Below, one piece after another: positions 1 through 64,000 of a DNA stretch of 64,000 nt. The first letter of the stretch is position 1. The number at the start of each line of letters is the position of its first letter. This DNA is from Saccharibacter sp. 17.LH.SD. GTDB taxonomy: Bacteria > Pseudomonadota > Alphaproteobacteria > Acetobacterales > Acetobacteraceae. The translations under genes were made by a program, and so were the position numbers. Location of the stretch: contig NZ_WVHO01000011.1 of assembly GCF_009834805.1 (NCBI RefSeq), positions 124,001-188,000 of the forward strand. The letters run 5' to 3'. The notes beneath the pieces were generated by a model. It was not told the DNA's origin. It made no database searches and was given only the letters and a program-made list of their open reading frames with translations.

Positions 1-598
1 AGCACGGGCGCGACTTAACCCTCGCATACCAATCACGCACAGACGGCGCATGACGCCAGTTAATATCACCCAAGAAATCCAATGTTGAAAGATGCGCCGC
101 AGCAGCAAAATCTGCCGCAGATAACGAAGGCCCAGCGAGCCAGTTACGCGTCTCTGCAAGGTATCCAATATAGTCTAAATGAAAGCGTAAGTGCTTATAG
201 CCATTACGCAATACATTCCCATCAGGATGCCCTTGACCAAAAAGCCGCTTCTCGACCTTCTCACCTAAAAGATTGACTGTCACTTCCTGCTGAAAAAGGC
301 GATCAAACCAATCTAACAACCGGCGAACTTCAACACGTTCTCCAACCGTCCGTCCAAGCAACAACGTATCGGGATAAACATCCTCAAGATACTCGCAGAT
401 AACACGTGCTCCTGGCACGACAATTCCGCTATCTTCCACCAAAACAGGGACTTCACCTGCCGGATTAAGAGCATGGAAAGCATCATTTTGCTCCCATACT
501 TTTTCAACGACTAATTCGCACGGCAAACGCTTCTCACCGAGCAAAAGACGTGCCAAGCGAGATTGCGGAGACAAAGGAAGATGATGCAGTATACGCAT
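1..598 (-). CDS. fzlA: FzlA-like glutathione S-transferase-fold division protein (3' end outside window)
   Basis: Reading the minus strand from ATG at 598 gives 199 codons without a stop, running off the left edge. The product begins MRILHHLPLSPQSRLARLLL, a thioredoxin-like GST N-terminus, and carries ALNPAGEVPVL and, near the visible end, NWLAGPSLSAADFAAAAHLS followed by a region ending DWYARVKSRPC. These match the alphaproteobacterial FzlA family, which binds FtsZ filaments and promotes constriction. FzlA is about 225-230 residues, so roughly 30 residues are missing. It diverges from minC across 82 bp, so two division functions share one intergenic region. It could be a generic GST, but the C-terminal motif and the neighbourhood favour FzlA. 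Confidence 0.75.
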   Translation of the reverse strand, partial: MRILHHLPLSPQSRLARLLLGEKRLPCELVVEKVWEQNDAFHALNPAGEVPVLVEDSGIVVPGARVICEYLEDVYPDTLLLGRTVGERVEVRRLLDWFDRLFQQEVTVNLLGEKVEKRLFGQGHPDGNVLRNGYKHLRFHLDYIGYLAETRNWLAGPSLSAADFAAAAHLSTLDFLGDINWRHAPSVRDWYARVKSRPC

Positions 599-680
599 GG
601 TCTTCTTCTAAAACACTCTGGGGGTCCAAAACAAGAGACTTCCGGTGACATACCTATAATAGAGTGGTAAACGGTGCCTC
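599..680 (+). promoter_or_regulatory. Divergent fzlA/minC promoter region
   Basis: The 82-bp gap contains a perfect TATAAT at 655-660, 20 bp before the minC start codon, a plausible -10 element. No convincing -35 hexamer sits 16-18 bp upstream, so the promoter call rests on the -10 only. Confidence 0.4.
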
Positions 681-1454
681 ATGTCTGATTCCTCACCTTC
701 TCTACAGCCACATAATGGTATCAGCTCTGATCAAGCGATAGACGCAAAGCCTGAGGCCATAACGATTCGTGCGCGCGGACGCTCTTTCCTCGCGCTTATC
801 TTGTCACCAGAAGCTCCGCTTGAATCTTGGTTGCGGGGGCTAGATGCCCAGATGGTTCGTTCCGCTGGTTTCTTCAACCGGCAGCCCATCATTCTAGACT
901 TAAGCCTTCTTCAACCAGACGCAGAAGGGCTAGCGCATTTCCAAGATGAGCTTAAAAAGCGAGGAATTCGTCTCATTGGTGTTGAAGGCGGTAATCGTGA
1001 CTGGCCAGCTCTCCAAAACTGGGACTGGCCTGGAAAGCTCAGTGGTGGACGGCCAAGAGGCAATGTTTCTCTTCCAGAGGATTCTCCTGACTCAGTGCCT
1101 CCACAAGAGCACACTGCAGCACTCAAAGATCCCTTAGTCGTCAATGGCCCCGTGCGATCTGGTCAATCAGTGCAGAACCCAGATGGTGATGTTATTATCC
1201 TTGGGGCGGTATCCTCAGGCGCTGAGATCATCGCTGGGGGGTCGATCCACGTTTATGGACCGTTACGAGGCCGTGCAATCGCAGGCGTCGATGGGCGCCC
1301 TCAGTCGCGTATTTTTACAACACGTATGGAAGCCGAGCTTTTAGCGATTGACGGTTTCTATATGGTTTCAGATGAAATCTCTTCCGAATGGCACGGGTTA
1401 CCTACCCAGACTATCCTGGAAGAAGAGAAACTTGTCGTTCATCCCTTTACGTGA
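681..1454 (+). CDS. minC: Septum site-determining protein MinC
   Basis: 257 residues. MinC inhibits FtsZ polymerisation away from midcell, recruited to the membrane by MinD. The N-terminal domain (about 25-115, with IIARGRSF-like strand ITIRARGRSFLALIL) is followed by a variable acidic/proline linker (about 120-150) and the C-terminal beta-helical domain (about 152-257) with GPVRSGQSV, GDVIILGAVSSGAEIIAGGSIHVYG-type turns and GRAIAGVDG, the classic MinC_C signature. First gene of minC-minD-minE, but separated from minD by 177 bp with an inverted repeat. The start ATG at 681 follows a TATAAT closely, so the leader is very short if that promoter is used. Confidence 0.93.
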   Translation: MSDSSPSLQPHNGISSDQAIDAKPEAITIRARGRSFLALILSPEAPLESWLRGLDAQMVRSAGFFNRQPIILDLSLLQPDAEGLAHFQDELKKRGIRLIGVEGGNRDWPALQNWDWPGKLSGGRPRGNVSLPEDSPDSVPPQEHTAALKDPLVVNGPVRSGQSVQNPDGDVIILGAVSSGAEIIAGGSIHVYGPLRGRAIAGVDGRPQSRIFTTRMEAELLAIDGFYMVSDEISSEWHGLPTQTILEEEKLVVHPFT

Positions 1455-1483
1455 TGATCGATCGTCAATTGGGTCGTAAGAAT

Positions 1484-1526
1484 AATTCTTTTAACCTTTA
1501 TAAAGCTTTTGTCTGTTAAAAGAATT
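1484..1526 (+). repeat. 12-bp inverted repeat between minC and minD
   Basis: Arms AATTCTTTTAAC (1484-1495) and GTTAAAAGAATT (1515-1526) are exact complements around a 19-nt loop. AT-rich and followed by only a short T stretch, it could be a weak terminator/attenuator or an operator; it splits minC from minDE. Confidence 0.5.
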
Positions 1527-1631
1527 TTCTGTTAGAGATGCTTTGTTTATTGACTGTGTGTTGCTATTCCGAAACACTCTCCCAGATCGGGCACACGGTT
1601 ACTTGGAAAAATGGAGAGGGTTGAATATTTC

Positions 1632-2447
1632 ATGGCTCAGATAATTGTTGTCACCTCAGGAAAAGGGGGCGTTGGGAAGACGACTACAACCGCGGCATTA
1701 GGGGCAGCCCTAGCACGTAATGGGCAGAACGTGGCCGTCGTGGATTTTGATGTTGGACTACGTAACCTTGATCTTATTATGGGGGCTGAGCGACGCGTTG
1801 TCTTTGACCTCATTAATGTCGTGCAGGGTGATGCTAAACTGAATCAGGCGTTGATCCGTGATAAGCGATGCGAAACGCTCTCAATCCTTCCCGCCTCCCA
1901 AACGCGTGACAAAGATTCTCTGACGGCTGAAGGTGTCAGCCGTGTCATGAGCGAGCTGAGTGAAAAATTCGATTGGATCTTATGCGACAGCCCCGCAGGC
2001 ATTGAGCGAGGGGCTCAGCTAGCAATGCACCATGCAGACCATGCGGTTATCGTCACTAACCCTGAAGTAAGCTCCGTTCGCGATTCAGATCGTATCGTTG
2101 GTATGCTTGACAGCCGCACGGCACGCGCTGCCCGCGGAGAACGAGTCGAGAAACATCTTCTTCTCACACGCTATGATCCTGCCCGAGCAGCACGCAACGA
2201 GATGCTGAGCGTGGACGATGTTATTGAGATCCTCTCCCTCCCTCTTCTCGGTGTCATACCGGAAAGTGAAGATGTTCTGAAAGCCTCCAACGTTGGTGCG
2301 CCCGTAACCTTGGCCGCGCCAGACAGTGCTCCAGCAAAAGCATATTTCGAGGCCGTGCGTCGCCTTGAGGGCGAGGACCTCAAAGTCTCGATCCCGACAG
2401 AGAAACGTGGTTTTCTTGACTTTCTTTTCAAGAAGAGGGGCTCATGA
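1632..2447 (+). CDS. minD: Septum site-determining ATPase MinD
   Basis: 271 residues from the ATG at 1632; an upstream in-frame ATG at 1611 exists, but family members begin at the equivalent of [20 protein letters not shown] and GGAGAGG at 1613-1619 lies upstream of 1632. The deviant Walker A (GKGGVGKTT, residues 10-18, with K11 and K16) is characteristic of the MinD/ParA ATPases. The C-terminus [11 protein letters not shown] is the amphipathic membrane-targeting helix. MinD cycles on the inner membrane, recruits MinC and is released by MinE. It overlaps minE by 4 bp (ATGA), implying translational coupling. Confidence 0.95.
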
Positions 2448-2755
2448 GTTTTCTAGATTCCTTCTTTGCGCGTAAACGCCCCTCCAGCAGTAGTGTCGCC
2501 CGCAATCGCCTGCAAATCCTCCTCGCTCACGAGCGAGGAGCGGAAGCTGAGGGTGATTCTACACTGTTGCGAACTCTCCATAGAGAGATACTCGAAGTCC
2601 TGGCACGACATGTTACGGTTGATCAGGATAATGTGAATATCAAACTCGACCGGGGAGAGCACTGCTCAACACTTGAAATTGATATCCAAGTTCCTGAGTC
2701 AGGGTTACGTGCACATGTTTCCACACAGGCTTCTCACGAGCCAGATCCCTCATAA
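2444..2755 (+). CDS. minE: Cell division topological specificity factor MinE
   Basis: 103 residues. The N-terminal [12 protein letters not shown] membrane-targeting segment is followed by the anti-MinCD helix region ([16 protein letters not shown]) and a C-terminal dimerisation domain (about 35-90) with [21 protein letters not shown]. MinE stimulates MinD ATPase to drive pole-to-pole oscillation. Last gene of the cluster, followed 28 bp later by a strong terminator. Confidence 0.94.
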
Positions 2756-2783
2756 GCATTCTTTCGCCCCAGCATCCCCATAT

Positions 2784-2820
2784 CCTGCATAATCATCCCC
2801 TTGGTTATGCAGGGATTTTT
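2784..2820 (+). terminator. Rho-independent terminator after minE
   Basis: Perfect 9-bp stem CCTGCATAA (2784-2792) / TTATGCAGG (2805-2813), 12-nt loop, then TTTTT at 2816-2820. Confidence 0.85.
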
Positions 2821-2964
2821 ATAGGTCCCCTCTGTCTCACCAGTGTATGCTGAGGGAAATGAGCAACAGTGTTCCAAAATCTCTACACTCTGAAGAACAA
2901 GCGGATTGCCACAATTCTTTCTTCTTGATAATTTACAATAGTGTAGAGTGATTTGAATTAATTA

Positions 2965-2996
2965 CTGTTTCATGCGGTTCATAATTTATGAAACAG
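2965..2996 (+). promoter_or_regulatory. Nested dyads upstream of the TonB receptor, candidate operator
   Basis: Two overlapping palindromes: CTGTTTCAT (2965-2973) with ATGAAACAG (2988-2996), and the compact 7-1-7 dyad TTCATAATTTATGAA (2978-2992). The 13-bp core TCATAATTTATGA recurs at 8717-8729 in front of another TonB receptor, suggesting a shared regulator. It lies 61-92 nt before the start codon at 3057. The rest of 2821-3056 shows no gene. Confidence 0.5.
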
Positions 2997-3056
2997 ACAA
3001 TTTTTATCTACCCTGCATCGTGAAATAATTCGAGTTCCTTCGCCGCAGGATATTCC

Positions 3057-5528
3057 ATGACCGCTCGTCTGTCTTCACTCGTTTCTGCTGTTCTTACATC
3101 ATCGCTTTTAGGTTCAGCGCTCGTTATCAATGCAGACGCGTCGGCTGCCTCCTCTGAGAAAAAACTTCCCAAGAAAAACTCTCTCCATCGTGCCGCATCA
3201 CACCACACACTCCATGCTCTTCCATCAGGCGGGCATGAAGACCTCATTGTTACAGGAACACGCGAGTTCGGAAAAAAAGCACGGGATGCCATTGCACCTG
3301 TTGATGTCGTTTCCAGTAAACAACTCGCTCGCACGGGACAACCTACTTTACGCGATGCCTTACAGCTCTTACTCCCTTCTCTCACAGTTCCAACGGGTGG
3401 GTTCGATACAGGAGCTTTAACAGACTCAATCAGCCTTCGTGGTCTGAGCTCGAACGAAACTCTCGTTCTCGTCGATGGTCACCGCCGGCATACGACAGCC
3501 AATATTTACGCTGATACTGGTCCACAACAAGGAACCACCCCCACAGATATTGACATGATCCCCATGTCATCCATCGATCATATCGAAGTGCTCCGTGATG
3601 GCGCTTCCGCTCAATATGGTTCAGATGCCGTCGCAGGGGTTGTCAATATTATCCTTAAGAAACAAAGCCGTGGTCTCACCATGCGCTCTAATAGCGGCAT
3701 TACAAGCGACGGAGATGGATATCAGCAAGGGCTTTTTCTAGACGGTGGGTTTAATCTTAACAATCGAGGCTTCATCCATATTGGTGGCGATTTCGTCCAT
3801 CAAGATCATGCCTTCCGTTCAGCACCCGATAGCCGCACAGGAACAACCATTAATAAAATATTAAGCCAGCCTGAACAAACCCGTGAAAGCATCGCGATCA
3901 ACGCCGGCTATGACATTACCAACACACTACAAGCCTATGCGACAGCCACTTACGCACATCGCCATGCAGAAGCTTTTCAAAACTATCGCCTGCCTTCTGC
4001 CTTAACAGCCTATCCTGGCTATGAAGCTCTGTATCCTGATGGCTACTCCCCACTTCAAACCAATGAAGAAAATGACTTTGAAGTAACCGCAGGCTTAAAG
4101 GGAAAACTTCTTGGATGGCACTGGGATTTATCAAGTGTTTATGGCCGCGACTTTGACAATATCGGCTTAAAACAAGACGCTAATACAGCCCTCTATAAGG
4201 CAACAGGGAAAACGCCCCAGAAATTCAATAATGTTCAGGGATATAATAATTCTCAATGGACATCGAGCTTCGATCTCTCTCGAAAAATTCATTTATCCAT
4301 ATGGCCGCATAGCATCAATCTTGCCGGAGGAGCCTCTTATCGTTACGAATCCTACTCTATTGCTACCGGATCCCCCGACAGTACCTATAACGGTGGGACA
4401 AGCCTGGCCCTTTCAGGAACCAACTCACAAAATGCCGGAAACTTCAATCGTGATGTCGTCGCTGGCTATGTTGATATAGCCACTCATCTGACGAAAAACT
4501 GGCAAGTCGATGCGGCTGGACGTTACGAACATTATACGGATGTAGGAAATACCCAAACAGGTAAAATTTCTACTCGCTACGATATTACAAAGCGTTTTGC
4601 CCTGCGGGGAACCTTTAGTAATGGGTTTCATGCCCCCACATTACCGCAAGAACATTACTCCGCTCTAACCATCTCTCCCACTGTTGCGCGCGGTTTGATC
4701 GCCGCTAATTCACCTGGGGCCCTAGCGCATGGCGCAACACGCCTTAAAGCTGAGCAAAGCACAAATATAGAAGGCGGAATTATTGCCGAACCAATTAAAA
4801 AACTCAACATAACGGTTGATGCTTACCAAATTGATCTCCGCGGCCGTATTCTCCCAGGTGGGAACCAATATGGCAGCACGGCGGCCTCCATCCTTACAGC
4901 CAATGGATTCCAACTTCCTGCCGGCATCTCAGGAAACAATCTTTCCACACAATGGTTTGCTAATGTGGCCAATACCCGCACACAAGGGCTCGATATTATA
5001 GCGCATTACCCCACGGATTTTGGCCGTTTCGGTCATGTAAATTGGGATGTCTCCATTAATCTCAACCGCACTCGTTTACGACACCAAGCAACACGAGACG
5101 ATGGAAGCCCACTCCTTAACCCACCCAGTGTCGCCTACATCACAACGGCCTATCCCCGTAGTAAAATGATTTTTGGCGGGAATTGGTTCTCTCCAGATGG
5201 CAACTGGACGGTTTCTCTTCATGAGATTCGTTACGGACAAACAACATCTCAACTTACTTATTATAAAAACAACAACACATCGACCGCATCAACGACCAAT
5301 TATCTGCAATTCCATAATAAACCGAAATGGACAACCAATCTGTCCGTTAGCTACGCTATCAATCGTCATTGGAACGCAACACTGGGCGGTAATAATATCT
5401 TTGCTGCCTACCCAAGCAAAACCCCAAAAGGGAATCGCTATCTTGGGGTTCCAAAATATTACATGAGCACATCACAACTCGGCATCAATGGTGGTTACTA
5501 TTATGTAGATGTAACCGCACGCTTCTAA
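3057..5528 (+). CDS. TonB-dependent outer-membrane receptor, substrate unknown
   Basis: 823 residues. Signal peptide about 1-30. TonB box-like EDLIVTGTRE near 60-70, then the plug domain (about 75-200) with VDVVSSKQLARTGQPTLRDAL, SISLRGLSSNETLVLVDGHR and IEVLRDGASAQYGSDAVAGVVNII, followed by a beta-barrel ending in a terminal phenylalanine (VDVTARF), as usual for BAM substrates. It imports a scarce ligand using TonB energy. It is not of the Fiu type of its two neighbours; the long plug resembles the broad ferric/other-substrate class, and the ligand cannot be told from sequence. AGGA upstream of the ATG supports the start. It converges with piuC, the stops being 16 bp apart. Confidence 0.88.
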   Translation: MTARLSSLVSAVLTSSLLGSALVINADASAASSEKKLPKKNSLHRAASHHTLHALPSGGHEDLIVTGTREFGKKARDAIAPVDVVSSKQLARTGQPTLRDALQLLLPSLTVPTGGFDTGALTDSISLRGLSSNETLVLVDGHRRHTTANIYADTGPQQGTTPTDIDMIPMSSIDHIEVLRDGASAQYGSDAVAGVVNIILKKQSRGLTMRSNSGITSDGDGYQQGLFLDGGFNLNNRGFIHIGGDFVHQDHAFRSAPDSRTGTTINKILSQPEQTRESIAINAGYDITNTLQAYATATYAHRHAEAFQNYRLPSALTAYPGYEALYPDGYSPLQTNEENDFEVTAGLKGKLLGWHWDLSSVYGRDFDNIGLKQDANTALYKATGKTPQKFNNVQGYNNSQWTSSFDLSRKIHLSIWPHSINLAGGASYRYESYSIATGSPDSTYNGGTSLALSGTNSQNAGNFNRDVVAGYVDIATHLTKNWQVDAAGRYEHYTDVGNTQTGKISTRYDITKRFALRGTFSNGFHAPTLPQEHYSALTISPTVARGLIAANSPGALAHGATRLKAEQSTNIEGGIIAEPIKKLNITVDAYQIDLRGRILPGGNQYGSTAASILTANGFQLPAGISGNNLSTQWFANVANTRTQGLDIIAHYPTDFGRFGHVNWDVSINLNRTRLRHQATRDDGSPLLNPPSVAYITTAYPRSKMIFGGNWFSPDGNWTVSLHEIRYGQTTSQLTYYKNNNTSTASTTNYLQFHNKPKWTTNLSVSYAINRHWNATLGGNNIFAAYPSKTPKGNRYLGVPKYYMSTSQLGINGGYYYVDVTARF

Positions 5529-5544
5529 GGAAATAATGTAAGGC

Positions 5545-6228
5545 CTAAAGCTCTGCCCAACTGCGTTGCAAATTATGATACACGTTTGTAAGGCGGAGCA
5601 CCTCTTGATCTTCCGGACCGAAACGACTCATTAAATTCATGATCGTTTGATCAAGATCGAAGAGTATGTCGCGATGCTCTTGGGAACGCACCATAGACTG
5701 CGCCCAAAAGAAAGCCGCCCACCGGCTACCACGCGTCACTGGTGTTACACTATGAAGAGCCCGTGTAGGATAGACAATCATATCCCCCGCTGGCAGACGC
5801 ACGACCTTCTCTTCCGAAGGACCATAAAGAACGAGCTCGCCACCTTCATACTCGTCTAAATCGCTCATAAACAGCGTACTCGACACATCTGTGCGAATAC
5901 GCTGCCCTGTCCCTGGAATGGGACGTAATGCGTTATCAACATGAGCTCCAAAGGACATCCCTTTATCATATCGATTAAATAAGGGAGGGACGACGCGCAA
6001 AGGCTGCACCGCACTGTTAAACAAAGGATTTGTACCGAGCTTCCGTAAAATAAAAGTTGATAATTCACGCCCTAAAGGACTATCCGGAGGGATTTGAAGA
6101 TTATTTTTGACAGATGCTGACTGCCCCCCGGCCGTCTTTCGACCATCAACCCACTCCCCCTCCTGTAAACGAGACCGTAGGTACGTAAGCTCTTCTGGCG
6201 AAAGAACAGCAGGAATATGCAGCATCAT
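5545..6228 (-). CDS. piuC: PKHD-type Fe(II)/2-oxoglutarate hydroxylase, PiuC/YbiX family
   Basis: 227 residues. The double-stranded beta-helix dioxygenase carries the iron triad H96-x-D98 (GAHVDNA) and H159 (TRALHSVTPV) and the 2-oxoglutarate-binding R169 (GSRWAAFFW). PiuC/YbiX genes are iron-regulated partners of Fiu-type receptors. Here the gene starts 37 bp after the end of the Fiu-like receptor on the same strand, the same order as fiu-ybiX in E. coli. The exact substrate is not established; modification of catechol siderophore or its breakdown products is the usual guess. Start is ATG at 6228 or the adjacent ATG at 6225. Confidence 0.9.
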   Translation of the reverse strand: MMLHIPAVLSPEELTYLRSRLQEGEWVDGRKTAGGQSASVKNNLQIPPDSPLGRELSTFILRKLGTNPLFNSAVQPLRVVPPLFNRYDKGMSFGAHVDNALRPIPGTGQRIRTDVSSTLFMSDLDEYEGGELVLYGPSEEKVVRLPAGDMIVYPTRALHSVTPVTRGSRWAAFFWAQSMVRSQEHRDILFDLDQTIMNLMSRFGPEDQEVLRLTNVYHNLQRSWAEL

Positions 6229-6265
6229 AAAATTGTCCTTTTCCCTTTGTTCAACAAAGCACTCT

Positions 6266-8647
6266 TTAATAATCCATACTTAAGCGAGCCAAAAAGGTAC
6301 GCCCTGGAGCGGGGGTCGCATACCCTGAAAAGAGACTGCTATAATTAAGGCGGTTCGCCAAATTGTACCCATTAAGCGACGCACTCCAATGGCGATTGAA
6401 TCGATGAGAGAGCGTACTGTCAAACTCAACATTCGCTGGAGCACGAGCAGTATTGGCATTATCAAGCCACACACCCTGCCTCCATGTAATACCTCCGCCA
6501 ACTGTTATATTCCACGGCGTATTGGGAAATGCTTCATAAGCTGACCATAGCGTCGCCTGATTATGCGGCACATATTGAATCCTCTTGCCAACATTTCCTG
6601 GGGTTGAAGACGAAGTTACTTTTGGATCGTACAACGCATATGTAGCCGTTATATTCCAACCAGGAAGTATCATCCCGCCGAGCGATAACTCTAACCCCTG
6701 ATTCCTCTGCCTATCTCCTGTATTGAAGGTTGAATCAGCGACAGGGTCAGTCGTAAGGGCATTGCTTTTATCCAAACGGAACAATGAGATTGTTGCCCCT
6801 AAACGATCATGGAAAAAGCTCATCTTGCTCCCAATTTCATAGAGCTGAGCACGCTGGGGCTTATCCGAGGGCAATGTCCCCCCTTTGCCAGGGCGAACCG
6901 CTATCGCACCACTCGTCACATACATTCCTACAGGGGTCGTTGAACTTGCATAGGTGAAATAGAACATCTGCCACTTATTGGGCGTGATAATGAGGCTCGC
7001 TGTCGGATTAATAATATCTGACCGACTAGGAATACGTTGATCAGGGTTCGCAATCGTCTTCCCATTCGCAACAAAACTACTCGGCCCCCCCGTAACGCGA
7101 TAAGCACTCTGCCAACGGTCCCAACGGAAACCACCTTTAATGGAGATCCATTTCGCAAACCATATCTGGTCATACAGGAAAATACCCGTATCAAAACCAT
7201 ACCCCGTGCTGTTGGGTTTCTTCCCTAACCCCGCGATATACGGCATAAATTTAGGATCATTCCCTGCAGGAATACGGTACACCCCTCCAGCATTGCTCGA
7301 ATCAGGATTCAATAAATTCGCCTGGGGAACGGCCTTGTTATACACATATTGATGACGGGCATCATGGACATATTCCATGTCAAACCCCGTAACAAGCTGA
7401 TGTTTTAGAAAACCCGTATGAAAATCAGCCTGCATAGAAGCAACATTTTGGACAGACCAGCTCCATTGCTTATAGGGCATTGGCACACTGCTGCCAGGCG
7501 TTGTACGCTCAATCTCCCCGGCCGCAAAATCTCCACTGTTGAGGGCGTTAATACATCCCTGCTTACATTGAACTTTAGACGCCGTAAAATCACGACTAAA
7601 CTCACCAAAGCGCAGATCATTATGGAACGTTATATGTGAGTTATAATGATGCGTAAGACGCAATGTTTCCATTGTATCACTCGTCTTATTACGATCTTGA
7701 TCCTTTCCATACCAGTTATGACGCGGCACGCTATATTCTGTGATGGGACGCCCCACGGTAGAACCGCGCGCTTGCACCACCGGAACCCCAAAATCGGGCA
7801 CACTTTTATCAGATAAATGCATAATTTGGAAAACGACGGTGGTTTTCGTCCCCAAACCAAAGGCAATTGACGGGGCAATCCCCCAACGATGGTCAAAGAC
7901 TCCTTTACGGCCTATCACATTGTTAGAATTGCCTACGCCATCAATACGAAACGCACTATGCTCCCCAAATTGACGATTTATCCCTAAAGTTCCTCGATAG
8001 TAATTCCCTGACCCACCACTAAAATCACCACTGATCGAATTCTTTAACATCGGCATTTTTGTAACGGCATTAATCGCGCCACCAGTCGTCCCATTACCAA
8101 AGACCTGAGAAGATGGGCCTTTAATGACGTGAATGGAATCGTAATTAAAATTATCGCGCGTATAGACGCCAAAATCGTGCAGACCATCCTCATAAATATC
8201 GTTTTGAGCCGGGAAACCCCGAATAAGAAACTGATCCCCATTCAGGCCACCCGCTCCTTCACCAACAGAAGCCGCAATACCCGGAACATTCTTCAAGGCT
8301 TCATCCAACGATTTTGCATTTTGCTGCTTCATTAATTCACGTGGAACAACGTCAATCGTCTGTGCCGTATGCATCACATCCTGAGGCATTCGCCCCATAT
8401 CGTTGCTTGCATGCAAGACATTGAAAGGATGACCAATAACATGAAGCTTTTCAACATTTTTGCTCGTTACAGACAGTGATGAACCCTGCTGTGAAACAGG
8501 ATTCCCCTGTTTATCCGCATGGCTCTCTTCTGCAGTAGAAGCTCGACTGTGCATCGTCGCGGCAGGCTCGGCCTGTGCTCCTGCAGCGCTGCCGAACGTT
8601 AAGATCGCAGACACAGGCTTCAAACAATGTCGAACAAAACGGCTCAT
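6266..8647 (-). CDS. TonB-dependent catecholate siderophore receptor, Fiu-like (copy 1)
   Basis: 793 residues from ATG at 8647, which has GGAG 6 nt upstream; a TTG-initiated extension to 8668 is less likely. Signal peptide ends near AGAQA. The plug (about 75-210) shows QTIDVVPRELMKQQNAKSLD, DQFLIRGFPAQNDIYEDGL and HVIKGPSSQVFGNGTTGGAIN, the typical TIGR-style TonB-siderophore receptor plug, and the barrel ends LSMDY. Probably brings in ferric catecholates. Co-directional with piuC just downstream. Strongly similar along its length to the receptor at 10610-13009, so the pair arose by duplication; the two are separated by an oppositely oriented His-rich gene. Confidence 0.92.
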   Translation of the reverse strand: MSRFVRHCLKPVSAILTFGSAAGAQAEPAATMHSRASTAEESHADKQGNPVSQQGSSLSVTSKNVEKLHVIGHPFNVLHASNDMGRMPQDVMHTAQTIDVVPRELMKQQNAKSLDEALKNVPGIAASVGEGAGGLNGDQFLIRGFPAQNDIYEDGLHDFGVYTRDNFNYDSIHVIKGPSSQVFGNGTTGGAINAVTKMPMLKNSISGDFSGGSGNYYRGTLGINRQFGEHSAFRIDGVGNSNNVIGRKGVFDHRWGIAPSIAFGLGTKTTVVFQIMHLSDKSVPDFGVPVVQARGSTVGRPITEYSVPRHNWYGKDQDRNKTSDTMETLRLTHHYNSHITFHNDLRFGEFSRDFTASKVQCKQGCINALNSGDFAAGEIERTTPGSSVPMPYKQWSWSVQNVASMQADFHTGFLKHQLVTGFDMEYVHDARHQYVYNKAVPQANLLNPDSSNAGGVYRIPAGNDPKFMPYIAGLGKKPNSTGYGFDTGIFLYDQIWFAKWISIKGGFRWDRWQSAYRVTGGPSSFVANGKTIANPDQRIPSRSDIINPTASLIITPNKWQMFYFTYASSTTPVGMYVTSGAIAVRPGKGGTLPSDKPQRAQLYEIGSKMSFFHDRLGATISLFRLDKSNALTTDPVADSTFNTGDRQRNQGLELSLGGMILPGWNITATYALYDPKVTSSSTPGNVGKRIQYVPHNQATLWSAYEAFPNTPWNITVGGGITWRQGVWLDNANTARAPANVEFDSTLSHRFNRHWSASLNGYNLANRLNYSSLFSGYATPAPGRTFLARLSMDY

Positions 8648-8716
8648 TCCACGCTCCGCAACTACCAAAATGAAGGCAGAACGCTCTTAAATGAAAATGC
8701 TTCTTAACTTCAATAA

Positions 8717-8729
8717 TCATAATTTATGA
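8717..8729 (-). promoter_or_regulatory. Dyad TCATAATTTATGA upstream of Fiu-like receptor 1
   Basis: A 6-1-6 palindrome identical to the core at 2979-2991 upstream of another TonB receptor, 70-82 nt before the ATG at 8647. The identity extends to 15 nt (TCATAATTTATGAAA). It may be an iron-responsive or ligand-responsive operator. The remaining 8730-8960 is very AT-rich (runs of A/T with no open frame) and probably holds the promoters of both divergent genes. Confidence 0.45.
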
Positions 8730-8977
8730 AATTAGTTTAAAAAAACGGCATGTTGCTAAAAAAACACACCCAACCAAAGGTCTTTTTTAATACATGCCAC
8801 TTTCTTTCCTTTAAAAATAAAATTAATGATGAGAATTGGTTAATACTATAAATTACATGTAATTTATAAATTAAAATGAATATTACATTATTAATAATAA
8901 CTAATTAATCATCCATCACTAATAAATGTATAGAGAAATAATAATAAAAAATCTTGTTAACTTAAAAAGGATTTTTT

Positions 8978-10552
8978 ATGAAAAAATACCTCCTAGCATC
9001 ATGCCTTCTCATGTTTCCGCTTTACCTGCATGCGGAAACTGCAGATCATCATGATGCCCCTCATGAAGAGCCCCATGCAGAAGCACCACCACCACCACCA
9101 CCTCCTCCTCCTCCTCCTCCTCCTCCTGAAGAACATCACGAAGAGGCACCTCCACCAGAGGTGCATCATGAAGAACGTCATGAAGAAGCTCCTCCGCCAG
9201 AGGTGCATCATGAAGAACGTCATGAAGAAGCTCCTCCGCCAGAGGTGCATCATGAAGAGCGTCACAGAGAAGCTCCTTCAACAGAAGTCCATCATGAAGA
9301 GCAGCACAAAGAAGCCCCTTCAACAGAAGTCCATCATGAAGAGCAGCACAAAGAAGCCCCTTCAACAGAAGTCCATCATGAGGAACGTCACGCAGAAGCT
9401 CCTGCAACAAAAGTGCACCATGAGGAACGTCACCAAGAAGCCCCTTCAGCAAAAGTCCATCATGAAGAGCAGCACAGAGAAGCTCCTTCAACAAAAGCCC
9501 ATCATGAGGAACATCACGCAGAAGCTCCTGCAACAGAAATGCACCATGAGGAACGTCACGAAGAAGCTCCTTCAACAAAGGTCCATCATGAAGAGCAGCA
9601 CAGAGCACAGCATGTAGACACACCCCATGAACAATCACATGAGGAGCATCACACAGACGTAGATTCCCAAAAACTAAACGAAGAACATCATCCAGACGTA
9701 AATCATCAAAAGGAAATTCTAGAAAATAACGCTATAAATAATAATGTAGAATCTACACAATCAGCCTCAAATGTAGCACCGGTTATTATTGAATCTACTC
9801 AAGAAAACAACCAATTTCGTTATTATTGGGGGCAAGAATCAGGAAATATCACAGCAAATAACATTGACAAAATAGGGAACTTAAGTAGCTTTGGCGTCAT
9901 AGAATCTGCCGATGGAACCACCGTAGGGCAAATCAACCCTAATGGCACCATAGATTCAAGAAGATACGGTACCGTAAGTTTTTCTTCTAACGGCGATATA
10001 GAAGCATACGGAAAGACCATAGGAAAGCTCGATAGTGATGGTGAGGTAACCTCCTCCGATGGCTCTCTTCTCGGAAGCGTTACCAGAGGAGATAAGATTG
10101 CTGCCTTTGTTCTATTGAACAATCAGCCTCCCCCACCAACCAACAATTCCTGGCCTCATGATAATTTTCCTGAGCGGCAAGACGGTTCTCCATCTCAATA
10201 CTCAGCCCTATCCCAGGAACAGGACGTTATCTCTCATTGGAACCTAAGAGCAGGAAATATCACGAATAAAAAGAAAGTGGTTATAGGGCATATCGACCAC
10301 AAAGGTGTCATAACAAACCCTCAACATCACATCATCTTTACAGGAAAGATCGATCGTCATGGATGTGTAACCAGCAATGGAAACGTAAATCTTGGGCACG
10401 TGGATGAAAATGGAACCGTGACGGACCAATATGGTCAATTTATAGGGAAAACATATCATAATGGACGTGTTGCCGATAGTAATGATGCTTTTGTGGGACA
10501 CGTCCCCTCAGGCAACAGAATAGCGGCCCTTTGGTTGCTTATGAACCAATAA
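8978..10552 (+). CDS. Exported His/Glu/Pro-rich tandem-repeat protein with duplicated C-terminal beta-repeat domain
   Basis: 524 residues; family not recognised. RBS AAAAAGGA sits 9 nt before the ATG. A signal peptide (MKKYLLASCLLMFPLYLHA) ends at about residue 19. Then come His/acidic residues, a run of 14 prolines (37-50), and 11 tandem 14-residue units (56-209) of type EAPxxxVHHEExHx, each with three or four His. After a linker (210-280) the C-terminal half contains two related blocks (about 285-375 and 430-524) made of short GxVxxxxGxxIG strands, each ending in GxxIAAxxLLxNQ. The repeats should bind divalent metal or protons in the periplasm or on the surface; this is inference. It lies between two siderophore receptors on the opposite strand and ends at a shared terminator. 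Confidence 0.8.
   Translation: MKKYLLASCLLMFPLYLHAETADHHDAPHEEPHAEAPPPPPPPPPPPPPPEEHHEEAPPPEVHHEERHEEAPPPEVHHEERHEEAPPPEVHHEERHREAPSTEVHHEEQHKEAPSTEVHHEEQHKEAPSTEVHHEERHAEAPATKVHHEERHQEAPSAKVHHEEQHREAPSTKAHHEEHHAEAPATEMHHEERHEEAPSTKVHHEEQHRAQHVDTPHEQSHEEHHTDVDSQKLNEEHHPDVNHQKEILENNAINNNVESTQSASNVAPVIIESTQENNQFRYYWGQESGNITANNIDKIGNLSSFGVIESADGTTVGQINPNGTIDSRRYGTVSFSSNGDIEAYGKTIGKLDSDGEVTSSDGSLLGSVTRGDKIAAFVLLNNQPPPPTNNSWPHDNFPERQDGSPSQYSALSQEQDVISHWNLRAGNITNKKKVVIGHIDHKGVITNPQHHIIFTGKIDRHGCVTSNGNVNLGHVDENGTVTDQYGQFIGKTYHNGRVADSNDAFVGHVPSGNRIAALWLLMNQ
9143..9604 (+). repeat. Eleven 42-bp in-frame tandem repeats
   Basis: Codons 56-209 of the His-rich gene form 11 units of 42 bp. Units 1-3 (EAPPPEVHHEERH plus one residue) are almost identical in DNA, and units 4-6 likewise (EAPSTEVHHEE), so expansion looks recent and copy number may vary between strains. 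A 42-bp CCN run (14 proline codons, 9086-9127) precedes the array. Confidence 0.92.
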
Positions 10553-10562
10553 AATAACTCTA

Positions 10563-10599
10563 GCCTCCCTCACATTCATCGCAAGAATGTAAGGGAGGC
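10563..10599. terminator. Bidirectional terminator between convergent genes
   Basis: 15-bp stem GCCTCCCTCACATTC (10563-10577) / GAATGTAAGGGAGGC (10585-10599) with one mismatch and a 7-nt loop, in the 57-bp gap between the His-rich gene (+) and the second receptor (-). No long T tract on either side. Confidence 0.65.
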
Positions 10600-10609
10600 C
10601 CATCTATCT

Positions 10610-13009
10610 TTAATAATTCATCGAAATGCGCCCTAAGAAACTTCTTCCTGGCGCGGGCGTTACGTAATTTGGGAAAAGACTATTGTAGTTCAATCGGTTG
10701 GATAGATTGTAACCATTCAGTGTGAGAGTCCAATGCCGGTTAATCCGATGGGCAAACATCATATCAAATTCAACATTGGCTGGCACACGCTCGGTATTCG
10801 CTGTATCAAGCCATACGCCTTGCCGCCATGTCAGGCCACCACCAATAGTAAAGTTCCATGGCCGTCCTGGAAATGCTTCATAGGCTGTCCATACCGTAGC
10901 TTGATTATGCGGCACATATTGAATCATCTTCCCAATATTAGACGCTGTTGTTGATCCTGTCGTTTTCGGATCATAGAGAGCATAAGTCGCTGTGATATTC
11001 CAACCAGGAAGAATCATTCCACCGAGAGAAAGCTCCAACCCTTGGTTTCTTTGTTGGTCCCCCGTACTAATGACCTGACTTGATAGGGGATCTGTTGTCA
11101 GAGCATTACTTTTCTCTAAACGAAACAGAGAGATTGTGGCTCCGAGCCGATCATGAAGTAGGCTCATCTTACTTCCTACTTCATATAAACGCGCTCTTTC
11201 AGGGCGTGTATTGTAAGCACCACCACTGGATGGACGGATAGGAATAGAACCGTTAGTAACATACATGCCCGTCGGGGTCGTAGAACTCGAATACGTGAAA
11301 TAGAATGTCTGCCAACGATTAGGCGTAATGATTAAACTAGCGGATGGATTAATCACATCCGTTGTATTGGGGATATGTAAATCTGGATTAGGCTCATTTT
11401 TCATAGACTTCGTTTTTATATCTGGAAGGGTCGCCGTTCCTCCCGTCGCATTGTAAGCTGTTTGCCAGCGATCCCACCGGAAGCCGCCTTTAATAGAAAG
11501 CCATTTTGTAAACCAAATTTGGTCATACAAAAATATTCCTGTATCAAAACCATATCCTGAACTATTAGGTTTCCGTCCTACCCCACTAAAATAGGTCAAA
11601 TTATTCGGAGCTTCCGTCGCCCTTACACGACCAACATCACCAATATTAGGGTCCGGGTTTAATAAATTTGCTGCGGAAACGGGCTTAGTAAACGTATATT
11701 GATGGCGATGATCGTGAACATATTCCATATCCGCACCAACAATCAGCTGATGCGTCAAAAATCCTGTTTTAAAATCAGCTTGCAGCGATATAACATCCTG
11801 GACCGACCAGCTCCATTGTTTATACGGAATTGGCCCTCCCCCAATATTGCGGTGCACTCCCTGACCATTGGTTGTTCTTGCCACCATGACAGAGCCAGGG
11901 TCTGTTAGCACGTTGTCATTGCAATTCGCATCACACACAGCTTTAGAGGCTTCAAAACTACGACTAAACTCACCAAAACGTAGATCATTATGCAATTTTA
12001 AATGCGAGTTAAAACGATGCATTAGGCGCATCGTCTCCATTGTATCACTCGTCCGGTCATGATCTTGATCTTTTCCGTACCAATTAGAACGAGGAATTCC
12101 AAAGGCTGAAACTGGACGCCCCACAGCAGAACCAGGCGGACGCGCAACGGGAAGACCATAATCCGGAACAGCATCATTAGAGAGATGCATCAATTGGAAG
12201 ACAACCGTCGTATCCGTTCCTAAACCCAAAGAAATTGAAGGCGCCAACCCCCAACGATGGGAATAAATATCGTGACGCCCGACCACATTGTTAGAATTTC
12301 CCATCCCCTCAATACGAAAGGCCGTATGATCATCAATACGATGATTCACATCAATTGTGCCGCGATAATATTGCCCAGATCCACCACTAAAATCAGCATT
12401 AATGTGATTAATAAGCGTTGGAACTTTGGTGATTGCATTAATAGCCCCACCTGTTGTCCCATTCCCAAAAACTTCTGATGACGGTCCCTTGATGACATTT
12501 ACTGAATCATAGTCAAAACTGTCTCGGGTATAGACACCAAAATCTCTCAAGCCGTCTTCATAAATATCATTTTGTGCAGGAAACCCGCGGATCAAAAACT
12601 GATCCCCATTCATCCCACCAGCGCCTTCTCCAACAGAAGCCGTGATCCCTGGAACACTTCTCAGTGCTTCATCAAGCGATTTTGCATTTTGTTGTTCAAT
12701 CAATTCATGTGGGACGACATCAATGGTTTGCGGCGTATGCATAACATCTTGCGGCATACGGCCCATATCATTGCTTGCGTGCAATGTATTAAATGGGTGA
12801 CCAATAACACGAATTTTTTCAACGTTCTTGGTCGTTACTGAAGGAGATTGTGGAGACTTATTTGTTTCACTATGAGAACTATTTTTTGATTGAGGGTTAA
12901 TGATCGCAGCCTGCTGCGATGCCACCGTGTCCGCATATGCCCCCGTCACTCCCCCTAATGTAAAAACAGCCGATACAGGCTTAAGGCAACAACGAACGAA
13001 ACGACTCAT
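10610..13009 (-). CDS. TonB-dependent catecholate siderophore receptor, Fiu-like (copy 2)
   Basis: 799 residues from ATG at 13009 (an in-frame TTG at 13021 would add MRVF). Signal peptide ends near GAYA. Plug motifs nearly copy those of copy 1: HASNDMGRMPQDVMHTPQTI, DQFLIRGFPAQNDIYEDGL, NVIKGPSSEVFGNGTTGGAIN; the barrel ends RISMNY. Differences cluster in the signal peptide, the N-terminal linker and extracellular-loop segments (for example the CDANCND region near residue 385), suggesting altered ligand recognition. Unlike copy 1 it has no piuC downstream. A clear Fur box lies 46 bp upstream, so it should be induced by iron starvation. Confidence 0.92.
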   Translation of the reverse strand: MSRFVRCCLKPVSAVFTLGGVTGAYADTVASQQAAIINPQSKNSSHSETNKSPQSPSVTTKNVEKIRVIGHPFNTLHASNDMGRMPQDVMHTPQTIDVVPHELIEQQNAKSLDEALRSVPGITASVGEGAGGMNGDQFLIRGFPAQNDIYEDGLRDFGVYTRDSFDYDSVNVIKGPSSEVFGNGTTGGAINAITKVPTLINHINADFSGGSGQYYRGTIDVNHRIDDHTAFRIEGMGNSNNVVGRHDIYSHRWGLAPSISLGLGTDTTVVFQLMHLSNDAVPDYGLPVARPPGSAVGRPVSAFGIPRSNWYGKDQDHDRTSDTMETMRLMHRFNSHLKLHNDLRFGEFSRSFEASKAVCDANCNDNVLTDPGSVMVARTTNGQGVHRNIGGGPIPYKQWSWSVQDVISLQADFKTGFLTHQLIVGADMEYVHDHRHQYTFTKPVSAANLLNPDPNIGDVGRVRATEAPNNLTYFSGVGRKPNSSGYGFDTGIFLYDQIWFTKWLSIKGGFRWDRWQTAYNATGGTATLPDIKTKSMKNEPNPDLHIPNTTDVINPSASLIITPNRWQTFYFTYSSSTTPTGMYVTNGSIPIRPSSGGAYNTRPERARLYEVGSKMSLLHDRLGATISLFRLEKSNALTTDPLSSQVISTGDQQRNQGLELSLGGMILPGWNITATYALYDPKTTGSTTASNIGKMIQYVPHNQATVWTAYEAFPGRPWNFTIGGGLTWRQGVWLDTANTERVPANVEFDMMFAHRINRHWTLTLNGYNLSNRLNYNSLFPNYVTPAPGRSFLGRISMNY

Positions 13010-13055
13010 AAAAACCCGCAATCAGTTTAGGACTTTTTCATTGCGGTTGTTCTAA

Positions 13056-13072
13056 ATGATAATCATTATCAT
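13056..13072 (-). promoter_or_regulatory. Fur box upstream of Fiu-like receptor 2
   Basis: ATGATAATCATTATCAT is a perfect 8-1-8 palindrome matching the classical Fur consensus core, 46-63 nt before the receptor ATG at 13009. Iron-bound Fur would repress the receptor. Confidence 0.85.
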
Positions 13073-13160
13073 AAACAACAATTACCACCTTATTAACTTA
13101 AGTTATTATAGATTAAATCTATATGTCTCTGTGGAGGGGAAATTTATACGTGATCATTTT

Positions 13161-13199
13161 GGCCTGAAAATAGGCCCTTCCAGGAAAGAAATCTTTCCT
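13161..13199 (-). terminator. Paired hairpins downstream of holA
   Basis: Two adjacent stems, GGCCT (13161-13165)/AGGCC (13172-13176) and AGGAAAGA (13182-13189)/TCTTTCCT (13192-13199), lie between the end of holA and the receptor promoter. They may end the leuS-lptE-holA transcript, but there is no T-rich tail, so this is tentative. Confidence 0.35.
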
Positions 13200-13272
13200 C
13201 GATATGAGGAGGACACCCCCGCTTCATTATTCAAATGAATATTATAAAATTTAATTTACCACACAAACAATA

Positions 13273-14271
13273 TTACATTTTGGGCTGGCAGAGCCGCACA
13301 AGATGCCTACGACACAATAAAAGGTCAGAAGTGCCAGTTTGCTTACACTGCCATTCAAGCTCTTGCGTTGCTGAAGCTGCTTTTATCAAATCGTCACGTG
13401 ACCAACGATCTAACGCTCGTTGAAAACTCTCTTTACGACGGAAAAAAACGGGAGGCCGTAGCCCGGCCATTGCTTCAGAACGCGATTTCCCTCCAGCAAC
13501 AGCAAGCGATACTTGCCACAAACGCTCAAGAACATTTAGTACAACACGAGCAAATGCAATAGGATTAGCCCCATCAGCAAGCGCTCTCTCCAAAGCTTGA
13601 TCGGCAGCCAATCGATCCCCTGACAATGCCCTATACACAGCCTCTTCTAATGAGCCCCCAGCCGTATCACCCACACAATGGCGGACATCTTCCAGCGTTA
13701 AATGAGCTCCTTTTCCGCCATAAAGACGCAATTTTTCTAATTCACTGCGCACAAGAAGACGGTTACTTCCCAAATGCCCCAGCAACCAAGCCATAGCCTC
13801 CCGGTCGATTTGAATATTATCTTCTGCCAGAATTCCTGCTATCGTACGCGATAGAGCAGCTCCCTCTTCAGGGTAACATCCTATGGCAGCGAAACGTGGA
13901 TGTTTTTCTGCAAGAACACGTAATTTCGAGCGAGCACTTAAGCCGCCACCCTCCAAAACAAGAAGTGTATCATTTTCCTGCTGAAGCACCCGATTTAACA
14001 ATGGAGCAAGACGATCCTGGGCATCTTGCACCCACACCACACGCCGCCCGCCGATGAGAGAAAGAGCAGTTGCTTCCTCCTCTAATCGGTCTTGCTCCTC
14101 CCCTTCCAAGCGCGCCACACGAAAAGGATCTTCTAAATCCTCAACGATCTGCTTCACAGCTGTAACAGCACGCTCTCTTATTAGCCCAGCATCCTCTCCA
14201 TAAAGAAGAATACCTCTCCACGAACCAACATCAGTCATGACACGCTTAATAGTGCGCGCATCAATTTTCAC
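13273..14271 (-). CDS. holA: DNA polymerase III delta subunit HolA
   Basis: 332 residues. The delta subunit opens the beta sliding clamp as part of the clamp loader. The sequence has the family's AAA+-like fold without a functional P-loop: MKIDARTIKRVMTDVGSWRG ILLYGEDAGLIRERA at the N-terminus, the WLLGHLGSNRLLVRSELEKL helix mid-protein, and a C-terminal collar domain (LEWQCKQTGTSDLLLCRRHL). The start is GTG at 14271, overlapping the lptE stop codon (GTGA). Last gene of the DUF3576-leuS-lptE-holA operon, an arrangement common in Alphaproteobacteria. Confidence 0.92.
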   Translation of the reverse strand: MKIDARTIKRVMTDVGSWRGILLYGEDAGLIRERAVTAVKQIVEDLEDPFRVARLEGEEQDRLEEEATALSLIGGRRVVWVQDAQDRLAPLLNRVLQQENDTLLVLEGGGLSARSKLRVLAEKHPRFAAIGCYPEEGAALSRTIAGILAEDNIQIDREAMAWLLGHLGSNRLLVRSELEKLRLYGGKGAHLTLEDVRHCVGDTAGGSLEEAVYRALSGDRLAADQALERALADGANPIAFARVVLNVLERLWQVSLAVAGGKSRSEAMAGLRPPVFFRRKESFQRALDRWSRDDLIKAASATQELEWQCKQTGTSDLLLCRRHLVRLCQPKM

Positions 14272-14981
14272 TGACTATCATCCTCGCCTGTATTGGTGGT
14301 CGAACTTCCTAAATTCTGGCGCCCGGTTGCCGCTGCAGGGAAGCCATCAGACCCTAGACGATAAAACGGTGTGCCTCTGTTGGTCGGAATAGAATCAACA
14401 TCGGGGACCTGATCCGGTTTGACACGATGGTCTTCACCCAAGGAGACATTACTACGAAACCATATAGCAACTTGCTGGCTAATCGAATGCGCAAGAGTCT
14501 GAGCAACACGCTGTTGAACACTTTCGTTATTCAAGCTTTGTGCAAAATACTGCTCAATTGTTGGATTAAACCCATCAAGCGTCTGTGCATGACCTTGTGC
14601 AAGCAAGCGTGGCACTGCCTCAACCGTGTATAAGTGCCAATTTGCATTCCCTACAACACGCGTACGACCCGACGTATTATCTCGGTGAATATCAATCGCC
14701 TCAATTGAGGTACTACCATTCACACGAAGAATATAGCCATCAGGATGCTCTGGATCAGCCCCAGCCATGTCCTGCTGTAAAGCAAGACGCATTTCCTGAC
14801 CAAAACGCGTTGGAATGTTCGCCACGAAAACACGCTGCATTTCACGGGAAACATTCACATTTTGTGCGTTCTGTGTCCCGTAAAGAGGCTGGAAACCACA
14901 ACCTCCCACGCTAGAAACCACAGCCAACCCAAGCAGAAAGCGCATCATGGGAGCATGACGGGTGACTCGACCCCACATCAT
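14268..14981 (-). CDS. lptE: LPS-assembly lipoprotein LptE
   Basis: 237 residues from ATG at 14981, which shares one base with the leuS stop (TGATG). The signal sequence RFLLGLAVVSSVGGC ends in a lipobox with Cys near residue 28, then GFQPLYG, the hallmark start of mature alphaproteobacterial LptE. LptE plugs the LptD barrel and helps insert LPS into the outer membrane. The C-terminal 50 residues are polar and low in conservation. It sits between leuS and holA as in other Alphaproteobacteria. Confidence 0.88.
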   Translation of the reverse strand: MMWGRVTRHAPMMRFLLGLAVVSSVGGCGFQPLYGTQNAQNVNVSREMQRVFVANIPTRFGQEMRLALQQDMAGADPEHPDGYILRVNGSTSIEAIDIHRDNTSGRTRVVGNANWHLYTVEAVPRLLAQGHAQTLDGFNPTIEQYFAQSLNNESVQQRVAQTLAHSISQQVAIWFRSNVSLGEDHRVKPDQVPDVDSIPTNRGTPFYRLGSDGFPAAATGRQNLGSSTTNTGEDDSQ

Positions 14982-17593
14982 CAACCTGCCACCACAAGAT
15001 TAACGATCCGATTAGGAACGTGAATTTCCTTCACAATACGCTTCCCTTCAATCGCTTTAATGACATTCGGATCAGCCTTTGCTTGCTGAAGCACTGCCTC
15101 TTTTGGAGCATCTGGTGGGCATGTAATCGTACCGCGCAGCTTACCATTAACTTGCACCGCAATTGTTACTTTTTGAACAACCAGCAAAGCATCATCCGCC
15201 TCTGGCCAAGACCGTTCAACAACAAGTTTACCGCCTGGCTCCAAAAGCGCCATAAGCTCTTCTGCCAAATGCGGAACCATCGGACTAATCAACAATGTCA
15301 AAACAGTCGCCGCCTCACGCCGCGCAGCAGACAGCCCCTCACCGCTTCCCTTCTCAGCCTCACCCAAAGCAGAAGAAAGCTGGTGCAAACGCGCGACGGC
15401 AACATTAGGGGTAAAACCTTCCAATGCTTCTGTCACCGCAACAATCGTTCGATGCGTAATACGACGCAAATCATCACCGGCATCCCCATGCTCTGAGCCT
15501 ATCGGGTCACGCTGAGCAACTTCCTGCACCTGGCGATAAAGCTTCTGCATAAACCGACCTGCAGCAGCAACACCAGAGGCCGTCCATTCCATGTCACGTT
15601 CTGGAGGGCTGTCCGAAAGAACAAACCAGCGTGCCGTATCCGCACCATAACGCTCAATAATCTCGACTGGCGAAACCGTATTACGCTTGGACTTGGACAT
15701 TTTTTCTGAACGTCCAACCTTCACAGGCTGCCCATTATCTTTGCGAACAACCGCGTCACCTCGTTGCTCAACTTCTTCTGGATACAGCCACTGATCGCCA
15801 TCACGATAACTCGCATGGGTCACCATACCTTGTGTGAAGAGACCACTAAATGGCTCTGTCAAATCAAGGTGCCCTGTCTTTTGCATCGCACGTGTAAAGA
15901 AGCGCGCATAAAGAAGATGCAAAATGGCATGCTCAACACCACCAATATATTGGTCAACGGGCAACCAGCCATCAACAGCCTCGCGTACTGTCGGCGTACT
16001 CGCTTTCGGACTGGTAAAACGAGCGAAATACCATGAGCTATCGACAAAGGTATCGAATGTATCCGTCTCACGTTGTGCAGGCTTACCACAATGTGGGCAC
16101 TCAACATGTTTCCAGGTTGGATGATGATCCAAAGGATTGCCAGGACGGTCGAACGTCACATCCTCCGGCAAAACGACAGGAAGTTGCTCTTGCGGAACCG
16201 GCATAGCCCCACAACTATCACAATAGATAATGGGGATAGGACAGCCCCAATAACGCTGACGCGAAATGCCCCAATCACGCAACCGCCAATTGGTTACGCC
16301 ATGCCCGACCCCTAACTCTTCCAGCTTTGCAATAGCAGAGGGAATAGCCTCCTTTGTGCTTTCCCCGTTTAAAAAACCAGAATGGTAAAGAGTAGCATCC
16401 CCCGTAACGGCCTTGTCTTCAACGGCAAAAGACGCCTCATCTTCTCCTGACGGAAGCAACACAGACGGCACATCTAAATGATATTTACGTGCAAAATCCA
16501 AATCACGCTGGTCACCACAAGGGCATCCGAAAACAGCACCGGTTCCATATTCTGTTAAAACAAAATTGGCGATCCAAACAGGAGCCGTTTTCTCTGGATC
16601 AAAAGGATTAGCAACACGCAGGCCTGTATCAAACCCACGCTTTTCAGTTGTATTAATCGCTTCTTCAGAGGTCCCAATACGACGGCACTCCTCAATAAAC
16701 GCCGCTGCCTCAGCATTATCTTCCGCCACTTTCTGGGCTAAGGGATGGTCCGCGGCGATACCAACAAAACTAAGCCCAAATAATGTATCAGGCCGTGTGG
16801 TAAATACCTCCAAACCATCTTGCTCGCTCGAAAAACCCTTTGGTGGATTATGCAAAGCGAAACGAACACGCGCCCCCTCAGAACGGCCAATCCAACGCTC
16901 TTGCATAGTGCGCACGCGTTCAGGCCAACGATCGAGCGTTTTCAACCCTTCTAACAAGGGTTCGGCAAAATCCGTGATTTTTAGAAACCACTGAGATAGT
17001 GTTTTCTTCTCAATAAGCGCACCAGAACGCCAACCACGCCCATCAACAACCTGCTCATTCGCAAGAACAGTCTGATCAACAGGATCCCAATTCACAGCTG
17101 CATCACGGCGTTCGACCAAGCCGCTTTGCAACATATCAAGAAATAGTTTTTGCTGTTGCCCATAATAATCAGGCAAGCATGTCGCAATTTCCCGCTTCCA
17201 ATCTAACGAAAAGCCAAGACGCTGCAATGTTTCACGCATTGTCGCGATGTTCTGTAACGTCCACGTCCCGGGGTGAACACCACGCTCACGCGCCGCATTT
17301 TCAGCGGGCAAGCCAAAGGCATCCCACCCCATCGGATGCATGACAGCATAACCACGCGCACGCTTATACCGCGCAACAACGTCACCCAACGTGTAATTAC
17401 GTACATGACCAACATGGAGCTGCCCCGATGGATAGGGGAACATCTCCAAAACATAATATTTGGGACGATCGGCCGGAGGGACATCCGGGACATCAAAACA
17501 TCCTTTTTCTGCCCAACGCCCCTGCCAAAAAGGCTCCTGAGCATGAAAATCAAATATCGCGGTCGAAACGTCGTTTGCTGCCATGTCACTCAT
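14981..17593 (-). CDS. leuS: Leucyl-tRNA synthetase
   Basis: 870 residues, the usual bacterial length. Class I signature [15 protein letters not shown] (HIGH, near residues 53-67), an editing (CP1) domain with TTRPDTLFG, the insertion [15 protein letters not shown], and EKMSKSKRN (KMSKS motif) before the anticodon-binding domain. Charges tRNA-Leu in the cytoplasm. Starts 6 bp after the DUF3576 gene and overlaps lptE, so it is cotranscribed. No T-box or leader peptide is visible upstream. Confidence 0.97.
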
Positions 17594-17599
17594 TAAGAA

Positions 17600-18148
17600 T
17601 TACTTCCCACCACCATTTTCTGCTCGTAACTGACGCGCACGCTCTAAGATACGCGCCGTAATATCTGACGTTGTACTCGGCGCTACAGGAACATCTTGCC
17701 ACTCGCCACCATTTAAACGGTTTTGACGAAAAATGGTCACGCGCAACGCATCAGAACGTAGACGACGGTCAAGCACGTAAGCAGCAATTTTAAAACGTTC
17801 ATCTGTCGAACCAGGAGGTTGATACCAATCTGTCAGAATCACCCCGCCCTGCGCATCGGCTGACGCCATCGGCATGAAGGAAAGCGTATCAATTGCCCCA
17901 CGCCAGAGATACGCATTCACCCCGCCGCGAAGCTGATCACTTCCTCCTTGCGCTCCACGATCAACACCGAGGAGATGGTTTCGTGGCTTAGATAATCCTG
18001 AAGGATCACGCGGGCCTCCACCGCAGGCGGTTAATCCCCCCATGGCGAACACGGCCAGAAGAGAGAGAGCAGCAGAGCGCTGACCACAAAAAGAACCAAA
18101 CGAAGAAAAAAACGAACGAGAACGTGATAGGTGCGACTGTCGGGACAT
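17600..18148 (-). CDS. DUF3576 family lipoprotein
   Basis: 182 residues from ATG at 18148, preceded by AGGA at a good distance; upstream in-frame ATGs at 18154 and 18220 are less well placed. A basic N-terminus leads to a hydrophobic segment (LSLLAVFAMGGLTAC) with a lipobox Cys. The mature part has NAYLWRGAIDTLSFMPMASAD AQGGVILTDWY and ends LDRRLRSDALRVTIFRQ...ARILERARQLR, the DUF3576 pattern. Function unknown; the family is regularly found just upstream of leuS in Alphaproteobacteria, which matches the 6-bp spacing here. Probably an inner-leaflet outer-membrane lipoprotein. Confidence 0.85.
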   Translation of the reverse strand: MSRQSHLSRSRSFFSSFGSFCGQRSAALSLLAVFAMGGLTACGGGPRDPSGLSKPRNHLLGVDRGAQGGSDQLRGGVNAYLWRGAIDTLSFMPMASADAQGGVILTDWYQPPGSTDERFKIAAYVLDRRLRSDALRVTIFRQNRLNGGEWQDVPVAPSTTSDITARILERARQLRAENGGGK

Positions 18149-18323
18149 GGGCATCCTGCTTGGCCGTGCCAAGGCCGGGTCACGAGCGAAATTTTCGGCC
18201 TGGCAGGAACCGAAAACCATACAATATGATCCCCTTCATATCGCGCCCCTTCCACGAGGCCAAGTCACGAGTTGAATATCTCTCCTTGCAGAGAGCGATA
18301 AAGGAGGATAATCAACCCGGGTG

Positions 18324-18646
18324 GTCCGCGTAGCTCAGCAGGATAGAGCACAGGATTCCTAGTTTTAATTGGGCGCCAGGATTTGGAAACTGCCTGGTGG
18401 ATTCGCTCAAAGTCGGGGAACGCTCTGGTTCTACACGAACCGTGCCAATCCCGAGCCAAGCCTATTCGTGAGAGGTCGCTCTTGCGATAGGAAGGTGTAG
18501 AGACTGTACGGGCGACACCTTGAGAGACATCTCGTGGTGAAGAGACAGTCCAGACCACAAACACTCTCGATATCGCGAGAGTGGCGGCGAAAGCCGACGT
18601 GGGATGAATCCTGGGGCCGAGGGTTCGAATCCCCCCGCGGACACCA
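18324..18646 (+). tRNA. tRNA-Arg(CCU), interrupted by a group I intron
   Basis: Exons 18324-18360 and 18607-18646 join into a 77-nt tRNA with encoded CCA. Acceptor GTCCGCG pairs with CGCGGAC; D stem GCTC/GAGC; anticodon stem CAGGA/TCCTG around loop TTCCTAA gives anticodon CCU; T loop TTCGAAT. The T stem has one A-C mismatch (GAGGG/CCCCC). It reads AGG codons. The tRNA cannot fold until the 246-nt insertion after U36 is removed. Confidence 0.93.
18361..18606 (+). ncRNA. Group I intron (IC3, Azoarcus-like) in tRNA-Arg(CCU)
   Basis: 246 nt inserted directly after the anticodon, ending in G (omega-G, 18606). The exon end CCU (18358-18360) can pair with an internal guide GGG at 18371-18373, with the U-G wobble at the splice site. 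P2 is CGCCAGG (18374-18380)/CCTGGTG (18393-18399). Core motifs GAGCCAAGC (18453-18461), AAGGTGTAGAGACTG and GACAGTCCAGA are nearly those of the Azoarcus tRNA-Ile intron; P7 forms from GACTGT (18502-18507) and ACAGTC (18545-18550). No homing endonuclease is encoded. Self-splicing is expected from the family, not shown here. Confidence 0.9.
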
Positions 18647-18754
18647 CACCCTCCACCGTATTGACAGATTACATCATGCATTGTTCCCGAAGAGGTTTCC
18701 CGTTTTCATAATAAAATTTAATTTATTTCCTACGAGCAACAGGTTGTGTTAATT

Positions 18755-18792
18755 TTAGTTTTGTATTCGAAACAAATCGAATACAAAACTAA
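18755..18792 (+). promoter_or_regulatory. 15-bp perfect inverted repeat before the exported-peptide gene
   Basis: Arms TTAGTTTTGTATTCG (18755-18769) and CGAATACAAAACTAA (18778-18792) with an 8-nt centre, ending 11 nt before the peptide's ATG at 18804. No T tract follows, so an operator or a 5'-UTR hairpin controlling translation is more likely than a terminator. Confidence 0.6.
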
Positions 18793-18803
18793 CGGTGGTA
18801 ACG

Positions 18804-19076
18804 ATGTTGAAAAAAACACAGAAACTTTTTGGTTTATTAGCAGCGCTTCCTATTGCAACTGTGGGAAGCAGTGCCGCTTTAATTAGCAGTGCTCACGCAA
18901 ACACTACCAGCGCCGTTAACGTAGCTGAAGGCCACCTTTCGGTCGATCATTTGGGACGTCCTCATCTAAATGGTCAACTTATGAAGTTCATTGTAAAGGA
19001 TTCAGCTACTGATGATTCAGACGACCCATTCGAAGTTCTAGATGTCAATGGTATATGCTCAACCAAACAATTCTAG
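18804..19076 (+). CDS. Small exported peptide, candidate RiPP precursor
   Basis: 90 residues from ATG at 18804 (in-frame GTG at 18795 is the alternative). N-terminal MLKKTQKLFGLLAALPIATV and following AALISSAHA form a clear Sec-type signal peptide with an AxA site at about residue 33. The remaining 57 residues are polar, with DHLGRPHLNGQ, an acidic stretch (ATDDSDDPFEVLD) and a single Cys near the end (NGICSTKQF). No family recognised. It is followed 191 bp later by a radical SAM enzyme, with a strong hairpin between them, which is the layout of a modified-peptide locus. Base composition is AT-rich like the rSAM gene and unlike the housekeeping neighbours. Confidence 0.6.
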   Translation: MLKKTQKLFGLLAALPIATVGSSAALISSAHANTTSAVNVAEGHLSVDHLGRPHLNGQLMKFIVKDSATDDSDDPFEVLDVNGICSTKQF

Positions 19077-19123
19077 TATATAATATTTATTCTTCTGCTC
19101 ATTCAGGTAATATTTTCAAGTAA

Positions 19124-19163
19124 ATACTAGATGTTGATAGCACATACTATCAACATCTAGTGT
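19124..19163 (+). repeat. 17-bp hairpin between peptide and radical SAM genes
   Basis: Perfect 14-bp arms CTAGATGTTGATAG (19127-19140)/CTATCAACATCTAG (19147-19160), extendable by A-U, G-U and A-U pairs, with a 6-nt loop. No T tract follows. It may stabilise the upstream peptide mRNA or reduce read-through into the enzyme gene. A second, weaker 7-bp repeat (ACTTGAT 19180-19186 / ATCAAGT 19201-19207) follows. Confidence 0.65.
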
Positions 19164-19267
19164 AAACCTAACTTCAGTCACTTGATTAGGAAATAATCTC
19201 ATCAAGTCACCTCCAGGGAGCGGCACTGGATCTCCCCCTCAATCTACTGGCACAAAGGACATGTGCA

Positions 19268-20245
19268 ATGCATAATAGACTCTCCTTGGCGCTTGATCCG
19301 ACTTATCTCAAACTAATCCTATTTCCGACAGAGAAATGTAACTTCCGCTGCCTTTATTGCTATGAAGATTTTGAAAAAGGAAGAATGGAAAGAAAGATTA
19401 TTGAAGGAATTAAGAATCTTATAACACTCAGAGCCCCAGAACTAACAAAACTAAACATTGATTGGTTCGGCGGGGAACCCCTTCTGGCGAAGGATATCGT
19501 AATAGAAATTCTTTCTCACGCAAAAGATTTAAGAGAAGAGTATGGTTTCTCTCTGCTTTCATCTATTACAACCAATGGATATACCCTCGATCCGACCACA
19601 ATATTAAACATCGGCAAAATCTGTCCCACCGAGTATCAAATTTCATTCGATGGCTACCGAGATTACCATAACTCAAAACGATTCATTAACCACAAAGATG
19701 GAAGTTTTGACAGTATATGGAAAAACATATGCTCATTTAATGAATTAAGAAAATCTGGGAAGCTCAAAAGTGGAAGGATAACCCTTAGACTCCACGTCCA
19801 TACAGATAATCAGTCTTCTCTACTAGAACTTATTAACCAAATTAATCTAAATCTAGATCCGCAATTTTTTCATGTTTTCCTTAAAAATATCGCTCATCTA
19901 GGAAGTAAAAATGATGATAAATTCTCCATTTTAGACGATACATCCTCCATACATCGTCATAAAGAATTAAATGAACAACTTTCCAAATTCCGTCTTGTTT
20001 CACTTAATAAGAGTTCTCCGTATATTTGCTACGCATCAATGCCAAACAGCTTCGCAATCCGTCCTGATGGCAGTTTAGCAAAATGTACAGTCGCCCTTAA
20101 GAGTCCCAAAAATCATCTAGGCTACCTAACGCCAGAAGGAACCTTTGATTTCAATAAAGAGACATTTACCCCATGGATTAAATCTTTCCAAACCTTGGAT
20201 CCAGCAGTTCTAGCATGCCCCTTACATTACATTGAGAAAAATTAA
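19268..20245 (+). CDS. Radical SAM enzyme with short SPASM/twitch end, candidate peptide maturase
   Basis: 325 residues. The [4Fe-4S]-SAM motif CNFRCLYC has C24, C28 and C31, followed by the GGEP motif (WFGGEP, 66-71) and a TIM-barrel region (ITTNGY, ISFDGY). The C-terminus has C254-x13-G268-x4-C273, the SPASM/twitch signature, but ends at ACPLHYIEKN with C317 as the only further Cys; the usual later C-x2-C-x5-C-x3-C ligands are absent. Such enzymes install thioether or carbon-carbon links in ribosomal peptides; here the likely substrate is the exported peptide upstream. RBS GGAC precedes the ATG. AT-rich, suggesting horizontal acquisition next to a tRNA gene. Confidence 0.85.
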   Translation: MHNRLSLALDPTYLKLILFPTEKCNFRCLYCYEDFEKGRMERKIIEGIKNLITLRAPELTKLNIDWFGGEPLLAKDIVIEILSHAKDLREEYGFSLLSSITTNGYTLDPTTILNIGKICPTEYQISFDGYRDYHNSKRFINHKDGSFDSIWKNICSFNELRKSGKLKSGRITLRLHVHTDNQSSLLELINQINLNLDPQFFHVFLKNIAHLGSKNDDKFSILDDTSSIHRHKELNEQLSKFRLVSLNKSSPYICYASMPNSFAIRPDGSLAKCTVALKSPKNHLGYLTPEGTFDFNKETFTPWIKSFQTLDPAVLACPLHYIEKN

Positions 20246-20295
20246 CTACAATCTAAAATCCTTCTTCCTATAATTTTCTTTAGCGTTTCTCTAAC

Positions 20296-20337
20296 AATAT
20301 ATAGACGGATCCACTATAGTAGGTCTGTCTATATATT
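20296..20337 (+). terminator. Long hairpin after the radical SAM gene
   Basis: AATATATAGAC (20296-20306) pairs perfectly with GTCTATATATT (20327-20337); the inner arms (GGATCC/AGGTCT, then ACTATAGT) extend the stem to about 20 bp with one mismatch and two G-U pairs. Followed by ACAATTTTATT. Probably ends the peptide/rSAM transcript, though the T stretch is weak. Confidence 0.5.
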
Positions 20338-20429
20338 ACAATTTTATTATGTATTAATGTATTTTCATTACGAGAAAAAGACAATACTATTTTCCCTTAC
20401 TCTCTCATAATTCTTGGCAATGCTATTAT

Positions 20430-21407
20430 ATGACCTCCACACTCCTACTAACTATTATACAAGCAATTTTCCCCATCCTTGTTACGCTAGGGATTGGCTA
20501 TATCGCTGCATGGCGTAAGGATTTTAACACATCGCAAGCCAATACCCTGATCCGAATGGTCATGCTCTACGCGTTACCACTCGCCCTCTTCGCGTCCATT
20601 CTTGGTACACCACGCGATAAAGTCCTCACTGCCGGGCCTCTCGCCTTATTGATCTTGTTCGCCATGGCAGGATTATATGTTCTTTTCTTTGTCATTCTCC
20701 GTTGGGGAATAAAACGCCGCCAAGCTGAAGCAGCCCTTATCGCGTTAACCGTTACAGGCCCCTCTGTCCCTTTTATCGGTATTCCTGTTCTCGGTCAGCT
20801 CTTTGGTGCATCCAGTGCTGTTCCCGTCTCTATTGCTGCTTTGATTATGAACCTCTTCCAACTTCCCTTAACCATTATGCTTATGAGCCATGATCAGCGC
20901 CGCTCAACCTCAAAAGACGAACACCCTCTAACTTTTAAGAAAAATATTATCGATCTTGGCAATCATCTTCTCCATGCGTGCCATGAACCTATCGTTTGGG
21001 CTCCTCTCCTCGCTCTCTTCTTAGTCATTCTTGGGATGAAAATTCCTCCATCATTCAAAAGCTCTTTTCTCCTCTTAGGGCACGCCACTGGTGGCACGGC
21101 CCTTTTCGCCTCAGGCGTTGTACTTTTTGCCCGTCAGGTCCGTTTTAGTGCCCTCGTTGGCAGCATGATTACCATCCGCAATATCCTCATCCCTTTAGGA
21201 GTTTACGGAATAGCACGCTTCATCCATCTTCCTTCCATCCCAATGCAGGAAGGCGTATTAACTATGGCTATTCCAAGCGCTGCTATTAATGTGATTCTCG
21301 CCATGCGTTATCATGTTTTGGAGCGTGAAATCGCTTCCGTTCTCTTCTTCGGCACCTTAAGCGCAATCATCACCATGGCATCTTTCATTTGGCTCGTTCA
21401 CTCATGA
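20430..21407 (+). CDS. AEC (auxin efflux carrier) family permease
   Basis: 325 residues, strongly hydrophobic with about ten membrane segments in two five-helix halves, the AEC layout: IIQAIFPILVTLGIGYIAA at the start, GPSVPFIGIPVLGQLFG in the first half and the C-terminal VLTMAIPSAAINVILAMRYH with the conserved small-residue crossover. Family members export auxin-like acids or transport malate/malonate in bacteria; the substrate here is not known. An organic acid is plausible in an acid-producing bacterium. Overlaps the downstream phosphatase gene by 4 bp. Confidence 0.85.
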   Translation: MTSTLLLTIIQAIFPILVTLGIGYIAAWRKDFNTSQANTLIRMVMLYALPLALFASILGTPRDKVLTAGPLALLILFAMAGLYVLFFVILRWGIKRRQAEAALIALTVTGPSVPFIGIPVLGQLFGASSAVPVSIAALIMNLFQLPLTIMLMSHDQRRSTSKDEHPLTFKKNIIDLGNHLLHACHEPIVWAPLLALFLVILGMKIPPSFKSSFLLLGHATGGTALFASGVVLFARQVRFSALVGSMITIRNILIPLGVYGIARFIHLPSIPMQEGVLTMAIPSAAINVILAMRYHVLEREIASVLFFGTLSAIITMASFIWLVHS

Positions 21408-21898
21408 CACATTCCCCTCAACTCCCCTCTTTCCTCTTTGTATGCACGGGCAATATTTGCCGTTCTCCTCTGGCTGATCTTGCAATGCGCCGCGAAGCCG
21501 AAAAACGCGGTCTCGCTTTAGATATCGACTCTGCTGGAACTGGCGATTGGCATATTGGTGACCTTCCGGATCCACGTGCACGAGAAACAGCACGCCGTCA
21601 CGGTCTCAATGCCTCTATCCTCCGTGCCCGCCAGGTCACTAAAAATGATTTCGACCGTTTTACCCATATTATCGCACTAGATCGCTCGCACCTTAAGGCT
21701 CTCAAACGATTAAAACCGGCACATTCCCAAGCTGAAATCTTCCTGCTACTGGATGAAGTAGAAGGTCGACGCGGAGAGGATGTGGTTGATCCCTATTTCG
21801 GTAGCGCTGAAGGCTTTGAAACGACTTGGCATGACGTCGAAGCAGGATGCCGCGCTCTCGCCCATCGCCTTCTAGACCCACTTACTCCCTCAAAATGA
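21404..21898 (+). CDS. Low-molecular-weight protein-tyrosine phosphatase
   Basis: 164 residues from ATG at 21404, which overlaps the AEC stop (ATGA). The active-site loop CTGNICRS holds C14 and R20 (C-x5-R) and the general acid is D129 in VVDPYF. The single-domain LMW-PTP fold is complete, with IDSAGTGDWHIG and DPRARETARRHG. Cytoplasmic; removes phosphate from tyrosine, physiological target unknown. No tyrosine kinase or exopolysaccharide genes are nearby, so it may act on other phospho-compounds. Confidence 0.93.
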   Translation: MTHSPQLPSFLFVCTGNICRSPLADLAMRREAEKRGLALDIDSAGTGDWHIGDLPDPRARETARRHGLNASILRARQVTKNDFDRFTHIIALDRSHLKALKRLKPAHSQAEIFLLLDEVEGRRGEDVVDPYFGSAEGFETTWHDVEAGCRALAHRLLDPLTPSK

Positions 21899-21909
21899 GG
21901 AGCCATCTT

Positions 21910-22845
21910 ATGGCTAAGTTAGTAGACCTTCTTCTCATTGAGCCCCTTCCAGACGCTATTGAAGAACAACTGAAACAGCATTTTACACTGCATCGTTTCA
22001 CCACCGTTGACGCGCTTCAACCGATTGCGTCAGAGATTCGTGCGGTCGCGACAGGGGGCTCTTACGGCATTGCTCCTGACATTATGGCCGCATTACCAGC
22101 CTTAGAAATTGTTGCTGTCAATGGGGTGGGATTGGATCGTGTTGATTTGAAAGAAGCTAAACGACGCCATATTCGCGTCACCGTCACCACCAATATCTCA
22201 ACAGGCGATGTAGCTGACACGGCTATGATGCTTCTTCTCGCCTTAAAACGTCATCTCAACCAAAATGAACGTTATCTCCGTGACGGCCGGTGGCCTAAAG
22301 AAGGGATGCCCCCCCTTGCCCATTCTCTTGGTTCAAAGAAACTGGGCATCGCTGGATTTGGACGGATCGGCCAAGCCATTGCGCGACGTGCTCTCGCGAG
22401 TGACATGGACGTAGCCTATTTTAACACGCACCAACGTCCAGAAAGCCCTTTGGCTTTCTTCCCAGATATTAACAAACTGGCCCAATGGGCCGATATCTTG
22501 GTGATTTCTCTTGCTGCTGGGCCAAGCACGGCGAATATCGTTTCACAAAAAACACTTGAAGCCCTTGGCCCTCAAGGTGTTCTCATCAATGTGGCACGCG
22601 GCAGTATCGTTGACGAGAAGGCCCTCATTACTGCCCTCAAAGAGAAAAAAATTGCCGGTGCGGGCCTCGATGTCTTCCAGAATGAACCTGATATCAACCC
22701 TGAGTTCTTGACCCTAGCCAATACGGTATTACAACCCCACCAGGCTTCCGCTACTGTCGAGACGCGCCTCAAAATGGGACAAAACGTCGTTGACAATCTT
22801 CTAGCTCATTTTTCTGGAAAAGAACTTCTGACACCTGCACTTTAA
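21910..22845 (+). CDS. D-2-hydroxyacid dehydrogenase (glyoxylate/hydroxypyruvate reductase type)
   Basis: 311 residues from ATG at 21910, with GGAG 8 nt upstream; a longer reading frame to 21847 would overlap the phosphatase. NAD(P)-binding GFGRIG at 149-154 and the catalytic set R230 (NVARGSIVDE), E259 (DVFQNEP) and H277 (QPHQAS) are all present. Reduces 2-keto acids such as glyoxylate or hydroxypyruvate; members in acetic acid bacteria are often annotated GhrB-like. Cofactor preference cannot be read with certainty: the second strand ends FNTHQRPES, with no acidic residue after the strand and an Arg, which favours NADPH. Confidence 0.9.
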   Translation: MAKLVDLLLIEPLPDAIEEQLKQHFTLHRFTTVDALQPIASEIRAVATGGSYGIAPDIMAALPALEIVAVNGVGLDRVDLKEAKRRHIRVTVTTNISTGDVADTAMMLLLALKRHLNQNERYLRDGRWPKEGMPPLAHSLGSKKLGIAGFGRIGQAIARRALASDMDVAYFNTHQRPESPLAFFPDINKLAQWADILVISLAAGPSTANIVSQKTLEALGPQGVLINVARGSIVDEKALITALKEKKIAGAGLDVFQNEPDINPEFLTLANTVLQPHQASATVETRLKMGQNVVDNLLAHFSGKELLTPAL

Positions 22846-22853
22846 GTCTTCGC

Positions 22854-22888
22854 ACCCTGATTGCCTCTTCGTAAAAGGTAATCAGGGT
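22854..22888 (+). terminator. Rho-independent-like terminator after the dehydrogenase
   Basis: 13-bp stem ACCCTGATTGCCT (22854-22866)/AGGTAATCAGGGT (22876-22888), one G-U pair, followed by AATTCTCTTTG. The remainder up to 22982 is AT-rich without genes. Confidence 0.7.
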
Positions 22889-22982
22889 AATTCTCTTTGA
22901 TGAGAAGAAAATATAATGATGTAAGAAACATATTTTACAGATTAGATTTTCTTCAAATTAATGTTCAGGAAATTAATTATGT

Positions 22983-24182
22983 TTACAGACGAATGGAAAA
23001 TTCTGTTGTCCACTCCTTAAACTCTGTTTTGTTCTCCAACGTTAAGGCTCCGCCATGACCGAGAACGATTTGTCGCGCAAGACTGAGCCCTATCCCATTA
23101 CCATTCTTCTTGAAAGACATAAAAGGCTCAAAGATATGGTCACGTTGCGTTGGATCAACACCACTTCCGTTATCCCGTACGAAAATACTGGCCACGCCAT
23201 TATCCCACACACCAACGAGCTGCACACGCGGCGACACCATCTCAAGAGTAGCCTCGGCACTATTGTTGAGTAAGTTCAGTAAGGCCTGTTCCATTTGAAC
23301 TCTGTCTAAATGAACCAGAATGTGCGTTGGTGGAAGAATGAGCTCAAGAACAGGACATTCAGCCCAGCGCGCCTCGAATAACGTCGCCGTCGTGCACAAC
23401 AACTCTCTAAAATCAACGGGTTTTAAATTTGGTGCCGGCAGACGTGCGAGATCACGATAACCACGGACGAAATGTTCTAAACCATCAGCACGACGTCGAA
23501 TCGTTGACAATAATTCACTCATTGATTGACCTTTGTCAGGTAATTCAGTGAGCAAATCTTCTGCCATTGCAGAAAGAGATATGATCGGCGTCAGTGAATT
23601 CATAATCTCATGACTAAGAATTTGAAGTAGGTCGCGAAGCGCTTTCGCTTCGGCAGTGTTCATCCTAGCTTCAATATCCAGTAACGCCAGATAAACGCGT
23701 ATTCCCCCCATACCACCACCCTGCGCGATTGATACGGCATAGGTACGAAGGGAGCCGCCCAACGATGGTAATTGAATGACACTATGATTTAGGGCATTAC
23801 TCCCTGATTCAAGGACGGCTATAAGCGCAGCGGGTGGTGCCAATATTTTCCCTTGTACCTTGAACACAGTACGAGCGGCACGGTTTGCAGCGTAAATTGT
23901 ACCATCTGTGCGCTGAAAAAGAAGCAGCACTGGAGCATGGTCGATCAGAGCACGATTCAACAATTTTTCGCTATCTTCTGGCGGAACAACGGACACCTCT
24001 TTACGTTGGATACGGCGCTGTAATTCGAGCTGTTTAATAATCAGTAAAACGGCGCAAAGAATACCAACACACACCATGACCACTGTTGTGACGAAACAAC
24101 GTCGTTCCCAAGCAAAGGCCGCCAACAAACAAGCAGAAACAATCCCGCCTATTTGTATTAATGTGCCAATAATGACGCGCAT
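22983..24182 (-). CDS. Sensor histidine kinase (NtrY-like, HEIMNSLTPI type)
   Basis: 399 residues. Two N-terminal membrane helices (about 3-25 and 31-50) with almost no periplasmic loop, a PAS-like domain (about 75-170), a dimerisation helix with phospho-acceptor H191 in SHEIMNSLTPI, and a catalytic domain with LLNLLNNSAEA (N box), VRDNGSGVD (G1) and GNGIGLSLAR (G2). Phosphorylates the regulator encoded immediately upstream (24183-25379). The tiny periplasmic loop suggests sensing inside the membrane or cytoplasm. The pair is divergent from an ABC/FtsX/TolC exporter operon, so it probably controls export. Confidence 0.92.
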   Translation of the reverse strand: MRVIIGTLIQIGGIVSACLLAAFAWERRCFVTTVVMVCVGILCAVLLIIKQLELQRRIQRKEVSVVPPEDSEKLLNRALIDHAPVLLLFQRTDGTIYAANRAARTVFKVQGKILAPPAALIAVLESGSNALNHSVIQLPSLGGSLRTYAVSIAQGGGMGGIRVYLALLDIEARMNTAEAKALRDLLQILSHEIMNSLTPIISLSAMAEDLLTELPDKGQSMSELLSTIRRRADGLEHFVRGYRDLARLPAPNLKPVDFRELLCTTATLFEARWAECPVLELILPPTHILVHLDRVQMEQALLNLLNNSAEATLEMVSPRVQLVGVWDNGVASIFVRDNGSGVDPTQRDHIFEPFMSFKKNGNGIGLSLARQIVLGHGGALTLENKTEFKEWTTEFSIRL

Positions 24183-25379
24183 TTATAACCCATACCTTGC
24201 CATCCGACGATAAAGTGCCGGACGTGTCAGCCCGAGTTCTTGAGAAGCCTTTGTTACATTGAATTTATGTTTACGGAGTGTCGACTCAATAAGCATTCGT
24301 TCCGTATCTTGCAATGTCGCTGAGGCCGTTATGTTTTCCTGTGGCGTAACAGAAGGCGTAGACCAATTTCCGGTTAAAACAGCACGTTCAACCGTTGCAC
24401 GAAGAGAACGGACATTTTGTGGCCATGGGCTTGCCTTCAACGTTTCGAGATGTGTCTCATCTGGGTCAGGACTTGGTAGGCCATGACGCACAGAAAAATA
24501 ATCTAGAAAATATGGAGTGAGAGCCGCAATATCATCAGGCCTTTGAGACAAAGGCGGCACCGCCAGAGTGATCATGCCAAGATGCAGCATAAGCCGAGGA
24601 TTGAGACGAACATCCAATGTATCTTTACTGACGGAGGACAGAGCGATAACACGCGGAGACTCACAGTCATCAAGTTTATCGGCAAGTTGATGTTGGACAA
24701 GAGGTGATAGCTCCTCTACATCCCGAATAAGCCAATTGCCGTGATCACGTGGTAAGATGTTACATTCTTTTGCATGGATCGGGATTTCGGCTGTTCTGTC
24801 GCGAGATAAGGCAAAAATACGCCGCGCAAGAGTGGTCTTTCCACTTCCTGACGGTCCACATATGGTAATCGGCGCCTGCGTCAAGGCAAGACGATCTGCC
24901 TCTGCGACAATCTGTTTTAACTCTGAGGACGCAACAATCATCGCATTTTTTGTCGTCGTCTCACCATTGATAGGACGAGCCAAAAGCGTTTGTTTTATGA
25001 GAGTAACAAAACGTTTATTGTTCCATGGTTTCATCACAAAATTACATGCACCCGCACGCATAGCCTCGACCGCAATCGTAACACCACTATGCCCAGTAAC
25101 AACGACAACGGGTAAATTTGGCTTCAAAACCAATATGTCTTTCAAGAGTGCTAGACCTTCAGCGCCATCCCGCGCACCCCTAGCATAATTGAGATCAAGC
25201 AAGACAAGATCCACAGCATGAGTTGTAAGCTTCGCCAGGGCAGACTGTGCATCATGAGCACATATGACCTCTATATCATGCTGTTTAAACAGCATGCCTG
25301 CTGCTGACTGAATATCAGTATCGTCATCAACAAACAGCAAAAGAGGTTTTCCATCACACGGTGCCATTGTGCTTCTCAT
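24183..25379 (-). CDS. NtrC-like response regulator with degenerate AAA domain
   Basis: 398 residues (start ATG 25379, or ATG 25367 with AGAAG upstream). Receiver domain 11-125 with acidic pocket D18-D20, phosphorylation site D62, T95 and K117. The central AAA domain has Walker A GPSGSGKTT but lacks the ELFGHxxGAFTGA loop that contacts sigma-54, and Walker B is altered (LIRDVEEL). A Fis-type helix-turn-helix ends the protein (TKASQELGLTRPALYRRMARYG). It should bind DNA but not activate sigma-54 promoters in the usual way. Likely partner of the adjacent kinase and regulator of the divergent exporter. Confidence 0.88.
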   Translation of the reverse strand: MRSTMAPCDGKPLLLFVDDDTDIQSAAGMLFKQHDIEVICAHDAQSALAKLTTHAVDLVLLDLNYARGARDGAEGLALLKDILVLKPNLPVVVVTGHSGVTIAVEAMRAGACNFVMKPWNNKRFVTLIKQTLLARPINGETTTKNAMIVASSELKQIVAEADRLALTQAPITICGPSGSGKTTLARRIFALSRDRTAEIPIHAKECNILPRDHGNWLIRDVEELSPLVQHQLADKLDDCESPRVIALSSVSKDTLDVRLNPRLMLHLGMITLAVPPLSQRPDDIAALTPYFLDYFSVRHGLPSPDPDETHLETLKASPWPQNVRSLRATVERAVLTGNWSTPSVTPQENITASATLQDTERMLIESTLRKHKFNVTKASQELGLTRPALYRRMARYGL

Positions 25380-25427
25380 CGATTCGTTGCGCTATGCGTC
25401 ACTTTTCCTCTTGAAGTCATATTTTAG

Positions 25428-25445
25428 GTGTCCGTTTTTGGACAC
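25428..25445. promoter_or_regulatory. GTGTCC-N6-GGACAC dyad between regulator and exporter operons
   Basis: Perfect 6-bp arms GTGTCC (25428-25433) and GGACAC (25440-25445) around TTTTT-rich centre, with another GTCCAG 3 nt on. It lies centrally in the 181-bp divergent gap and is a good candidate binding site for the Fis-type regulator. Confidence 0.55.
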
Positions 25446-25560
25446 TATGTCCAGTTTCGAACAATCTCACCTATGACCAACACAAAAAACCATTATTTAT
25501 CAATAAGATAATTCCTAATGTGATCAATGTTACACTGTTTCTGAAGAGGAGAAACCGTAC

Positions 25561-26883
25561 ATGGATCAAATATTACAAAACAACTCTCCCTTTGGTGATA
25601 CACAGCTTCCGCCTACCAGCAGTGGAATGGATCGTATCGTAAAGCCATCACGTCGTAAAACGCTTATACGACGGTCGCTACGTTACGGTACCCCTGTCGC
25701 CATAGTGCTCACACTTATAGTAGGATGGCGGCTTATCCCCGTTTCTGGAACACTTTCTGTATCGAGCGATCAGCTCTCTTTTGAAACGGTTAGAACAGCA
25801 CCATTCCTAGATTATTTACCAGTTCGCGCAACGGTCACTCCACTCCATGTTACCTTTATTGACGCAGTACAAGGAGGATCAGTTGCCGAAATTATCGCTA
25901 GAGATGGCGCCCTCGTACAAAAAGGAGATATGCTTGCTTATCTGACAAACCCACAACTTCAGTTGGATGTCATTTCTCGCGAAGCACAAATTGCAAGCCA
26001 GCTTGGGGTTAATAGTGGGCAACGTCTAACCTTGCAGCAAACGCGCACGACAGAGGAGACACAATTAGCCGAAGCGCGTTATAGCCTCCTTAAGACGCAA
26101 CGCGAACTGTACATTCGTGAGCAACTCCGTAGCCAAGGCTTCGAATCGGACGCTAATGTTCAGTCTTACCGCGATGAAGCTGAATATTATGCGCAACGTC
26201 TCAAACGCTTAGAGAATGCCTTAACGCAAGATCTTAAAATTGCTGACAAACAGAGCAAAGAAATAGACGAAGAGGCTCAGCGATTACGCTCTAATTTAGA
26301 CGCCGTCAAAGCAAGCTTAAATGCCCTGATTCTTCGTGCACCATTAACAGGTCGTCTCACGAATTTCGATCTTCAGCCGGGACAATCTCTCAAAGCTGGC
26401 GACAGAATCGGGCAAATTGATAGCGAGAAGCAATATAGGCTCGATGCGGACATTGATGAATTTTATCTTGGTCGCATCTTTGTGAAGGAACACGCTGAAG
26501 CGGATCTGGGCAACGTCAAGATTCCCATGACTGTTTCGCGCGTTCATCCACAAGTGACAAAAGGTCAGTTCCGCGCTGAACTCACCTTCGACGCAGTACC
26601 GCCTGACACATTACACCGTGGCGAAAGTATCGATCTGCGTATCACATTGGGTGAAACCCGCCAGGCACTCGTGTTGCCAAACGGAGCCTGGTTGGAAGAT
26701 AGCGGTGGCCTCTCTGCTTTTGTCGTCTCTGCAAATGGTCATAGCGCACATCGCATCGCCATTACGTCAGGTCGACGCAACCCTGACCAGGTGGAAATCA
26801 CCAGCGGGCTCCACGAGGGAGACCGCGTCATCACTTCCTCCTACAAAACCTACAAAAATTTCAACCATCTCAGCATTCATTGA
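25561..26883 (+). CDS. Periplasmic adaptor (HlyD/MacA family) of an ABC exporter
   Basis: 440 residues, start supported by GAGGAG 9 nt upstream. A membrane anchor (about 43-62) is followed by the first half-lipoyl motif (GGSVAEIIARDGALVQKGDML), a long coiled coil (about 150-250: EREL, QRLKRLENALTQ, QSKEIDEEAQRLRSNLD), the second lipoyl half (APLTGRLTNFDLQPGQSLKAGDRIG) and a beta-barrel domain with VLPNGAWLE. It should bridge the inner-membrane FtsX permease and the TolC-like channel. First gene of a four-gene operon. Confidence 0.9.
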   Translation: MDQILQNNSPFGDTQLPPTSSGMDRIVKPSRRKTLIRRSLRYGTPVAIVLTLIVGWRLIPVSGTLSVSSDQLSFETVRTAPFLDYLPVRATVTPLHVTFIDAVQGGSVAEIIARDGALVQKGDMLAYLTNPQLQLDVISREAQIASQLGVNSGQRLTLQQTRTTEETQLAEARYSLLKTQRELYIREQLRSQGFESDANVQSYRDEAEYYAQRLKRLENALTQDLKIADKQSKEIDEEAQRLRSNLDAVKASLNALILRAPLTGRLTNFDLQPGQSLKAGDRIGQIDSEKQYRLDADIDEFYLGRIFVKEHAEADLGNVKIPMTVSRVHPQVTKGQFRAELTFDAVPPDTLHRGESIDLRITLGETRQALVLPNGAWLEDSGGLSAFVVSANGHSAHRIAITSGRRNPDQVEITSGLHEGDRVITSSYKTYKNFNHLSIH

Positions 26884-26899
26884 ACGAAAGGTCTCATCC

Positions 26900-27583
26900 A
26901 TGTTGATCAAGCTTATGAACATACAGCGTCTTTATCGTTCTGACGAAATAGAAACCACAGCGTTACAAAACATCAATCTGCACATTGAGGAAAAAGAATT
27001 CGTCGCCATCATGGGACCATCTGGGTGCGGAAAATCAACACTGCTTAACATTCTCGGCACAATCGACCGTCCGACAACAGGATCTTACCATTTCGGCCAG
27101 CATGAACTCACGGAAATGAATGAGGCAACACTCGCAAAATTTCGACGCGAGCATCTCGGTTACATCTTTCAGAGCTTCAACCTCATTGATGAACTGACCA
27201 TTAAAGAAAATATCGAACTTGCTTTAACATATCGCAACATCCCCAAAAACGAACGCCGTAAGCGCGTCGATCATGCCATGGACCGTGTTGGGATCGGGCA
27301 TCGAGCTCATCATTATCCATCACAACTTTCAGGAGGACAGCAGCAACGTGCCGCCATTGCCCGCGCCATCGTTGGGAAACCGCGCTTGATCCTCGCCGAC
27401 GAACCAACCGGTAATCTTGATACCGAAAACGGTGCACAAGTGATGGATATTCTTCAAAGTCTTAATGATGAAGGGGCCACCATCATCATGGTTACGCACT
27501 CCTTGAGCCACGCTGACCTTGCTCGCCGCCGCATTGATATGCTCGACGGACAAATTGTTGTTTCCGTAGCCAACGCAATTTGA
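26900..27583 (+). CDS. ABC transporter ATPase, MacB/LolD family
   Basis: 227 residues from ATG at 26900, with AAAGG upstream; the longer open frame upstream overlaps the adaptor gene and has no family support. Walker [11 protein letters not shown]-loop FQSFNL, signature LSGGQQQR, Walker [13 protein letters not shown] and H-loop MVTHS are complete. Energises the FtsX-type permease encoded next; such pairs work by mechanotransmission rather than by moving substrate through the membrane domain. Cytoplasmic. Gap to the adaptor gene is 16 bp, so cotranscribed. Confidence 0.95.
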
Positions 27584-27601
27584 AAGAGAATGGAGCATAT
27601 T

Positions 27602-30070
27602 ATGTTGACCACAATCTTTCGCAGTGTTGTGAGACAAGGACGGCGTCACCCCCTTTATATTGGAATTAATGTTTTTGGATTAGCACTTGGCATCGGTGTG
27701 TTTTTGACGCTCGCTATGCTTGTTCGGTTCGAATACGGCTATAATTCTGGATTAAAGGATGTTGATCGACTTGTCAGAGTGGATACAAAATCAACACCCC
27801 CAGGAAATACTCCCACAGAAAGTGAATCCACCTCATTCTACGCTGTTCCGTTCCTGAAAGAGGATTTTCCTGAGATTGAAGAAAGTGTTCGCTTTCAAGA
27901 ACAGGACCTTCAAATCCAGCGCAACGGCGAGTTTGCCAGCTTGCACGGAGGGTATGTTGATCCTTCATTTATGACGACATTTCAACCAGCCTTAATGCAA
28001 GGTACACAAGCTGCTCTGATGCGGCCAGATGGATTAGTTCTCTCACAATCTGCAGCCAATCGTCTTTTTGGAACAACGAACATATTAGGACGGTCTGTTA
28101 CCCTTAACAACGACGGAGAGATAAGTCAGCACGTTGTCACCGGAGTCTTACGTGCATCCTCTATCCCTAGTTTTCTCTCCGATATAGGGATATTGGCCCC
28201 AATACGAGCTGAAGATGAGAAAACATCACCTTGCTATACGCGTTGGGCAAGCATGTGTGGGTCAGTCTATCTGAAATTACGCCAACCAAGTGACATTGCA
28301 GCCGTTCAAGCAAGACTGCGTGACTTTATTATAAGACGCGCCTCTGGATCAGATGATAATTATAAGAGCCTTGGTCCACATCCTGAGAAAACCTACAGCT
28401 TCAAACTCGTTCCAATGCGGGATGCCCGTTTTTATGACGCTCACATAACGGAACCATCAAGAGGCTTGGATCAAAATGTTCTTAATGGGATCGGAGCGAT
28501 TGGTTTACTCGCTTTATTCTTAGCATGTGCCAACGTCATCAATTTTGGGACGGCACGTTCTGTTCTTCGTGCACGCGAAGTCGCTATTCGTAAAACGCTC
28601 GGTGCTACACGTAAGATGCTTTTCCTACACTTTATGGGAGAGTCGCTGGTGATAACGGCATGTTCAGCTATTCTGGGCTTCGCTTTATCCGAGATTCTTG
28701 TTCAAGAAATCGCCAGTTTAACAGGTGAAAATATACGAATAGCCTATGACTTCGTGTTGGAAATACTGCCTCTCACTATTCTTATCTGTGGCTGTGCAAG
28801 CGGAATATATCCGTCCCTTATTCTTTCAGGATATCAGCCCGCACATATACTGGCCTCGGCACGCATGCCATCAGGGGGTCGAAAAGCTGCAAAATTAAGA
28901 AATGGGTTGGTTATTTTCCAATTCTCCGTTTCTGCTGTCATTATCATCATCATATTAGTTATTCATCAACAGACATTATTTCTGCAACGTGCCAATCAAG
29001 GATACGTCACGTCTGGGCTTTTAATTGGTGATATGATCCCGAGCCATGATATCGCTATACAGCGCCGTATCAAAGAAACACTTCGTACAGTGCCAGGAGT
29101 CCAGGCATCCACATTCGGATCCCTCGCTCCTAAGCCTGAAGAGAGAAATATGTGGGAGTTCGATTACATCTCTCCTCATGGTACGGCTCAAGTAAATACA
29201 CTTCAAGACACTGTAGATAATGATTATGTCAGCGTCTATCAACCACAATTAATTGCCGGTCGTTGGTTTGATCTTTCACGAGGACAAGATCAAATGCCTA
29301 ATTGGAACAAAAACCCTAATACCATTAGTAACGTTGTTATTAACGCAACAGCCGTATCACGATTTGGCTTTATCAAATTTTCAGATGCTATCGGTAAAAT
29401 TATTGAATCAAATCCAAATCATTTTAAGGCAAGAATTATCGGCGTGCTTGATGACATGCGTTTTGAATCACCACGAGAACCTGTGAGACCCAGAATTCTT
29501 TTCTTTAATTCTTTAACGGTCCATCCTTATTTTAAGCCAATACCAGCAGTTCGTTTCTCAGGCGTTCCAGTTATGCAGATGGAACAACGTTTGCAACAGG
29601 TTTGGGGGCGCAATTTCCCTAATATCTATATAGAGTTTCAAACGCCCACTGCTCGGATGGAATATTATGTCCATGGGGATGAACAGCGTGAACATATCTT
29701 TACACTTGGAGCATGCACGGCGGTAATCATTGCAGTACTCGGGCTTTATGGCCTCGCCTCCTTCGCGGCCGCACGTCGTGTTTACGAAATTGGAATCCGT
29801 AAAACTCTTGGTGCAACAGCCAAACAAATAATGTTGCTGTTACTGACCGAGTTTCTTCGTCCCGTCATCATCGCATGTATTATCGCTTGTCCAATTGCAT
29901 GGGTTCTGATGCGCGAATGGCTGTCTGGATTTAATGAACGCATCACGCTCGGCCCTACCCCATTTATCATCGCACTATTTAGTGCGCTCTTGATCGCAAC
30001 ACTCACTGTCCTCGGTCAGACCCTTCGCCTCGCATACTCTGAGCCAGCACGTGCTCTTAAAACGGAGTAA
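27602..30070 (+). CDS. FtsX-like ABC permease (MacB_PCD, duplicated FtsX domains)
   Basis: 822 residues from ATG at 27602, which has GGAG 6 nt upstream. Layout: helix about 20-42, periplasmic MacB-core domain, FtsX helices about 285-420 (LNGIGAIGLLALFLACANVINF), a further helix (VIFQFSVSAVIIIIILVI, about 435-455), second periplasmic domain, and a second FtsX unit (about 705-820). The coupling motif AREVAIRKTLGATRKMLF and its repeat YEIGIRKTLGATAKQIML mark the two halves. Eight predicted helices match the double-size permeases found with TolC-linked exporters; substrate (peptide, antibiotic, lipid) unknown. Confidence 0.92.
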   Translation: MLTTIFRSVVRQGRRHPLYIGINVFGLALGIGVFLTLAMLVRFEYGYNSGLKDVDRLVRVDTKSTPPGNTPTESESTSFYAVPFLKEDFPEIEESVRFQEQDLQIQRNGEFASLHGGYVDPSFMTTFQPALMQGTQAALMRPDGLVLSQSAANRLFGTTNILGRSVTLNNDGEISQHVVTGVLRASSIPSFLSDIGILAPIRAEDEKTSPCYTRWASMCGSVYLKLRQPSDIAAVQARLRDFIIRRASGSDDNYKSLGPHPEKTYSFKLVPMRDARFYDAHITEPSRGLDQNVLNGIGAIGLLALFLACANVINFGTARSVLRAREVAIRKTLGATRKMLFLHFMGESLVITACSAILGFALSEILVQEIASLTGENIRIAYDFVLEILPLTILICGCASGIYPSLILSGYQPAHILASARMPSGGRKAAKLRNGLVIFQFSVSAVIIIIILVIHQQTLFLQRANQGYVTSGLLIGDMIPSHDIAIQRRIKETLRTVPGVQASTFGSLAPKPEERNMWEFDYISPHGTAQVNTLQDTVDNDYVSVYQPQLIAGRWFDLSRGQDQMPNWNKNPNTISNVVINATAVSRFGFIKFSDAIGKIIESNPNHFKARIIGVLDDMRFESPREPVRPRILFFNSLTVHPYFKPIPAVRFSGVPVMQMEQRLQQVWGRNFPNIYIEFQTPTARMEYYVHGDEQREHIFTLGACTAVIIAVLGLYGLASFAAARRVYEIGIRKTLGATAKQIMLLLLTEFLRPVIIACIIACPIAWVLMREWLSGFNERITLGPTPFIIALFSALLIATLTVLGQTLRLAYSEPARALKTE

Positions 30071-30075
30071 AAAAC

Positions 30076-31473
30076 ATGCGTCCGATAACCGTATTACTCA
30101 CAATATCCATCCTTTTGCTCCAATCTGCACAAGCTCAGACCCTCTCTGAAGCTCTTAGGTTAGCCTATCGCACCAATCCAACATTACTAGGAGAGCAAGC
30201 CAACCAACGTGCCGTAACAGAAAACTCAGCAAAATCACGCTCTAGTTGGCGCCCGACTGTTACTATTAATATGGATGCCAATTATCAAAAGGCATCGGAT
30301 ACATCTGACTTTGCGCAAGGATCACAGGCATCAAACTATGCAGAAGGGTATATTTTAGCCCAACAAACACTTTATTCCTTTGGGCATACAGCCAATCAAG
30401 TACGAGCCGCAGATGCACGTTCTCGTGCAGAAGGTGAGGCGTTGCGTCTAACAGAATCTCAGGTCTTTATTAACGTCATTACAGCCTACATGAATGTATT
30501 ACGAGACAGAAACGTCCTTGAGGTGCGTCGTGCTGATTTAGAAATGTTGATACAACAGGTGAAATTGATTACCTCACGTTACAACATTGGTGGACAACCA
30601 AGCGAGCAAGTGACCCGTACAGACGTTGAACAAGCCCAGACACGCCGCCATTCGGCAGAAGTGGCGTTAACTCAAGCTAAGGCAACACTCGCCGCATCAG
30701 AAGCATTATTTCGAGCTGTGATTGGCGTAGAACCCAAAAAACTGGCTATGCCGAATCAATTTCTCAGTCTTCCAAAGGATATTGAGCAAGCGATTAGAGC
30801 CGCGATAACAAATAATCCACAGCTTGCCCAAATGCGTGAAACCAAAGAAGCAACAGCAGCTGATATTGATACAGCACGGTCCCAATGGGGGCCGCAAATT
30901 CAAATGCAGGGTCGTTTTGGTACAATGGGCCCTGCAGCCCCATTCTCTGGCCGAGAATATAGAGAACAGCTTGCGGGCACTGTGTCACTCGTGCAACCGC
31001 TCTATAATGGTGATCTTTACAATTCTCAAATTAGACAGGCACGAGCCAAAGATGAACAAGCTCGACAGAATGTTGAATTGATACAGCGGAAAACACGCCA
31101 GAGTGTCGTGACAAACTGGCGTGCTGTTGAGAATGGTTTAGAAGCGATCAGAGTCGGCATGGCCGAAGTGCAATCAGGTGAAAAAACCTTAAAAGGGTAT
31201 CAGCTTGAATATGGATATGGGCTACGCAGCACAACCGACGTTCTTTATGCTGATCAAAACTTAAGGTCAGCACAAGTTGAACTCGCAGAAAGTCAACATG
31301 ATACAGTCGTCGCCAAAGCCAATCTTTTAGCCGTCATGGGAGAATTACAAGCAAAATCTTTACTACCTAATGAGCGTTATTATGACGCTAACACACGATT
31401 TCAACTTGCCCGCACACGCGGGTGGGAACCATTGCAGACACCAATTGCAGCTCTTGATCGTGCGGGATGGTAG
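30076..31473 (+). CDS. TolC-family outer-membrane efflux channel
   Basis: 465 residues, beginning 6 bp after the permease. Signal peptide MRPITVLLTISILLLQSAQA, then QTLSEALRLAYRTNPTL, the TolC N-terminal signature. Two repeated OEP halves with coiled-coil helices and the mid-protein PFSGREYREQLAGTVSLVQP LYNGD segment; the second half repeats FxxGLRSTTDVLYADQNL, typical of TolC itself rather than NodT lipoproteins. Completes the tripartite exporter. No terminator of quality is visible in the 93 bp before the convergent nadK. Confidence 0.94.
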   Translation: MRPITVLLTISILLLQSAQAQTLSEALRLAYRTNPTLLGEQANQRAVTENSAKSRSSWRPTVTINMDANYQKASDTSDFAQGSQASNYAEGYILAQQTLYSFGHTANQVRAADARSRAEGEALRLTESQVFINVITAYMNVLRDRNVLEVRRADLEMLIQQVKLITSRYNIGGQPSEQVTRTDVEQAQTRRHSAEVALTQAKATLAASEALFRAVIGVEPKKLAMPNQFLSLPKDIEQAIRAAITNNPQLAQMRETKEATAADIDTARSQWGPQIQMQGRFGTMGPAAPFSGREYREQLAGTVSLVQPLYNGDLYNSQIRQARAKDEQARQNVELIQRKTRQSVVTNWRAVENGLEAIRVGMAEVQSGEKTLKGYQLEYGYGLRSTTDVLYADQNLRSAQVELAESQHDTVVAKANLLAVMGELQAKSLLPNERYYDANTRFQLARTRGWEPLQTPIAALDRAGW

Positions 31474-31566
31474 TGCATCCCATAGCAGACAAGCCAGAAG
31501 CTACACCAGTCGCACTCGATAACTACCCTCTCTAACAGATTGCAACATAATACTTATGGTCGGCAC

Positions 31567-32325
31567 CTATTCTGCAAATTGTTCAGCAATAATTCGCTCA
31601 GATAGACTATGGTCTGGATCAAAGAGAAGTGTCACTTTTTTCTCTTGATCCACGCCAACAACAACCTCCTTAGCATCACGAATTTCTGCTGGCCCCGCAA
31701 CGGCAGAAGCTGGACGTTTCACCGTATCATGTAAAGTAAAACGCACCATCGACTCAGCTGGCAAAAGGGCCCCCCGCCAATGACGTGGCTGAAAAGGAGA
31801 AATTGGTGTCAGGGAAAGAAGCTCCGCCCCTAAAGGGACAATCGGCCCATGCGCTGAACGATTATAAGCCGTTGAGCCCGCTGGGGTTGAAAGGATGATT
31901 CCATCACATACTAGACGTGCCATCCGCTCACGACCATCAACTTCAATACCAATATGAGCCGCTTGACGGGTTTCACGATAAATAAAGACGTCGTTAAAAC
32001 CCAACCCCTCATGATACTCACCAGATGTCGTACGCACCCTCATCCGCAATGGTGAAATTATGGTTGGTTGTGCATAAGCCAAACGTTGTGGCAGATGTTC
32101 TTCTTCTGGCTCATTCATAAGGAACCCGACCGTTCCATAATTCATGCCAAATACTGGAATATTGTAGCCTAAAATATGCAGCAATGTTTCAAGCAAGAAA
32201 CCATCACCACCAAGACAGACAATTACCTCTGCCTGGTCCAACGGAACATTCCCATAACGCTCTGTGAAACGCTCCAAAGCTTGCTGTGCAGAGTCCGTAT
32301 CCGCTGCAATAAATGCAATATTCAT
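31567..32325 (-). CDS. nadK: NAD kinase
   Basis: 252 residues from ATG at 32325 (a GTG one codon upstream is alternative), with GAGGG as RBS. Motif GGDGFLLE places the catalytic D41 in GGDG (39-42); the NAD-binding region has STPAGSTAYNRSAHGPIVP. Makes NADP from NAD and ATP, needed by the NADP-dependent oxidoreductases typical of acetic acid bacteria. The protein is short compared with the 290-residue E. coli enzyme but in line with the alphaproteobacterial form. Last of a purH-exported protein-nadK series. Confidence 0.93.
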   Translation of the reverse strand: MNIAFIAADTDSAQQALERFTERYGNVPLDQAEVIVCLGGDGFLLETLLHILGYNIPVFGMNYGTVGFLMNEPEEEHLPQRLAYAQPTIISPLRMRVRTTSGEYHEGLGFNDVFIYRETRQAAHIGIEVDGRERMARLVCDGIILSTPAGSTAYNRSAHGPIVPLGAELLSLTPISPFQPRHWRGALLPAESMVRFTLHDTVKRPASAVAGPAEIRDAKEVVVGVDQEKKVTLLFDPDHSLSERIIAEQFAE

Positions 32326-32407
32326 CACACCCTCTGAAATACGCGCGTCTAAACGACGCGTGTATTCACGCTATAGAGAAACATTGCCTTATGAAGCGCC
32401 TTAAGCC

Positions 32408-32803
32408 TCACTCACTATGCTCGCCACTATGGCGAATCACATCATAAGCTGGGGACCCTGGATAAGGTCCCTTCTTCACATCATGTTCAGAAGGGCACAA
32501 ACGCCCCTTAGGAGTCTCTAGGGCAACCGCCCATACCTTCTTTTCATGCAGCCCATTAAGGCCACGCACAGTAACCGTCTGACTTAGCCGCACAAAAGGC
32601 AACAAAGACTCCGGTAGGACGATAGATGTGCCATCTTCTAGCAAAACACCATCGCCCGTAATGCGAGTCACCTCACCTGTTGTCACAGGTAAAGGTGAAA
32701 CATCATAATGGCATTCAGCTGCCCATGCAGACAGACCATGAAAGCCACCCGTTAAGAGCGCGACGACCCCAGCCAGCCGCAAAAAAGAAGATATGCGTCT
32801 CAA
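32408..32803 (-). CDS. Small exported protein of unknown function
   Basis: 131 residues. Starts at TTG 32803, which overlaps the purH stop (TTGA); there is no in-frame ATG before the signal peptide, so translational coupling is likely. Signal peptide [23 protein letters not shown], then a mature domain of about 103 residues with two Cys (AECHYDV and GRLCPSE) that may form a disulphide. The core reads like a small beta-barrel ([21 protein letters not shown]). I do not recognise a family. Confidence 0.75.
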
Positions 32804-34392
32804 TGTCTGAAATGCCTCATTCCTGTGAAGACCATTGCAATGCCAGCTTTATCTGCTGCATCAATGACCTCCTGATCGCGGATCGAACCGCCAGGTTGAA
32901 TAACAGCCGTCGCACCAGCGGCTACAACACTTTCTAACCCATCCGCGAAAGGAAAGAAAGCATCAGAAGCCGCAACTGAGCCAATGGTCAAGGCCTGAGC
33001 TTCATCCGCTGCCTGAGCGGCATCTTCACTTTTCCGAGCGGCAATACGTGCGCTATCAACACGCGACATCTGCCCAGCGCCAATACCAACCGTTGCTTGA
33101 TCTTTAACATAGATCACCGCATTGGATTTCACATGTTTTGCAACCCGGAAGGCAAAGAGAAGATCAGCCATCTCCTGCGTCGTAGGCTGACGCTTGGTCA
33201 CGACCTTTAACTGATCTTCTGTAACATGCCCATTATCGCGACTCTGAGCTAGGAAACCACCGGATACAGACCGGAAAGATAAGCCTTCAGCCTGTGCATC
33301 GGGGACACCCCCCGTCAACAACAACCGAAGATTTTTCTTTTTTGACAAGATAGCCCGAGCGTTTTCATCCGCATCAGGGGCCACAATCACCTCTGTAAAA
33401 ATCTTACTAATTTCTTCAGCTGTTGCCTGGTCCAATGTACGGTTCAGTGCAACAATGCCACCGAAAGCCGACACAGGGTCACACCGCAAAGCCGCACGCC
33501 ATGCCTCCTGTACTGTTGCGGCAGACGCCACACCGCATGGGTTTGCATGCTTGACGATCACCACACTCGGCGCTTCAAATTCTGCAACAGCCTCAAAAGC
33601 CGCATCCGTATCATTCAGATTATTATAGCTAAGAGCTTTACCCTGGATCTGACGAGCCGTCGCTAAGCCAGGCCGCTGGCTCCCATCGCGATAAAACGCT
33701 GCATGCTGGTGAGGATTCTCGCCATACCGCAACAATTCGCCTCGCTCCCCAGAAAGCGTCAGAACTGGCGGCAAAATCGCTTCCGCTTCTGTTTCTGCCG
33801 TTTGTTGTGCGAACCAACGGGCAATCATCCCGTCATAACGTGCCGTATGTGCATAGGCCGCTGCAGCCCATTGACGACGCTCCTCAAAGGTCGTTCCACC
33901 CTGTGCAAGAGCTTCTTGAAACGCTGAATATTGTGACGGATCAGTCAAAATAGCGACATGAGAGAAATTCTTTGCCGCCGCGCGGACCATTGCTGGGCCG
34001 CCAATATCAATATTCTCGACACATGTTTCATCATCAGCGCCTGAGGCAACTGTCGCTGCAAACGGGTAAAGATTAACACAAACGAGATCAATCGGCGCAA
34101 TCTGATGCTCTGCCATCTGGGCAAGATGATCTTCTTTATCTCGACGCCCCAAAATACCCCCATGGATCCACGGAACGAGTGTTTTCACACGTCCATCAAG
34201 GATTTCCGGAAAACCTGTATGGTCGGAAACATCTTTTACGGGGACACCAGCTTCCCGCAAAGCACGGGCAGAGCCTCCGGTGGAGAGAATCTCAACATTA
34301 TGAGACACTAAGGCGCGAGCAAGATCAATCAACCCTGTTTTATCAGAGACAGAGAGAAGAGCACGACGAAGAAAAAGGCGCGTATCAGTCAT
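32800..34392 (-). CDS. purH: Bifunctional IMP synthesis enzyme PurH (AICAR transformylase/IMP cyclohydrolase)
   Basis: 530 residues. N-terminal MGS-like cyclohydrolase domain (about 1-200) with [20 protein letters not shown] and [46 protein letters not shown]-type sequence, and a C-terminal transformylase domain with [23 protein letters not shown] (catalytic K-H) and the terminal [30 protein letters not shown]. Performs the last two steps of purine synthesis. Overlaps the exported-protein gene by 4 bp. Confidence 0.97.
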
Positions 34393-34436
34393 GACAGATG
34401 GAAATATCTCTCACTTACTGATGGTGCAACCTGAAT

Positions 34437-35951
34437 TTACAAAGGTGACGGGGATGAACCCGCCAATTGCTTATTATCCAACATCACCTGCCAGCCTCCC
34501 CCCAACGCTCTGTATAAGCTAACAACAGAAGACGCCGTCTCTGTGCGGCTATCTGCAAGAAGAATTTCATTTGCTAACAAACTCGCCTCAGCGCGATCCA
34601 CTTCTAAAAATGGGACAGCGCCTGTTTGATACTGCTCGCGTGCAGCACGGAATGCGAGACGATTCTGCTTCACGGTTTCAACAAGATGAGCATAACGGTC
34701 TTGCATTTGCGCAAGACGCGTAATTGCATCATCAACATCCCGCCATGCATTCAAAACAGTCTGACGATAGGCTAAAGCGACTTCCTTCTGCTGTGCTTTG
34801 CGCAACTTTAACGTGCCACGCAAACGCCCGCCCTCAAAAATGGGCACATTGAGTGTTGGGCCCAGCGTAAAATATTTCGCTGCAGGCATAAAGAAATCAC
34901 CGGCTGATAAACTTTGTGTCCCCAGATTCCCCGTTAAGGTAATATCGGGGTAGAAGGCGGCTTTCGCCGCACCTATTTCAGCCGTTGCTGCATGTAACCT
35001 GGCATCAGCTTCCATAATGTCCGGACGACGCTCCGCCAATGTTGAAGGAACACCAACCCCGATAGACACAGGAGGCAGTGGTTGTGGTGTGACTGGCAGC
35101 AACTCCTTTTCCAAAGCACGTGGCGGCAACGCAAGAAGATACCCAATCGCGTTAACTAAAGCCGCCTGAGCATCGCGCAAAGGCGGCAAACTACTTTCCG
35201 TCTCCTCAACCTGCCCGCGAGCTTGCGCAACCTCTAAAGCATTGGACGCGCCCTCGCGCTGGCGATCTAACACCAAAGCCAAGTCATGTTTTACAAGAGC
35301 TAAATGACGCTCTGTCAGACGAATCTGCTCTTGCACACCCCGCAAGTGTACATAAGCACCCACTAAATCTGCCAATGTCGCCAAGGCGACACCACGCTGA
35401 GCCGCAACAGCTTCCACCACTTCGGCTTGCCCGGCCTCAACGGACCGACGAATCATTCCGAATAAATCCATATCCCAGGAGGCTGATCCGATATTCGTAT
35501 ATTGTTGATACTGAAGATTTGCCCCAGGGGCTGGCTGGGCAATCGTCAGGAACCCTCGTTTACTTTGTTGTGTCCAAGTATAGGAACCTGCCCAATTAAC
35601 ACTTGGCATACCTGCCGATGCCGCAACCGTCACTTGAGCACGCGATTGGGTAATCCGTGTCGCGGCCTCTTGTATATCGAGATTTTGCCGCGCTAAGCGT
35701 TGAATAAGAGCTGTGAGTTCTGGATCATGGAATTGCTGCCACCATGTTATGTCCACAGCGCCACCATAGGTCCGCCCTGCAGAAAGTTTTTTGGGCATGT
35801 CCGCCGCTTTTTGCCACTGCTGCGGCTGATCTTTCATCAAAGGCTTATGATAATCAGGACCAACCTTGATACAACCACTCAGGCCTATCACGACGAACGA
35901 GAACACCCCTACACTTCGACAAAACCAACCCAGACTACCCCGCCTTATCAT
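34437..35951 (-). CDS. NodT/OprM-family outer-membrane efflux lipoprotein
   Basis: 504 residues. Lipoprotein signal ending in VVIGLSGC, then IKVGPDYHKP, the NodT-family start. Two OEP repeats follow with PDITLTGNLGTQSLSAGDFFMP and the C-terminal VSLYRALGGGW motif diagnostic of RND-type outer-membrane factors. Its ATG overlaps the emrA-like stop (ATGA), so it belongs to the MFS-acetyltransferase-adaptor-channel set and should form the exit duct. Confidence 0.93.
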   Translation of the reverse strand: MIRRGSLGWFCRSVGVFSFVVIGLSGCIKVGPDYHKPLMKDQPQQWQKAADMPKKLSAGRTYGGAVDITWWQQFHDPELTALIQRLARQNLDIQEAATRITQSRAQVTVAASAGMPSVNWAGSYTWTQQSKRGFLTIAQPAPGANLQYQQYTNIGSASWDMDLFGMIRRSVEAGQAEVVEAVAAQRGVALATLADLVGAYVHLRGVQEQIRLTERHLALVKHDLALVLDRQREGASNALEVAQARGQVEETESSLPPLRDAQAALVNAIGYLLALPPRALEKELLPVTPQPLPPVSIGVGVPSTLAERRPDIMEADARLHAATAEIGAAKAAFYPDITLTGNLGTQSLSAGDFFMPAAKYFTLGPTLNVPIFEGGRLRGTLKLRKAQQKEVALAYRQTVLNAWRDVDDAITRLAQMQDRYAHLVETVKQNRLAFRAAREQYQTGAVPFLEVDRAEASLLANEILLADSRTETASSVVSLYRALGGGWQVMLDNKQLAGSSPSPL

Positions 35952-37039
35952 TTCGCTGTCACCGCTTTCTCTGTTCGAGATTGCGTTCCCACCACATCGC
36001 TCAACCCAGTATCAACAGTCGTCTCCACGGAGAACCCCATACGCAGCAATTTAGCCAACCGTTGCCCTGGCACGAGTGTAATTTTCACAGGAAGGCGTTG
36101 AACAATTTTCGTAAAATTCCCTGTTGCATTCTCTGGTGCTAATGGCGCAAATGCCGCCCCTGATGCAGGTGGAACACTATCAACAACCCCTGCCAAGTCG
36201 ATATTATACGCATCAATATGGATCGTCGCTCTCTGTCCCGGATGCATATGACGTAATGCTATCTCGCGATAATTTGACTCAACCCACAATTGGTCCATCG
36301 GAACCAGTGCCATCAAGGCCGCACCCGCAGGCACATAATTACCTGCCTGCACACTACGTTCCCCAACCATTCCATCAAAAGGCGCACGAATTTTCGTATA
36401 AGAGAGATTCAACTCTGCCTGATGCACACGCGCTTGATCAACCGCCACTTGCCGCCTTGCTGATTCATCACGCGCTTTCAACACACTCAGCTGAGCTTTC
36501 GCGGCTTCAACTTGCGCTTCTGCGGCATGCAAGGCTGCTGTCAACTCTCCCAATGTTGCATGCGTTTTTTGTCCTTCCTCACGACTTCCTGCACCACTTT
36601 GCGCTAAATGTTCATAACGAGCTGCGTTTTGTTGGGCAAAAAGAAGCTCTGACTCTAAACGGGCAACCGTCGCTTCTGCCTCACTAATTAAGGCAGGTTG
36701 ACGCGCCACATTCGCAGCAGCATCAACAACAAGCGCCTGGTCATGCGCTTCTGACGCACGTGCCTGATCCAAAGATGTTTGATAATCTCGTGGATCTAAT
36801 GTCGCTAGCACATCCCCTTCTCGCACCGACTGATTATCATCCACTTGAACGGAAATCACCTGCCCAGGCACACGCGGTGCAATCACCGCATAATGGGCAG
36901 TTACATAAGCATCATTGGTCCACACCCGCGCGGTTGGCACAAAAATGATGGCCAACACAACACCCACAAAGACCGCGACAACGACTCCAGCAAACACAAA
37001 CGGCCAATAAGATCTCTGAGATGCCGAAGCTTCCGTCAT
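35948..37039 (-). CDS. EmrA-like membrane-fusion protein
   Basis: 363 residues. One N-terminal helix (about 11-33), WTNDAYVTAHYAVIAPRVPGQV (the EmrA/HlyD_D23 signature), lipoyl motif VDDNQSVREGDVLATLDPRDY, a coiled coil (about 75-200) and the second lipoyl half YTKIRAPFDGMVGERSVQAGNY. Connects the MFS pump to the outer-membrane lipoprotein. The 121-bp gap upstream to the acetyltransferase gene is larger than elsewhere in the set, so an internal promoter is possible, although I see no clear one. Confidence 0.92.
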   Translation of the reverse strand: MTEASASQRSYWPFVFAGVVVAVFVGVVLAIIFVPTARVWTNDAYVTAHYAVIAPRVPGQVISVQVDDNQSVREGDVLATLDPRDYQTSLDQARASEAHDQALVVDAAANVARQPALISEAEATVARLESELLFAQQNAARYEHLAQSGAGSREEGQKTHATLGELTAALHAAEAQVEAAKAQLSVLKARDESARRQVAVDQARVHQAELNLSYTKIRAPFDGMVGERSVQAGNYVPAGAALMALVPMDQLWVESNYREIALRHMHPGQRATIHIDAYNIDLAGVVDSVPPASGAAFAPLAPENATGNFTKIVQRLPVKITLVPGQRLAKLLRMGFSVETTVDTGLSDVVGTQSRTEKAVTAK

Positions 37040-37160
37040 AAAGCAGGGACTTTCATTACTAAGAAGGACGGCAAATATGGCAAAGACTATGAACCCTCCT
37101 CAATACAGAACAGATAAAAAATTGCACACAGAAACTTGCAACAACCGGATGTCCTATCAC

Positions 37161-37679
37161 CTAGCGCGTCGCATCTTTTTTATTCAAAGTAAATTGCAGA
37201 AACATCAAATCTAGCCACCGCCCAAATTTCGTCCCGACTTCCGGTAAATTCCCTACTACCTTGAAACCAAGATCTTCATGCAAACGAATGGAAGCTGTAT
37301 TTTCTGACGTTACGCCTGCAACCATCACGTGCTTTCCACAGGCACGCGCGCGATCAAGCAAAGCGAGCATTAATGCCTTACCGACGCCCTTGCGACGTTG
37401 ATCCGAACGAACATAAACGGAGTGCTCAACCGTGTGTCGATATCCATCCCATGCACGCCAATCCCCAAAAGAACCGTAACCGATAACAGATTCCTGATTA
37501 TCTCCCGCCACAATAACCGGAAATCCCGCCTTAAGACGTTCATCCAACCACTTTATTCTATTCGAATCATCTACAATAGAATCATTCCAAATCGCTGTCG
37601 TATTTAACACAGCATCATTATAAATTTGTGTAATACCCGGAATATCACTCACCTGTGCATCACGTATAGAAAACATCAT
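37161..37679 (-). CDS. GNAT acetyltransferase, phosphinothricin/methionine sulfoximine type
   Basis: 172 residues. The N-terminal IRDAQVSDIPGITQIYNDAVLN is typical of the Bar/Pat-like subgroup, followed by ERLKAGFPVIVA, GYGSFGDWRAWDGYRHTVEHSVYV and the acetyl-CoA loop DQRRKGVGKALM (R-x2-G-x-G). Family members acetylate the amino group of phosphinothricin, methionine sulfoximine or related amino-acid-like toxins. It is embedded between the MFS pump and the adaptor gene, suggesting joint detoxification and export, but could be a general amino-acid acetylase. Substrate not determinable. Confidence 0.87.
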   Translation of the reverse strand: MMFSIRDAQVSDIPGITQIYNDAVLNTTAIWNDSIVDDSNRIKWLDERLKAGFPVIVAGDNQESVIGYGSFGDWRAWDGYRHTVEHSVYVRSDQRRKGVGKALMLALLDRARACGKHVMVAGVTSENTASIRLHEDLGFKVVGNLPEVGTKFGRWLDLMFLQFTLNKKDATR

Positions 37680-37732
37680 ATTATCACCTAAAATAAATAA
37701 TGACTCATTATCTAAAATACTCTTTCATCAAA

Positions 37733-39301
37733 TCACAACTTCTTCTGTGAAGAGGACGCAAACACAATCCATGGGGGAAACGTTCTTACTGGTAAGAGCA
37801 ATACACAGATCATCAATGCAACAATAACGCCGATCAACACAAAAAAGAGGTCTGTCATAACCAACACCTCCGTTTGGTGATGGTATTGATACTTTAATGT
37901 CGATAAACTGCCAGTGAAACGCTCTTTCCCTGACGCCGTTAAAGGGGTTGGACTTTGGATGACGGGGCTATCCCCCTGAAATAAGCTGTAACGATCAACC
38001 CCTAAATGATCGGCTAAACGCTCTGAATGCAGTCCTCCACGCCAACGACTTACCAATTGCGTTAGCCAAACCGCCACCACCTGCATCAAAGCACGCGGCA
38101 TATTCACAAGTGCTACGGCAAACGGGGATTCTTGCGCCACAACGGCATTCGTTGACATCAACAACAAAGAGGCGAGAACCATCTCCCCGCCAATCCCTGC
38201 AAAAAGCTGCCATAGATAAAATTCCTGACGCAGCCAAACGGATGTGAGGAACGTATCACCACAACAGCCAATCAGAAGGAAAACCATCCCTAGAAAACCA
38301 ACAATCCGGCTATCCACATCGCAGCGATTGAGCACATACCCAACCAGAGGCACCATAATAATCTGTAGTGCAGCAATCTCTATGGTGATCACATAACTTT
38401 GTTCAGGCCGATATCCAGCCACTTGTGCCAAATATCGCCCCGGTATTGTAGAACTGGCGATTGACGCGACCACAAATAGACTAATCGCCGTTACCCCGTA
38501 AAGGTAATTACGTCGCCCCAGAAGCTGATAACGAAAAAATGGAAGATGATGATGCCACTCATTCCACACTAAAAGAGGGACACAGATACCTCCTATGAGC
38601 GTCAACACACAAATCAGCGTGGAATTAAACCAATCCAACCAGTCTCCCAGTATAAAAACTGTGCATAAACACCAAGCCGCACACGCAAAGAGAAGAAAAC
38701 CACGCCAATTAAAATAACGAAATCGATGATATTCAGGCTTCGTCACTGGCATACCATACCAGATCAATGCCGCTGCTAATGCGCCCAGAGGAATAACCTG
38801 CCAAAAGACAAAACGCCAATCGACAAAATCCGTCCATAGCCCTGCTAATGCAGTGCTCAGATAAGGAAAGCATGTTGCTGTAAGGGAATACATTGCCAAG
38901 CCATAAACGCGGCGATCAAAACTTAATGTTCGCAATGTTGCAAACATCATAAGAGGGATTGCGAAACCACCTGCTAATCCTTGGAAACTCCGCAAAATAT
39001 AAAGCAAACTTAGAATATTAGTACAGGGAATAAGAAGGCTGCTGAAAACGCCAAGCGCTAAAACGATAAAAGCCCAACGTCTTATACTCAGTGTAATAGC
39101 CATCCAGGGAGAGATACCAGCACCGATAACCTCCGTCGCACTGTATAAACTCGTAAACCACTTGGCTGGATCACGACTCATGCCGAGCCCACCCATCACA
39201 TCAGGGAGAGCTTGAGTAGAAACCTGCTCATTGAGTGTCGTCAGCATGGCCGTCAACAAAATACCACCCAACCCAACAACAGATCTCGCCCGAGACGTCA
39301 T
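37733..39301 (-). CDS. MFS drug exporter, DHA2/EmrB-like
   Basis: 522 residues from ATG at 39301; TTG at 39307 is an alternative with AGAGGA better spaced. About 14 membrane helices are visible, with a loop near 440-480. N-terminal ILLTAMLTTLNEQVSTQALPDV replaces the common LDxTIVNVALP, so motif D1 is divergent; LRSFQGLAGGFAIPLMM matches motif C region. First gene of the pump cassette (MFS, acetyltransferase, EmrA-like adaptor, outer-membrane lipoprotein). Likely proton-driven export of a hydrophobic or amphiphilic toxin. No local regulator gene. Confidence 0.88.
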   Translation of the reverse strand: MTSRARSVVGLGGILLTAMLTTLNEQVSTQALPDVMGGLGMSRDPAKWFTSLYSATEVIGAGISPWMAITLSIRRWAFIVLALGVFSSLLIPCTNILSLLYILRSFQGLAGGFAIPLMMFATLRTLSFDRRVYGLAMYSLTATCFPYLSTALAGLWTDFVDWRFVFWQVIPLGALAAALIWYGMPVTKPEYHRFRYFNWRGFLLFACAAWCLCTVFILGDWLDWFNSTLICVLTLIGGICVPLLVWNEWHHHLPFFRYQLLGRRNYLYGVTAISLFVVASIASSTIPGRYLAQVAGYRPEQSYVITIEIAALQIIMVPLVGYVLNRCDVDSRIVGFLGMVFLLIGCCGDTFLTSVWLRQEFYLWQLFAGIGGEMVLASLLLMSTNAVVAQESPFAVALVNMPRALMQVVAVWLTQLVSRWRGGLHSERLADHLGVDRYSLFQGDSPVIQSPTPLTASGKERFTGSLSTLKYQYHHQTEVLVMTDLFFVLIGVIVALMICVLLLPVRTFPPWIVFASSSQKKL

Positions 39302-39337
39302 CCTCAAAGTGATCCTCTATTCAAACAATACTTATCA

Positions 39338-39378
39338 GTAAAAACACAATGGGCTCTGTGGTTTTAACCACAGAGCCC
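39338..39378 (-). terminator. Terminator after eda
   Basis: 13-bp perfect arms GGGCTCTGTGGTT (39351-39363) / AACCACAGAGCCC (39366-39378); on the minus strand it is followed by a T-rich stretch (39350-39338, with TTTTT). Separates the edd-eda operon from the MFS gene. Confidence 0.85.
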
Positions 39379-39442
39379 ACCTCGCACAGACAAAAGAGCT
39401 TTTTACAACCCCTCCGTCTTATCCTGAGAACTTCCGCGGGTA

Positions 39443-40063
39443 CTAGCGAATACCCAGGGCTTTTGCACGCTCTGCGATCACATCAGGGGCCGCATTTCCG
39501 GCTGTTAACCAAGAACCACCAACACACCCAACTGTTGGCAGGGCCAACCAATCCTTATAGGTCGCCTCGGTGATACCACCTGTCGGACAGAAGCGAACAC
39601 CAAGGTTACCAAAAACAGCGGACAATCCTTTAAGGGCAGGAATACCACCATTCGTCATAGCAGGGAAAAACTTAAAGCGACGCAGCCCTAAATCCAACCC
39701 CATCATGATATCGCTCGCATTCGCCGTGCCAGGAAGGAACGGAATATCACGGTCAATAGCAGCTTCGGCCAAAGATTTTGTAATGCCTGGGCTTACGATA
39801 AACTTCGCACCAGCCTTCATAGCTTCGTCAAGCTGCTTCGGGTTCAGAACTGTACCAGCTCCAACCAAAGCACCTTCAACCTTTGACATTTCTGCAATCA
39901 CATCCAATGCGGATTTCGTGCGCAATGTCACCTCTAGGGTAGAAACCCCATGAGCCACCAATGCCTCAGCAATCGGGCGAGCTTTCGCTGGATCCTCAAC
40001 TACCAACACAGGCATAACCGGGCTGCGATCCATCACAGCATCAATTCTTGAGATGTAGCTCAT
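39443..40063 (-). CDS. eda: 2-keto-3-deoxy-6-phosphogluconate aldolase
   Basis: 206 residues. Schiff-base lysine K131 in RRFKFFPA, E44 in LEVTLRT, and GAGTVLN and SPGITKSL give the class I KDPG/KHG aldolase. Splits KDPG into pyruvate and glyceraldehyde 3-phosphate, the final step of the Entner-Doudoroff route. Starts inside the edd stop (ATGA overlap), so the two enzymes are translationally coupled; a strong terminator follows. Confidence 0.96.
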   Translation of the reverse strand: MSYISRIDAVMDRSPVMPVLVVEDPAKARPIAEALVAHGVSTLEVTLRTKSALDVIAEMSKVEGALVGAGTVLNPKQLDEAMKAGAKFIVSPGITKSLAEAAIDRDIPFLPGTANASDIMMGLDLGLRRFKFFPAMTNGGIPALKGLSAVFGNLGVRFCPTGGITEATYKDWLALPTVGCVGGSWLTAGNAAPDVIAERAKALGIR

Positions 40064-41925
40064 ACCTCGGCCTCCTCGCCAATATTATCGCCGATCGCCG
40101 CAATCTCGCGATCCATCGCAGCTTGCATAGCCGATCCGCCTTCTTCAGCCGTTGGAGCAAAATCACGCATCAACGTGAACAGCTCTCGACCCGTTCCCAG
40201 TGGAGCACGATGAGGTTTAGTCAGCGCACGAGCTTCCCATTCCTTCGGATCCACCTTGGCCTCAAGGACACCTTCACGAGCACAGAGACGTACCACATCA
40301 CCATCACGCAAGCGTGCTAATGGGCCACCCATCTGAGCTTCAGGTCCGACATGAACCGCTGCTGGCACCTTACCACTAGCCCCAGACAAACGACCATCTG
40401 TGACCAAAGCAACCTTAAAGCCACGATCCATTTGTACACCCAACGATGGAATCAAGCCATGCAATTCTGGCATACCATTGGCGCGTGGACCTTGGCCGAT
40501 CACGACAACGATCACATCCTTGTCCAGCTCACCAGCCTGCTGAGCACGCTTGACCGCACTTTGCGTATCAAACACACGAACTGGAGCTTCGATCGTCAGG
40601 TAATCATCTGAGACAGCACTGGTTTTATAAACACCACGTCCCAGGTTCCCCTGAACGAGCTGGATACCACCACCTGGATGGAAAGGTTCAGCCAAGCCAC
40701 GCAGAATTTCACGATCAGTTGACGGTGCTGCTGGTTTATAGACAACCTTCTTATCGTCACCCAATGATGCCCGCTTTGCATAGTCATCAAGACCATTCGG
40801 TGCAATCGTCTTCACATCGCGATGCAACAAGCCGGCTTCTGTCAGCTCTTTAATGACGGTTGGTAATCCACCAACTTCATTAAATTTGTTCACATCAGAT
40901 GGGCCACTTGGATAAATCTTGCACAAGGTCGGCACGATCGCAGACAATTGTGCAAAATCTTCCCAATCCACGATGATACCAGCAGCGCGAGCGACGGCTG
41001 GAATATGGATAGTATGGTTTGTAGAACCACCCGTTGCCATCAAGCCAACAATCGCATTCACAATAGCCTTTTCATTGACGACCTCGGCCATCGGGCGGCA
41101 ATCGCTGCTCTGCGTACCAATCTCAACTAAGCGATGCACACCAGCGCGTGTCATAGCCTGACGCAATGGTGTATCAACCTCAATAAAAGACGAGTCTGGC
41201 ATCATTAAGCCAAGGAACTCTGCCATCATCTGGTTTGTATTGGCTGTTCCGTAGAAGGTGCAGGTCCCATCGCTATGATACGAAGCACTCTCAGCTTGCA
41301 TCAATTCTTCGCGACCAATCTTGCCCTGTACGTAAAGCTGACGAATACGGACCTTTTCCTTATTCGGCAAACCAGAGGTCATGGGCCCTGAAGGGATCAA
41401 CATCCCTGGCAAATGACCAAAACGCAAAGCCCCCATCAACAATCCAGGGACGATTTTATCGCAAATCCCTAAAAGGGCGACCCCTTCGTACATGCCATGG
41501 CTCAAACCTACAGCTGTAGATTGAGCAATGACATCACGTGAAAAGAGGGAAAGGTCCATCCCCTCTTGCCCTTGGGTAACACCATCGCACATTGCTGGCG
41601 CACCACCAGCAACCTGCGCCGTTGCACCAACTTCACGGGCAAAGATCTTCATCTGCTCGGGATAATGCTCATACGGCTGATGCGCCGAGAGCATATCGTT
41701 AAACGTTGAGATAATCCCAATATTCATGCTTTTAGGATGCATCAGACTATCTTTGTCCGATGTAGCCGCTGCCACAGCATGGGCGATGTTACTACACGAT
41801 AAACGTGGTCGTGACACACCCTTGGCACGGTTACGCTCCATCAGAGCAAGATAACGGCGGCGTGAGACTTTCGACCGCTCGATGATCCTAGCAGTTACAC
41901 TCTCAACAACGGAATTCAGAGACAT
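40060..41925 (-). CDS. edd: 6-phosphogluconate dehydratase
   Basis: 621 residues from ATG at 41925 ([19 protein letters not shown]), the usual family start; an in-frame GTG at 41988 would add 21 unlikely residues. IlvD/Edd family: [52 protein letters not shown] and [20 protein letters not shown], with the conserved Cys that hold the [4Fe-4S] cluster (C in MCDG and GICDK). Converts 6-phosphogluconate to KDPG. Edd-eda is the main route for gluconate in acetic acid bacteria without complete upper glycolysis. Confidence 0.96.
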
Positions 41926-42253
41926 TGAAGCACTCGCTGTTCGGCTGACACCCCACAGACAGACGGGATAATTCCCCCTGAGAGACACGGCATCGTATTG
42001 TCATCCGCACACCCCCCCTAAACAATTCGGAGGGTATCGCAGGCCCTTGTTTACCGGAAAATCAGCGGCACGGGCAAGCGTGTCACGCATGTTGTTCTTT
42101 CCTACCCCCCCAGAGAAACTCTCATATCTCCTGGGGGAACTGTGGAAATATTGTGGAAAAGCCCTCATAAAAGGGCCCTTTAAGGTTTTATCCCCTCATA
42201 GGAAATTCTCTTTTACGAAAGAAAAATTTATAATTTATAGTTTTGACCAGCCC
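41926..42253. promoter_or_regulatory. edd upstream region with C-rich dyad
   Basis: 328 bp without a gene. A dyad with CCCCCAG near 42106-42112 and CTGGGGG at 42131-42137 lies about 185 nt before the edd ATG. Nearer to slt, GCCCT (42164-42168 region)/AGGGC can form a short hairpin followed on the minus strand by TTTT, a weak slt terminator. The CCCCCCC/GGGGG arms may act in an mRNA leader. No conserved riboswitch recognised. Confidence 0.3.
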
Positions 42254-44197
42254 CTAGCTAGGCGAATCTTGCCCCAGCTCTTCTTCTTGAAAAGTAGGCC
42301 AACGCCCTTCCGACAAAGCAGCCAGCGAGGGGGAGTCGACATCCATACGAGAGCCATACAGCCATGACGTCAGCAATACATTATGCACATACTGACGTGT
42401 CTCACTGTTAGGTAAGGATTCCATATAATATAGCGGATCTCTTGGGCGCTCTTTTTGCTGTCCTTCCCAACGGACTATTGCCTGTGGCCCTGCGTTATAC
42501 GATGCCAAAACACGCAACAGATCACCGCCTGTCGTCCCCTCTTCCCCTGTGGTTTTAGCAACAGCCTCAGCAAGATATTTCAAATATAATTGGCCAACAT
42601 CCAGATTATATCCCGCCTCTTTTAAACGATCCACCATATCTGGGGGGACAGGAATCACAGCGATACCATTAGAATCTAAGTCAATATGCTGTGCTGTCAC
42701 AAAACTCGCTGTTTTCGGCATAATTTGCATCATGCCGTAGGCCCCAGCAGCGGAAGAAGCGCCAGCATCAAAATTGGATTCCATACGCGCTACGGCATAG
42801 ACAAGAGCCGGATTTAAACGAAATCCATGACGCGGTTTCAGTGCTGGAAGCGGTGTCACACTTTCCTTGAAATCTTGACGGCCTGTTTGTTTTAAAGCGC
42901 GCCCCATTTGTTCAGCTAACGCATCCATCCCCGCTTCTTGCACAACCATTTGAAGAGAACGTGCCTTAATCGGATTTGATAAGGTTGTCGCCCACATGCG
43001 ACGAGCCAATATTTCAGCGCGTCCCTGCTCACCTACTTGCACTAACGCAAAAAAATGACGCCCTTCATCCAAACTCAGGACAGTGCTCGTATCCACTTTA
43101 CTCAGCGCAGGTCGAACCCCATGCGTTTCAACAACAGGAATAACTCTCGAGATGGAATGCGTTGCGTGCCGACCTCTTTCAAGCAGCTGTGCTGCAAGTA
43201 ACCCATAAAAACTTTCTGCATGTGCCGCAGCTCGCCGCAACCATGCGACATAAGACGGTGTATCATGACGCTGTCCTTCTACACGCGCTGCCCAGAAAGC
43301 CGCTGCTGCTTGCTGATCATCTTCTGTGAGAGGGGCATTTGCGGCGGCCTCAAAAAGAGAATAGGCCTTATCGAGCTGCCCTTCATGCCAAGCGGCTAAT
43401 CCACCAACAAAAGCCGGACCTCCGACTTTATGACCACTTTTCTCAAAGCCATCAGTCCCAATCCGAAGCGCGGGGGATATAGCTCCCTGACTCAATAAGT
43501 CGAGGGCCACATCACCATAAAGCCGACCCGCATAGACCGGCGTCATCCCAGGCGTCGTATTCACTAAATTTAAAGCGCTGTCCGCACCACGAACACCGCG
43601 CGAGGCTCTTTCTTGCACCGTATGGTCTAACTCAGCGTTCCGCTCTGGATCATCGTCCAATGGCGATGAACTGTCTCCCTTCAGAACCACGTCCATGTTA
43701 TTTAACGCAAGATTCTGATGAGATATTCCAGTGGGCGATGAACCAGGCGTTAAACGCTGCAAAAGCATAGAGATCGCAGCAACATCAGGAGACTGCGGAT
43801 AAGATTTTAACCAAGCCTTTAACGCAGCAATCGAAGCGTGGTTCGACAAGTGTATATAACGTTCTGCCAGGAGATCCGGCATTAACACGCGATCCGTCAC
43901 TGAAGCGGTAACGCGCTCTGCTTGTGTAAGACGACCTTCACGAATAAGGCGAAATGCTAAACGGTACTGCTCCATCGCCCGTCCAGAAAGCGGCCGCGGA
44001 AACACCACCTCACTCTGAACAATGGGAAAAGAAGAGCCAGAACCGGTTAGATCATCACCAGGAATATATGGCGTTTGGGGCGGTATAACCACACCCTGCC
44101 CCTGCGCCGAGCGGAATGAGGCGCCCGTCATCATGACTGCACTCGCCATAACAGCATGCAGTGATGCAACAGACACCCGCAATAGTATCCTTCGCAT
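42254..44197 (-). CDS. slt: Soluble lytic murein transglycosylase (Slt family)
   Basis: 647 residues from ATG at 44197 (TTG at 44224 is an alternative). A signal peptide ends near SAQGQG, a long helical superhelix domain (about 60-450) follows, and the C-terminal catalytic domain has ALVYAVARMESNFDAGASSA (catalytic Glu in RMES), AYGMMQIMPKTA and LASYNAGP. Cleaves peptidoglycan to 1,6-anhydromuropeptides in the periplasm. Typical Slt70 arrangement. The stop is 260 bp from the edd leader. Confidence 0.93.
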   Translation of the reverse strand: MRRILLRVSVASLHAVMASAVMMTGASFRSAQGQGVVIPPQTPYIPGDDLTGSGSSFPIVQSEVVFPRPLSGRAMEQYRLAFRLIREGRLTQAERVTASVTDRVLMPDLLAERYIHLSNHASIAALKAWLKSYPQSPDVAAISMLLQRLTPGSSPTGISHQNLALNNMDVVLKGDSSSPLDDDPERNAELDHTVQERASRGVRGADSALNLVNTTPGMTPVYAGRLYGDVALDLLSQGAISPALRIGTDGFEKSGHKVGGPAFVGGLAAWHEGQLDKAYSLFEAAANAPLTEDDQQAAAAFWAARVEGQRHDTPSYVAWLRRAAAHAESFYGLLAAQLLERGRHATHSISRVIPVVETHGVRPALSKVDTSTVLSLDEGRHFFALVQVGEQGRAEILARRMWATTLSNPIKARSLQMVVQEAGMDALAEQMGRALKQTGRQDFKESVTPLPALKPRHGFRLNPALVYAVARMESNFDAGASSAAGAYGMMQIMPKTASFVTAQHIDLDSNGIAVIPVPPDMVDRLKEAGYNLDVGQLYLKYLAEAVAKTTGEEGTTGGDLLRVLASYNAGPQAIVRWEGQQKERPRDPLYYMESLPNSETRQYVHNVLLTSWLYGSRMDVDSPSLAALSEGRWPTFQEEELGQDSPS

Positions 44198-44285
44198 AAT
44201 ACGTGAAGGGGTAACCCTCTTCAAAGCATAAGGTCAAGTTTTTAGAGAAAGGAGACCTTTTTACTATCCCAAAAACACATCCCAA

Positions 44286-45059
44286 TTACCCATGGCGAAC
44301 TGGAATATTATCGTCCAAAGTTTCAGCTAACACCAAAAGATCCTGCCAAAATTTTCGACGCGTCGTTTCACCTCCCACAAGCTTCAAAGGATGAAAAAGC
44401 GGTAGTAATGACACAGGACCCGACAGCCCCGGCAAAAAGATCTCTGTCCATTTTCCCCTGGCTTGATTGAAAGAAACAGCCTCTCCCAACAAAAGCTGCA
44501 CCGGCGTTATCCCCATTGTCACAATCCGTTGAGGCATTGCTAAGGTGAGAGACCGATGCAAGATAGGCTGACACACATCCAGCTCACGCGCTGCCACCTT
44601 CCGACCACCTGGGGGGCGCCATGGGATGGCAGGTACCATTGATAACTCTTCTCGTCGAAGGCCAATAGAAGCGAGAATTTTTTCTAACAACTCCCCTGAC
44701 TGCCCAGAAAATAATACGCCCGAGCGATCCTCATCCGCGTCAGGAACTTCTCCAACCAGGACAAACGGGGCCTCCTGCACATAAACAGGATTCAAACGAT
44801 TCATAGCCGTTCTGGCTAATGTAATATTTTTGAGTCGTTCACTTTTCTGGATCAGTTCATTAAGATCTTTTGCCTTTAAAAGATCTTTCTCTGATACATC
44901 TGGAGATGTGTGCTGCGTTGGCACCTCTGGTGCAGATAATGGTTTCTCTAACCTCTGAGAGAATGACGCTAGGGGATTCCAGCATACATCATCAACAATG
45001 GCATCAATGCCCCATTCCTGCTGCAATTGCAAAGCGGCAATCACTTCAGCTTTTGTCAT
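44286..45059 (-). CDS. Uracil-DNA glycosylase, family 4-like
   Basis: 257 residues from ATG at 45059 (in-frame GTG at 45080). The core reads VLVGEVPDADEDRSGVLFSG QSGELLEKILASIGL, then PAIPWRPPGGR, LGEAVSFNQARGKW and the C-terminal PLFHPLKL, which match family 4/UdgA-like enzymes of Alphaproteobacteria that remove uracil from DNA. The paired Cys of the thermophile family 4 Fe-S cluster are largely missing: the KCRPP-type Cys is Trp here (PWRPP) and no C-x2-C precedes the core; C in DVCQPI remains. The N-terminal 90 residues are variable. Upstream of it 45060-45317 has no gene. Confidence 0.85.
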   Translation of the reverse strand: MTKAEVIAALQLQQEWGIDAIVDDVCWNPLASFSQRLEKPLSAPEVPTQHTSPDVSEKDLLKAKDLNELIQKSERLKNITLARTAMNRLNPVYVQEAPFVLVGEVPDADEDRSGVLFSGQSGELLEKILASIGLRREELSMVPAIPWRPPGGRKVAARELDVCQPILHRSLTLAMPQRIVTMGITPVQLLLGEAVSFNQARGKWTEIFLPGLSGPVSLLPLFHPLKLVGGETTRRKFWQDLLVLAETLDDNIPVRHG

Positions 45060-45317
45060 TGATGCAAACACAGGCCCCACTTTCCTCGCGCCCTAACCAC
45101 TATCGCTATTATGTCCCTAAAACAAGATTACCACGCGCGATCACAACAAATAGCAAGGCGAACACAACAGATGATCGATTAAGGACTAACTTATCCTCAT
45201 GATACGCTTCTCCCTCACAGGGCACGCTCTTCCTTTGTCGGCCTAATCAACCTATCCTCGCACGCTTCATAACACCATCTCGTTCATTCATTTTCTCCTT
45301 TCACGAGGGAAGTTTCA

Positions 45318-46223
45318 ATGCCGCTACTTCATGATGAAGCACATGCTAAAATCAATCTTTTCCTCCATGTGACAGGACGACGAGATGATGGTTATCACCT
45401 CCTGGATAGTCTTGCTGTATTTGCTGGAGCCGCTGATCATTTAAGCCTTAAAAGAACACACCCAGTCGATTCCGACATTGCCACACTGTCTATTGATGGA
45501 CGCTTCGCAGCAGGATTACAGTCTAACAAAGATAACTTAATCACGCAGGCAGCACGCCTTTTACATGAAGCTGCCATCCGAGAAGGACAAAACGCTTCCT
45601 CTCTGTTACCCGTTCATTTCCAACTCACAAAAGAACTACCCGTTGCGTCTGGAATTGGTGGAGGTTCAGCAGACGCTGCCTGTGCTCTTCGTTTATTATG
45701 CCGTTACTGGCAAATACCCTTCGAGATCGCCATACAACAAGCTCCACAACTCGGCGCCGATGTGCCGGTATGCTTAAAACAACGCCCTAAACGCATGGAA
45801 GGCATTGGCGATATTCTGACGCCAGCTCCCCCGCTCCCTAACATGGGCATGTTACTAGTTAACCCAGGGGTTTCTGTCTCAACACCCAGTATTTTTAAAC
45901 GGCTAGCACAAACAACGGGCCTCCAAGAACGTTCCACTCTCTCCTTTCCTAAGGAAGGATGGAATTCATTGCATGCCTTGATATCTTTCCTCCGTGAAAC
46001 AGCAAATGATCTGCAACCTCACGCAATCGTCCAAGAACCCATTATTCAAACCGTGCTCGACCTTCTTGAAACTCTTCCCAACGCGCGATTTGCACGCATG
46101 AGCGGCTCTGGAGCGACATGCTTTGCATTATTTGAGACACCAGATGACGCCTTAGCCGCACAAAAAACACTCTCTCATACCACGCAATCTCATAATTGGT
46201 GGCACTGGGCCGGAGCTGTTTGA
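45318..46223 (+). CDS. ispE: 4-diphosphocytidyl-2-C-methyl-D-erythritol kinase
   Basis: 301 residues. HAKINLFLHVTGRRDDGYH at the N-terminus and the GHMP ATP-binding loop PVASGIGGGSADAACALRLL identify IspE; C-terminal MSGSGATCFALFE is the third GHMP motif. Phosphorylates CDP-ME in the non-mevalonate isoprenoid pathway, which feeds ubiquinone and hopanoid synthesis. Stands alone, flanked by a bidirectional terminator; start ATG follows CGAGGGAAG. Confidence 0.96.
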   Translation: MPLLHDEAHAKINLFLHVTGRRDDGYHLLDSLAVFAGAADHLSLKRTHPVDSDIATLSIDGRFAAGLQSNKDNLITQAARLLHEAAIREGQNASSLLPVHFQLTKELPVASGIGGGSADAACALRLLCRYWQIPFEIAIQQAPQLGADVPVCLKQRPKRMEGIGDILTPAPPLPNMGMLLVNPGVSVSTPSIFKRLAQTTGLQERSTLSFPKEGWNSLHALISFLRETANDLQPHAIVQEPIIQTVLDLLETLPNARFARMSGSGATCFALFETPDDALAAQKTLSHTTQSHNWWHWAGAV

Positions 46224-46247
46224 CGCGTCATCGTTATATATGAAAAA

Positions 46248-46271
46248 CCCCAGCTTAATGCTGGGGCTTTT
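46248..46271. terminator. Bidirectional rho-independent terminator
   Basis: CCCCAGC (46248-46254)/GCTGGGG (46260-46266), loop TTAAT, then CTTTT on plus; AAAAA precedes it, giving a T tract on minus. Serves ispE and the convergent secreted-protein gene. Confidence 0.9.
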
Positions 46272-46295
46272 CATAATCATCTAACGTTCAGTCGA

Positions 46296-46796
46296 TTATT
46301 TTTTCAGGCGTGCATTGCACTCTGAATAATAACCACCACCCTTCTGAATCCACTTTAGACTACCATTACCACCATTCGCTTTATTCGCGTTATACTGCGC
46401 TAGGCATGTTTTCATCCGTGCCTTTCCTGGCGATAACGTGGAATATTCTGATGATACCTGCGTGGGGAACACAACATCACCACGCGCTGCGGGCGCTGCA
46501 ACGGGAGCTTTATCAGCAGAAGCCTGCGATGGTGTGGCTGGTGCCGCTACCGTCTTTTTCTCTGCATCTTGTGTCTTATCGCTGGAGCACTGAGCACTCT
46601 TGAACGCTGCATATTTCTGGCCATTCAGCGTGCCGTCTTTCTTCGCCTGCTGGAAAGCCTTGCGACACTCAGAAGCAGACATCCCCCCCGCAGCTGGAGC
46701 AGCATGTGCAATCGTTCCACCCATCACAGAAGCCATCGCGACGGCCAAGAAAAATTTTGTTGGTTTCAACATAACACCCTTAACTTTCTGGTTCAT
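46296..46796 (-). CDS. Secreted small Cys protein of unknown function
   Basis: 166 residues from ATG at 46796 (AGGGA 9 nt upstream); ATGs at 46805, 46802 and 46772 are also in frame. Signal peptide KPTKFFLAVAMASVMGGTIAHA. The mature protein has two Cys-containing modules, ECRKAFQQAKKDGTLNGQKYAAFKSAQC (about 45-72) and MKTCLAQY...GYYSECNARLKK (about 130-165), with an Ala/Pro/Ser linker. The modules resemble the short PsiF-like CxxA...C pattern, and a role in the periplasm is assumed; no function known. Four Cys suggest two disulphides. Confidence 0.72.
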   Translation of the reverse strand: MNQKVKGVMLKPTKFFLAVAMASVMGGTIAHAAPAAGGMSASECRKAFQQAKKDGTLNGQKYAAFKSAQCSSDKTQDAEKKTVAAPATPSQASADKAPVAAPAARGDVVFPTQVSSEYSTLSPGKARMKTCLAQYNANKANGGNGSLKWIQKGGGYYSECNARLKK

Positions 46797-46832
46797 TGTC
46801 ATCATTCCCTAAAGAATGCCTCTCAACATGGC

Positions 46833-48104
46833 TTAATTAAGACGTTCTCCATGTTGGGTCATATCGAGACCCTCCAGTTCGTCTTCGTCATTTACACGCA
46901 TACCGATCGTTACATCCAGTATTTTCACAATCAGCGCGGTTACAATAACGGACCATACAATCGTCACACCAACAGCTACGGCCTGATGCCCTAACTGAGC
47001 CAGACTACCCACAACCCCAACGGGATTATCAGCAGTCGCGGAAAGCGGACCGTAAGCCAAAACACCCGTCAATAAGGCCCCAACAATCCCCCCCATGCCA
47101 TGCACGCCAAAAGCGTCCAGACTGTCATCATATCCCAAACGATTTTTGAGGATGGTTACACTGACAAAGCATACAGTCCCAGCAATCAAACCAATGAGCA
47201 ATGCCCCACCAGGAAGAACAAAACCAGCAGCTGGTGTCACAGCAACAAGCCCTGCTACAGCACCAGAAACAATGCCCAACGCTGTTGGCTTACCGGCACG
47301 CCACCACTCAACGAGCATCCAGGAGACACCTCCTCCAGCAGCCGCAACCTGCGTCGTCAGCATAGCCATCCCTGCACGACCATTTGCCCCAACGGCAGAC
47401 CCAGCATTAAACCCAAACCAACCAACCCAGAGCAATGAGGCCCCAATAATCGCGTAGGCTAAATTATGCGGTGACATATCTTCGCGGCCTAGACCACGCC
47501 TGCGGCCCAGCATGATAGCACATACAAGCCCAGCAACACCGGAATTGATATGCACAACCGTGCCACCAGCAAAATCGACGGCTCCTAAACCAGCAACCCA
47601 TCCCAGCGGGCTCCATACCCAATGCGCAACGGGAGCATAAACTAAAAGAGACCAAAGGATTGTAAAAAGGCAAAGGGCAGAAAACTTAATACGCTCTGCA
47701 AAAGCCCCTGTAATCAACGCGGGAGTAATAATCGCAAACGTCATCTGATACATAAGATAGACGCTCTCAGGGATCGTCATCGCTGTAGGCGTGGACGATC
47801 CCGCCCCCAACGTAAAGGCTCCATCACTTCCCTTCTGAAAATGATCAGCAATTCCCTTCAAGAAAAAACGGGAAAAATCACCAATCCATGCATTTCCCGT
47901 TGAAAAAGCGAGGCTATAACCCAACACCATCCACACTATGGAGGCAATGCAACAAATCCCAAAAGATTGGGCGAGTGTTGACAAAACATTCTTACGACGA
48001 ACCATCCCCGCGTAAAACAAAGCCAGTCCCGGAATGGTCATAAGCAACACTAATGCTGTACTAACCAGCATCCATGCTGTATCGCCTGTATCAATAGCCC
48101 GCAT
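46833..48104 (-). CDS. amtB: Ammonium channel AmtB
   Basis: 423 residues, 11-12 membrane helices. WMLVSTALVLLMTIPGLALFYAGMVRRKN at the start and twin-His residues in APVAHWVWSPLGW and in AFGVHGMGG are Amt family marks. Conducts ammonium inward at low external concentration. One base overlap with glnK (TAATG) shows the glnK-amtB unit. The usual GlnK-lock at the cytoplasmic pore is expected. The C-terminal tail (GMRVNDEDELEGLDMTQHGE) is the standard regulatory tail. Confidence 0.96.
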   Translation of the reverse strand: MRAIDTGDTAWMLVSTALVLLMTIPGLALFYAGMVRRKNVLSTLAQSFGICCIASIVWMVLGYSLAFSTGNAWIGDFSRFFLKGIADHFQKGSDGAFTLGAGSSTPTAMTIPESVYLMYQMTFAIITPALITGAFAERIKFSALCLFTILWSLLVYAPVAHWVWSPLGWVAGLGAVDFAGGTVVHINSGVAGLVCAIMLGRRRGLGREDMSPHNLAYAIIGASLLWVGWFGFNAGSAVGANGRAGMAMLTTQVAAAGGGVSWMLVEWWRAGKPTALGIVSGAVAGLVAVTPAAGFVLPGGALLIGLIAGTVCFVSVTILKNRLGYDDSLDAFGVHGMGGIVGALLTGVLAYGPLSATADNPVGVVGSLAQLGHQAVAVGVTIVWSVIVTALIVKILDVTIGMRVNDEDELEGLDMTQHGERLN

Positions 48105-48442
48105 TACAACGCCCCTTCGCCACTTTCCCCCGTACGAATACGGATGACTTGCTCCAAACTTGTCACCACGATTTTTCCATCCCCAATCCGCCCCGTTCGA
48201 GCAGCCTGAGAAATCGCTTCAATGACGTCTGGGACACGCGCAGCAGGCACAGCAGCCTCTACTTTAATTTTTGCCACAAAACTAATATTGTATTCTGCGC
48301 CACGATAAATTTCCGTTTGCCCTTTTTGCCGTCCAAAACCACGCACTTCTGTAATGGTCAGCCCTTGGACGCCAACATCGCCCAGCGCCTCTCGAACATC
48401 ATCAAGTTTAAATGGCTTAATAATCGCCGTTACAAGTTTCAA
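48104..48442 (-). CDS. glnK: Nitrogen regulatory protein P-II, GlnK
   Basis: 112 residues with TTG start at 48442 (GGAGTG and AAGG upstream; no nearer ATG). T-loop GRQKGQTEIYRGAEY places the uridylylation site Y51, and the C-terminal IRIRTGESGEGAL binds ATP. Senses 2-oxoglutarate and ATP/ADP and blocks AmtB when nitrogen is plentiful. No NtrC or sigma-54 site could be identified in the 192 bp upstream, which contain a run of seven T. Confidence 0.95.
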   Translation of the reverse strand: MKLVTAIIKPFKLDDVREALGDVGVQGLTITEVRGFGRQKGQTEIYRGAEYNISFVAKIKVEAAVPAARVPDVIEAISQAARTGRIGDGKIVVTSLEQVIRIRTGESGEGAL

Positions 48443-48634
48443 AGCCTTACACTCCTCTCGTTCACCCCAGACACATCGTTTTTTTAACTTCTGACAAAAA
48501 CCCTCCCCGAGCAGCCTTAGGAAACCCTTTAATCTTATTTCTTAAAATATCGTGCCACTTCCAGAACGATCTGCAAAGTCTTTCTTTTCGCGGTTGCACC
48601 CGTTAGGTAAGGGAAGCTTAAAAAGGGAAGCGTC

Positions 48635-49855
48635 ATGGCAGAAGAATACGATATTTGCATCAATGGTGGAGGCCCAATAGGCAGCACTCTCGCCTGCCTG
48701 CTCGCACAAAGCGGTATGAGGATACTCCTACTTGAGCGCCATGCTTTTACAACCACGCTTCAACCTGCGCTTGATGGACGGGCTTATGCTCTGGCTGAGG
48801 GCGTACGGCCACTCCTGGAAGAAGCTGGTATCTGGGCGCATCTTCCTGCCCCCCCTCAGCCAATCCAGCATATCCATGTTCTTGATGGGCAGGGCCGTTA
48901 CCCTGCGGTGTCTCCCTTGAGCGTCACAAATGGCCTGACTTTTACCCCAGATGATGCTCCAGAGAATCGTCATTTCGGGTGGATGGTTGAAGCGCCTAAT
49001 TTGCTCGCCTCTATTGGGCGGACTATCTCCCATTACGAAACTCTTGATGTCCGAGCTCCTGAGACAGGAAAGTTCACTTTCTCTCCTCATCATGCCTCCA
49101 TCGCACTCACATCGGGGGAAAGAGTCAGAGCTAAGCTCGTCATCGCCGCAGATGGTCGCGGCTCTACCCTCCGCCAACAGGTAAAGATCGGCCTTACGCG
49201 CATTCCCTATCACAAACATGCACTTGTCGCTGTTCTCGCCCATGAACACCCCCATGACGGAGCTGCATTAGAAAATTTTCTTCCTCAAGGTCCTTTTGCT
49301 CGCCTTCCTCTCCCAGCCACGACACAACATCCTCACCGCTCTGCCATCGTATGGACAGATACAGCAGAACGTATTCATCATTTTTCTCATCTCCCTGATA
49401 ATGCCTTTGCTCGCCACGTGCGTCATCGCCTGGGACAAGAGAATCTTGGGACACTTACGCCTATAGGCAAGCGTTGGACCTATCCCCTCGCTTCACAATA
49501 CGCCCATCGTTATATCGCAACGCGTTTACTGCTCATTGGCGATGCAGCACATGGCCTACATCCAGTCGCTGGCCAAGGGATGAATCTCGGTTTCCGTGAT
49601 GTGCGCACTCTTTCCTCCCTCTTGAAAGAAGCTTTCTTGCAAGGGGATGATTTTGGCGATACGGCCTTTTTGGAAAAATATCAGCGTCACACACGTCCTG
49701 GAAACTTGCTTATGCTCGCTGGCTGTGACGTGATGGAACGGTTATTCAGCAATCAAAATCTGCTTCTATCGGCTTCACGTCGCTTAGGGTTAAAAGCTCT
49801 GCAGCGTATGCCGCATTTACGACGGTATTTTGTTCAGAAAGCAATGGGCCTCTAA
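48635..49855 (+). CDS. FAD-dependent UbiH/COQ6-family hydroxylase
   Basis: 406 residues. FAD motif INGGGPIGSTLACLLAQSGM at the N-terminus, DG motif VIAADGRGSTLRQQ, and GD motif LLIGDAAHGLHPVAGQGMNLGFRD. This is the ubiquinone ring-hydroxylase family (UbiH/UbiF/UbiI/UbiL). AAB use ubiquinone as the electron acceptor of their oxidases, so a role in ubiquinone synthesis fits; which ring position is not inferable. Followed 6 bp later by cysE. Confidence 0.9.
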   Translation: MAEEYDICINGGGPIGSTLACLLAQSGMRILLLERHAFTTTLQPALDGRAYALAEGVRPLLEEAGIWAHLPAPPQPIQHIHVLDGQGRYPAVSPLSVTNGLTFTPDDAPENRHFGWMVEAPNLLASIGRTISHYETLDVRAPETGKFTFSPHHASIALTSGERVRAKLVIAADGRGSTLRQQVKIGLTRIPYHKHALVAVLAHEHPHDGAALENFLPQGPFARLPLPATTQHPHRSAIVWTDTAERIHHFSHLPDNAFARHVRHRLGQENLGTLTPIGKRWTYPLASQYAHRYIATRLLLIGDAAHGLHPVAGQGMNLGFRDVRTLSSLLKEAFLQGDDFGDTAFLEKYQRHTRPGNLLMLAGCDVMERLFSNQNLLLSASRRLGLKALQRMPHLRRYFVQKAMGL

Positions 49856-49861
49856 AGAACC

Positions 49862-50635
49862 ATGCACGATAATTTTTCATATTTATCCTCTGACGATACA
49901 CTAAATTTGAATGAATTTTGGACAATCGTACAGTCTCAAGCCTGTGGTTGTTCCGATGCTCTTATTCGCGACCTTTTCGCCGTAAATATCTGTGACCATG
50001 CGGACTTCTCATCCGCACTCGCATCGCTGCTCGGCGCAAAATTAACTGATCGCGCAATGGCAGAACCTGTCCTCACAGATCTCGTACTCACCTGTGTAAA
50101 AGAAGACCCCAATATCGTCACGGCAGCAGCCTTTGATATTTTAGCCACACAAGAACGAGACCCCGCATGCCCAGACTGGGCGACGCCTTTTCTCTTTTTT
50201 AAGGGATGGCAAGCCCTACAAGCCTACCGCATTGCTCATCACTTATGGTTACAAGGCCGCCATCCCCTAGCCTATCATTTCCAAAGCCGTGTTAATGAAC
50301 GTTTCGGCATTGATATCCACCCTGCGGCTAAACTCGGGAAAAGAATGAGCATTGACCATGGCACTGGAATTGTCATTGGTGAAACGACCATTGTGGAGGA
50401 CGATGTGTCCCTTTTCCAAAACGTAACCCTTGGCGGTAGAGGAACAGAACACGGCCAGCGACACCCCATTATCCGCCGAGGATGCCTCATTGGTGCTGGA
50501 GCAAAAATTCTTGGACGTTTAGAAATTGGTGCCTATGCCCGCATTGGTGCAGCGTCCGTTGTTTTAGAAGATATTCCCTCTCGCGCGACGGCGGTTGGAA
50601 ATCCCGCACGTATCATCAAATCAAACGCTCAATAA
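49862..50635 (+). CDS. cysE: Serine O-acetyltransferase
   Basis: 257 residues. N-terminal helical SATase domain (about 10-140) with DPACPDWATPFLFFKGWQALQAYRIAHHLW, then the left-handed beta-helix with GIDIHPAAKLGKRMSIDHGTG, NVTLGGRGTEHGQRHP and GAGAKILGRLEIGAYARIGA hexapeptide repeats. Catalytic H in SIDHGTG. Makes O-acetylserine for cysteine synthesis. Ends at the start of the DnaA-box gap. Confidence 0.94.
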   Translation: MHDNFSYLSSDDTLNLNEFWTIVQSQACGCSDALIRDLFAVNICDHADFSSALASLLGAKLTDRAMAEPVLTDLVLTCVKEDPNIVTAAAFDILATQERDPACPDWATPFLFFKGWQALQAYRIAHHLWLQGRHPLAYHFQSRVNERFGIDIHPAAKLGKRMSIDHGTGIVIGETTIVEDDVSLFQNVTLGGRGTEHGQRHPIIRRGCLIGAGAKILGRLEIGAYARIGAASVVLEDIPSRATAVGNPARIIKSNAQ

Positions 50636-50662
50636 ATTCTCACTCTAATTACGCTTCAAACA

Positions 50663-50730
50663 GTTATCCCCAAAAAAGAGGACAAGTCGGGGCACCACCT
50701 TGTGCATGTTCTTGGGGAAGATGTGAATAA
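50663..50730 (+). repeat. Module A of a 68-nt imperfect direct repeat
   Basis: Aligns without gaps to 50907-50974 (about 65 percent by hand count). Both begin with GTTATCCCCA and end with TGTGAA; the DnaA-like ends keep the same 50-nt spacing. Confidence 0.55.
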
Positions 50731-50906
50731 CTTCTCTTGTTCACTTTTAGAACATGTCAAACCACCGGAAAATGCTCAATATCTTATCCACAGTAGCAAA
50801 AAACAGTCTTGCTCCTGCCTCACCCTAAAAATTTCTTTTATCGACATGTGATCCCTAAAAACCTTTACTATCAAGCAAAGGGAAAAGGATGACACACCAC
50901 AGGAAA

Positions 50907-50974
50907 GTTATCCCCAATTTAGGGGATAGCTCCGGGCATCACCCTGTGTGCAACCAAGGGATAAGTGTGAACAG
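50907..50974 (+). repeat. Module B of a 68-nt imperfect direct repeat
   Basis: Partner of 50663-50730. Its 5' end can form a perfect hairpin (TATCCCC/GGGGATA, 50909-50928). The exact box TTATCCACA lies between the modules. Confidence 0.55.
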
Positions 50975-51045
50975 AATGCGTTACCCCTTGGAAAATAGCC
51001 GTTTTTAGTGTCTAATTTCTGAACACAACAGGAAGATCTATGCCT

Positions 51046-52206
51046 TTAATCATGAGCGAAATGGAACACTGTTGTATAATCGTATACTTCCCCAGGCTTT
51101 AACTCTGTGCTTGGGAAATCGGGATGGTTAGGGCTATCTGGATAATGCTCCGGCTCGAACGCAAGCGCATCACCTTGGCGATAAGCGTGCCCTGATGGTC
51201 CAACATATCGGCCATCAATAGAATTACTGGTGTAAACCTGTAGACCTGGTTGATTTGTCGAAATTTCCATGACACGACCAGAACGTGGGTCACTCACGCG
51301 AGCCGCTAGATACAGTGTCTTGCTCGGCGGCACATTAAGCACCCAGCACTTATCATAACCACGTGGTGCAACCATCTGTGGGTCACGACTCCGCAAGCGC
51401 TCTGCAATACTATGAGGCGTCCGGAAATCGAAAGGTGTATTATCAACCGACGCTAACGTTCCCAAGGGAATTGAATTCGCATCCGTCGGTACATAACGAT
51501 CTGAAAAAACCTGCAAGATCTCAGGTTCAATCGTTCCGGACCCTTCGCCGTTCAGGTTCCAGTAATTATGGGTTGATAAATTCACAACAGTCGGTGCATC
51601 CGTCTTTGCTTTAAAGTTCAAGCTTAGACTGTCATCCGCACTCAGCATGTAGGTCACTGTCGTCGTCAAATTTCCAGGAAATCCTTGATCTCCATCTGGA
51701 CTGACTAACTTCAACTTTACATAAGCCCCTGATTGGTCACTTCCTGTGCCTACGATTGTCCATAGTTTTCGATCAAAACTATCAAAACCACCATGCAAAG
51801 TATTGGGAGGATTATTTATAGGTGTATGGTACGTTTTACCCTCAAGAGTGAAGGTTCCGTTTGCCAATCTATTCGCATAACGCCCCAAAATAGCTCCAAA
51901 ATGAGGATCATCATTGTGGGCAACGTAACCATCCAGCGTTGAGAACCCGAGCGCTACGTTCGCAATTTTACCATGGCGATCGGGAATCTCGACAGACTGA
52001 AGAATCCCTCCATAACTCAAAATACGTATTTTCAATCCATGGTCGTTGCTCAATGTAACCGCTTTAACCACTTTCCCATTAGGTAGATGCGCTACACTGG
52101 CCACTTGGACCCGAGGACGAGCATTGGCGCCACCACTCATCATGCCCCCGCAGGCTAGGGCAGAAAACGATAACAGCCAAATACGATTACTAAAAAAACG
52201 AGGCAT
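51046..52206 (-). CDS. Exported aldose 1-epimerase (galactose mutarotase family)
   Basis: 386 residues from ATG at 52206 with AGAGGA upstream (an ATG at 52224 has no RBS). A signal sequence (SFSALACGGMMSGGANA) precedes the beta-sandwich with GRYANRLANGTF, the catalytic His in STHNYWNLNGEG (near residue 205) and the catalytic Glu in the C-terminal FEPEHYPDSPNHPDFPST. Interconverts alpha and beta anomers of glucose or galactose. Periplasmic placement would supply beta-glucose to membrane-bound PQQ dehydrogenases, but that is inference. Confidence 0.9.
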   Translation of the reverse strand: MPRFFSNRIWLLSFSALACGGMMSGGANARPRVQVASVAHLPNGKVVKAVTLSNDHGLKIRILSYGGILQSVEIPDRHGKIANVALGFSTLDGYVAHNDDPHFGAILGRYANRLANGTFTLEGKTYHTPINNPPNTLHGGFDSFDRKLWTIVGTGSDQSGAYVKLKLVSPDGDQGFPGNLTTTVTYMLSADDSLSLNFKAKTDAPTVVNLSTHNYWNLNGEGSGTIEPEILQVFSDRYVPTDANSIPLGTLASVDNTPFDFRTPHSIAERLRSRDPQMVAPRGYDKCWVLNVPPSKTLYLAARVSDPRSGRVMEISTNQPGLQVYTSNSIDGRYVGPSGHAYRQGDALAFEPEHYPDSPNHPDFPSTELKPGEVYDYTTVFHFAHD

Positions 52207-52598
52207 AATTCCTCTCCCGTCCATTATTCAATCCATGCCGCCTCCATGCTGACAGCCACGATCACCAAACGATACCTGCTGTTTGATCACCTAAAATAAA
52301 GCCGCCGAAAACGCCATGACTGGAATACTGGCACCCAAACGATGCAAAAATGCAATCCTCAGATATTAATTATCATCCCTGCAATGATTTACGTAGAAAA
52401 AGGGGATGCGCGGTAGATAACAATATGCCATATAGTCAGGCCATAGCGCGGTCACCGCCGGCTTATAGGATGATAGTGTCTTTGGTTAATTCTTCATGCA
52501 TCAGGGCATAGCGACTTTCGTCTCAGCTTGTTGTCGAGGAAAAAACGTTGACGATGAAGGTATTTGTAAGTTCTTATCAGGACAGGAGCGGCAGCAAT
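52207..52598. promoter_or_regulatory. Divergent region between the epimerase and mlaA
   Basis: 392 bp. The epimerase leader includes AGAGGA near 52211-52216. AT-rich segment around 52360-52400 likely carries promoters. AGGAGCGGCAGCAAT precedes the mlaA ATG at 52599. No confident -35/-10 pair or other element seen. Confidence 0.3.
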
Positions 52599-53402
52599 AT
52601 GGCGTGCAGACGTAGCACAACGCAGCGTAAAATGGGAAGAACTAACACAGTTCGCGCCTTAGCCGGTTGTTTAGCTCTCCTCAGTGTCAGTGCATGTGGC
52701 TCTCTTCGGAATCCCCCTCCTAAAGACCCTGAAGCTCTCGCAGACTATAAAGCCGCTAACGACCCTTATGAACCGTTAAATCGTAAAATGTTTAGCGTGA
52801 ATATGTGGGCCTATCATAAGGCATTACGTCCAGTTGGACGGTTCTGGAAAAATAATATCCCGCGGCCCATACGCCACTCTATCGCTAACCTGAATGAAAC
52901 GTGGCGGGAACCTTCTGTTTTCTTCTCGGACGTTGGTGCAGGCAAACCACGACGCGCTGGGGATGCCTTCATGCGGTACCTCATCAACATGACAGCCGGC
53001 GTTGCAGGCTTCTTTGATGTCGCGAGCTTGGCTGGCTACCCACAACATGAAACTGACCCAGGTATGGTGCTAGGGATGTGGGGTGTAAAAAGTGGCCCCT
53101 ATCTTTTCATCCCCTTCTCCGGCCCGACGAGTTTCCGTGACGCTGCCGGCTACATTATTAGTCAGGGGTTGACGCCCATCAACTATGCACCACGCGGTTA
53201 CGGCTTGATTAGTTTTAACTGGGGCTACAATATTCTTGGAACCTTCAACCAGTTTGCTGACGAGACTGATCAGTTAGATCAGTTGGAACATGAGAGTCTT
53301 GACCCCTATGCTTTCCTGCGCAGTGCTTGGCAGCAAAATCGTCAGTCCCAGATTGACGCCCTTAAAGCTGATAATCGTGCTACCGTACCTGATTGGTATT
53401 AA
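52599..53402 (+). CDS. mlaA: Outer-membrane lipoprotein MlaA (VacJ)
   Basis: 267 residues from ATG at 52599 (AGGAG 10 nt upstream); upstream TTG/ATG at 52548 and 52554 are less likely. Lipobox LALLSVSAC, then NDPYEPLNRKMFSVNMWAYH, the MlaA signature, and GMWGVKSGPYLFIPFSGPTSFRDAAGY. MlaA takes misplaced phospholipid from the outer leaflet and passes it to MlaC. Next to mlaC; the mlaFEDB importer is not in this window. Confidence 0.93.
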   Translation: MACRRSTTQRKMGRTNTVRALAGCLALLSVSACGSLRNPPPKDPEALADYKAANDPYEPLNRKMFSVNMWAYHKALRPVGRFWKNNIPRPIRHSIANLNETWREPSVFFSDVGAGKPRRAGDAFMRYLINMTAGVAGFFDVASLAGYPQHETDPGMVLGMWGVKSGPYLFIPFSGPTSFRDAAGYIISQGLTPINYAPRGYGLISFNWGYNILGTFNQFADETDQLDQLEHESLDPYAFLRSAWQQNRQSQIDALKADNRATVPDWY

Positions 53403-53455
53403 ACCATTTAGATTCGTTCCTTATGACAACTCCTAATAACCGGGAGGACTCCTCT

Positions 53456-54067
53456 ATGATGCTCCGCCGCTTTACACGCCGCACCATGCTGGGGGCTGCT
53501 TGCCTGCTCACACTCCTCCCAGGCCTAGCTTCTGCTAGCCCTGCGACTGATTTTGTATCGTCCTTTGGCGGAGATTTGGCTCACGTCCTTAATTCTAGTG
53601 AACCTGTTTCTCAAAAACGTGAGGAGATACTCCCTCTTTTACGCAAGAATGTAGATATCCAAGGCATTGGACGCTATGTCTTGGGACGTTATTGGCGGGT
53701 TGCCACACCAGCACAGCGTACGCGTTACCTTACTTTGTTCGAAGATGTGTTGCTCTACGCTGTTACGGTAAGAATGGGGAGCTATCAGCAGGTCTCTCTC
53801 AAGATACTTGGTGAAGTGCCTTCCCCTGCCGGAACAAAAGTGACTGTGTCCGTCGAGCGACCAAGACAACCTAGCATCATTTTAACGACTGTCGTCAGTG
53901 GGAACCCACCGAAGGTTGTTGACCTTTATGGGGAAGGTGCGAGCATGCGCATGACGCAGCGGAGCGACTACACAGCGTTCCTCTCACGCCATGGTGGACA
54001 AGTTCAAACTCTGATTGATGCCCTGTCAAATCAGGTAGCACGCAATAGAAACGTAAGCAGTAATTAA
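53456..54067 (+). CDS. mlaC: Periplasmic phospholipid shuttle MlaC
   Basis: 203 residues from ATG at 53456 (GGGAGGA 5 nt upstream); longer frames start at 53393 and 53423. Signal peptide RRTMLGAACLLTLLPGLASA. Mature part has REEILPLLRKNVDIQGIGRYVLGRYWR ATPAQRTRYLTLFEDVLL and the VDLYGEGASMRMTQRSDYTAF end of Tol-Ttg2/MlaC proteins. Carries phospholipid between MlaA and the inner-membrane importer. The mlaA-mlaC pair without importer genes occurs in several Alphaproteobacteria. Confidence 0.9.
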   Translation: MMLRRFTRRTMLGAACLLTLLPGLASASPATDFVSSFGGDLAHVLNSSEPVSQKREEILPLLRKNVDIQGIGRYVLGRYWRVATPAQRTRYLTLFEDVLLYAVTVRMGSYQQVSLKILGEVPSPAGTKVTVSVERPRQPSIILTTVVSGNPPKVVDLYGEGASMRMTQRSDYTAFLSRHGGQVQTLIDALSNQVARNRNVSSN

Positions 54068-54085
54068 TTCGTGTACCATTTTAAA

Positions 54086-54117
54086 TGATGAGAAGGGTTG
54101 ATGATCCCTTCTCATCA
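54086..54117 (+). repeat. 12-bp perfect hairpin between mlaC and queA
   Basis: TGATGAGAAGGG (54086-54097)/CCCTTCTCATCA (54106-54117) with an 8-nt loop. No T tract follows, and queA's ATG is 18 nt on (54136). Either a terminator of low quality or a leader hairpin for queA-tgt. Confidence 0.6.
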
Positions 54118-54135
54118 GCTTAGAGAGGCAACGTC

Positions 54136-55191
54136 ATGACTGATGATCTTGCCTCTTTTGATTTTGATCTCCCCCGCACACTCATTGCTACCGAACCTGC
54201 ACGCCCCCGGGATAGAGCTCGTTTGCTTCACGTAACGCCTCAGTTAGATGCTGCGCCTCATCTCGATACTCATCGCGTGCACCACCTGCCAGATCTCCTC
54301 CGCGAAGGAGATCTTTTAGTAGCCAATAACACGGAAGTTATCCGTGCCAAATTAGAGGCTCAACGCGGCGAAGCGAAAATCGGCATCACCTTGGATCGCA
54401 TTTTGCCGGAAGGACAATGGCATGCCTTGGCACGTAATGCACGCAGGCTAAAGACCGGCGATCTCCTCCACTTTGGGGATGATCCTGTCACAGCAACCAT
54501 CCTCACAAATGAAGGCGATGGCGCTGTTACGCTTCATTTTTCTGTAGAAGGTGACGCGTTTGATACGTTTTTAGAGCGTAAGGGCGCTCTCGCCCTTCCA
54601 CCCTATATCGCGCGCCCCCAAGGGCCAACAGAAGCTGATACATCGGACTATCGCACCATTTTTTCGCGCTATCGTGGCGCAGTTGCGGCTCCCACGGCTG
54701 GACTTCATTTTACGGATGACCTTTTAGACGCCCTAGCACGGCGCGGAATTCAGCAGCGCACGCTCACCCTCCATGTCGGTGCTGGAACATTTCTCCCCGT
54801 CCGCTCAAGCATTACTGAACATAAAATGCACGCGGAATGGGGTCATATTGATGACGATACAGTCCGCGCTATTAATGATACAAAAGCACGAGGTGGTCGT
54901 ATTGTTGCTGTTGGTACAACCACATTACGCCTTCTAGAAAGTGCAACATCCGACGATGGCCAATTACGCCCATGGTCAGGTGAGACCTCAATTTTCATTA
55001 AACCTGGCTATCGTTTCCGTCTCGTTGACGCCTTGATGACCAACTTCCACCTTCCACGGTCCACACTCTTCATGTTGGTATGTGCCTTCAGTGGAACAAC
55101 AACCATGCAAGCAGCCTATCAACGCGCCATTGCTGATGGCATGCGGTTCTATTCCTACGGTGATGCCTGCCTTTTGGAGCGCCTCCCATGA
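54136..55191 (+). CDS. queA: S-adenosylmethionine:tRNA ribosyltransferase-isomerase
   Basis: 351 residues. [24 protein letters not shown] at the start, [22 protein letters not shown] and [13 protein letters not shown], and [34 protein letters not shown] identify QueA. Transfers ribosyl from SAM to preQ1 in tRNA during queuosine synthesis. Overlaps tgt by 4 bp (ATGA). Confidence 0.96.
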
Positions 55192-56390
55192 TCATCTCCA
55201 CTGACGACACAATCCGTCCTGACTTTACGCCTTCTGAGCAAATGTATTGGCAACGCGATGCGCAATGTGGGCAGGCGCGTGCTGGTTGGTTATTTACCCG
55301 TCACGGTCGTATTCCCACCCCCACCTTTATGCCTGTTGGAACTGTGGGAACCGTCAAAGGAGTGACAACGGACTCGCTTCGAGCAATCGGCGCAGGAATC
55401 ATACTTGGCAACACCTATCATCTCATGCTCCGCCCCACAGCAGAACGTGTACAACGTTTAGGCGGATTGCACCGTATGATGGATTGGCCTGGACCTATTC
55501 TGACAGACTCAGGTGGGTTCCAGGTCATGTCCCTTGGGCCATTACGGAAATTGGATGAAGACGGCGTTACATTTCGTTCCCACATTGATGGAAGCAAGCA
55601 CCGCCTTACGCCAGAAAGCTCGACAGACATTCAATTCAAGCTCGACGCAACCATCACAATGGCTTTTGATGAATGTCCAGCACTCCCTGCCACTAAGGAT
55701 GTTCTTAAAGACTCTATGGAACGCTCCATGCGTTGGGCCGCACGTTCTCGCGAGGCTTTTGCAGCCCGCCCAGGCTATGGCCAATTCGGCATTGTACAAG
55801 GCGGGACAGAGCCAGAGTTGCGAGAAGCTTCCGTAAAGGCGCTCCGCTCAATCGGGTTCGAAGGATATGCCATCGGCGGCCTCGCTGTTGGTGAAGGACA
55901 AGAACTAATGTTCTCTACCTTGGACTATACAACGCCTATCCTGCCTGAAGATCAGCCGCGTTACCTTATGGGAGTTGGAACACCTGATGACCTCCTCGGT
56001 GCTGTTATGCGTGGCTGTGACATGTTCGATTGTGTCATGCCATCTCGGGCTGGGCGTACGGCCCGCGCCTATACCGAGCGCGGCACGATGAACCTCCGTA
56101 ATGCGCGTTTCGCAGAAGATACACGCCCTATCTCCCCAGAAGATGATAGCCCACTGGCTGGACGTTATTCACGTGCTTATCTTCACCATCTTTTCCGCGC
56201 CAATGAAATGCTGGGCCCTATGCTCCTTACATTACATAACTTGGCCTATTATCAACGTCTTATGCGCCAAATACGCGCTGCGATCGTAGCGGGAACCCTA
56301 GAACAGCTTGCCCGATCTCTACGCCATCAATGGTCATTAGGAGACTGGAGCGAGGACGAGTTCCCAAGGCCACATTACACACCCGATTGA
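55188..56390 (+). CDS. tgt: tRNA-guanine transglycosylase lacking zinc cysteines
   Basis: 400 residues. Active-site [26 protein letters not shown] and [19 protein letters not shown] are present, with both catalytic aspartates. The usual C-x-C-x2-C zinc cluster before [11 protein letters not shown] (in the family: DCxCxxC) is replaced by [10 protein letters not shown]; only the His region ([13 protein letters not shown]) remains. It exchanges guanine-34 for preQ1 in GUN tRNAs. The loss of zinc ligands is visible in the codons (56136-56165) and not explained by a frameshift. Confidence 0.93.
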
Positions 56391-56433
56391 TCTTGCTTCA
56401 CTACCGTAAAACAGACCTCATCAGCTCCACATT

Positions 56434-57531
56434 CTAAGGGACATGCGTCTCATAATATCCCCAATGCGTGGCAAGCTCTTTGACAACAGGGCTTGCTACC
56501 CGATAGGCAGAATCGGTTGAGGCATACAGGCCTGCAAAATTTTCCTCATGTTCTTCATCCACCAGCATACTCGCCGGCTGGCGCCCTGGTGGAGGCATGT
56601 CAAAATTACTGGCCGTTCGTAAAATGAGAATACGCTGAGGATCAACCCGTCCTGATTTCCCCTGCAGCGTTAGTGCTTGGCATAATGCAACATCCTCTTC
56701 AGCCGTCGTCGCCATACGCCCCTGACCATCGGTCCAGTAACGCACCCAACGCTCAGCCCAATCATTCATACGGGCTCCAACCCAGAAAATTTCAGTGGAA
56801 AGAGTATCGCCCATGATAACATGCGCTCTGTCTAAGGCATGAGGAAAGTTTTTATAAGGCTGACGCATCATTATAAGCTTTTGATTATCCGGCAAAATCA
56901 CATTTTGTGTCAGCCGGTAAGCCCACTGCACAAGAGACGGTTTCAACGTAAACAGCATATCCCCTGCGATCGAATGTATGGGAGGGCGTGGCCGCTCATC
57001 GGGGGTACTTCCCTGTACAGGCGTAAAACCATCTGACCATGATGATGGGATCTCACGCGCATCAATCAAATGGGCAATACCACCATTAACGACATGCTCA
57101 GCCCATGCTGCTGTCGCAACTGTGCCTGCTCGTGGATCAATGCCAGCAATGCCCGCCAATACAAAATAGGCATGATGCAAATCAAAACGAGGATCTAAAC
57201 TCAGCGCCGTCATAGCCTCTGCCATGTGGGTCGGCCCCTCCCCACTCACCACACCTAATACGTGAAGGTTAGGATTATACCGCAATACCTCATGCGCCAT
57301 TCCCGGCGCAGGAAAGCCTTCCGATAACGGCAATTTTTCAACCCAATTTTGGAATTCTCCGGGCAAGTCCCCAGAATCATGACCGAGTTCAAATGTCGTT
57401 ACAACAACCACGCGCACAGGGAGCGGCGCCGATGCCTGTACATTCAGAGATGCGGCACACGCAACAACACTTCCCTTCATCAGCAAAGCCATTGCGACCA
57501 TAAGCCATCTAATAATGAAACATTTCCTCAT
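56434..57531 (-). CDS. Purine nucleoside permease (NUP family)
   Basis: 365 residues from ATG at 57531; a GTG at 57540 is in frame. A signal peptide (about 1-27) precedes VRVVVVTTFELGHDSGDLPGEFQNW, VLGVVSGEGPTHMAEAMTAL, YFVLAGIAGIDPRAGTVATAAWA EHVV and LILRTASNFDMPPPG, matching PF06516-type proteins annotated as purine nucleoside permease in fungi and bacteria. The exported form suggests nucleoside handling in the periplasm; whether it is a transporter or a phosphorylase-fold enzyme is uncertain, since the fold resembles nucleoside phosphorylases. Faces away from tgt. Confidence 0.82.
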   Translation of the reverse strand: MRKCFIIRWLMVAMALLMKGSVVACAASLNVQASAPLPVRVVVVTTFELGHDSGDLPGEFQNWVEKLPLSEGFPAPGMAHEVLRYNPNLHVLGVVSGEGPTHMAEAMTALSLDPRFDLHHAYFVLAGIAGIDPRAGTVATAAWAEHVVNGGIAHLIDAREIPSSWSDGFTPVQGSTPDERPRPPIHSIAGDMLFTLKPSLVQWAYRLTQNVILPDNQKLIMMRQPYKNFPHALDRAHVIMGDTLSTEIFWVGARMNDWAERWVRYWTDGQGRMATTAEEDVALCQALTLQGKSGRVDPQRILILRTASNFDMPPPGRQPASMLVDEEHEENFAGLYASTDSAYRVASPVVKELATHWGYYETHVP

Positions 57532-57969
57532 ATAAATCACTTCTCAAAAGGGTTGTAATATGGCTGACATGCCAACCTATTAAACATCAGACGAAAATTT
57601 TAGAATATTTTGGGGTATTCTCTCATAGAGTCGGATATCCTACGCATGAACTATTATAAAATATATTTTATAATTCCGTTACATTCACTCTTATATTTTT
57701 AAGGAACAGAGACGTTAAGATATAAAATCAAATACATATACACTCTATTAAGAATAAGTGAGAAATATAAACCTTATTACATCTGTTAAAATATCATCTG
57801 TTTTTTCATAAGTTATAAAAATACCCCTCAATTACCGTATAATGTAACTAATGCATATCTGCTTCACGCTGGTACAACTACTCTATAGCAGCATATCTTC
57901 CATATAGTGCTGCGATTACCTCTACCCACTTGAAGCTTCGCATCTTAGCGGCCGCACAGGAAAATGCTC
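57532..57969. other. 438-bp AT-rich gap
   Basis: No gene found. Contains the palindrome ATAAAATATATTTTAT (about 57655-57670), poly-A/T runs and, near the end, CTTAGCGGCCGCACAGGAAAA that leads into the next gene. May carry promoters for both divergent genes. Confidence 0.35.
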
Positions 57970-59109
57970 ATGACGCACTTCTCTTCACGTTGGCATGACC
58001 ATCCGGCATTGGACGCCCTCGTAAAGCAACTCTCTGAACGCGCCCCCCACTATGACCGTGTTGGAGAAATTGCCTTCGAAAATATCGAAATTTTGCGGAA
58101 TGCAGGATATTTCTCGCTTGCTGTACCAAAAGAGTATGGCGGCGGAGGAATATCTTTTTACGATATGACTGTCATCGTGGAGAAAATAGCTAAAGGGGAC
58201 CCTTCAACTGCCCTCATTTTAGCGATGCAATATCTTCACACAACATCAATTGCGACATCACCAACATGGCCTCCTACCATCCGAGAAGAAATATTACTCG
58301 ATATTTTTCGGCATGGTTCGCTCATTAATGCCCTGCGTGTAGAGCCTGACCTTGGCACCCCCTCACGAGGTGGTATTCCCCATACACGCCTGACCCGTGC
58401 TGGAAAGGATTGGCATCTAACAGGTCAAAAAATTTTTTCTACCGGTTCGTCTGCATTACGTTGGGGATTAGTCTGGTGCGCAACAGATGAAACGCCACAA
58501 CGCGTTGGACAAGTATTAGTAAGGCTCGATCAACCAGGCATTTCTATTGAGAAAAGTTGGCACCATCTGGGAATGCGTGCGACAGGAAGTGACACATTTA
58601 TTTTCCAAAAAGTCAAAATCCCAGACCGCCATCTTGTCAATGTCGTCTCAGTCGAAGAAGGAAATCCCGAAACTCCAGATCTCTCCATCTGGCATGCCCT
58701 TCTTCTTTCGCATCTCTATAATGCTATTGCTCATTCAGCCCGTGATTGGTTTATTTCCTTTCTCCATAAACGCACCCCCTCTGGCTTGGGGAAACCTCTC
58801 GCGACACTTCCACGCTTTCATACCATTGTGGGAGAAATTGATTCCCTCCTTTTATCCAATACGGCACTTCTCGACCACGCACACAAAGCAGACATCTCCC
58901 TTCCCGAAGCCTCTCAAATTAAGCGTCTTGTCACAGAGCAAGCAATCAAAGCCGTTAATCGCGCTATTGAAGTCACGGGAAATCCAGGTTTGGATCAAAA
59001 TAACCCTTTAGAACGACATTATCGTAACGTTCTCTGTGGGCGCATACATTCTCCACAAGGCGACACGGTTCTAGAAACAGCCGGACGTTTAGCACTTCAA
59101 CGGTCATGA
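57970..59109 (+). CDS. Acyl-CoA dehydrogenase family protein (DszC/SfnB-like)
   Basis: 379 residues from ATG at 57970; the ATG at 57964 abuts AGGAAA. Three-domain architecture: N-terminal helices (FENIEILRNAGYFSLAVPKEYGGGG), the middle barrel (HLTGQKIFSTGSSALRWGLVW) and the C-terminal helices (LLSHLYNAIAHSARDWFI). No catalytic Glu equivalent can be seen at the standard place, and the family includes flavin-dependent monooxygenases (DszC, SfnB) and acyl-CoA dehydrogenases alike. Role unclear; sulphur-compound oxidation is one option. Stands alone after a long AT-rich gap. Confidence 0.78.
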   Translation: MTHFSSRWHDHPALDALVKQLSERAPHYDRVGEIAFENIEILRNAGYFSLAVPKEYGGGGISFYDMTVIVEKIAKGDPSTALILAMQYLHTTSIATSPTWPPTIREEILLDIFRHGSLINALRVEPDLGTPSRGGIPHTRLTRAGKDWHLTGQKIFSTGSSALRWGLVWCATDETPQRVGQVLVRLDQPGISIEKSWHHLGMRATGSDTFIFQKVKIPDRHLVNVVSVEEGNPETPDLSIWHALLLSHLYNAIAHSARDWFISFLHKRTPSGLGKPLATLPRFHTIVGEIDSLLLSNTALLDHAHKADISLPEASQIKRLVTEQAIKAVNRAIEVTGNPGLDQNNPLERHYRNVLCGRIHSPQGDTVLETAGRLALQRS

Positions 59110-59131
59110 AGCTCGGGAAATTGTTTCTACA

Positions 59132-59404
59132 ATGAGCGTATTGCAAAAACGTAGTTTCAGTCTGTCAGGCCATCGCACCTCTATTGCTCTGGAAAAAGAG
59201 TTTTGGTGCGTATTACGCCACAAGGCGAACAGAGAAGCCTCTTCTTTGGCGGCTTTCGTTGCCACTATTGATGCACAACGGTTGCCTGAACATAGCTTAG
59301 CGTCGCTTCTTCGCTTAATAGCGCTACGCCACGCAGCGTCTCATGGTATGGTGGTTTTTGAAGAACTCTATTCCGCCGCCTCATCAGAAATGATAGGAAG
59401 GTAA
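59132..59404 (+). CDS. Ribbon-helix-helix domain protein (RHH_4 type)
   Basis: 90 residues. KRSFSLSGHRTSIALEKEFWCVLRHKANRE matches the alphaproteobacterial RHH_4 family (GHRTSI.LE..FW), followed by a helical end SLASLLRLIALRHAA. A DNA-binding fold of MetJ/Arc type is likely, although this family's function is unknown. It lies 22 bp after the dehydrogenase and 16 bp before the DnaJ-like gene, so the three may form an operon. Confidence 0.82.
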   Translation: MSVLQKRSFSLSGHRTSIALEKEFWCVLRHKANREASSLAAFVATIDAQRLPEHSLASLLRLIALRHAASHGMVVFEELYSAASSEMIGR

Positions 59405-59420
59405 AAAATGCGGGGGCAGT

Positions 59421-60251
59421 ATGGCTTTCTGGGGTAAAATGTTTGGTGGAACAGCAGGCTTTGCCGTCGGGGGACCTTTTGGTAGCCTGATGGGGCTTGC
59501 TTTAGGCCATTTAGCGGATAAAAAACAACTTCTAACACCTCCCTCAGGATCATGGGGTACCCATTTTGATGCTAATGGACGGCCGGACCCCAATAATGCT
59601 GCTTTTTTCACGGCAGCTAAAATCGCCTCCGTTCTAGGGAAAAGAGATCAACTTTACGGCCTCGGCCTTATTGCGCTCTGTGCTAAGCTCGCGAAGATTG
59701 ATGGTCCTGTTCAAAAATCTGAGATCAATACTTTCAAGCTGTTATTCCGTTTCCCGGAAGAAAGCATGCGTGAAGTCGGTCTTATGTTCGATCGCTCTCG
59801 CGAACGCACTGATGACTTTGAGATGTATGCGCGTGAAATGGGAAAGGCTTTTTCAGATAAGCCCGAACCCCTCGAAACGTTGCTAAGTGCTCTCTTTCGT
59901 ATTGCCCGCGCTGATCTTCCCCCAGGAGCCCCACTCCATCCAGCAGAAGATGACTTTCTGCGGCGGGTCCATAAAGCATTTCGTCTTTCCGCTCGCGCGT
60001 GGGACCGCGCTGAAAGCGGCCAAGCGAGCTCAACCGGAAGTGATACCCCAGACGCCTATCGTGTCCTCGGCATTGCCCGCTCCGCCACAGATCAAGATGT
60101 CAAACAACGTTGGCGTATACTCATTCGGGAATACCACCCCGACGTCCTCGCCCGGCGCCCCATGACCGCCGCACAACGCCTTGCTGCCCAGGAACGCATA
60201 GCCCAAATTAATGCGGCGTGGGACCGCATCAAACGCGATAGAGGTCTATAA
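59421..60251 (+). CDS. djlA: TerB-like / J-domain co-chaperone (DjlA family)
   Basis: 276 residues. An N-terminal Gly-rich stretch (MAFWGKMFGGTAGFAVGGPFGSLMGLALGH), a TerB domain (about 70-190), then a C-terminal J domain with HPD at 239-241 (IREYHPDVLARR). DjlA stimulates DnaK; the Gly-rich N-terminus in E. coli is a membrane anchor, here less hydrophobic. Ends before a minus-strand terminator. Confidence 0.88.
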   Translation: MAFWGKMFGGTAGFAVGGPFGSLMGLALGHLADKKQLLTPPSGSWGTHFDANGRPDPNNAAFFTAAKIASVLGKRDQLYGLGLIALCAKLAKIDGPVQKSEINTFKLLFRFPEESMREVGLMFDRSRERTDDFEMYAREMGKAFSDKPEPLETLLSALFRIARADLPPGAPLHPAEDDFLRRVHKAFRLSARAWDRAESGQASSTGSDTPDAYRVLGIARSATDQDVKQRWRILIREYHPDVLARRPMTAAQRLAAQERIAQINAAWDRIKRDRGL

Positions 60252-60253
60252 AA

Positions 60254-60271
60254 CTCCGTATTTATACGGAG
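60254..60271 (-). terminator. Terminator of the small membrane-protein gene
   Basis: CTCCGTAT (60254-60261)/ATACGGAG (60264-60271) followed on the minus strand by TTTTAT (60253-60248). Sits between convergent genes. Confidence 0.65.
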
Positions 60272-60279
60272 CCTCTATC

Positions 60280-60585
60280 CTAGCGGCCGAAAATATGCAT
60301 CACCTCCTGGAAGGCGCCACCTAATATGAGGAGCCAAACAGGGATCACGCCCAGCGCACACCATAACATCCAGCGACGTGCGTATTTAAAATACAGAACC
60401 AAAGAGAGAACCGCCAACCCTGCGACAAATGGTATGACTAACACCAAAAATGTGAGTACATCTGCATCACCGGCTGGGAGAGGGTGAGAATCACTTGAAA
60501 AAGCAATTAACAAAAAGACATCATACCCTACTAAAGCAACAAATAGTATTTGAATAAAAAGCACTATAGCGATAATTTTTTTCAT
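60280..60585 (-). CDS. Small integral membrane protein
   Basis: 101 residues with GGAGG at the ideal distance. Hydrophobic segments at about 5-28, 44-66 and 72-94, a short polar loop (SSDSHPLPAGDADVL) and a terminal VMHIFGR. No family recognised; AT-rich near its start. Convergent with the DjlA-like gene and codirectional with the DegP gene upstream, 130 bp away. Confidence 0.68.
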   Translation of the reverse strand: MKKIIAIVLFIQILFVALVGYDVFLLIAFSSDSHPLPAGDADVLTFLVLVIPFVAGLAVLSLVLYFKYARRWMLWCALGVIPVWLLILGGAFQEVMHIFGR

Positions 60586-60715
60586 GAAGCCTCCTAGATT
60601 TAGGTAACGTAAATCTCTTTCTCTTATGTATTCAATACAAAGAAATGACCTCCACCAAAATCAAGATATTGATCAAAAATCTCTCTATTATCTATAGGCT
60701 TTATTCATACAACAC

Positions 60716-62272
60716 TCACCGAGTTTCAAACGGTAATGGAACCCATCTCAAGCCATCCGCATCTTGCACGAGCAACAACACTTCATTTTTCTTCATGGCC
60801 TGAGCATGCTGCAGCTCATGTTCAAAAGCATCAGGAGTGTCAACCTCATTTTCGCCCACTTGTACGATAACATTACCCTCGACAATGCCACGAGACGCCG
60901 CCGTTCCATCCTCATATACGCGGCTCACCAAGACTCCTCTTTGACTATCCGATAGAGCGTATTGAGTGCGCGCATCGGCATCAATGACGTGCACTTCGAG
61001 GCCAACATTTCCTACCGTTCGGCGGGAATGTTCTGGTGGGTGCGTATCAGAAGACATGGGAGCTGGTTCATTCGGTGATTTACCTAAGACCACAGACACC
61101 ACTTTGTGACTTCCACGATGCCAAACATCCAGCTGTATTGTTTGACCAGGCTCATGCGCAGCGACAAGACGTGGCATCGTCTGACCTGTCACTAGCTGGC
61201 CATCAATACGCGTGATAATATCCCCAACGTCTAATCCGGCTTTAGAGGCAGGGCCTCCCTCTTTCACATTAGACAGAATAGCCCCCTCTCCAAGCTGGCC
61301 ATCCTCTTTATGAAAATCCAAATCAGCTGCTATATTGCGTGTCACATCCTGAAAATTAACACCGAGCCAACCGCGCTTTACAAATCCATTCCGTCGCAAT
61401 TGATCAATAATCCCGCGTGCATCATCGGAAGGAATAGCAAAACCAATTCCAATCGAGTCCCCTCCTGACCCACCATAAATCAGAGTATTAATTCCTATGA
61501 CCTCTCCTTTCACATTGAAGAGTGGTCCACCGGAATTCCCTCTATTAATGGCAGCATCGGTTTGAATAAAATCATCATACAAACCATGCTCGACATTGCG
61601 TTTTCGTGACGAAATAATACCGGCTGTCACGGTGCCACTCAAACCGAATGGATTACCAATCGCGAGTACCCATTCCCCAATACGAGCCTGATCGCTATGC
61701 CCAAGCGGAACAAACGGAAGAGGATGAGACGACTTTACCTGAAGTACAGCAAGGTCAACCTCGCTATCCCGCCCAACAATCTGCGCAGGCATCTCTGTCC
61801 CATCATTCAGCACCACAGTAACTTGCTGCGCTTTGTCAATGACATGGTTATTCGTCACAACAACACCAGAAGGGTCTATGATGAAACCTGACCCCAATGC
61901 TTGCACCTGACGTGTCGGCGCACCATCACTCCGCTTATGTTTTAAATAATTATGGAAAAACTTATCCAACGGCGATCCTTTGGGATAAGGCGCCGTTTGT
62001 GATCCTCCTGGAGCACTTTCATCTGGCCCGTCATGATCTTCTTTTTCAGGCCGGATGATGCTTGAAACAGAAATATTGACGACGGCCGGCAAAAGACGTT
62101 CCGTCAAATCAGCAAACCCCGCGAGGGTCACTCCTGCCTTTGACGCTTGAACAGGAACGGAAGGAGACGACACCACGCTCCCGCCATCAGCCAAGGCTGA
62201 TCCTGGAAAAGAAATAAGTGCTGCCCAATAAGCAACACGGAGAGAGATAAAACGGGACATGAATCGGCTCAT
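60716..62272 (-). CDS. degP: Periplasmic serine protease DegP/HtrA
   Basis: 518 residues. Signal peptide (about 1-29). Trypsin-like domain with triad H143 (TNNHVID), D173 (SEVDLAVL) and S247 (RGNSGGP), then PDZ1 (about 300-390, WLGVNFQDVT) and PDZ2 (about 425-515). ATP-independent protease and chaperone of envelope stress. Typical long linker (75-105) with acidic residues. No CpxR/sigma-E site identified. A second ATG at 62260 would shorten it by 4 residues. Confidence 0.94.
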   Translation of the reverse strand: MSRFMSRFISLRVAYWAALISFPGSALADGGSVVSSPSVPVQASKAGVTLAGFADLTERLLPAVVNISVSSIIRPEKEDHDGPDESAPGGSQTAPYPKGSPLDKFFHNYLKHKRSDGAPTRQVQALGSGFIIDPSGVVVTNNHVIDKAQQVTVVLNDGTEMPAQIVGRDSEVDLAVLQVKSSHPLPFVPLGHSDQARIGEWVLAIGNPFGLSGTVTAGIISSRKRNVEHGLYDDFIQTDAAINRGNSGGPLFNVKGEVIGINTLIYGGSGGDSIGIGFAIPSDDARGIIDQLRRNGFVKRGWLGVNFQDVTRNIAADLDFHKEDGQLGEGAILSNVKEGGPASKAGLDVGDIITRIDGQLVTGQTMPRLVAAHEPGQTIQLDVWHRGSHKVVSVVLGKSPNEPAPMSSDTHPPEHSRRTVGNVGLEVHVIDADARTQYALSDSQRGVLVSRVYEDGTAASRGIVEGNVIVQVGENEVDTPDAFEHELQHAQAMKKNEVLLLVQDADGLRWVPLPFETR

Positions 62273-62384
62273 ATAATTAATCTAGCGCACCAATCAGGTG
62301 ACGTCATCCTCCCCCTTTTCACCCGTTCAACGTGACTTATGTTATAGATGACTATCCATACGCTTCCGTTAGAAACGATTATAC

Positions 62385-63530
62385 ATGACTCATACCCCTC
62401 TTTCCGACCTCCAGCACCATATCGCTAACGTTTTGGATGAGCAGAAACTCTCATCACTCGCCCAGTTAGACAGTCTCACTGTGAAGGATGGTCATGCCCA
62501 CATTGTGCTCAAAACAACACCACAAGCGGCCGAAAAGATTTCTTCTCTGCGTACAGTCCTCGAAAAAGCTATTTCCTTGCATGATGCTGTGAAAGAAGTG
62601 TCCATCACTATGACACGCCATCACGCTACGCCCGCGGCCCCCAAACAAGTAATGGCTGCGCAAAAAGCCCCTCATCGCCCCTTAAATTTAGCTGGGAACA
62701 CAACAACACAACAAAAAACATCGCATCATAAAACGCTATCGCCGGAACAATTTCTTCCTCACGTTAAAGCTGTGATTGCTGTTGCTTCCGGTAAAGGCGG
62801 GGTCGGAAAATCAACAACCGCCATTAACCTGGCCTGCGGTCTAGCCAAGAGCGGTTTGAAAACTGGTCTTTTGGATGCCGATGTCCACGGCCCTTCATTA
62901 CCCCATATGCTCGGGAAAAATCAGCGCCCTACGGTCATTGATAGAAAATTACATCCCGTTGAATCCTGGGGTCTCCAGACAATGTCCATTGGTTACCTCG
63001 TGGATGAAAAAGAAGCCATGATTTGGCGCGGCCCTATGGTCATGGGGGCTCTCATTCAATTCATGAACGAAGTTGAATGGGGTGAGCTCGACGTTCTGGT
63101 TGTCGATATGCCTCCCGGCACAGGAGACGCTCAACTCACACTGACACAAAAACTTGGAAGTAAACTACAACGAGGTGGTGCCATCATCGTCTCGACCCCA
63201 CAAGATATTGCCTTACTCGATGCACGACGCGGGGCAACATTATTTGAAAAAACACACACGCCTATTTTAGGCCTCGTGGAAAATATGTCTTACTTCTGCT
63301 GCCCTAACTGCCAAACTCGCACAGAACTTTTTGGCCATGGAGGGGCACGTCAAGAAGCGGAGCGCCTTAACCTTCCTTTTTTAGGTGAAATACCTCTTCT
63401 TCGTGATATTCGCTTGAGTGCTGACGACGGCACGCCACTCATTGTCAGCGCTCCAGAAAGTGAGGGAGCCCATGCCTATCAGGCTATTGCCAACACCATT
63501 GCCACTCATCTGAAAAACGGGAGAATTTAA
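62385..63530 (+). CDS. apbC: Iron-sulfur carrier Mrp/ApbC
   Basis: 381 residues. N-terminal DUF59/MIP18-like domain (about 5-80), a linker rich in Pro, Lys and Gln (85-125) and the P-loop ATPase with [11 protein letters not shown] (134-144), Walker A' GLLDADVHGPSLPHMLG, MPPGTGD and the cluster-binding CxxC in CCPNC. Loads [4Fe-4S] clusters to client proteins. Stands before a tiny lipoprotein gene. Confidence 0.95.
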   Translation: MTHTPLSDLQHHIANVLDEQKLSSLAQLDSLTVKDGHAHIVLKTTPQAAEKISSLRTVLEKAISLHDAVKEVSITMTRHHATPAAPKQVMAAQKAPHRPLNLAGNTTTQQKTSHHKTLSPEQFLPHVKAVIAVASGKGGVGKSTTAINLACGLAKSGLKTGLLDADVHGPSLPHMLGKNQRPTVIDRKLHPVESWGLQTMSIGYLVDEKEAMIWRGPMVMGALIQFMNEVEWGELDVLVVDMPPGTGDAQLTLTQKLGSKLQRGGAIIVSTPQDIALLDARRGATLFEKTHTPILGLVENMSYFCCPNCQTRTELFGHGGARQEAERLNLPFLGEIPLLRDIRLSADDGTPLIVSAPESEGAHAYQAIANTIATHLKNGRI

Positions 63531-63535
63531 CAGCC

Positions 63536-63709
63536 ATGCATCGTTATGTTTTACTGCCTGTAATCGCTTTGTCTCTCTTCCTGACGGGATGCGCTACCCA
63601 TAAAGTGCATCACCCAGGACTGTCATCTGACGGATATGGCTTCGTCAAAAACGGCCCAACTCTCTCACCACCTGAGCATCTTTTACAACCTGTACCGCCT
63701 CACCAATAA
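63536..63709 (+). CDS. 57-residue lipoprotein
   Basis: ATG at 63536, 6 nt after the apbC stop. Signal peptide HRYVLLPVIALSLFLTGC places a lipobox Cys at residue 19; the mature 38 residues are ATHKVHHPGLSSDGYGFVKN, then a Pro-rich tail ending VPPHQ. It is too short for most gene callers. Its function is unknown; position suggests cotranscription with apbC. Weak RBS (GGGAGAATTTAACAGCC). Confidence 0.6.
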   Translation: MHRYVLLPVIALSLFLTGCATHKVHHPGLSSDGYGFVKNGPTLSPPEHLLQPVPPHQ

Positions 63710-63776
63710 ATAATTTTCTGTTTTAATGACTTTTCCTCTTGATTCCTGGAGCAGGAAATGAGATTTTCCCGCTCGC

Positions 63777-63851
63777 GCCGGGTTAGCACAGTGGTAGTGC
63801 AGCGGTTTTGTAAACCGAAGGTCGGGGGTTCAAATCCCTCACCCGGCACCA
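63777..63851 (+). tRNA. tRNA-Thr(UGU)
   Basis: 75 nt including CCA. Acceptor GCCGGGT/ACCCGGC; D stem GCAC/GTGC; anticodon loop TTTGTAA gives UGU; T arm GGGGG TTCAAAT CCCTC with one irregular pair. Anticodon stem has a G-A at its outer end. Confidence 0.93.
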
Positions 63852-64000
63852 CTCCAAATCAGACAGCTGGGCAAGCATACTGCTCATGACAAAAAGGGCC
63901 TTTCCCGCATAGCCCCTTTCCTCACATATGTAATCGTGACGGCATAAAGTATCACCTCTCGCAAGATACTCTCTCCCTAAAAAATGATGCGTCGCATGCT
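63852..64000. other. 149 bp after tRNA-Thr
   Basis: No gene seen. On the minus strand the segment AAAGGGGC...GCCCTTTTTG (63887-63920 region) could be a weak terminator for a gene to the right; ATGATGCGTCGCATGCT at the edge may begin an open frame but cannot be judged. Confidence 0.3.

Follow-up and report, generated by a model that had tools for sequence, protein, structure and literature searches.

The nearest described parallel to the locus reported here, drawn by core motif and not by maturase sequence, is the ranthipeptide NxxcA of Streptococcus orisratti, in which Cys23 is described as linked to Asn20 by a beta-thioether made by the radical SAM maturase NxxcB; streptococcal subfamilies of this kind are described as tied to Rgg regulators. 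The PapB family of ranthipeptide maturases also has thioether chemistry, PapB joining Cys to Asp or Glu (PMC9413430). It is described as highly unusual for a RiPP precursor to have a Sec signal peptide, and experimental proof of Sec use in the natural host is given only for bufferins (PMC12452194). Bufferins and oxazolins, which are RiPPs modified by MNIO enzymes, have precursors with Sec signal peptides like the one predicted here, but their enzymes belong to another superfamily and act with partner proteins, and bufferin function is copper-linked (PMC12452194).

We analyzed a stretch of 64,000 nucleotides (the window) from Saccharibacter sp. 17.LH.SD, in which a small exported peptide and a radical SAM enzyme had been suggested to form a RiPP locus. 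This reading holds: the pair is most likely a RiPP locus, in which a single ring is probably introduced into the peptide by the enzyme. The locus can be read as a Sec-secreted, MacB-linked variant of the radical SAM thioether RiPPs, with a chemistry predicted from motifs. Literature searches found no account of this enzyme family and nothing relevant on RiPPs of Acetobacter.

The peptide and its probable maturase

The precursor gene (18804-19076, + strand) encodes 90 residues and aligns with relatives in the genus, on an Acetobacter tropicalis plasmid and in the genome G978. The precursor comprises a predicted Sec-type signal peptide (residues 1-32), a leader motif and a C-terminal core. Read by eye, its N-terminus is Lys-rich and continues with a hydrophobic stretch and the cleavage motif Ala-His-Ala|Asn, in agreement with the original prediction; the predicted Sec signal peptide (18804-18899, + strand) would be cleaved after residues 30-32. 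The same layout, with AxA|S, was seen by eye in A. tropicalis (AHA), G978 (AIA) and the sister species G101 (ALA), so that a Sec signal peptide is clear by eye in three intact precursors and in that of G101. The leader motif GHLSVDHLGRP (18930-18962, + strand) is a probable enzyme-recognition element. Of the 18 precursors, 14 matched a strict pattern of it, derived from the same data (shuffled mean 1.2; 0/3000 shuffles), and 16 a loose one of the same origin (shuffled mean 5.1; 0/3000 shuffles).

The core contains a single Cys, within Asn82-Gly-Ile-Cys85 (19047-19058, + strand), and thus presents the Asn-x2-Cys arrangement of the NxxC beta-thioether RiPPs, with the spacing of Asn20-Cys23 in NxxcA. 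As this is the spacing used by NxxcB for a beta-thioether, such a bond between the Asn beta-carbon and the Cys sulphur is predicted here. That the window core has one Cys only is a point against this reading. Grr-type radical SAM peptides have a Gly-rich repeated core. The window precursor shows no Gly-rich stretch, as previously stated; no Grr model was among the best 25 of 64 NCBIfam matches of the enzyme, and a literature search on GrrM/GrrA found nothing in support of that comparison.

The enzyme gene (19268-20245, + strand; 325 residues) was assigned to a radical SAM peptide maturase from its ORF, Pfam match, family alignment, predicted fold and position in the tree. It matches Pfam Radical_SAM (PF04055) at 1.2e-12 and 48.7 bits (cut-off 29.5) and carries CxxxCxxC as CNFRCLYC. 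The SPASM motif is CX9-15GX4C, and a second auxiliary cluster has CX2CX5CX3C. The window enzyme agrees with the former through C254-X13-G268-X4-C273 and lacks the latter, with one further Cys only, C317; the C254/G268/C273 motif is invariant in family alignments A1 and A2, and the four SPASM outgroups on the tree retain a C-terminal CxxC. Of the radical SAM/SPASM assignment made at first, the radical SAM part stands, and the SPASM domain is shortened and twitch-like, with three C-terminal Cys left. The four Sec-type enzymes placed on the tree form one clade (support 100/98).

Comparison with curated models places the enzyme among peptide maturases. Its best NCBIfam matches (best 25 of 64) were all of this type, none near its cut-off, and a known non-peptide radical SAM enzyme, the outcome that would have spoken against the locus, was not among them. 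The PapB family model (NF047865, 330 positions) matched residues 16-225 at 1.8e-28, the 99.7 bits lying below the cut-off of 340 and the C-terminal part remaining unmatched. For most family members the top-scoring curated models were those of the SPASM maturases TIGR04463 (rSAM_vs_C_rich) and TIGR04334 (Clo7bot), but the seven enzymes compared scored 54-146 bits, where the cut-offs are 525 and 600; the window enzyme reached 122.9 bits with TIGR04463, below its cut-off of 525. These models have lengths of 438 and 440, versus 307-361 residues for the family enzymes. The predicted fold (pLDDT 84.5) is nearest to 5why (Z 22.2, rmsd 3.6 over 290), titled a thioether-bond-forming sactipeptide enzyme. 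This protein (5why/5wgg), nearest among solved structures in both fold and sequence, is CteB; it is longer (453 residues) and has a different substrate. Other fold neighbours were anSME (Z 21.9, tied with 5why), then ChlB (Z 21.2), with SuiB also among them.

An Asn/Cys motif across the family

The locus would have been doubtful if the peptide gene were absent beside homologous enzymes. A small peptide ORF was present near the enzyme at 19/19 assessable close-family loci inspected for this rare enzyme family, so that a short leader/core precursor beside a modifying enzyme, the arrangement that defines a RiPP locus, is conserved as a pair. This count leaves out L033, which ends inside the enzyme, two further Bradyrhizobium records, and more distant enzyme relatives, among them L013, L015-L018, those from L035 on and the lower-ranking plasmid matches. 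Near the more distant Deinococcus enzymes L023 and L118, no credible precursor was found in the annotation around both or, for L023, among small ORFs 3' of the enzyme, and both were excluded from the motif tests. Phage records gave 14 more distant enzyme matches (best 29.9% identity), further viral scans no new loci beyond contigs already in the set, and a plasmid search with P0001 nothing useful. It is very improbable that an exported small protein merely lies beside an unrelated radical SAM enzyme: the 90-residue peptide matched no Pfam or NCBIfam family, as this explanation would have it, but the pairing and the motifs recur across phyla.

Asn occupied position -3 of 22 of the 50 core Cys (shuffled mean 5.1; 0/2000 shuffles) and position -4 of 15 of them (shuffled mean 4.6; 0/2000 shuffles), and no enrichment of Asp, Gly, Ser, Thr or Pro was observed at these two positions. 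Counted by precursor over the last 45 residues, 16/18 had a Cys preceded by Asn at -3 or -4, and 11/13 when three Cys-rich loci were removed (0/5000 shuffles in both tests); the exceptions were G054, with Asp-x2-Cys, and the Pseudoalteromonas candidate. A weaker bias, which had not been predicted, concerned Gly at -2 of core Cys (reached by 37/2000 shuffles). These figures have to be read with the fact that most of the sequences were tested only after the motif had caught our attention, and that some precursors were chosen by their leader pattern. Three peptides were first seen after the Asn idea had been noted: those of G978 and Bradyrhizobium 2S1 had Asn at -4 of Cys, and the third, a 53-residue ORF beside a distant Deinococcus enzyme, had no Cys.

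We also considered that the locus is a RiPP locus whose enzyme makes something other than this thioether: a sactionine at the alpha-carbon, a link between Cys and some other residue, an epimer or a C-C bond. The role of the Asn would then be limited to shaping a turn. The NCBIfam neighbours, among the matches listed, are annotated with several different bond types, the fold neighbours include the non-thioether enzymes anSME and SuiB, and the attacked carbon cannot be read from a sequence. Against this, the -3/-4 enrichment is specific to Asn among the residues tried, and the Asn/Cys pair is the one used by NxxcB; we regard another modification as unlikely, though it deserves to be kept in mind, and retain the thioether as the preferred reading.

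DNA around the pair, exporter genes and relatives

The AT-rich character noted at first is clear, the locus (18650-20420) having 36.8% GC versus 47.9% for the whole window. The three inverted repeats said to flank the locus are all present, but one of them lies inside the pair. The first (18755-18792; 16 bp, perfect, 6-nt loop) lies immediately 5' of the precursor's ribosome-binding region, the second (19126-19161; 15 bp, perfect, 6-nt loop) in the gap between precursor and enzyme, and the third (20296-20337; 21 nt, imperfect, 86%) 3' of the enzyme gene, where it is a possible transcript end. With repeats on either side of the precursor gene, a stabilising effect on its mRNA is conceivable. 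Perfect hairpins of at least 14 bp with a loop of at most 10 occur at three places in the 64 kb, two of which are at this locus, and in 0/200 dinucleotide shuffles of it. No perfect stem of at least 9 bp was found near the A. tropicalis, G978 and G101 pairs, and the other sister species, G158, has one 10-bp perfect stem 3' of the enzyme and another within its protease gene; the three repeats seem to be local and not conserved across relatives. Weak Rfam microRNA/sRNA matches at the repeats (E 0.13-0.28) were taken as chance. Also, a 12-bp inverted pair (18707-18718 and 20340-20351) brackets both genes; on a rough estimate it is near chance expectation in AT-rich DNA of such length, so that we do not treat it as terminal inverted repeats nor claim a mobile unit.

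Upstream of the pair, ARAGORN with introns allowed detected the intron-bearing tRNA-Arg(CCT) (18324-18646; anticodon CCU) already pointed out, whose intron scores 48.8 bits with the Rfam group I intron model (gathering cut-off 50). This tRNA is a neighbour of the RiPP locus and not a component of it. No integrase was noticed in the ORF list around it, and we do not claim it as an integration site. Behind the same tRNA, G101 has a long adhesin-like ORF, which indicates that this site is variable.

The pair indeed lies within 18755-20337, as delimited at first, but the system appears to reach further, to exporter and sensor genes at 22983-31473. These encode a sensor histidine kinase (22983-24182, - strand; 43.7% identity to the A. 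tropicalis plasmid protein), a response regulator with AAA+ and Fis-type HTH domains (24183-25379, - strand; 51.4%), a HlyD/MacA-like periplasmic adaptor (25561-26883, + strand; 68.9%), an ABC transporter ATPase (26900-27583, + strand; 79.7%; start estimated so as to match the length in A. tropicalis, the ORF at its longest starting at 26618), a MacB/FtsX-type permease of 826 residues (27590-30070, + strand; 52.1%) and a TolC-type outer-membrane channel of 465 residues (30076-31473, + strand; 69.5%). The regulator matches Sigma54 interaction domains above Pfam cut-offs, though only partially, and no GAFTGA motif was seen in it by eye. An operator-like GTGTCC-N6-GGACAC (25428-25445) lies 5' of the exporter genes, as does CTGTCC-N6-GGACAG in A. 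tropicalis. An operator common to precursor and exporter was rejected: the window's two upstream regions have no common 9-mer, and the sole 9-mer common to the precursor upstream regions of the window and A. tropicalis, ATTGACAGA, which contains a -35-like TTGACA, is about what chance would give.

In A. tropicalis BDGP1, eight genes are contiguous on plasmid pAtBDGP1A (CIW82_RS18845-RS18880), in the order kinase, regulator, HlyD, ATPase, permease, TolC, Sec-type precursor and enzyme, the last two having no annotation beyond 'hypothetical protein' and 'radical SAM protein'. The window has the same eight gene types, the first six of them at 22983-31473 (43.7-79.7% identity), but its set is split, and its core has one Cys where that of pAtBDGP1A (TNGNCKGVC) has two. 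Three core genes, for an AEC transporter, a low-molecular-weight phosphatase and a hydroxyacid dehydrogenase, separate the pair from the exporter set. It could be argued from these genes that the exporter and two-component genes are a separate general efflux module, the pair acting alone through Sec. The difference in GC content (46.0% for the exporter segment versus 36.8% for the peptide segment) points the same way, as do similar permeases on Sphingomonas, Novosphingobium, Spirosoma and Hymenobacter plasmids; of the 14 plasmid records with permease relatives, only A. tropicalis reappeared among the records that matched the enzyme (19 and 11). Several observations argue for a link instead: in A. 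tropicalis the six genes adjoin a precursor and enzyme of the Sec type, a MacB permease and an ATPase are located close to the pair of G978, and the matching sites lack the exporter in both sister species and the pair in G101. The dehydrogenase and NAD kinase ORFs, which flank the exporter in the window, are separated by about 20 bases in G101 and G158, without an exporter gene match nearby. Where the window has the pair, between the tRNA and the AEC gene, G101 has a 1195-residue ORF; in G158 a contig ends in this interval, and the comparison for the pair rests on G101. A separate module is thus a less probable explanation, and the gene set a few kilobases away probably finishes export.

Both sister species have a pair elsewhere in the genome, and both copies are broken, G101 having lost the peptide end and CxxxCxxC, and G158 having a stop in the peptide and a disrupted enzyme motif and frame. 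Moreover, in the three genomes of the genus the S41 protease gene was found in G158 alone, the genome of the window showing just a weak match of about 84 residues. Such findings would fit a decaying relic, peptide and enzyme being no longer functional here either. In the window, on the other hand, both ORFs are intact, the enzyme has every invariant family residue, and differences from G101 are most frequent at third codon positions (0.68 versus 0.38 and 0.22), a pattern as under protein-level selection. We consider decay in the window quite improbable.

Proposed pathway and significance

Our preferred explanation, which we hold to be rather probable, is that the three core genes divide one RiPP gene cluster into two parts and that it works as follows. 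In the cytoplasm, the enzyme would bind GHLSVDHLGRP, make a radical from S-adenosylmethionine and attach the Cys85 sulphur to Asn82 at one of its side-chain carbons, most likely the beta-carbon, with loss of 2 Da. Cys254, Cys273 and Cys317 would carry a single auxiliary cluster that holds the substrate or oxidises it. A point against this pathway is that Sec must not overtake the modification, and no partner protein was noticed. The modified peptide would then exit via Sec, signal peptidase would cut after residue 32, and a periplasmic protease would strip the remaining leader. The MacA/MacB/TolC-type pump (25561-31473) would expel the product or protect the producer, and the adjacent kinase/regulator pair would sense the product and control the pump. 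The product is probably an envelope-acting antimicrobial or a signal.

More tentatively, we hypothesize that a clade of radical SAM thioether synthases with one auxiliary cluster may have switched from double-glycine/C39 export to a two-membrane relay, in which the cross-linked precursor would pass Sec with its recognition leader attached and be trimmed in the periplasm. From there a MacA/MacB/TolC-type pump reserved for it, with a two-component sensor of its own, would take it up and expel it. The cassette would move on plasmids among Acetobacteraceae and decay where only peptide and enzyme are kept.

The suggestion of a new precursor/maturase class can be retained in part. The bond type is probably not new, because the predicted Asn-x2-Cys cross-link is that of NxxcA/NxxcB. 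The novelty seems to lie in how the parts are combined: a Sec signal peptide, a leader still in place once signal peptidase has cut, a SPASM domain of reduced length, and an exporter set of two-component and MacB-type genes. The natural cargo of MacB-type pumps is often unknown. If our explanation is true, the locus would represent a second route for modified peptides through Sec, in this case with a radical SAM enzyme, a simple cross-link site and a relative on pAtBDGP1A, and would link such a peptide to MacB-type pumps. Also, the Asn-x2/3-Cys rule would allow thioether maturases to be predicted among scattered genes whose sole annotation is 'radical SAM protein', in Proteobacteria, Cyanobacteria, Streptomyces and virus-like contigs.

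The peptide and enzyme genes and their setting

The possible RiPP locus of the original prediction was borne out on the basis of gene pairing across the family loci; the locus is most likely a RiPP locus and, as a radical SAM thioether system, would be a new variant. Both predicted genes are present, one for a 90-aa Sec-type peptide (18804-19076) and one for a 325-aa radical SAM enzyme (19268-20245), in AT-rich DNA that also carries the three expected inverted repeats. When the 64 kb were scanned for perfect hairpins of at least 14 bp, two of the three such places fell in the pair locus, and 0 of 200 shuffles of this locus gave one. The third place lies at 39350-39379 (14 bp, TGGGCTCTGTGGTTTTAACCACAGAGCCCA).

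The intron-bearing tRNA expected upstream also exists, tRNA-Arg(CCT) at 18324-18646, but as a neighbour only. It was not picked up by the default tRNA scan or the Rfam gathering scan. Against the group I intron model, the 246 bases that interrupt it reach 48.8 bits, slightly below the cut-off, and group I introns are known in tRNA-Arg(CCT) of other bacteria. The DNA of two sister-species genomes, G101 and G158, is 79-80% identical across this tRNA.

A rare enzyme family

The enzyme is assigned to Radical_SAM by Pfam, which gives no match for the peptide. Among the best 25 of 64 NCBIfam matches, the leading models describe peptide maturases, namely TIGR04463 (122.9 bits), Clo7bot (101.5) and PapB (99.7), all scoring far under their cut-offs (525, 600 and 340, respectively); six enzyme relatives score similarly. 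FGGEP, CYA, KCTV and the final CP are common to the nine enzymes of alignment A2, whose only invariant C-terminal cysteines are Cys254-x13-Gly-x4-Cys273 and Cys317 (window numbering). They lack the C-terminal CxxC that is retained in four SPASM relatives further away; a passage of PMC9012708 describes the twitch domain as a truncated SPASM binding one auxiliary cluster. In fold, the AlphaFold2 model (pLDDT 84.5) comes closest to 5why, a thioether enzyme (Z 22.2, rmsd 3.6 over 290 residues), with anSME tied (within 1) and ChlB 1.0 lower in Z.

The family is rare. It was detected in 4 of 299 genomes of the taxonomic family, 4 of 200 of the order (the same four), 1 of 385 of the class (the window's own genome), 2 of 398 of the phylum, and 1 of 199 of the taxonomic family of another compared genome, G978, these samples overlapping and differing in E-value limits. 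Only 11 of 72,556 plasmid records matched an enzyme relative at 1e-30. Nostoc and Pseudoalteromonas carry related enzymes, as do plasmids of Streptomyces, Sinorhizobium, Bradyrhizobium and Acetobacter and some IMG/VR contigs.

A 192-kb virus-like contig (L030, IMGVR_UViG_3300045974_000166) combines, at 3968-7478, an enzyme of the family with a Cys-rich Asn-x-Cys precursor and an exporter that looks C39-like by eye, adjoined by ribonucleotide reductase-like and GIY-YIG endonuclease-like ORFs; this may be a RiPP cluster borne by a large phage. The enzyme and precursor of L028 (3941-5138) and the enzyme of L033 (from 4001) lie beside portal- and terminase-like ORFs (assigned by eye), an arrangement resembling prophage cargo.

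Precursors and the Asn-Cys core

A small ORF, in several cases unannotated, lies near the enzyme at all 19 assessed loci (window, G101, G158, the Acetobacter tropicalis BDGP1 plasmid, G978, a further compared genome G054, two Streptomyces, S. meliloti, B. barranii, B. elkanii, Bradyrhizobium 2S1, L028, L029, L030, L031, L034, Pseudoalteromonas and Nostoc), and the peptide-enzyme pairing is well supported. L033, cut by a contig edge, is outside this count. The B. elkanii and B. barranii peptides are the same, L032 is identical to L031, and peptide or enzyme is cut or broken in G101, G158, Bradyrhizobium 2S1 and L034. No credible precursor was seen at two more distant Deinococcus loci. In L031, one enzyme is followed by two precursors (5066-5347 and 5667-5900), one with five Asn-x2-Cys units, and also by two MacB-type permeases.

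Intact precursors, with identical ones counted once and the Nostoc NHLP peptide added, formed a set of 18. A strict leader pattern was matched by 14 of these (shuffled mean 1.2) and a loose version by 16 (shuffled mean 5.1; 0 of 3000 shuffles each), counts that are descriptive and not a test, since the patterns were derived from the same precursors, some of them chosen by these patterns; in L031b, the loose match falls in the core.

The Asn-Cys core result is firmer. Of 50 core Cys in 17 precursors, 22 have Asn at -3 (shuffled mean 5.1) and 15 at -4 (shuffled mean 4.6), and neither count was reached in any of 2000 shuffles. No peak at these positions was seen for Asp, Gly, Ser, Thr or Pro, and Gly at -2 was mildly enriched (37 of 2000 shuffles). 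Such an Asn-Cys pair lies within the last 45 residues of 16 of the 18 precursors and the last 25 of 14, or 11 and 10 of 13 when the Cys-rich L029-L031 are left out (0 of 5000 shuffles throughout), and in 3/3 intact Sec-type precursors alone (2 and 9 of 5000 shuffles, respectively). The pattern was spotted before it was tested, and of three peptides that came to light afterwards, those of G978 and Bradyrhizobium 2S1 fit, the third, an ORF beside a distant Deinococcus enzyme, having no Cys. Further exceptions are G054, with Asp-x2-Cys twice, and the Pseudoalteromonas candidate, with neither.

Passages of PMC8326336 and PMC13361665 describe how the Streptococcus orisratti maturase NxxcB links Cys23 of its precursor NxxcA to Asn20 via the beta carbon. 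The window core, Asn82-Gly-Ile-Cys85, has exactly this spacing, and therefore one such bond is predicted; an Asn-Cys bond is likely, the attacked carbon not being readable from sequence.

Predicted leader removal and export, and integrity of the locus

Judged by eye, a signal peptide ending AxA opens the precursors of the window, G101, A. tropicalis and G978, and the motif [GS]H-[IL]-[ST]-[VL]-D-x-x-G, or a sequence close to it, comes next. The corresponding four enzymes group as a single clade (support 100/98, midpoint root), the Sec-type label requiring one change on the tree (shuffled mean 3.8, 0 of 500, with four rows only). Other members have double-glycine-like leaders and nearby C39-type exporters (G054 by Pfam; Pseudoalteromonas and L030 by eye). 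Since the probable recognition motif lies downstream of the signal-peptidase site, the leader should stay after Sec export and cleavage, and a putative second protease would take off the remainder. In G158, an S41 protease gene lies between peptide and enzyme genes; the best match to it in the window's genome was weak and partial. Adjoining the enzyme in the G054 cluster is a 567-aa protein (L011, 1040-2743) that carries Fic and 2OG-Fe(II) oxygenase domains and is perhaps a second tailoring enzyme.

The peptide/enzyme system is broken in both sister species. The window and G101 enzymes share 162 of 284 residues, and their differences by codon position (0.38, 0.22, 0.68) are compatible with protein-level selection in the past.

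The segment 22983-31473 holds genes for a kinase and a regulator, followed by those for HlyD, an ATPase, a MacB/FtsX permease and TolC. All six have counterparts on the A. tropicalis plasmid (identities 43.7, 51.4, 68.9, 79.7, 52.1 and 69.5%, respectively), where they lead directly into precursor and enzyme, and a TGTCC-N6-GGACA palindrome upstream of HlyD is common to both loci. Relatives of the permease (26%) and ATPase (48%) lie near the G978 pair, and relatives of the kinase (31%), HlyD (21%) and the ATPase (46%) at the Pseudoalteromonas locus; eight other family-locus stretches gave no match to the six proteins, or an ATPase-type match only. MacB domains number two in the window's genome, one inside the window, and occur in 13 of 14 control genomes.

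About 20 bases separate the dehydrogenase ORF from the NAD kinase ORF in both G101 and G158, and the six proteins had no match in 17 kb around this site or in 17.6-19-kb stretches either side of the broken pairs. Between the tRNA and the AEC transporter gene, G101 carries a 1195-aa ORF in place of the pair; in G158, this interval is on contig ends, and the only enzyme matches lie elsewhere in the genome. Long, adhesin-like, repeat-rich ORFs were seen in this G101 interval (L095, 2315-5902) and adjoining the AEC gene of a further genome, G032 (L097, 200-2923). GC content is 36.8% in the peptide/enzyme segment vs. 46.0% in the exporter segment. Given the A. tropicalis contiguity and the sister-species absences at matching sites, the two window segments look like one cassette split by three core genes. 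A Sec-to-MacB relay would be a plausible export route for the proposed product, and, as the pump has its own sensor, the gene content suggests that this product may be an envelope-acting antimicrobial or signal.
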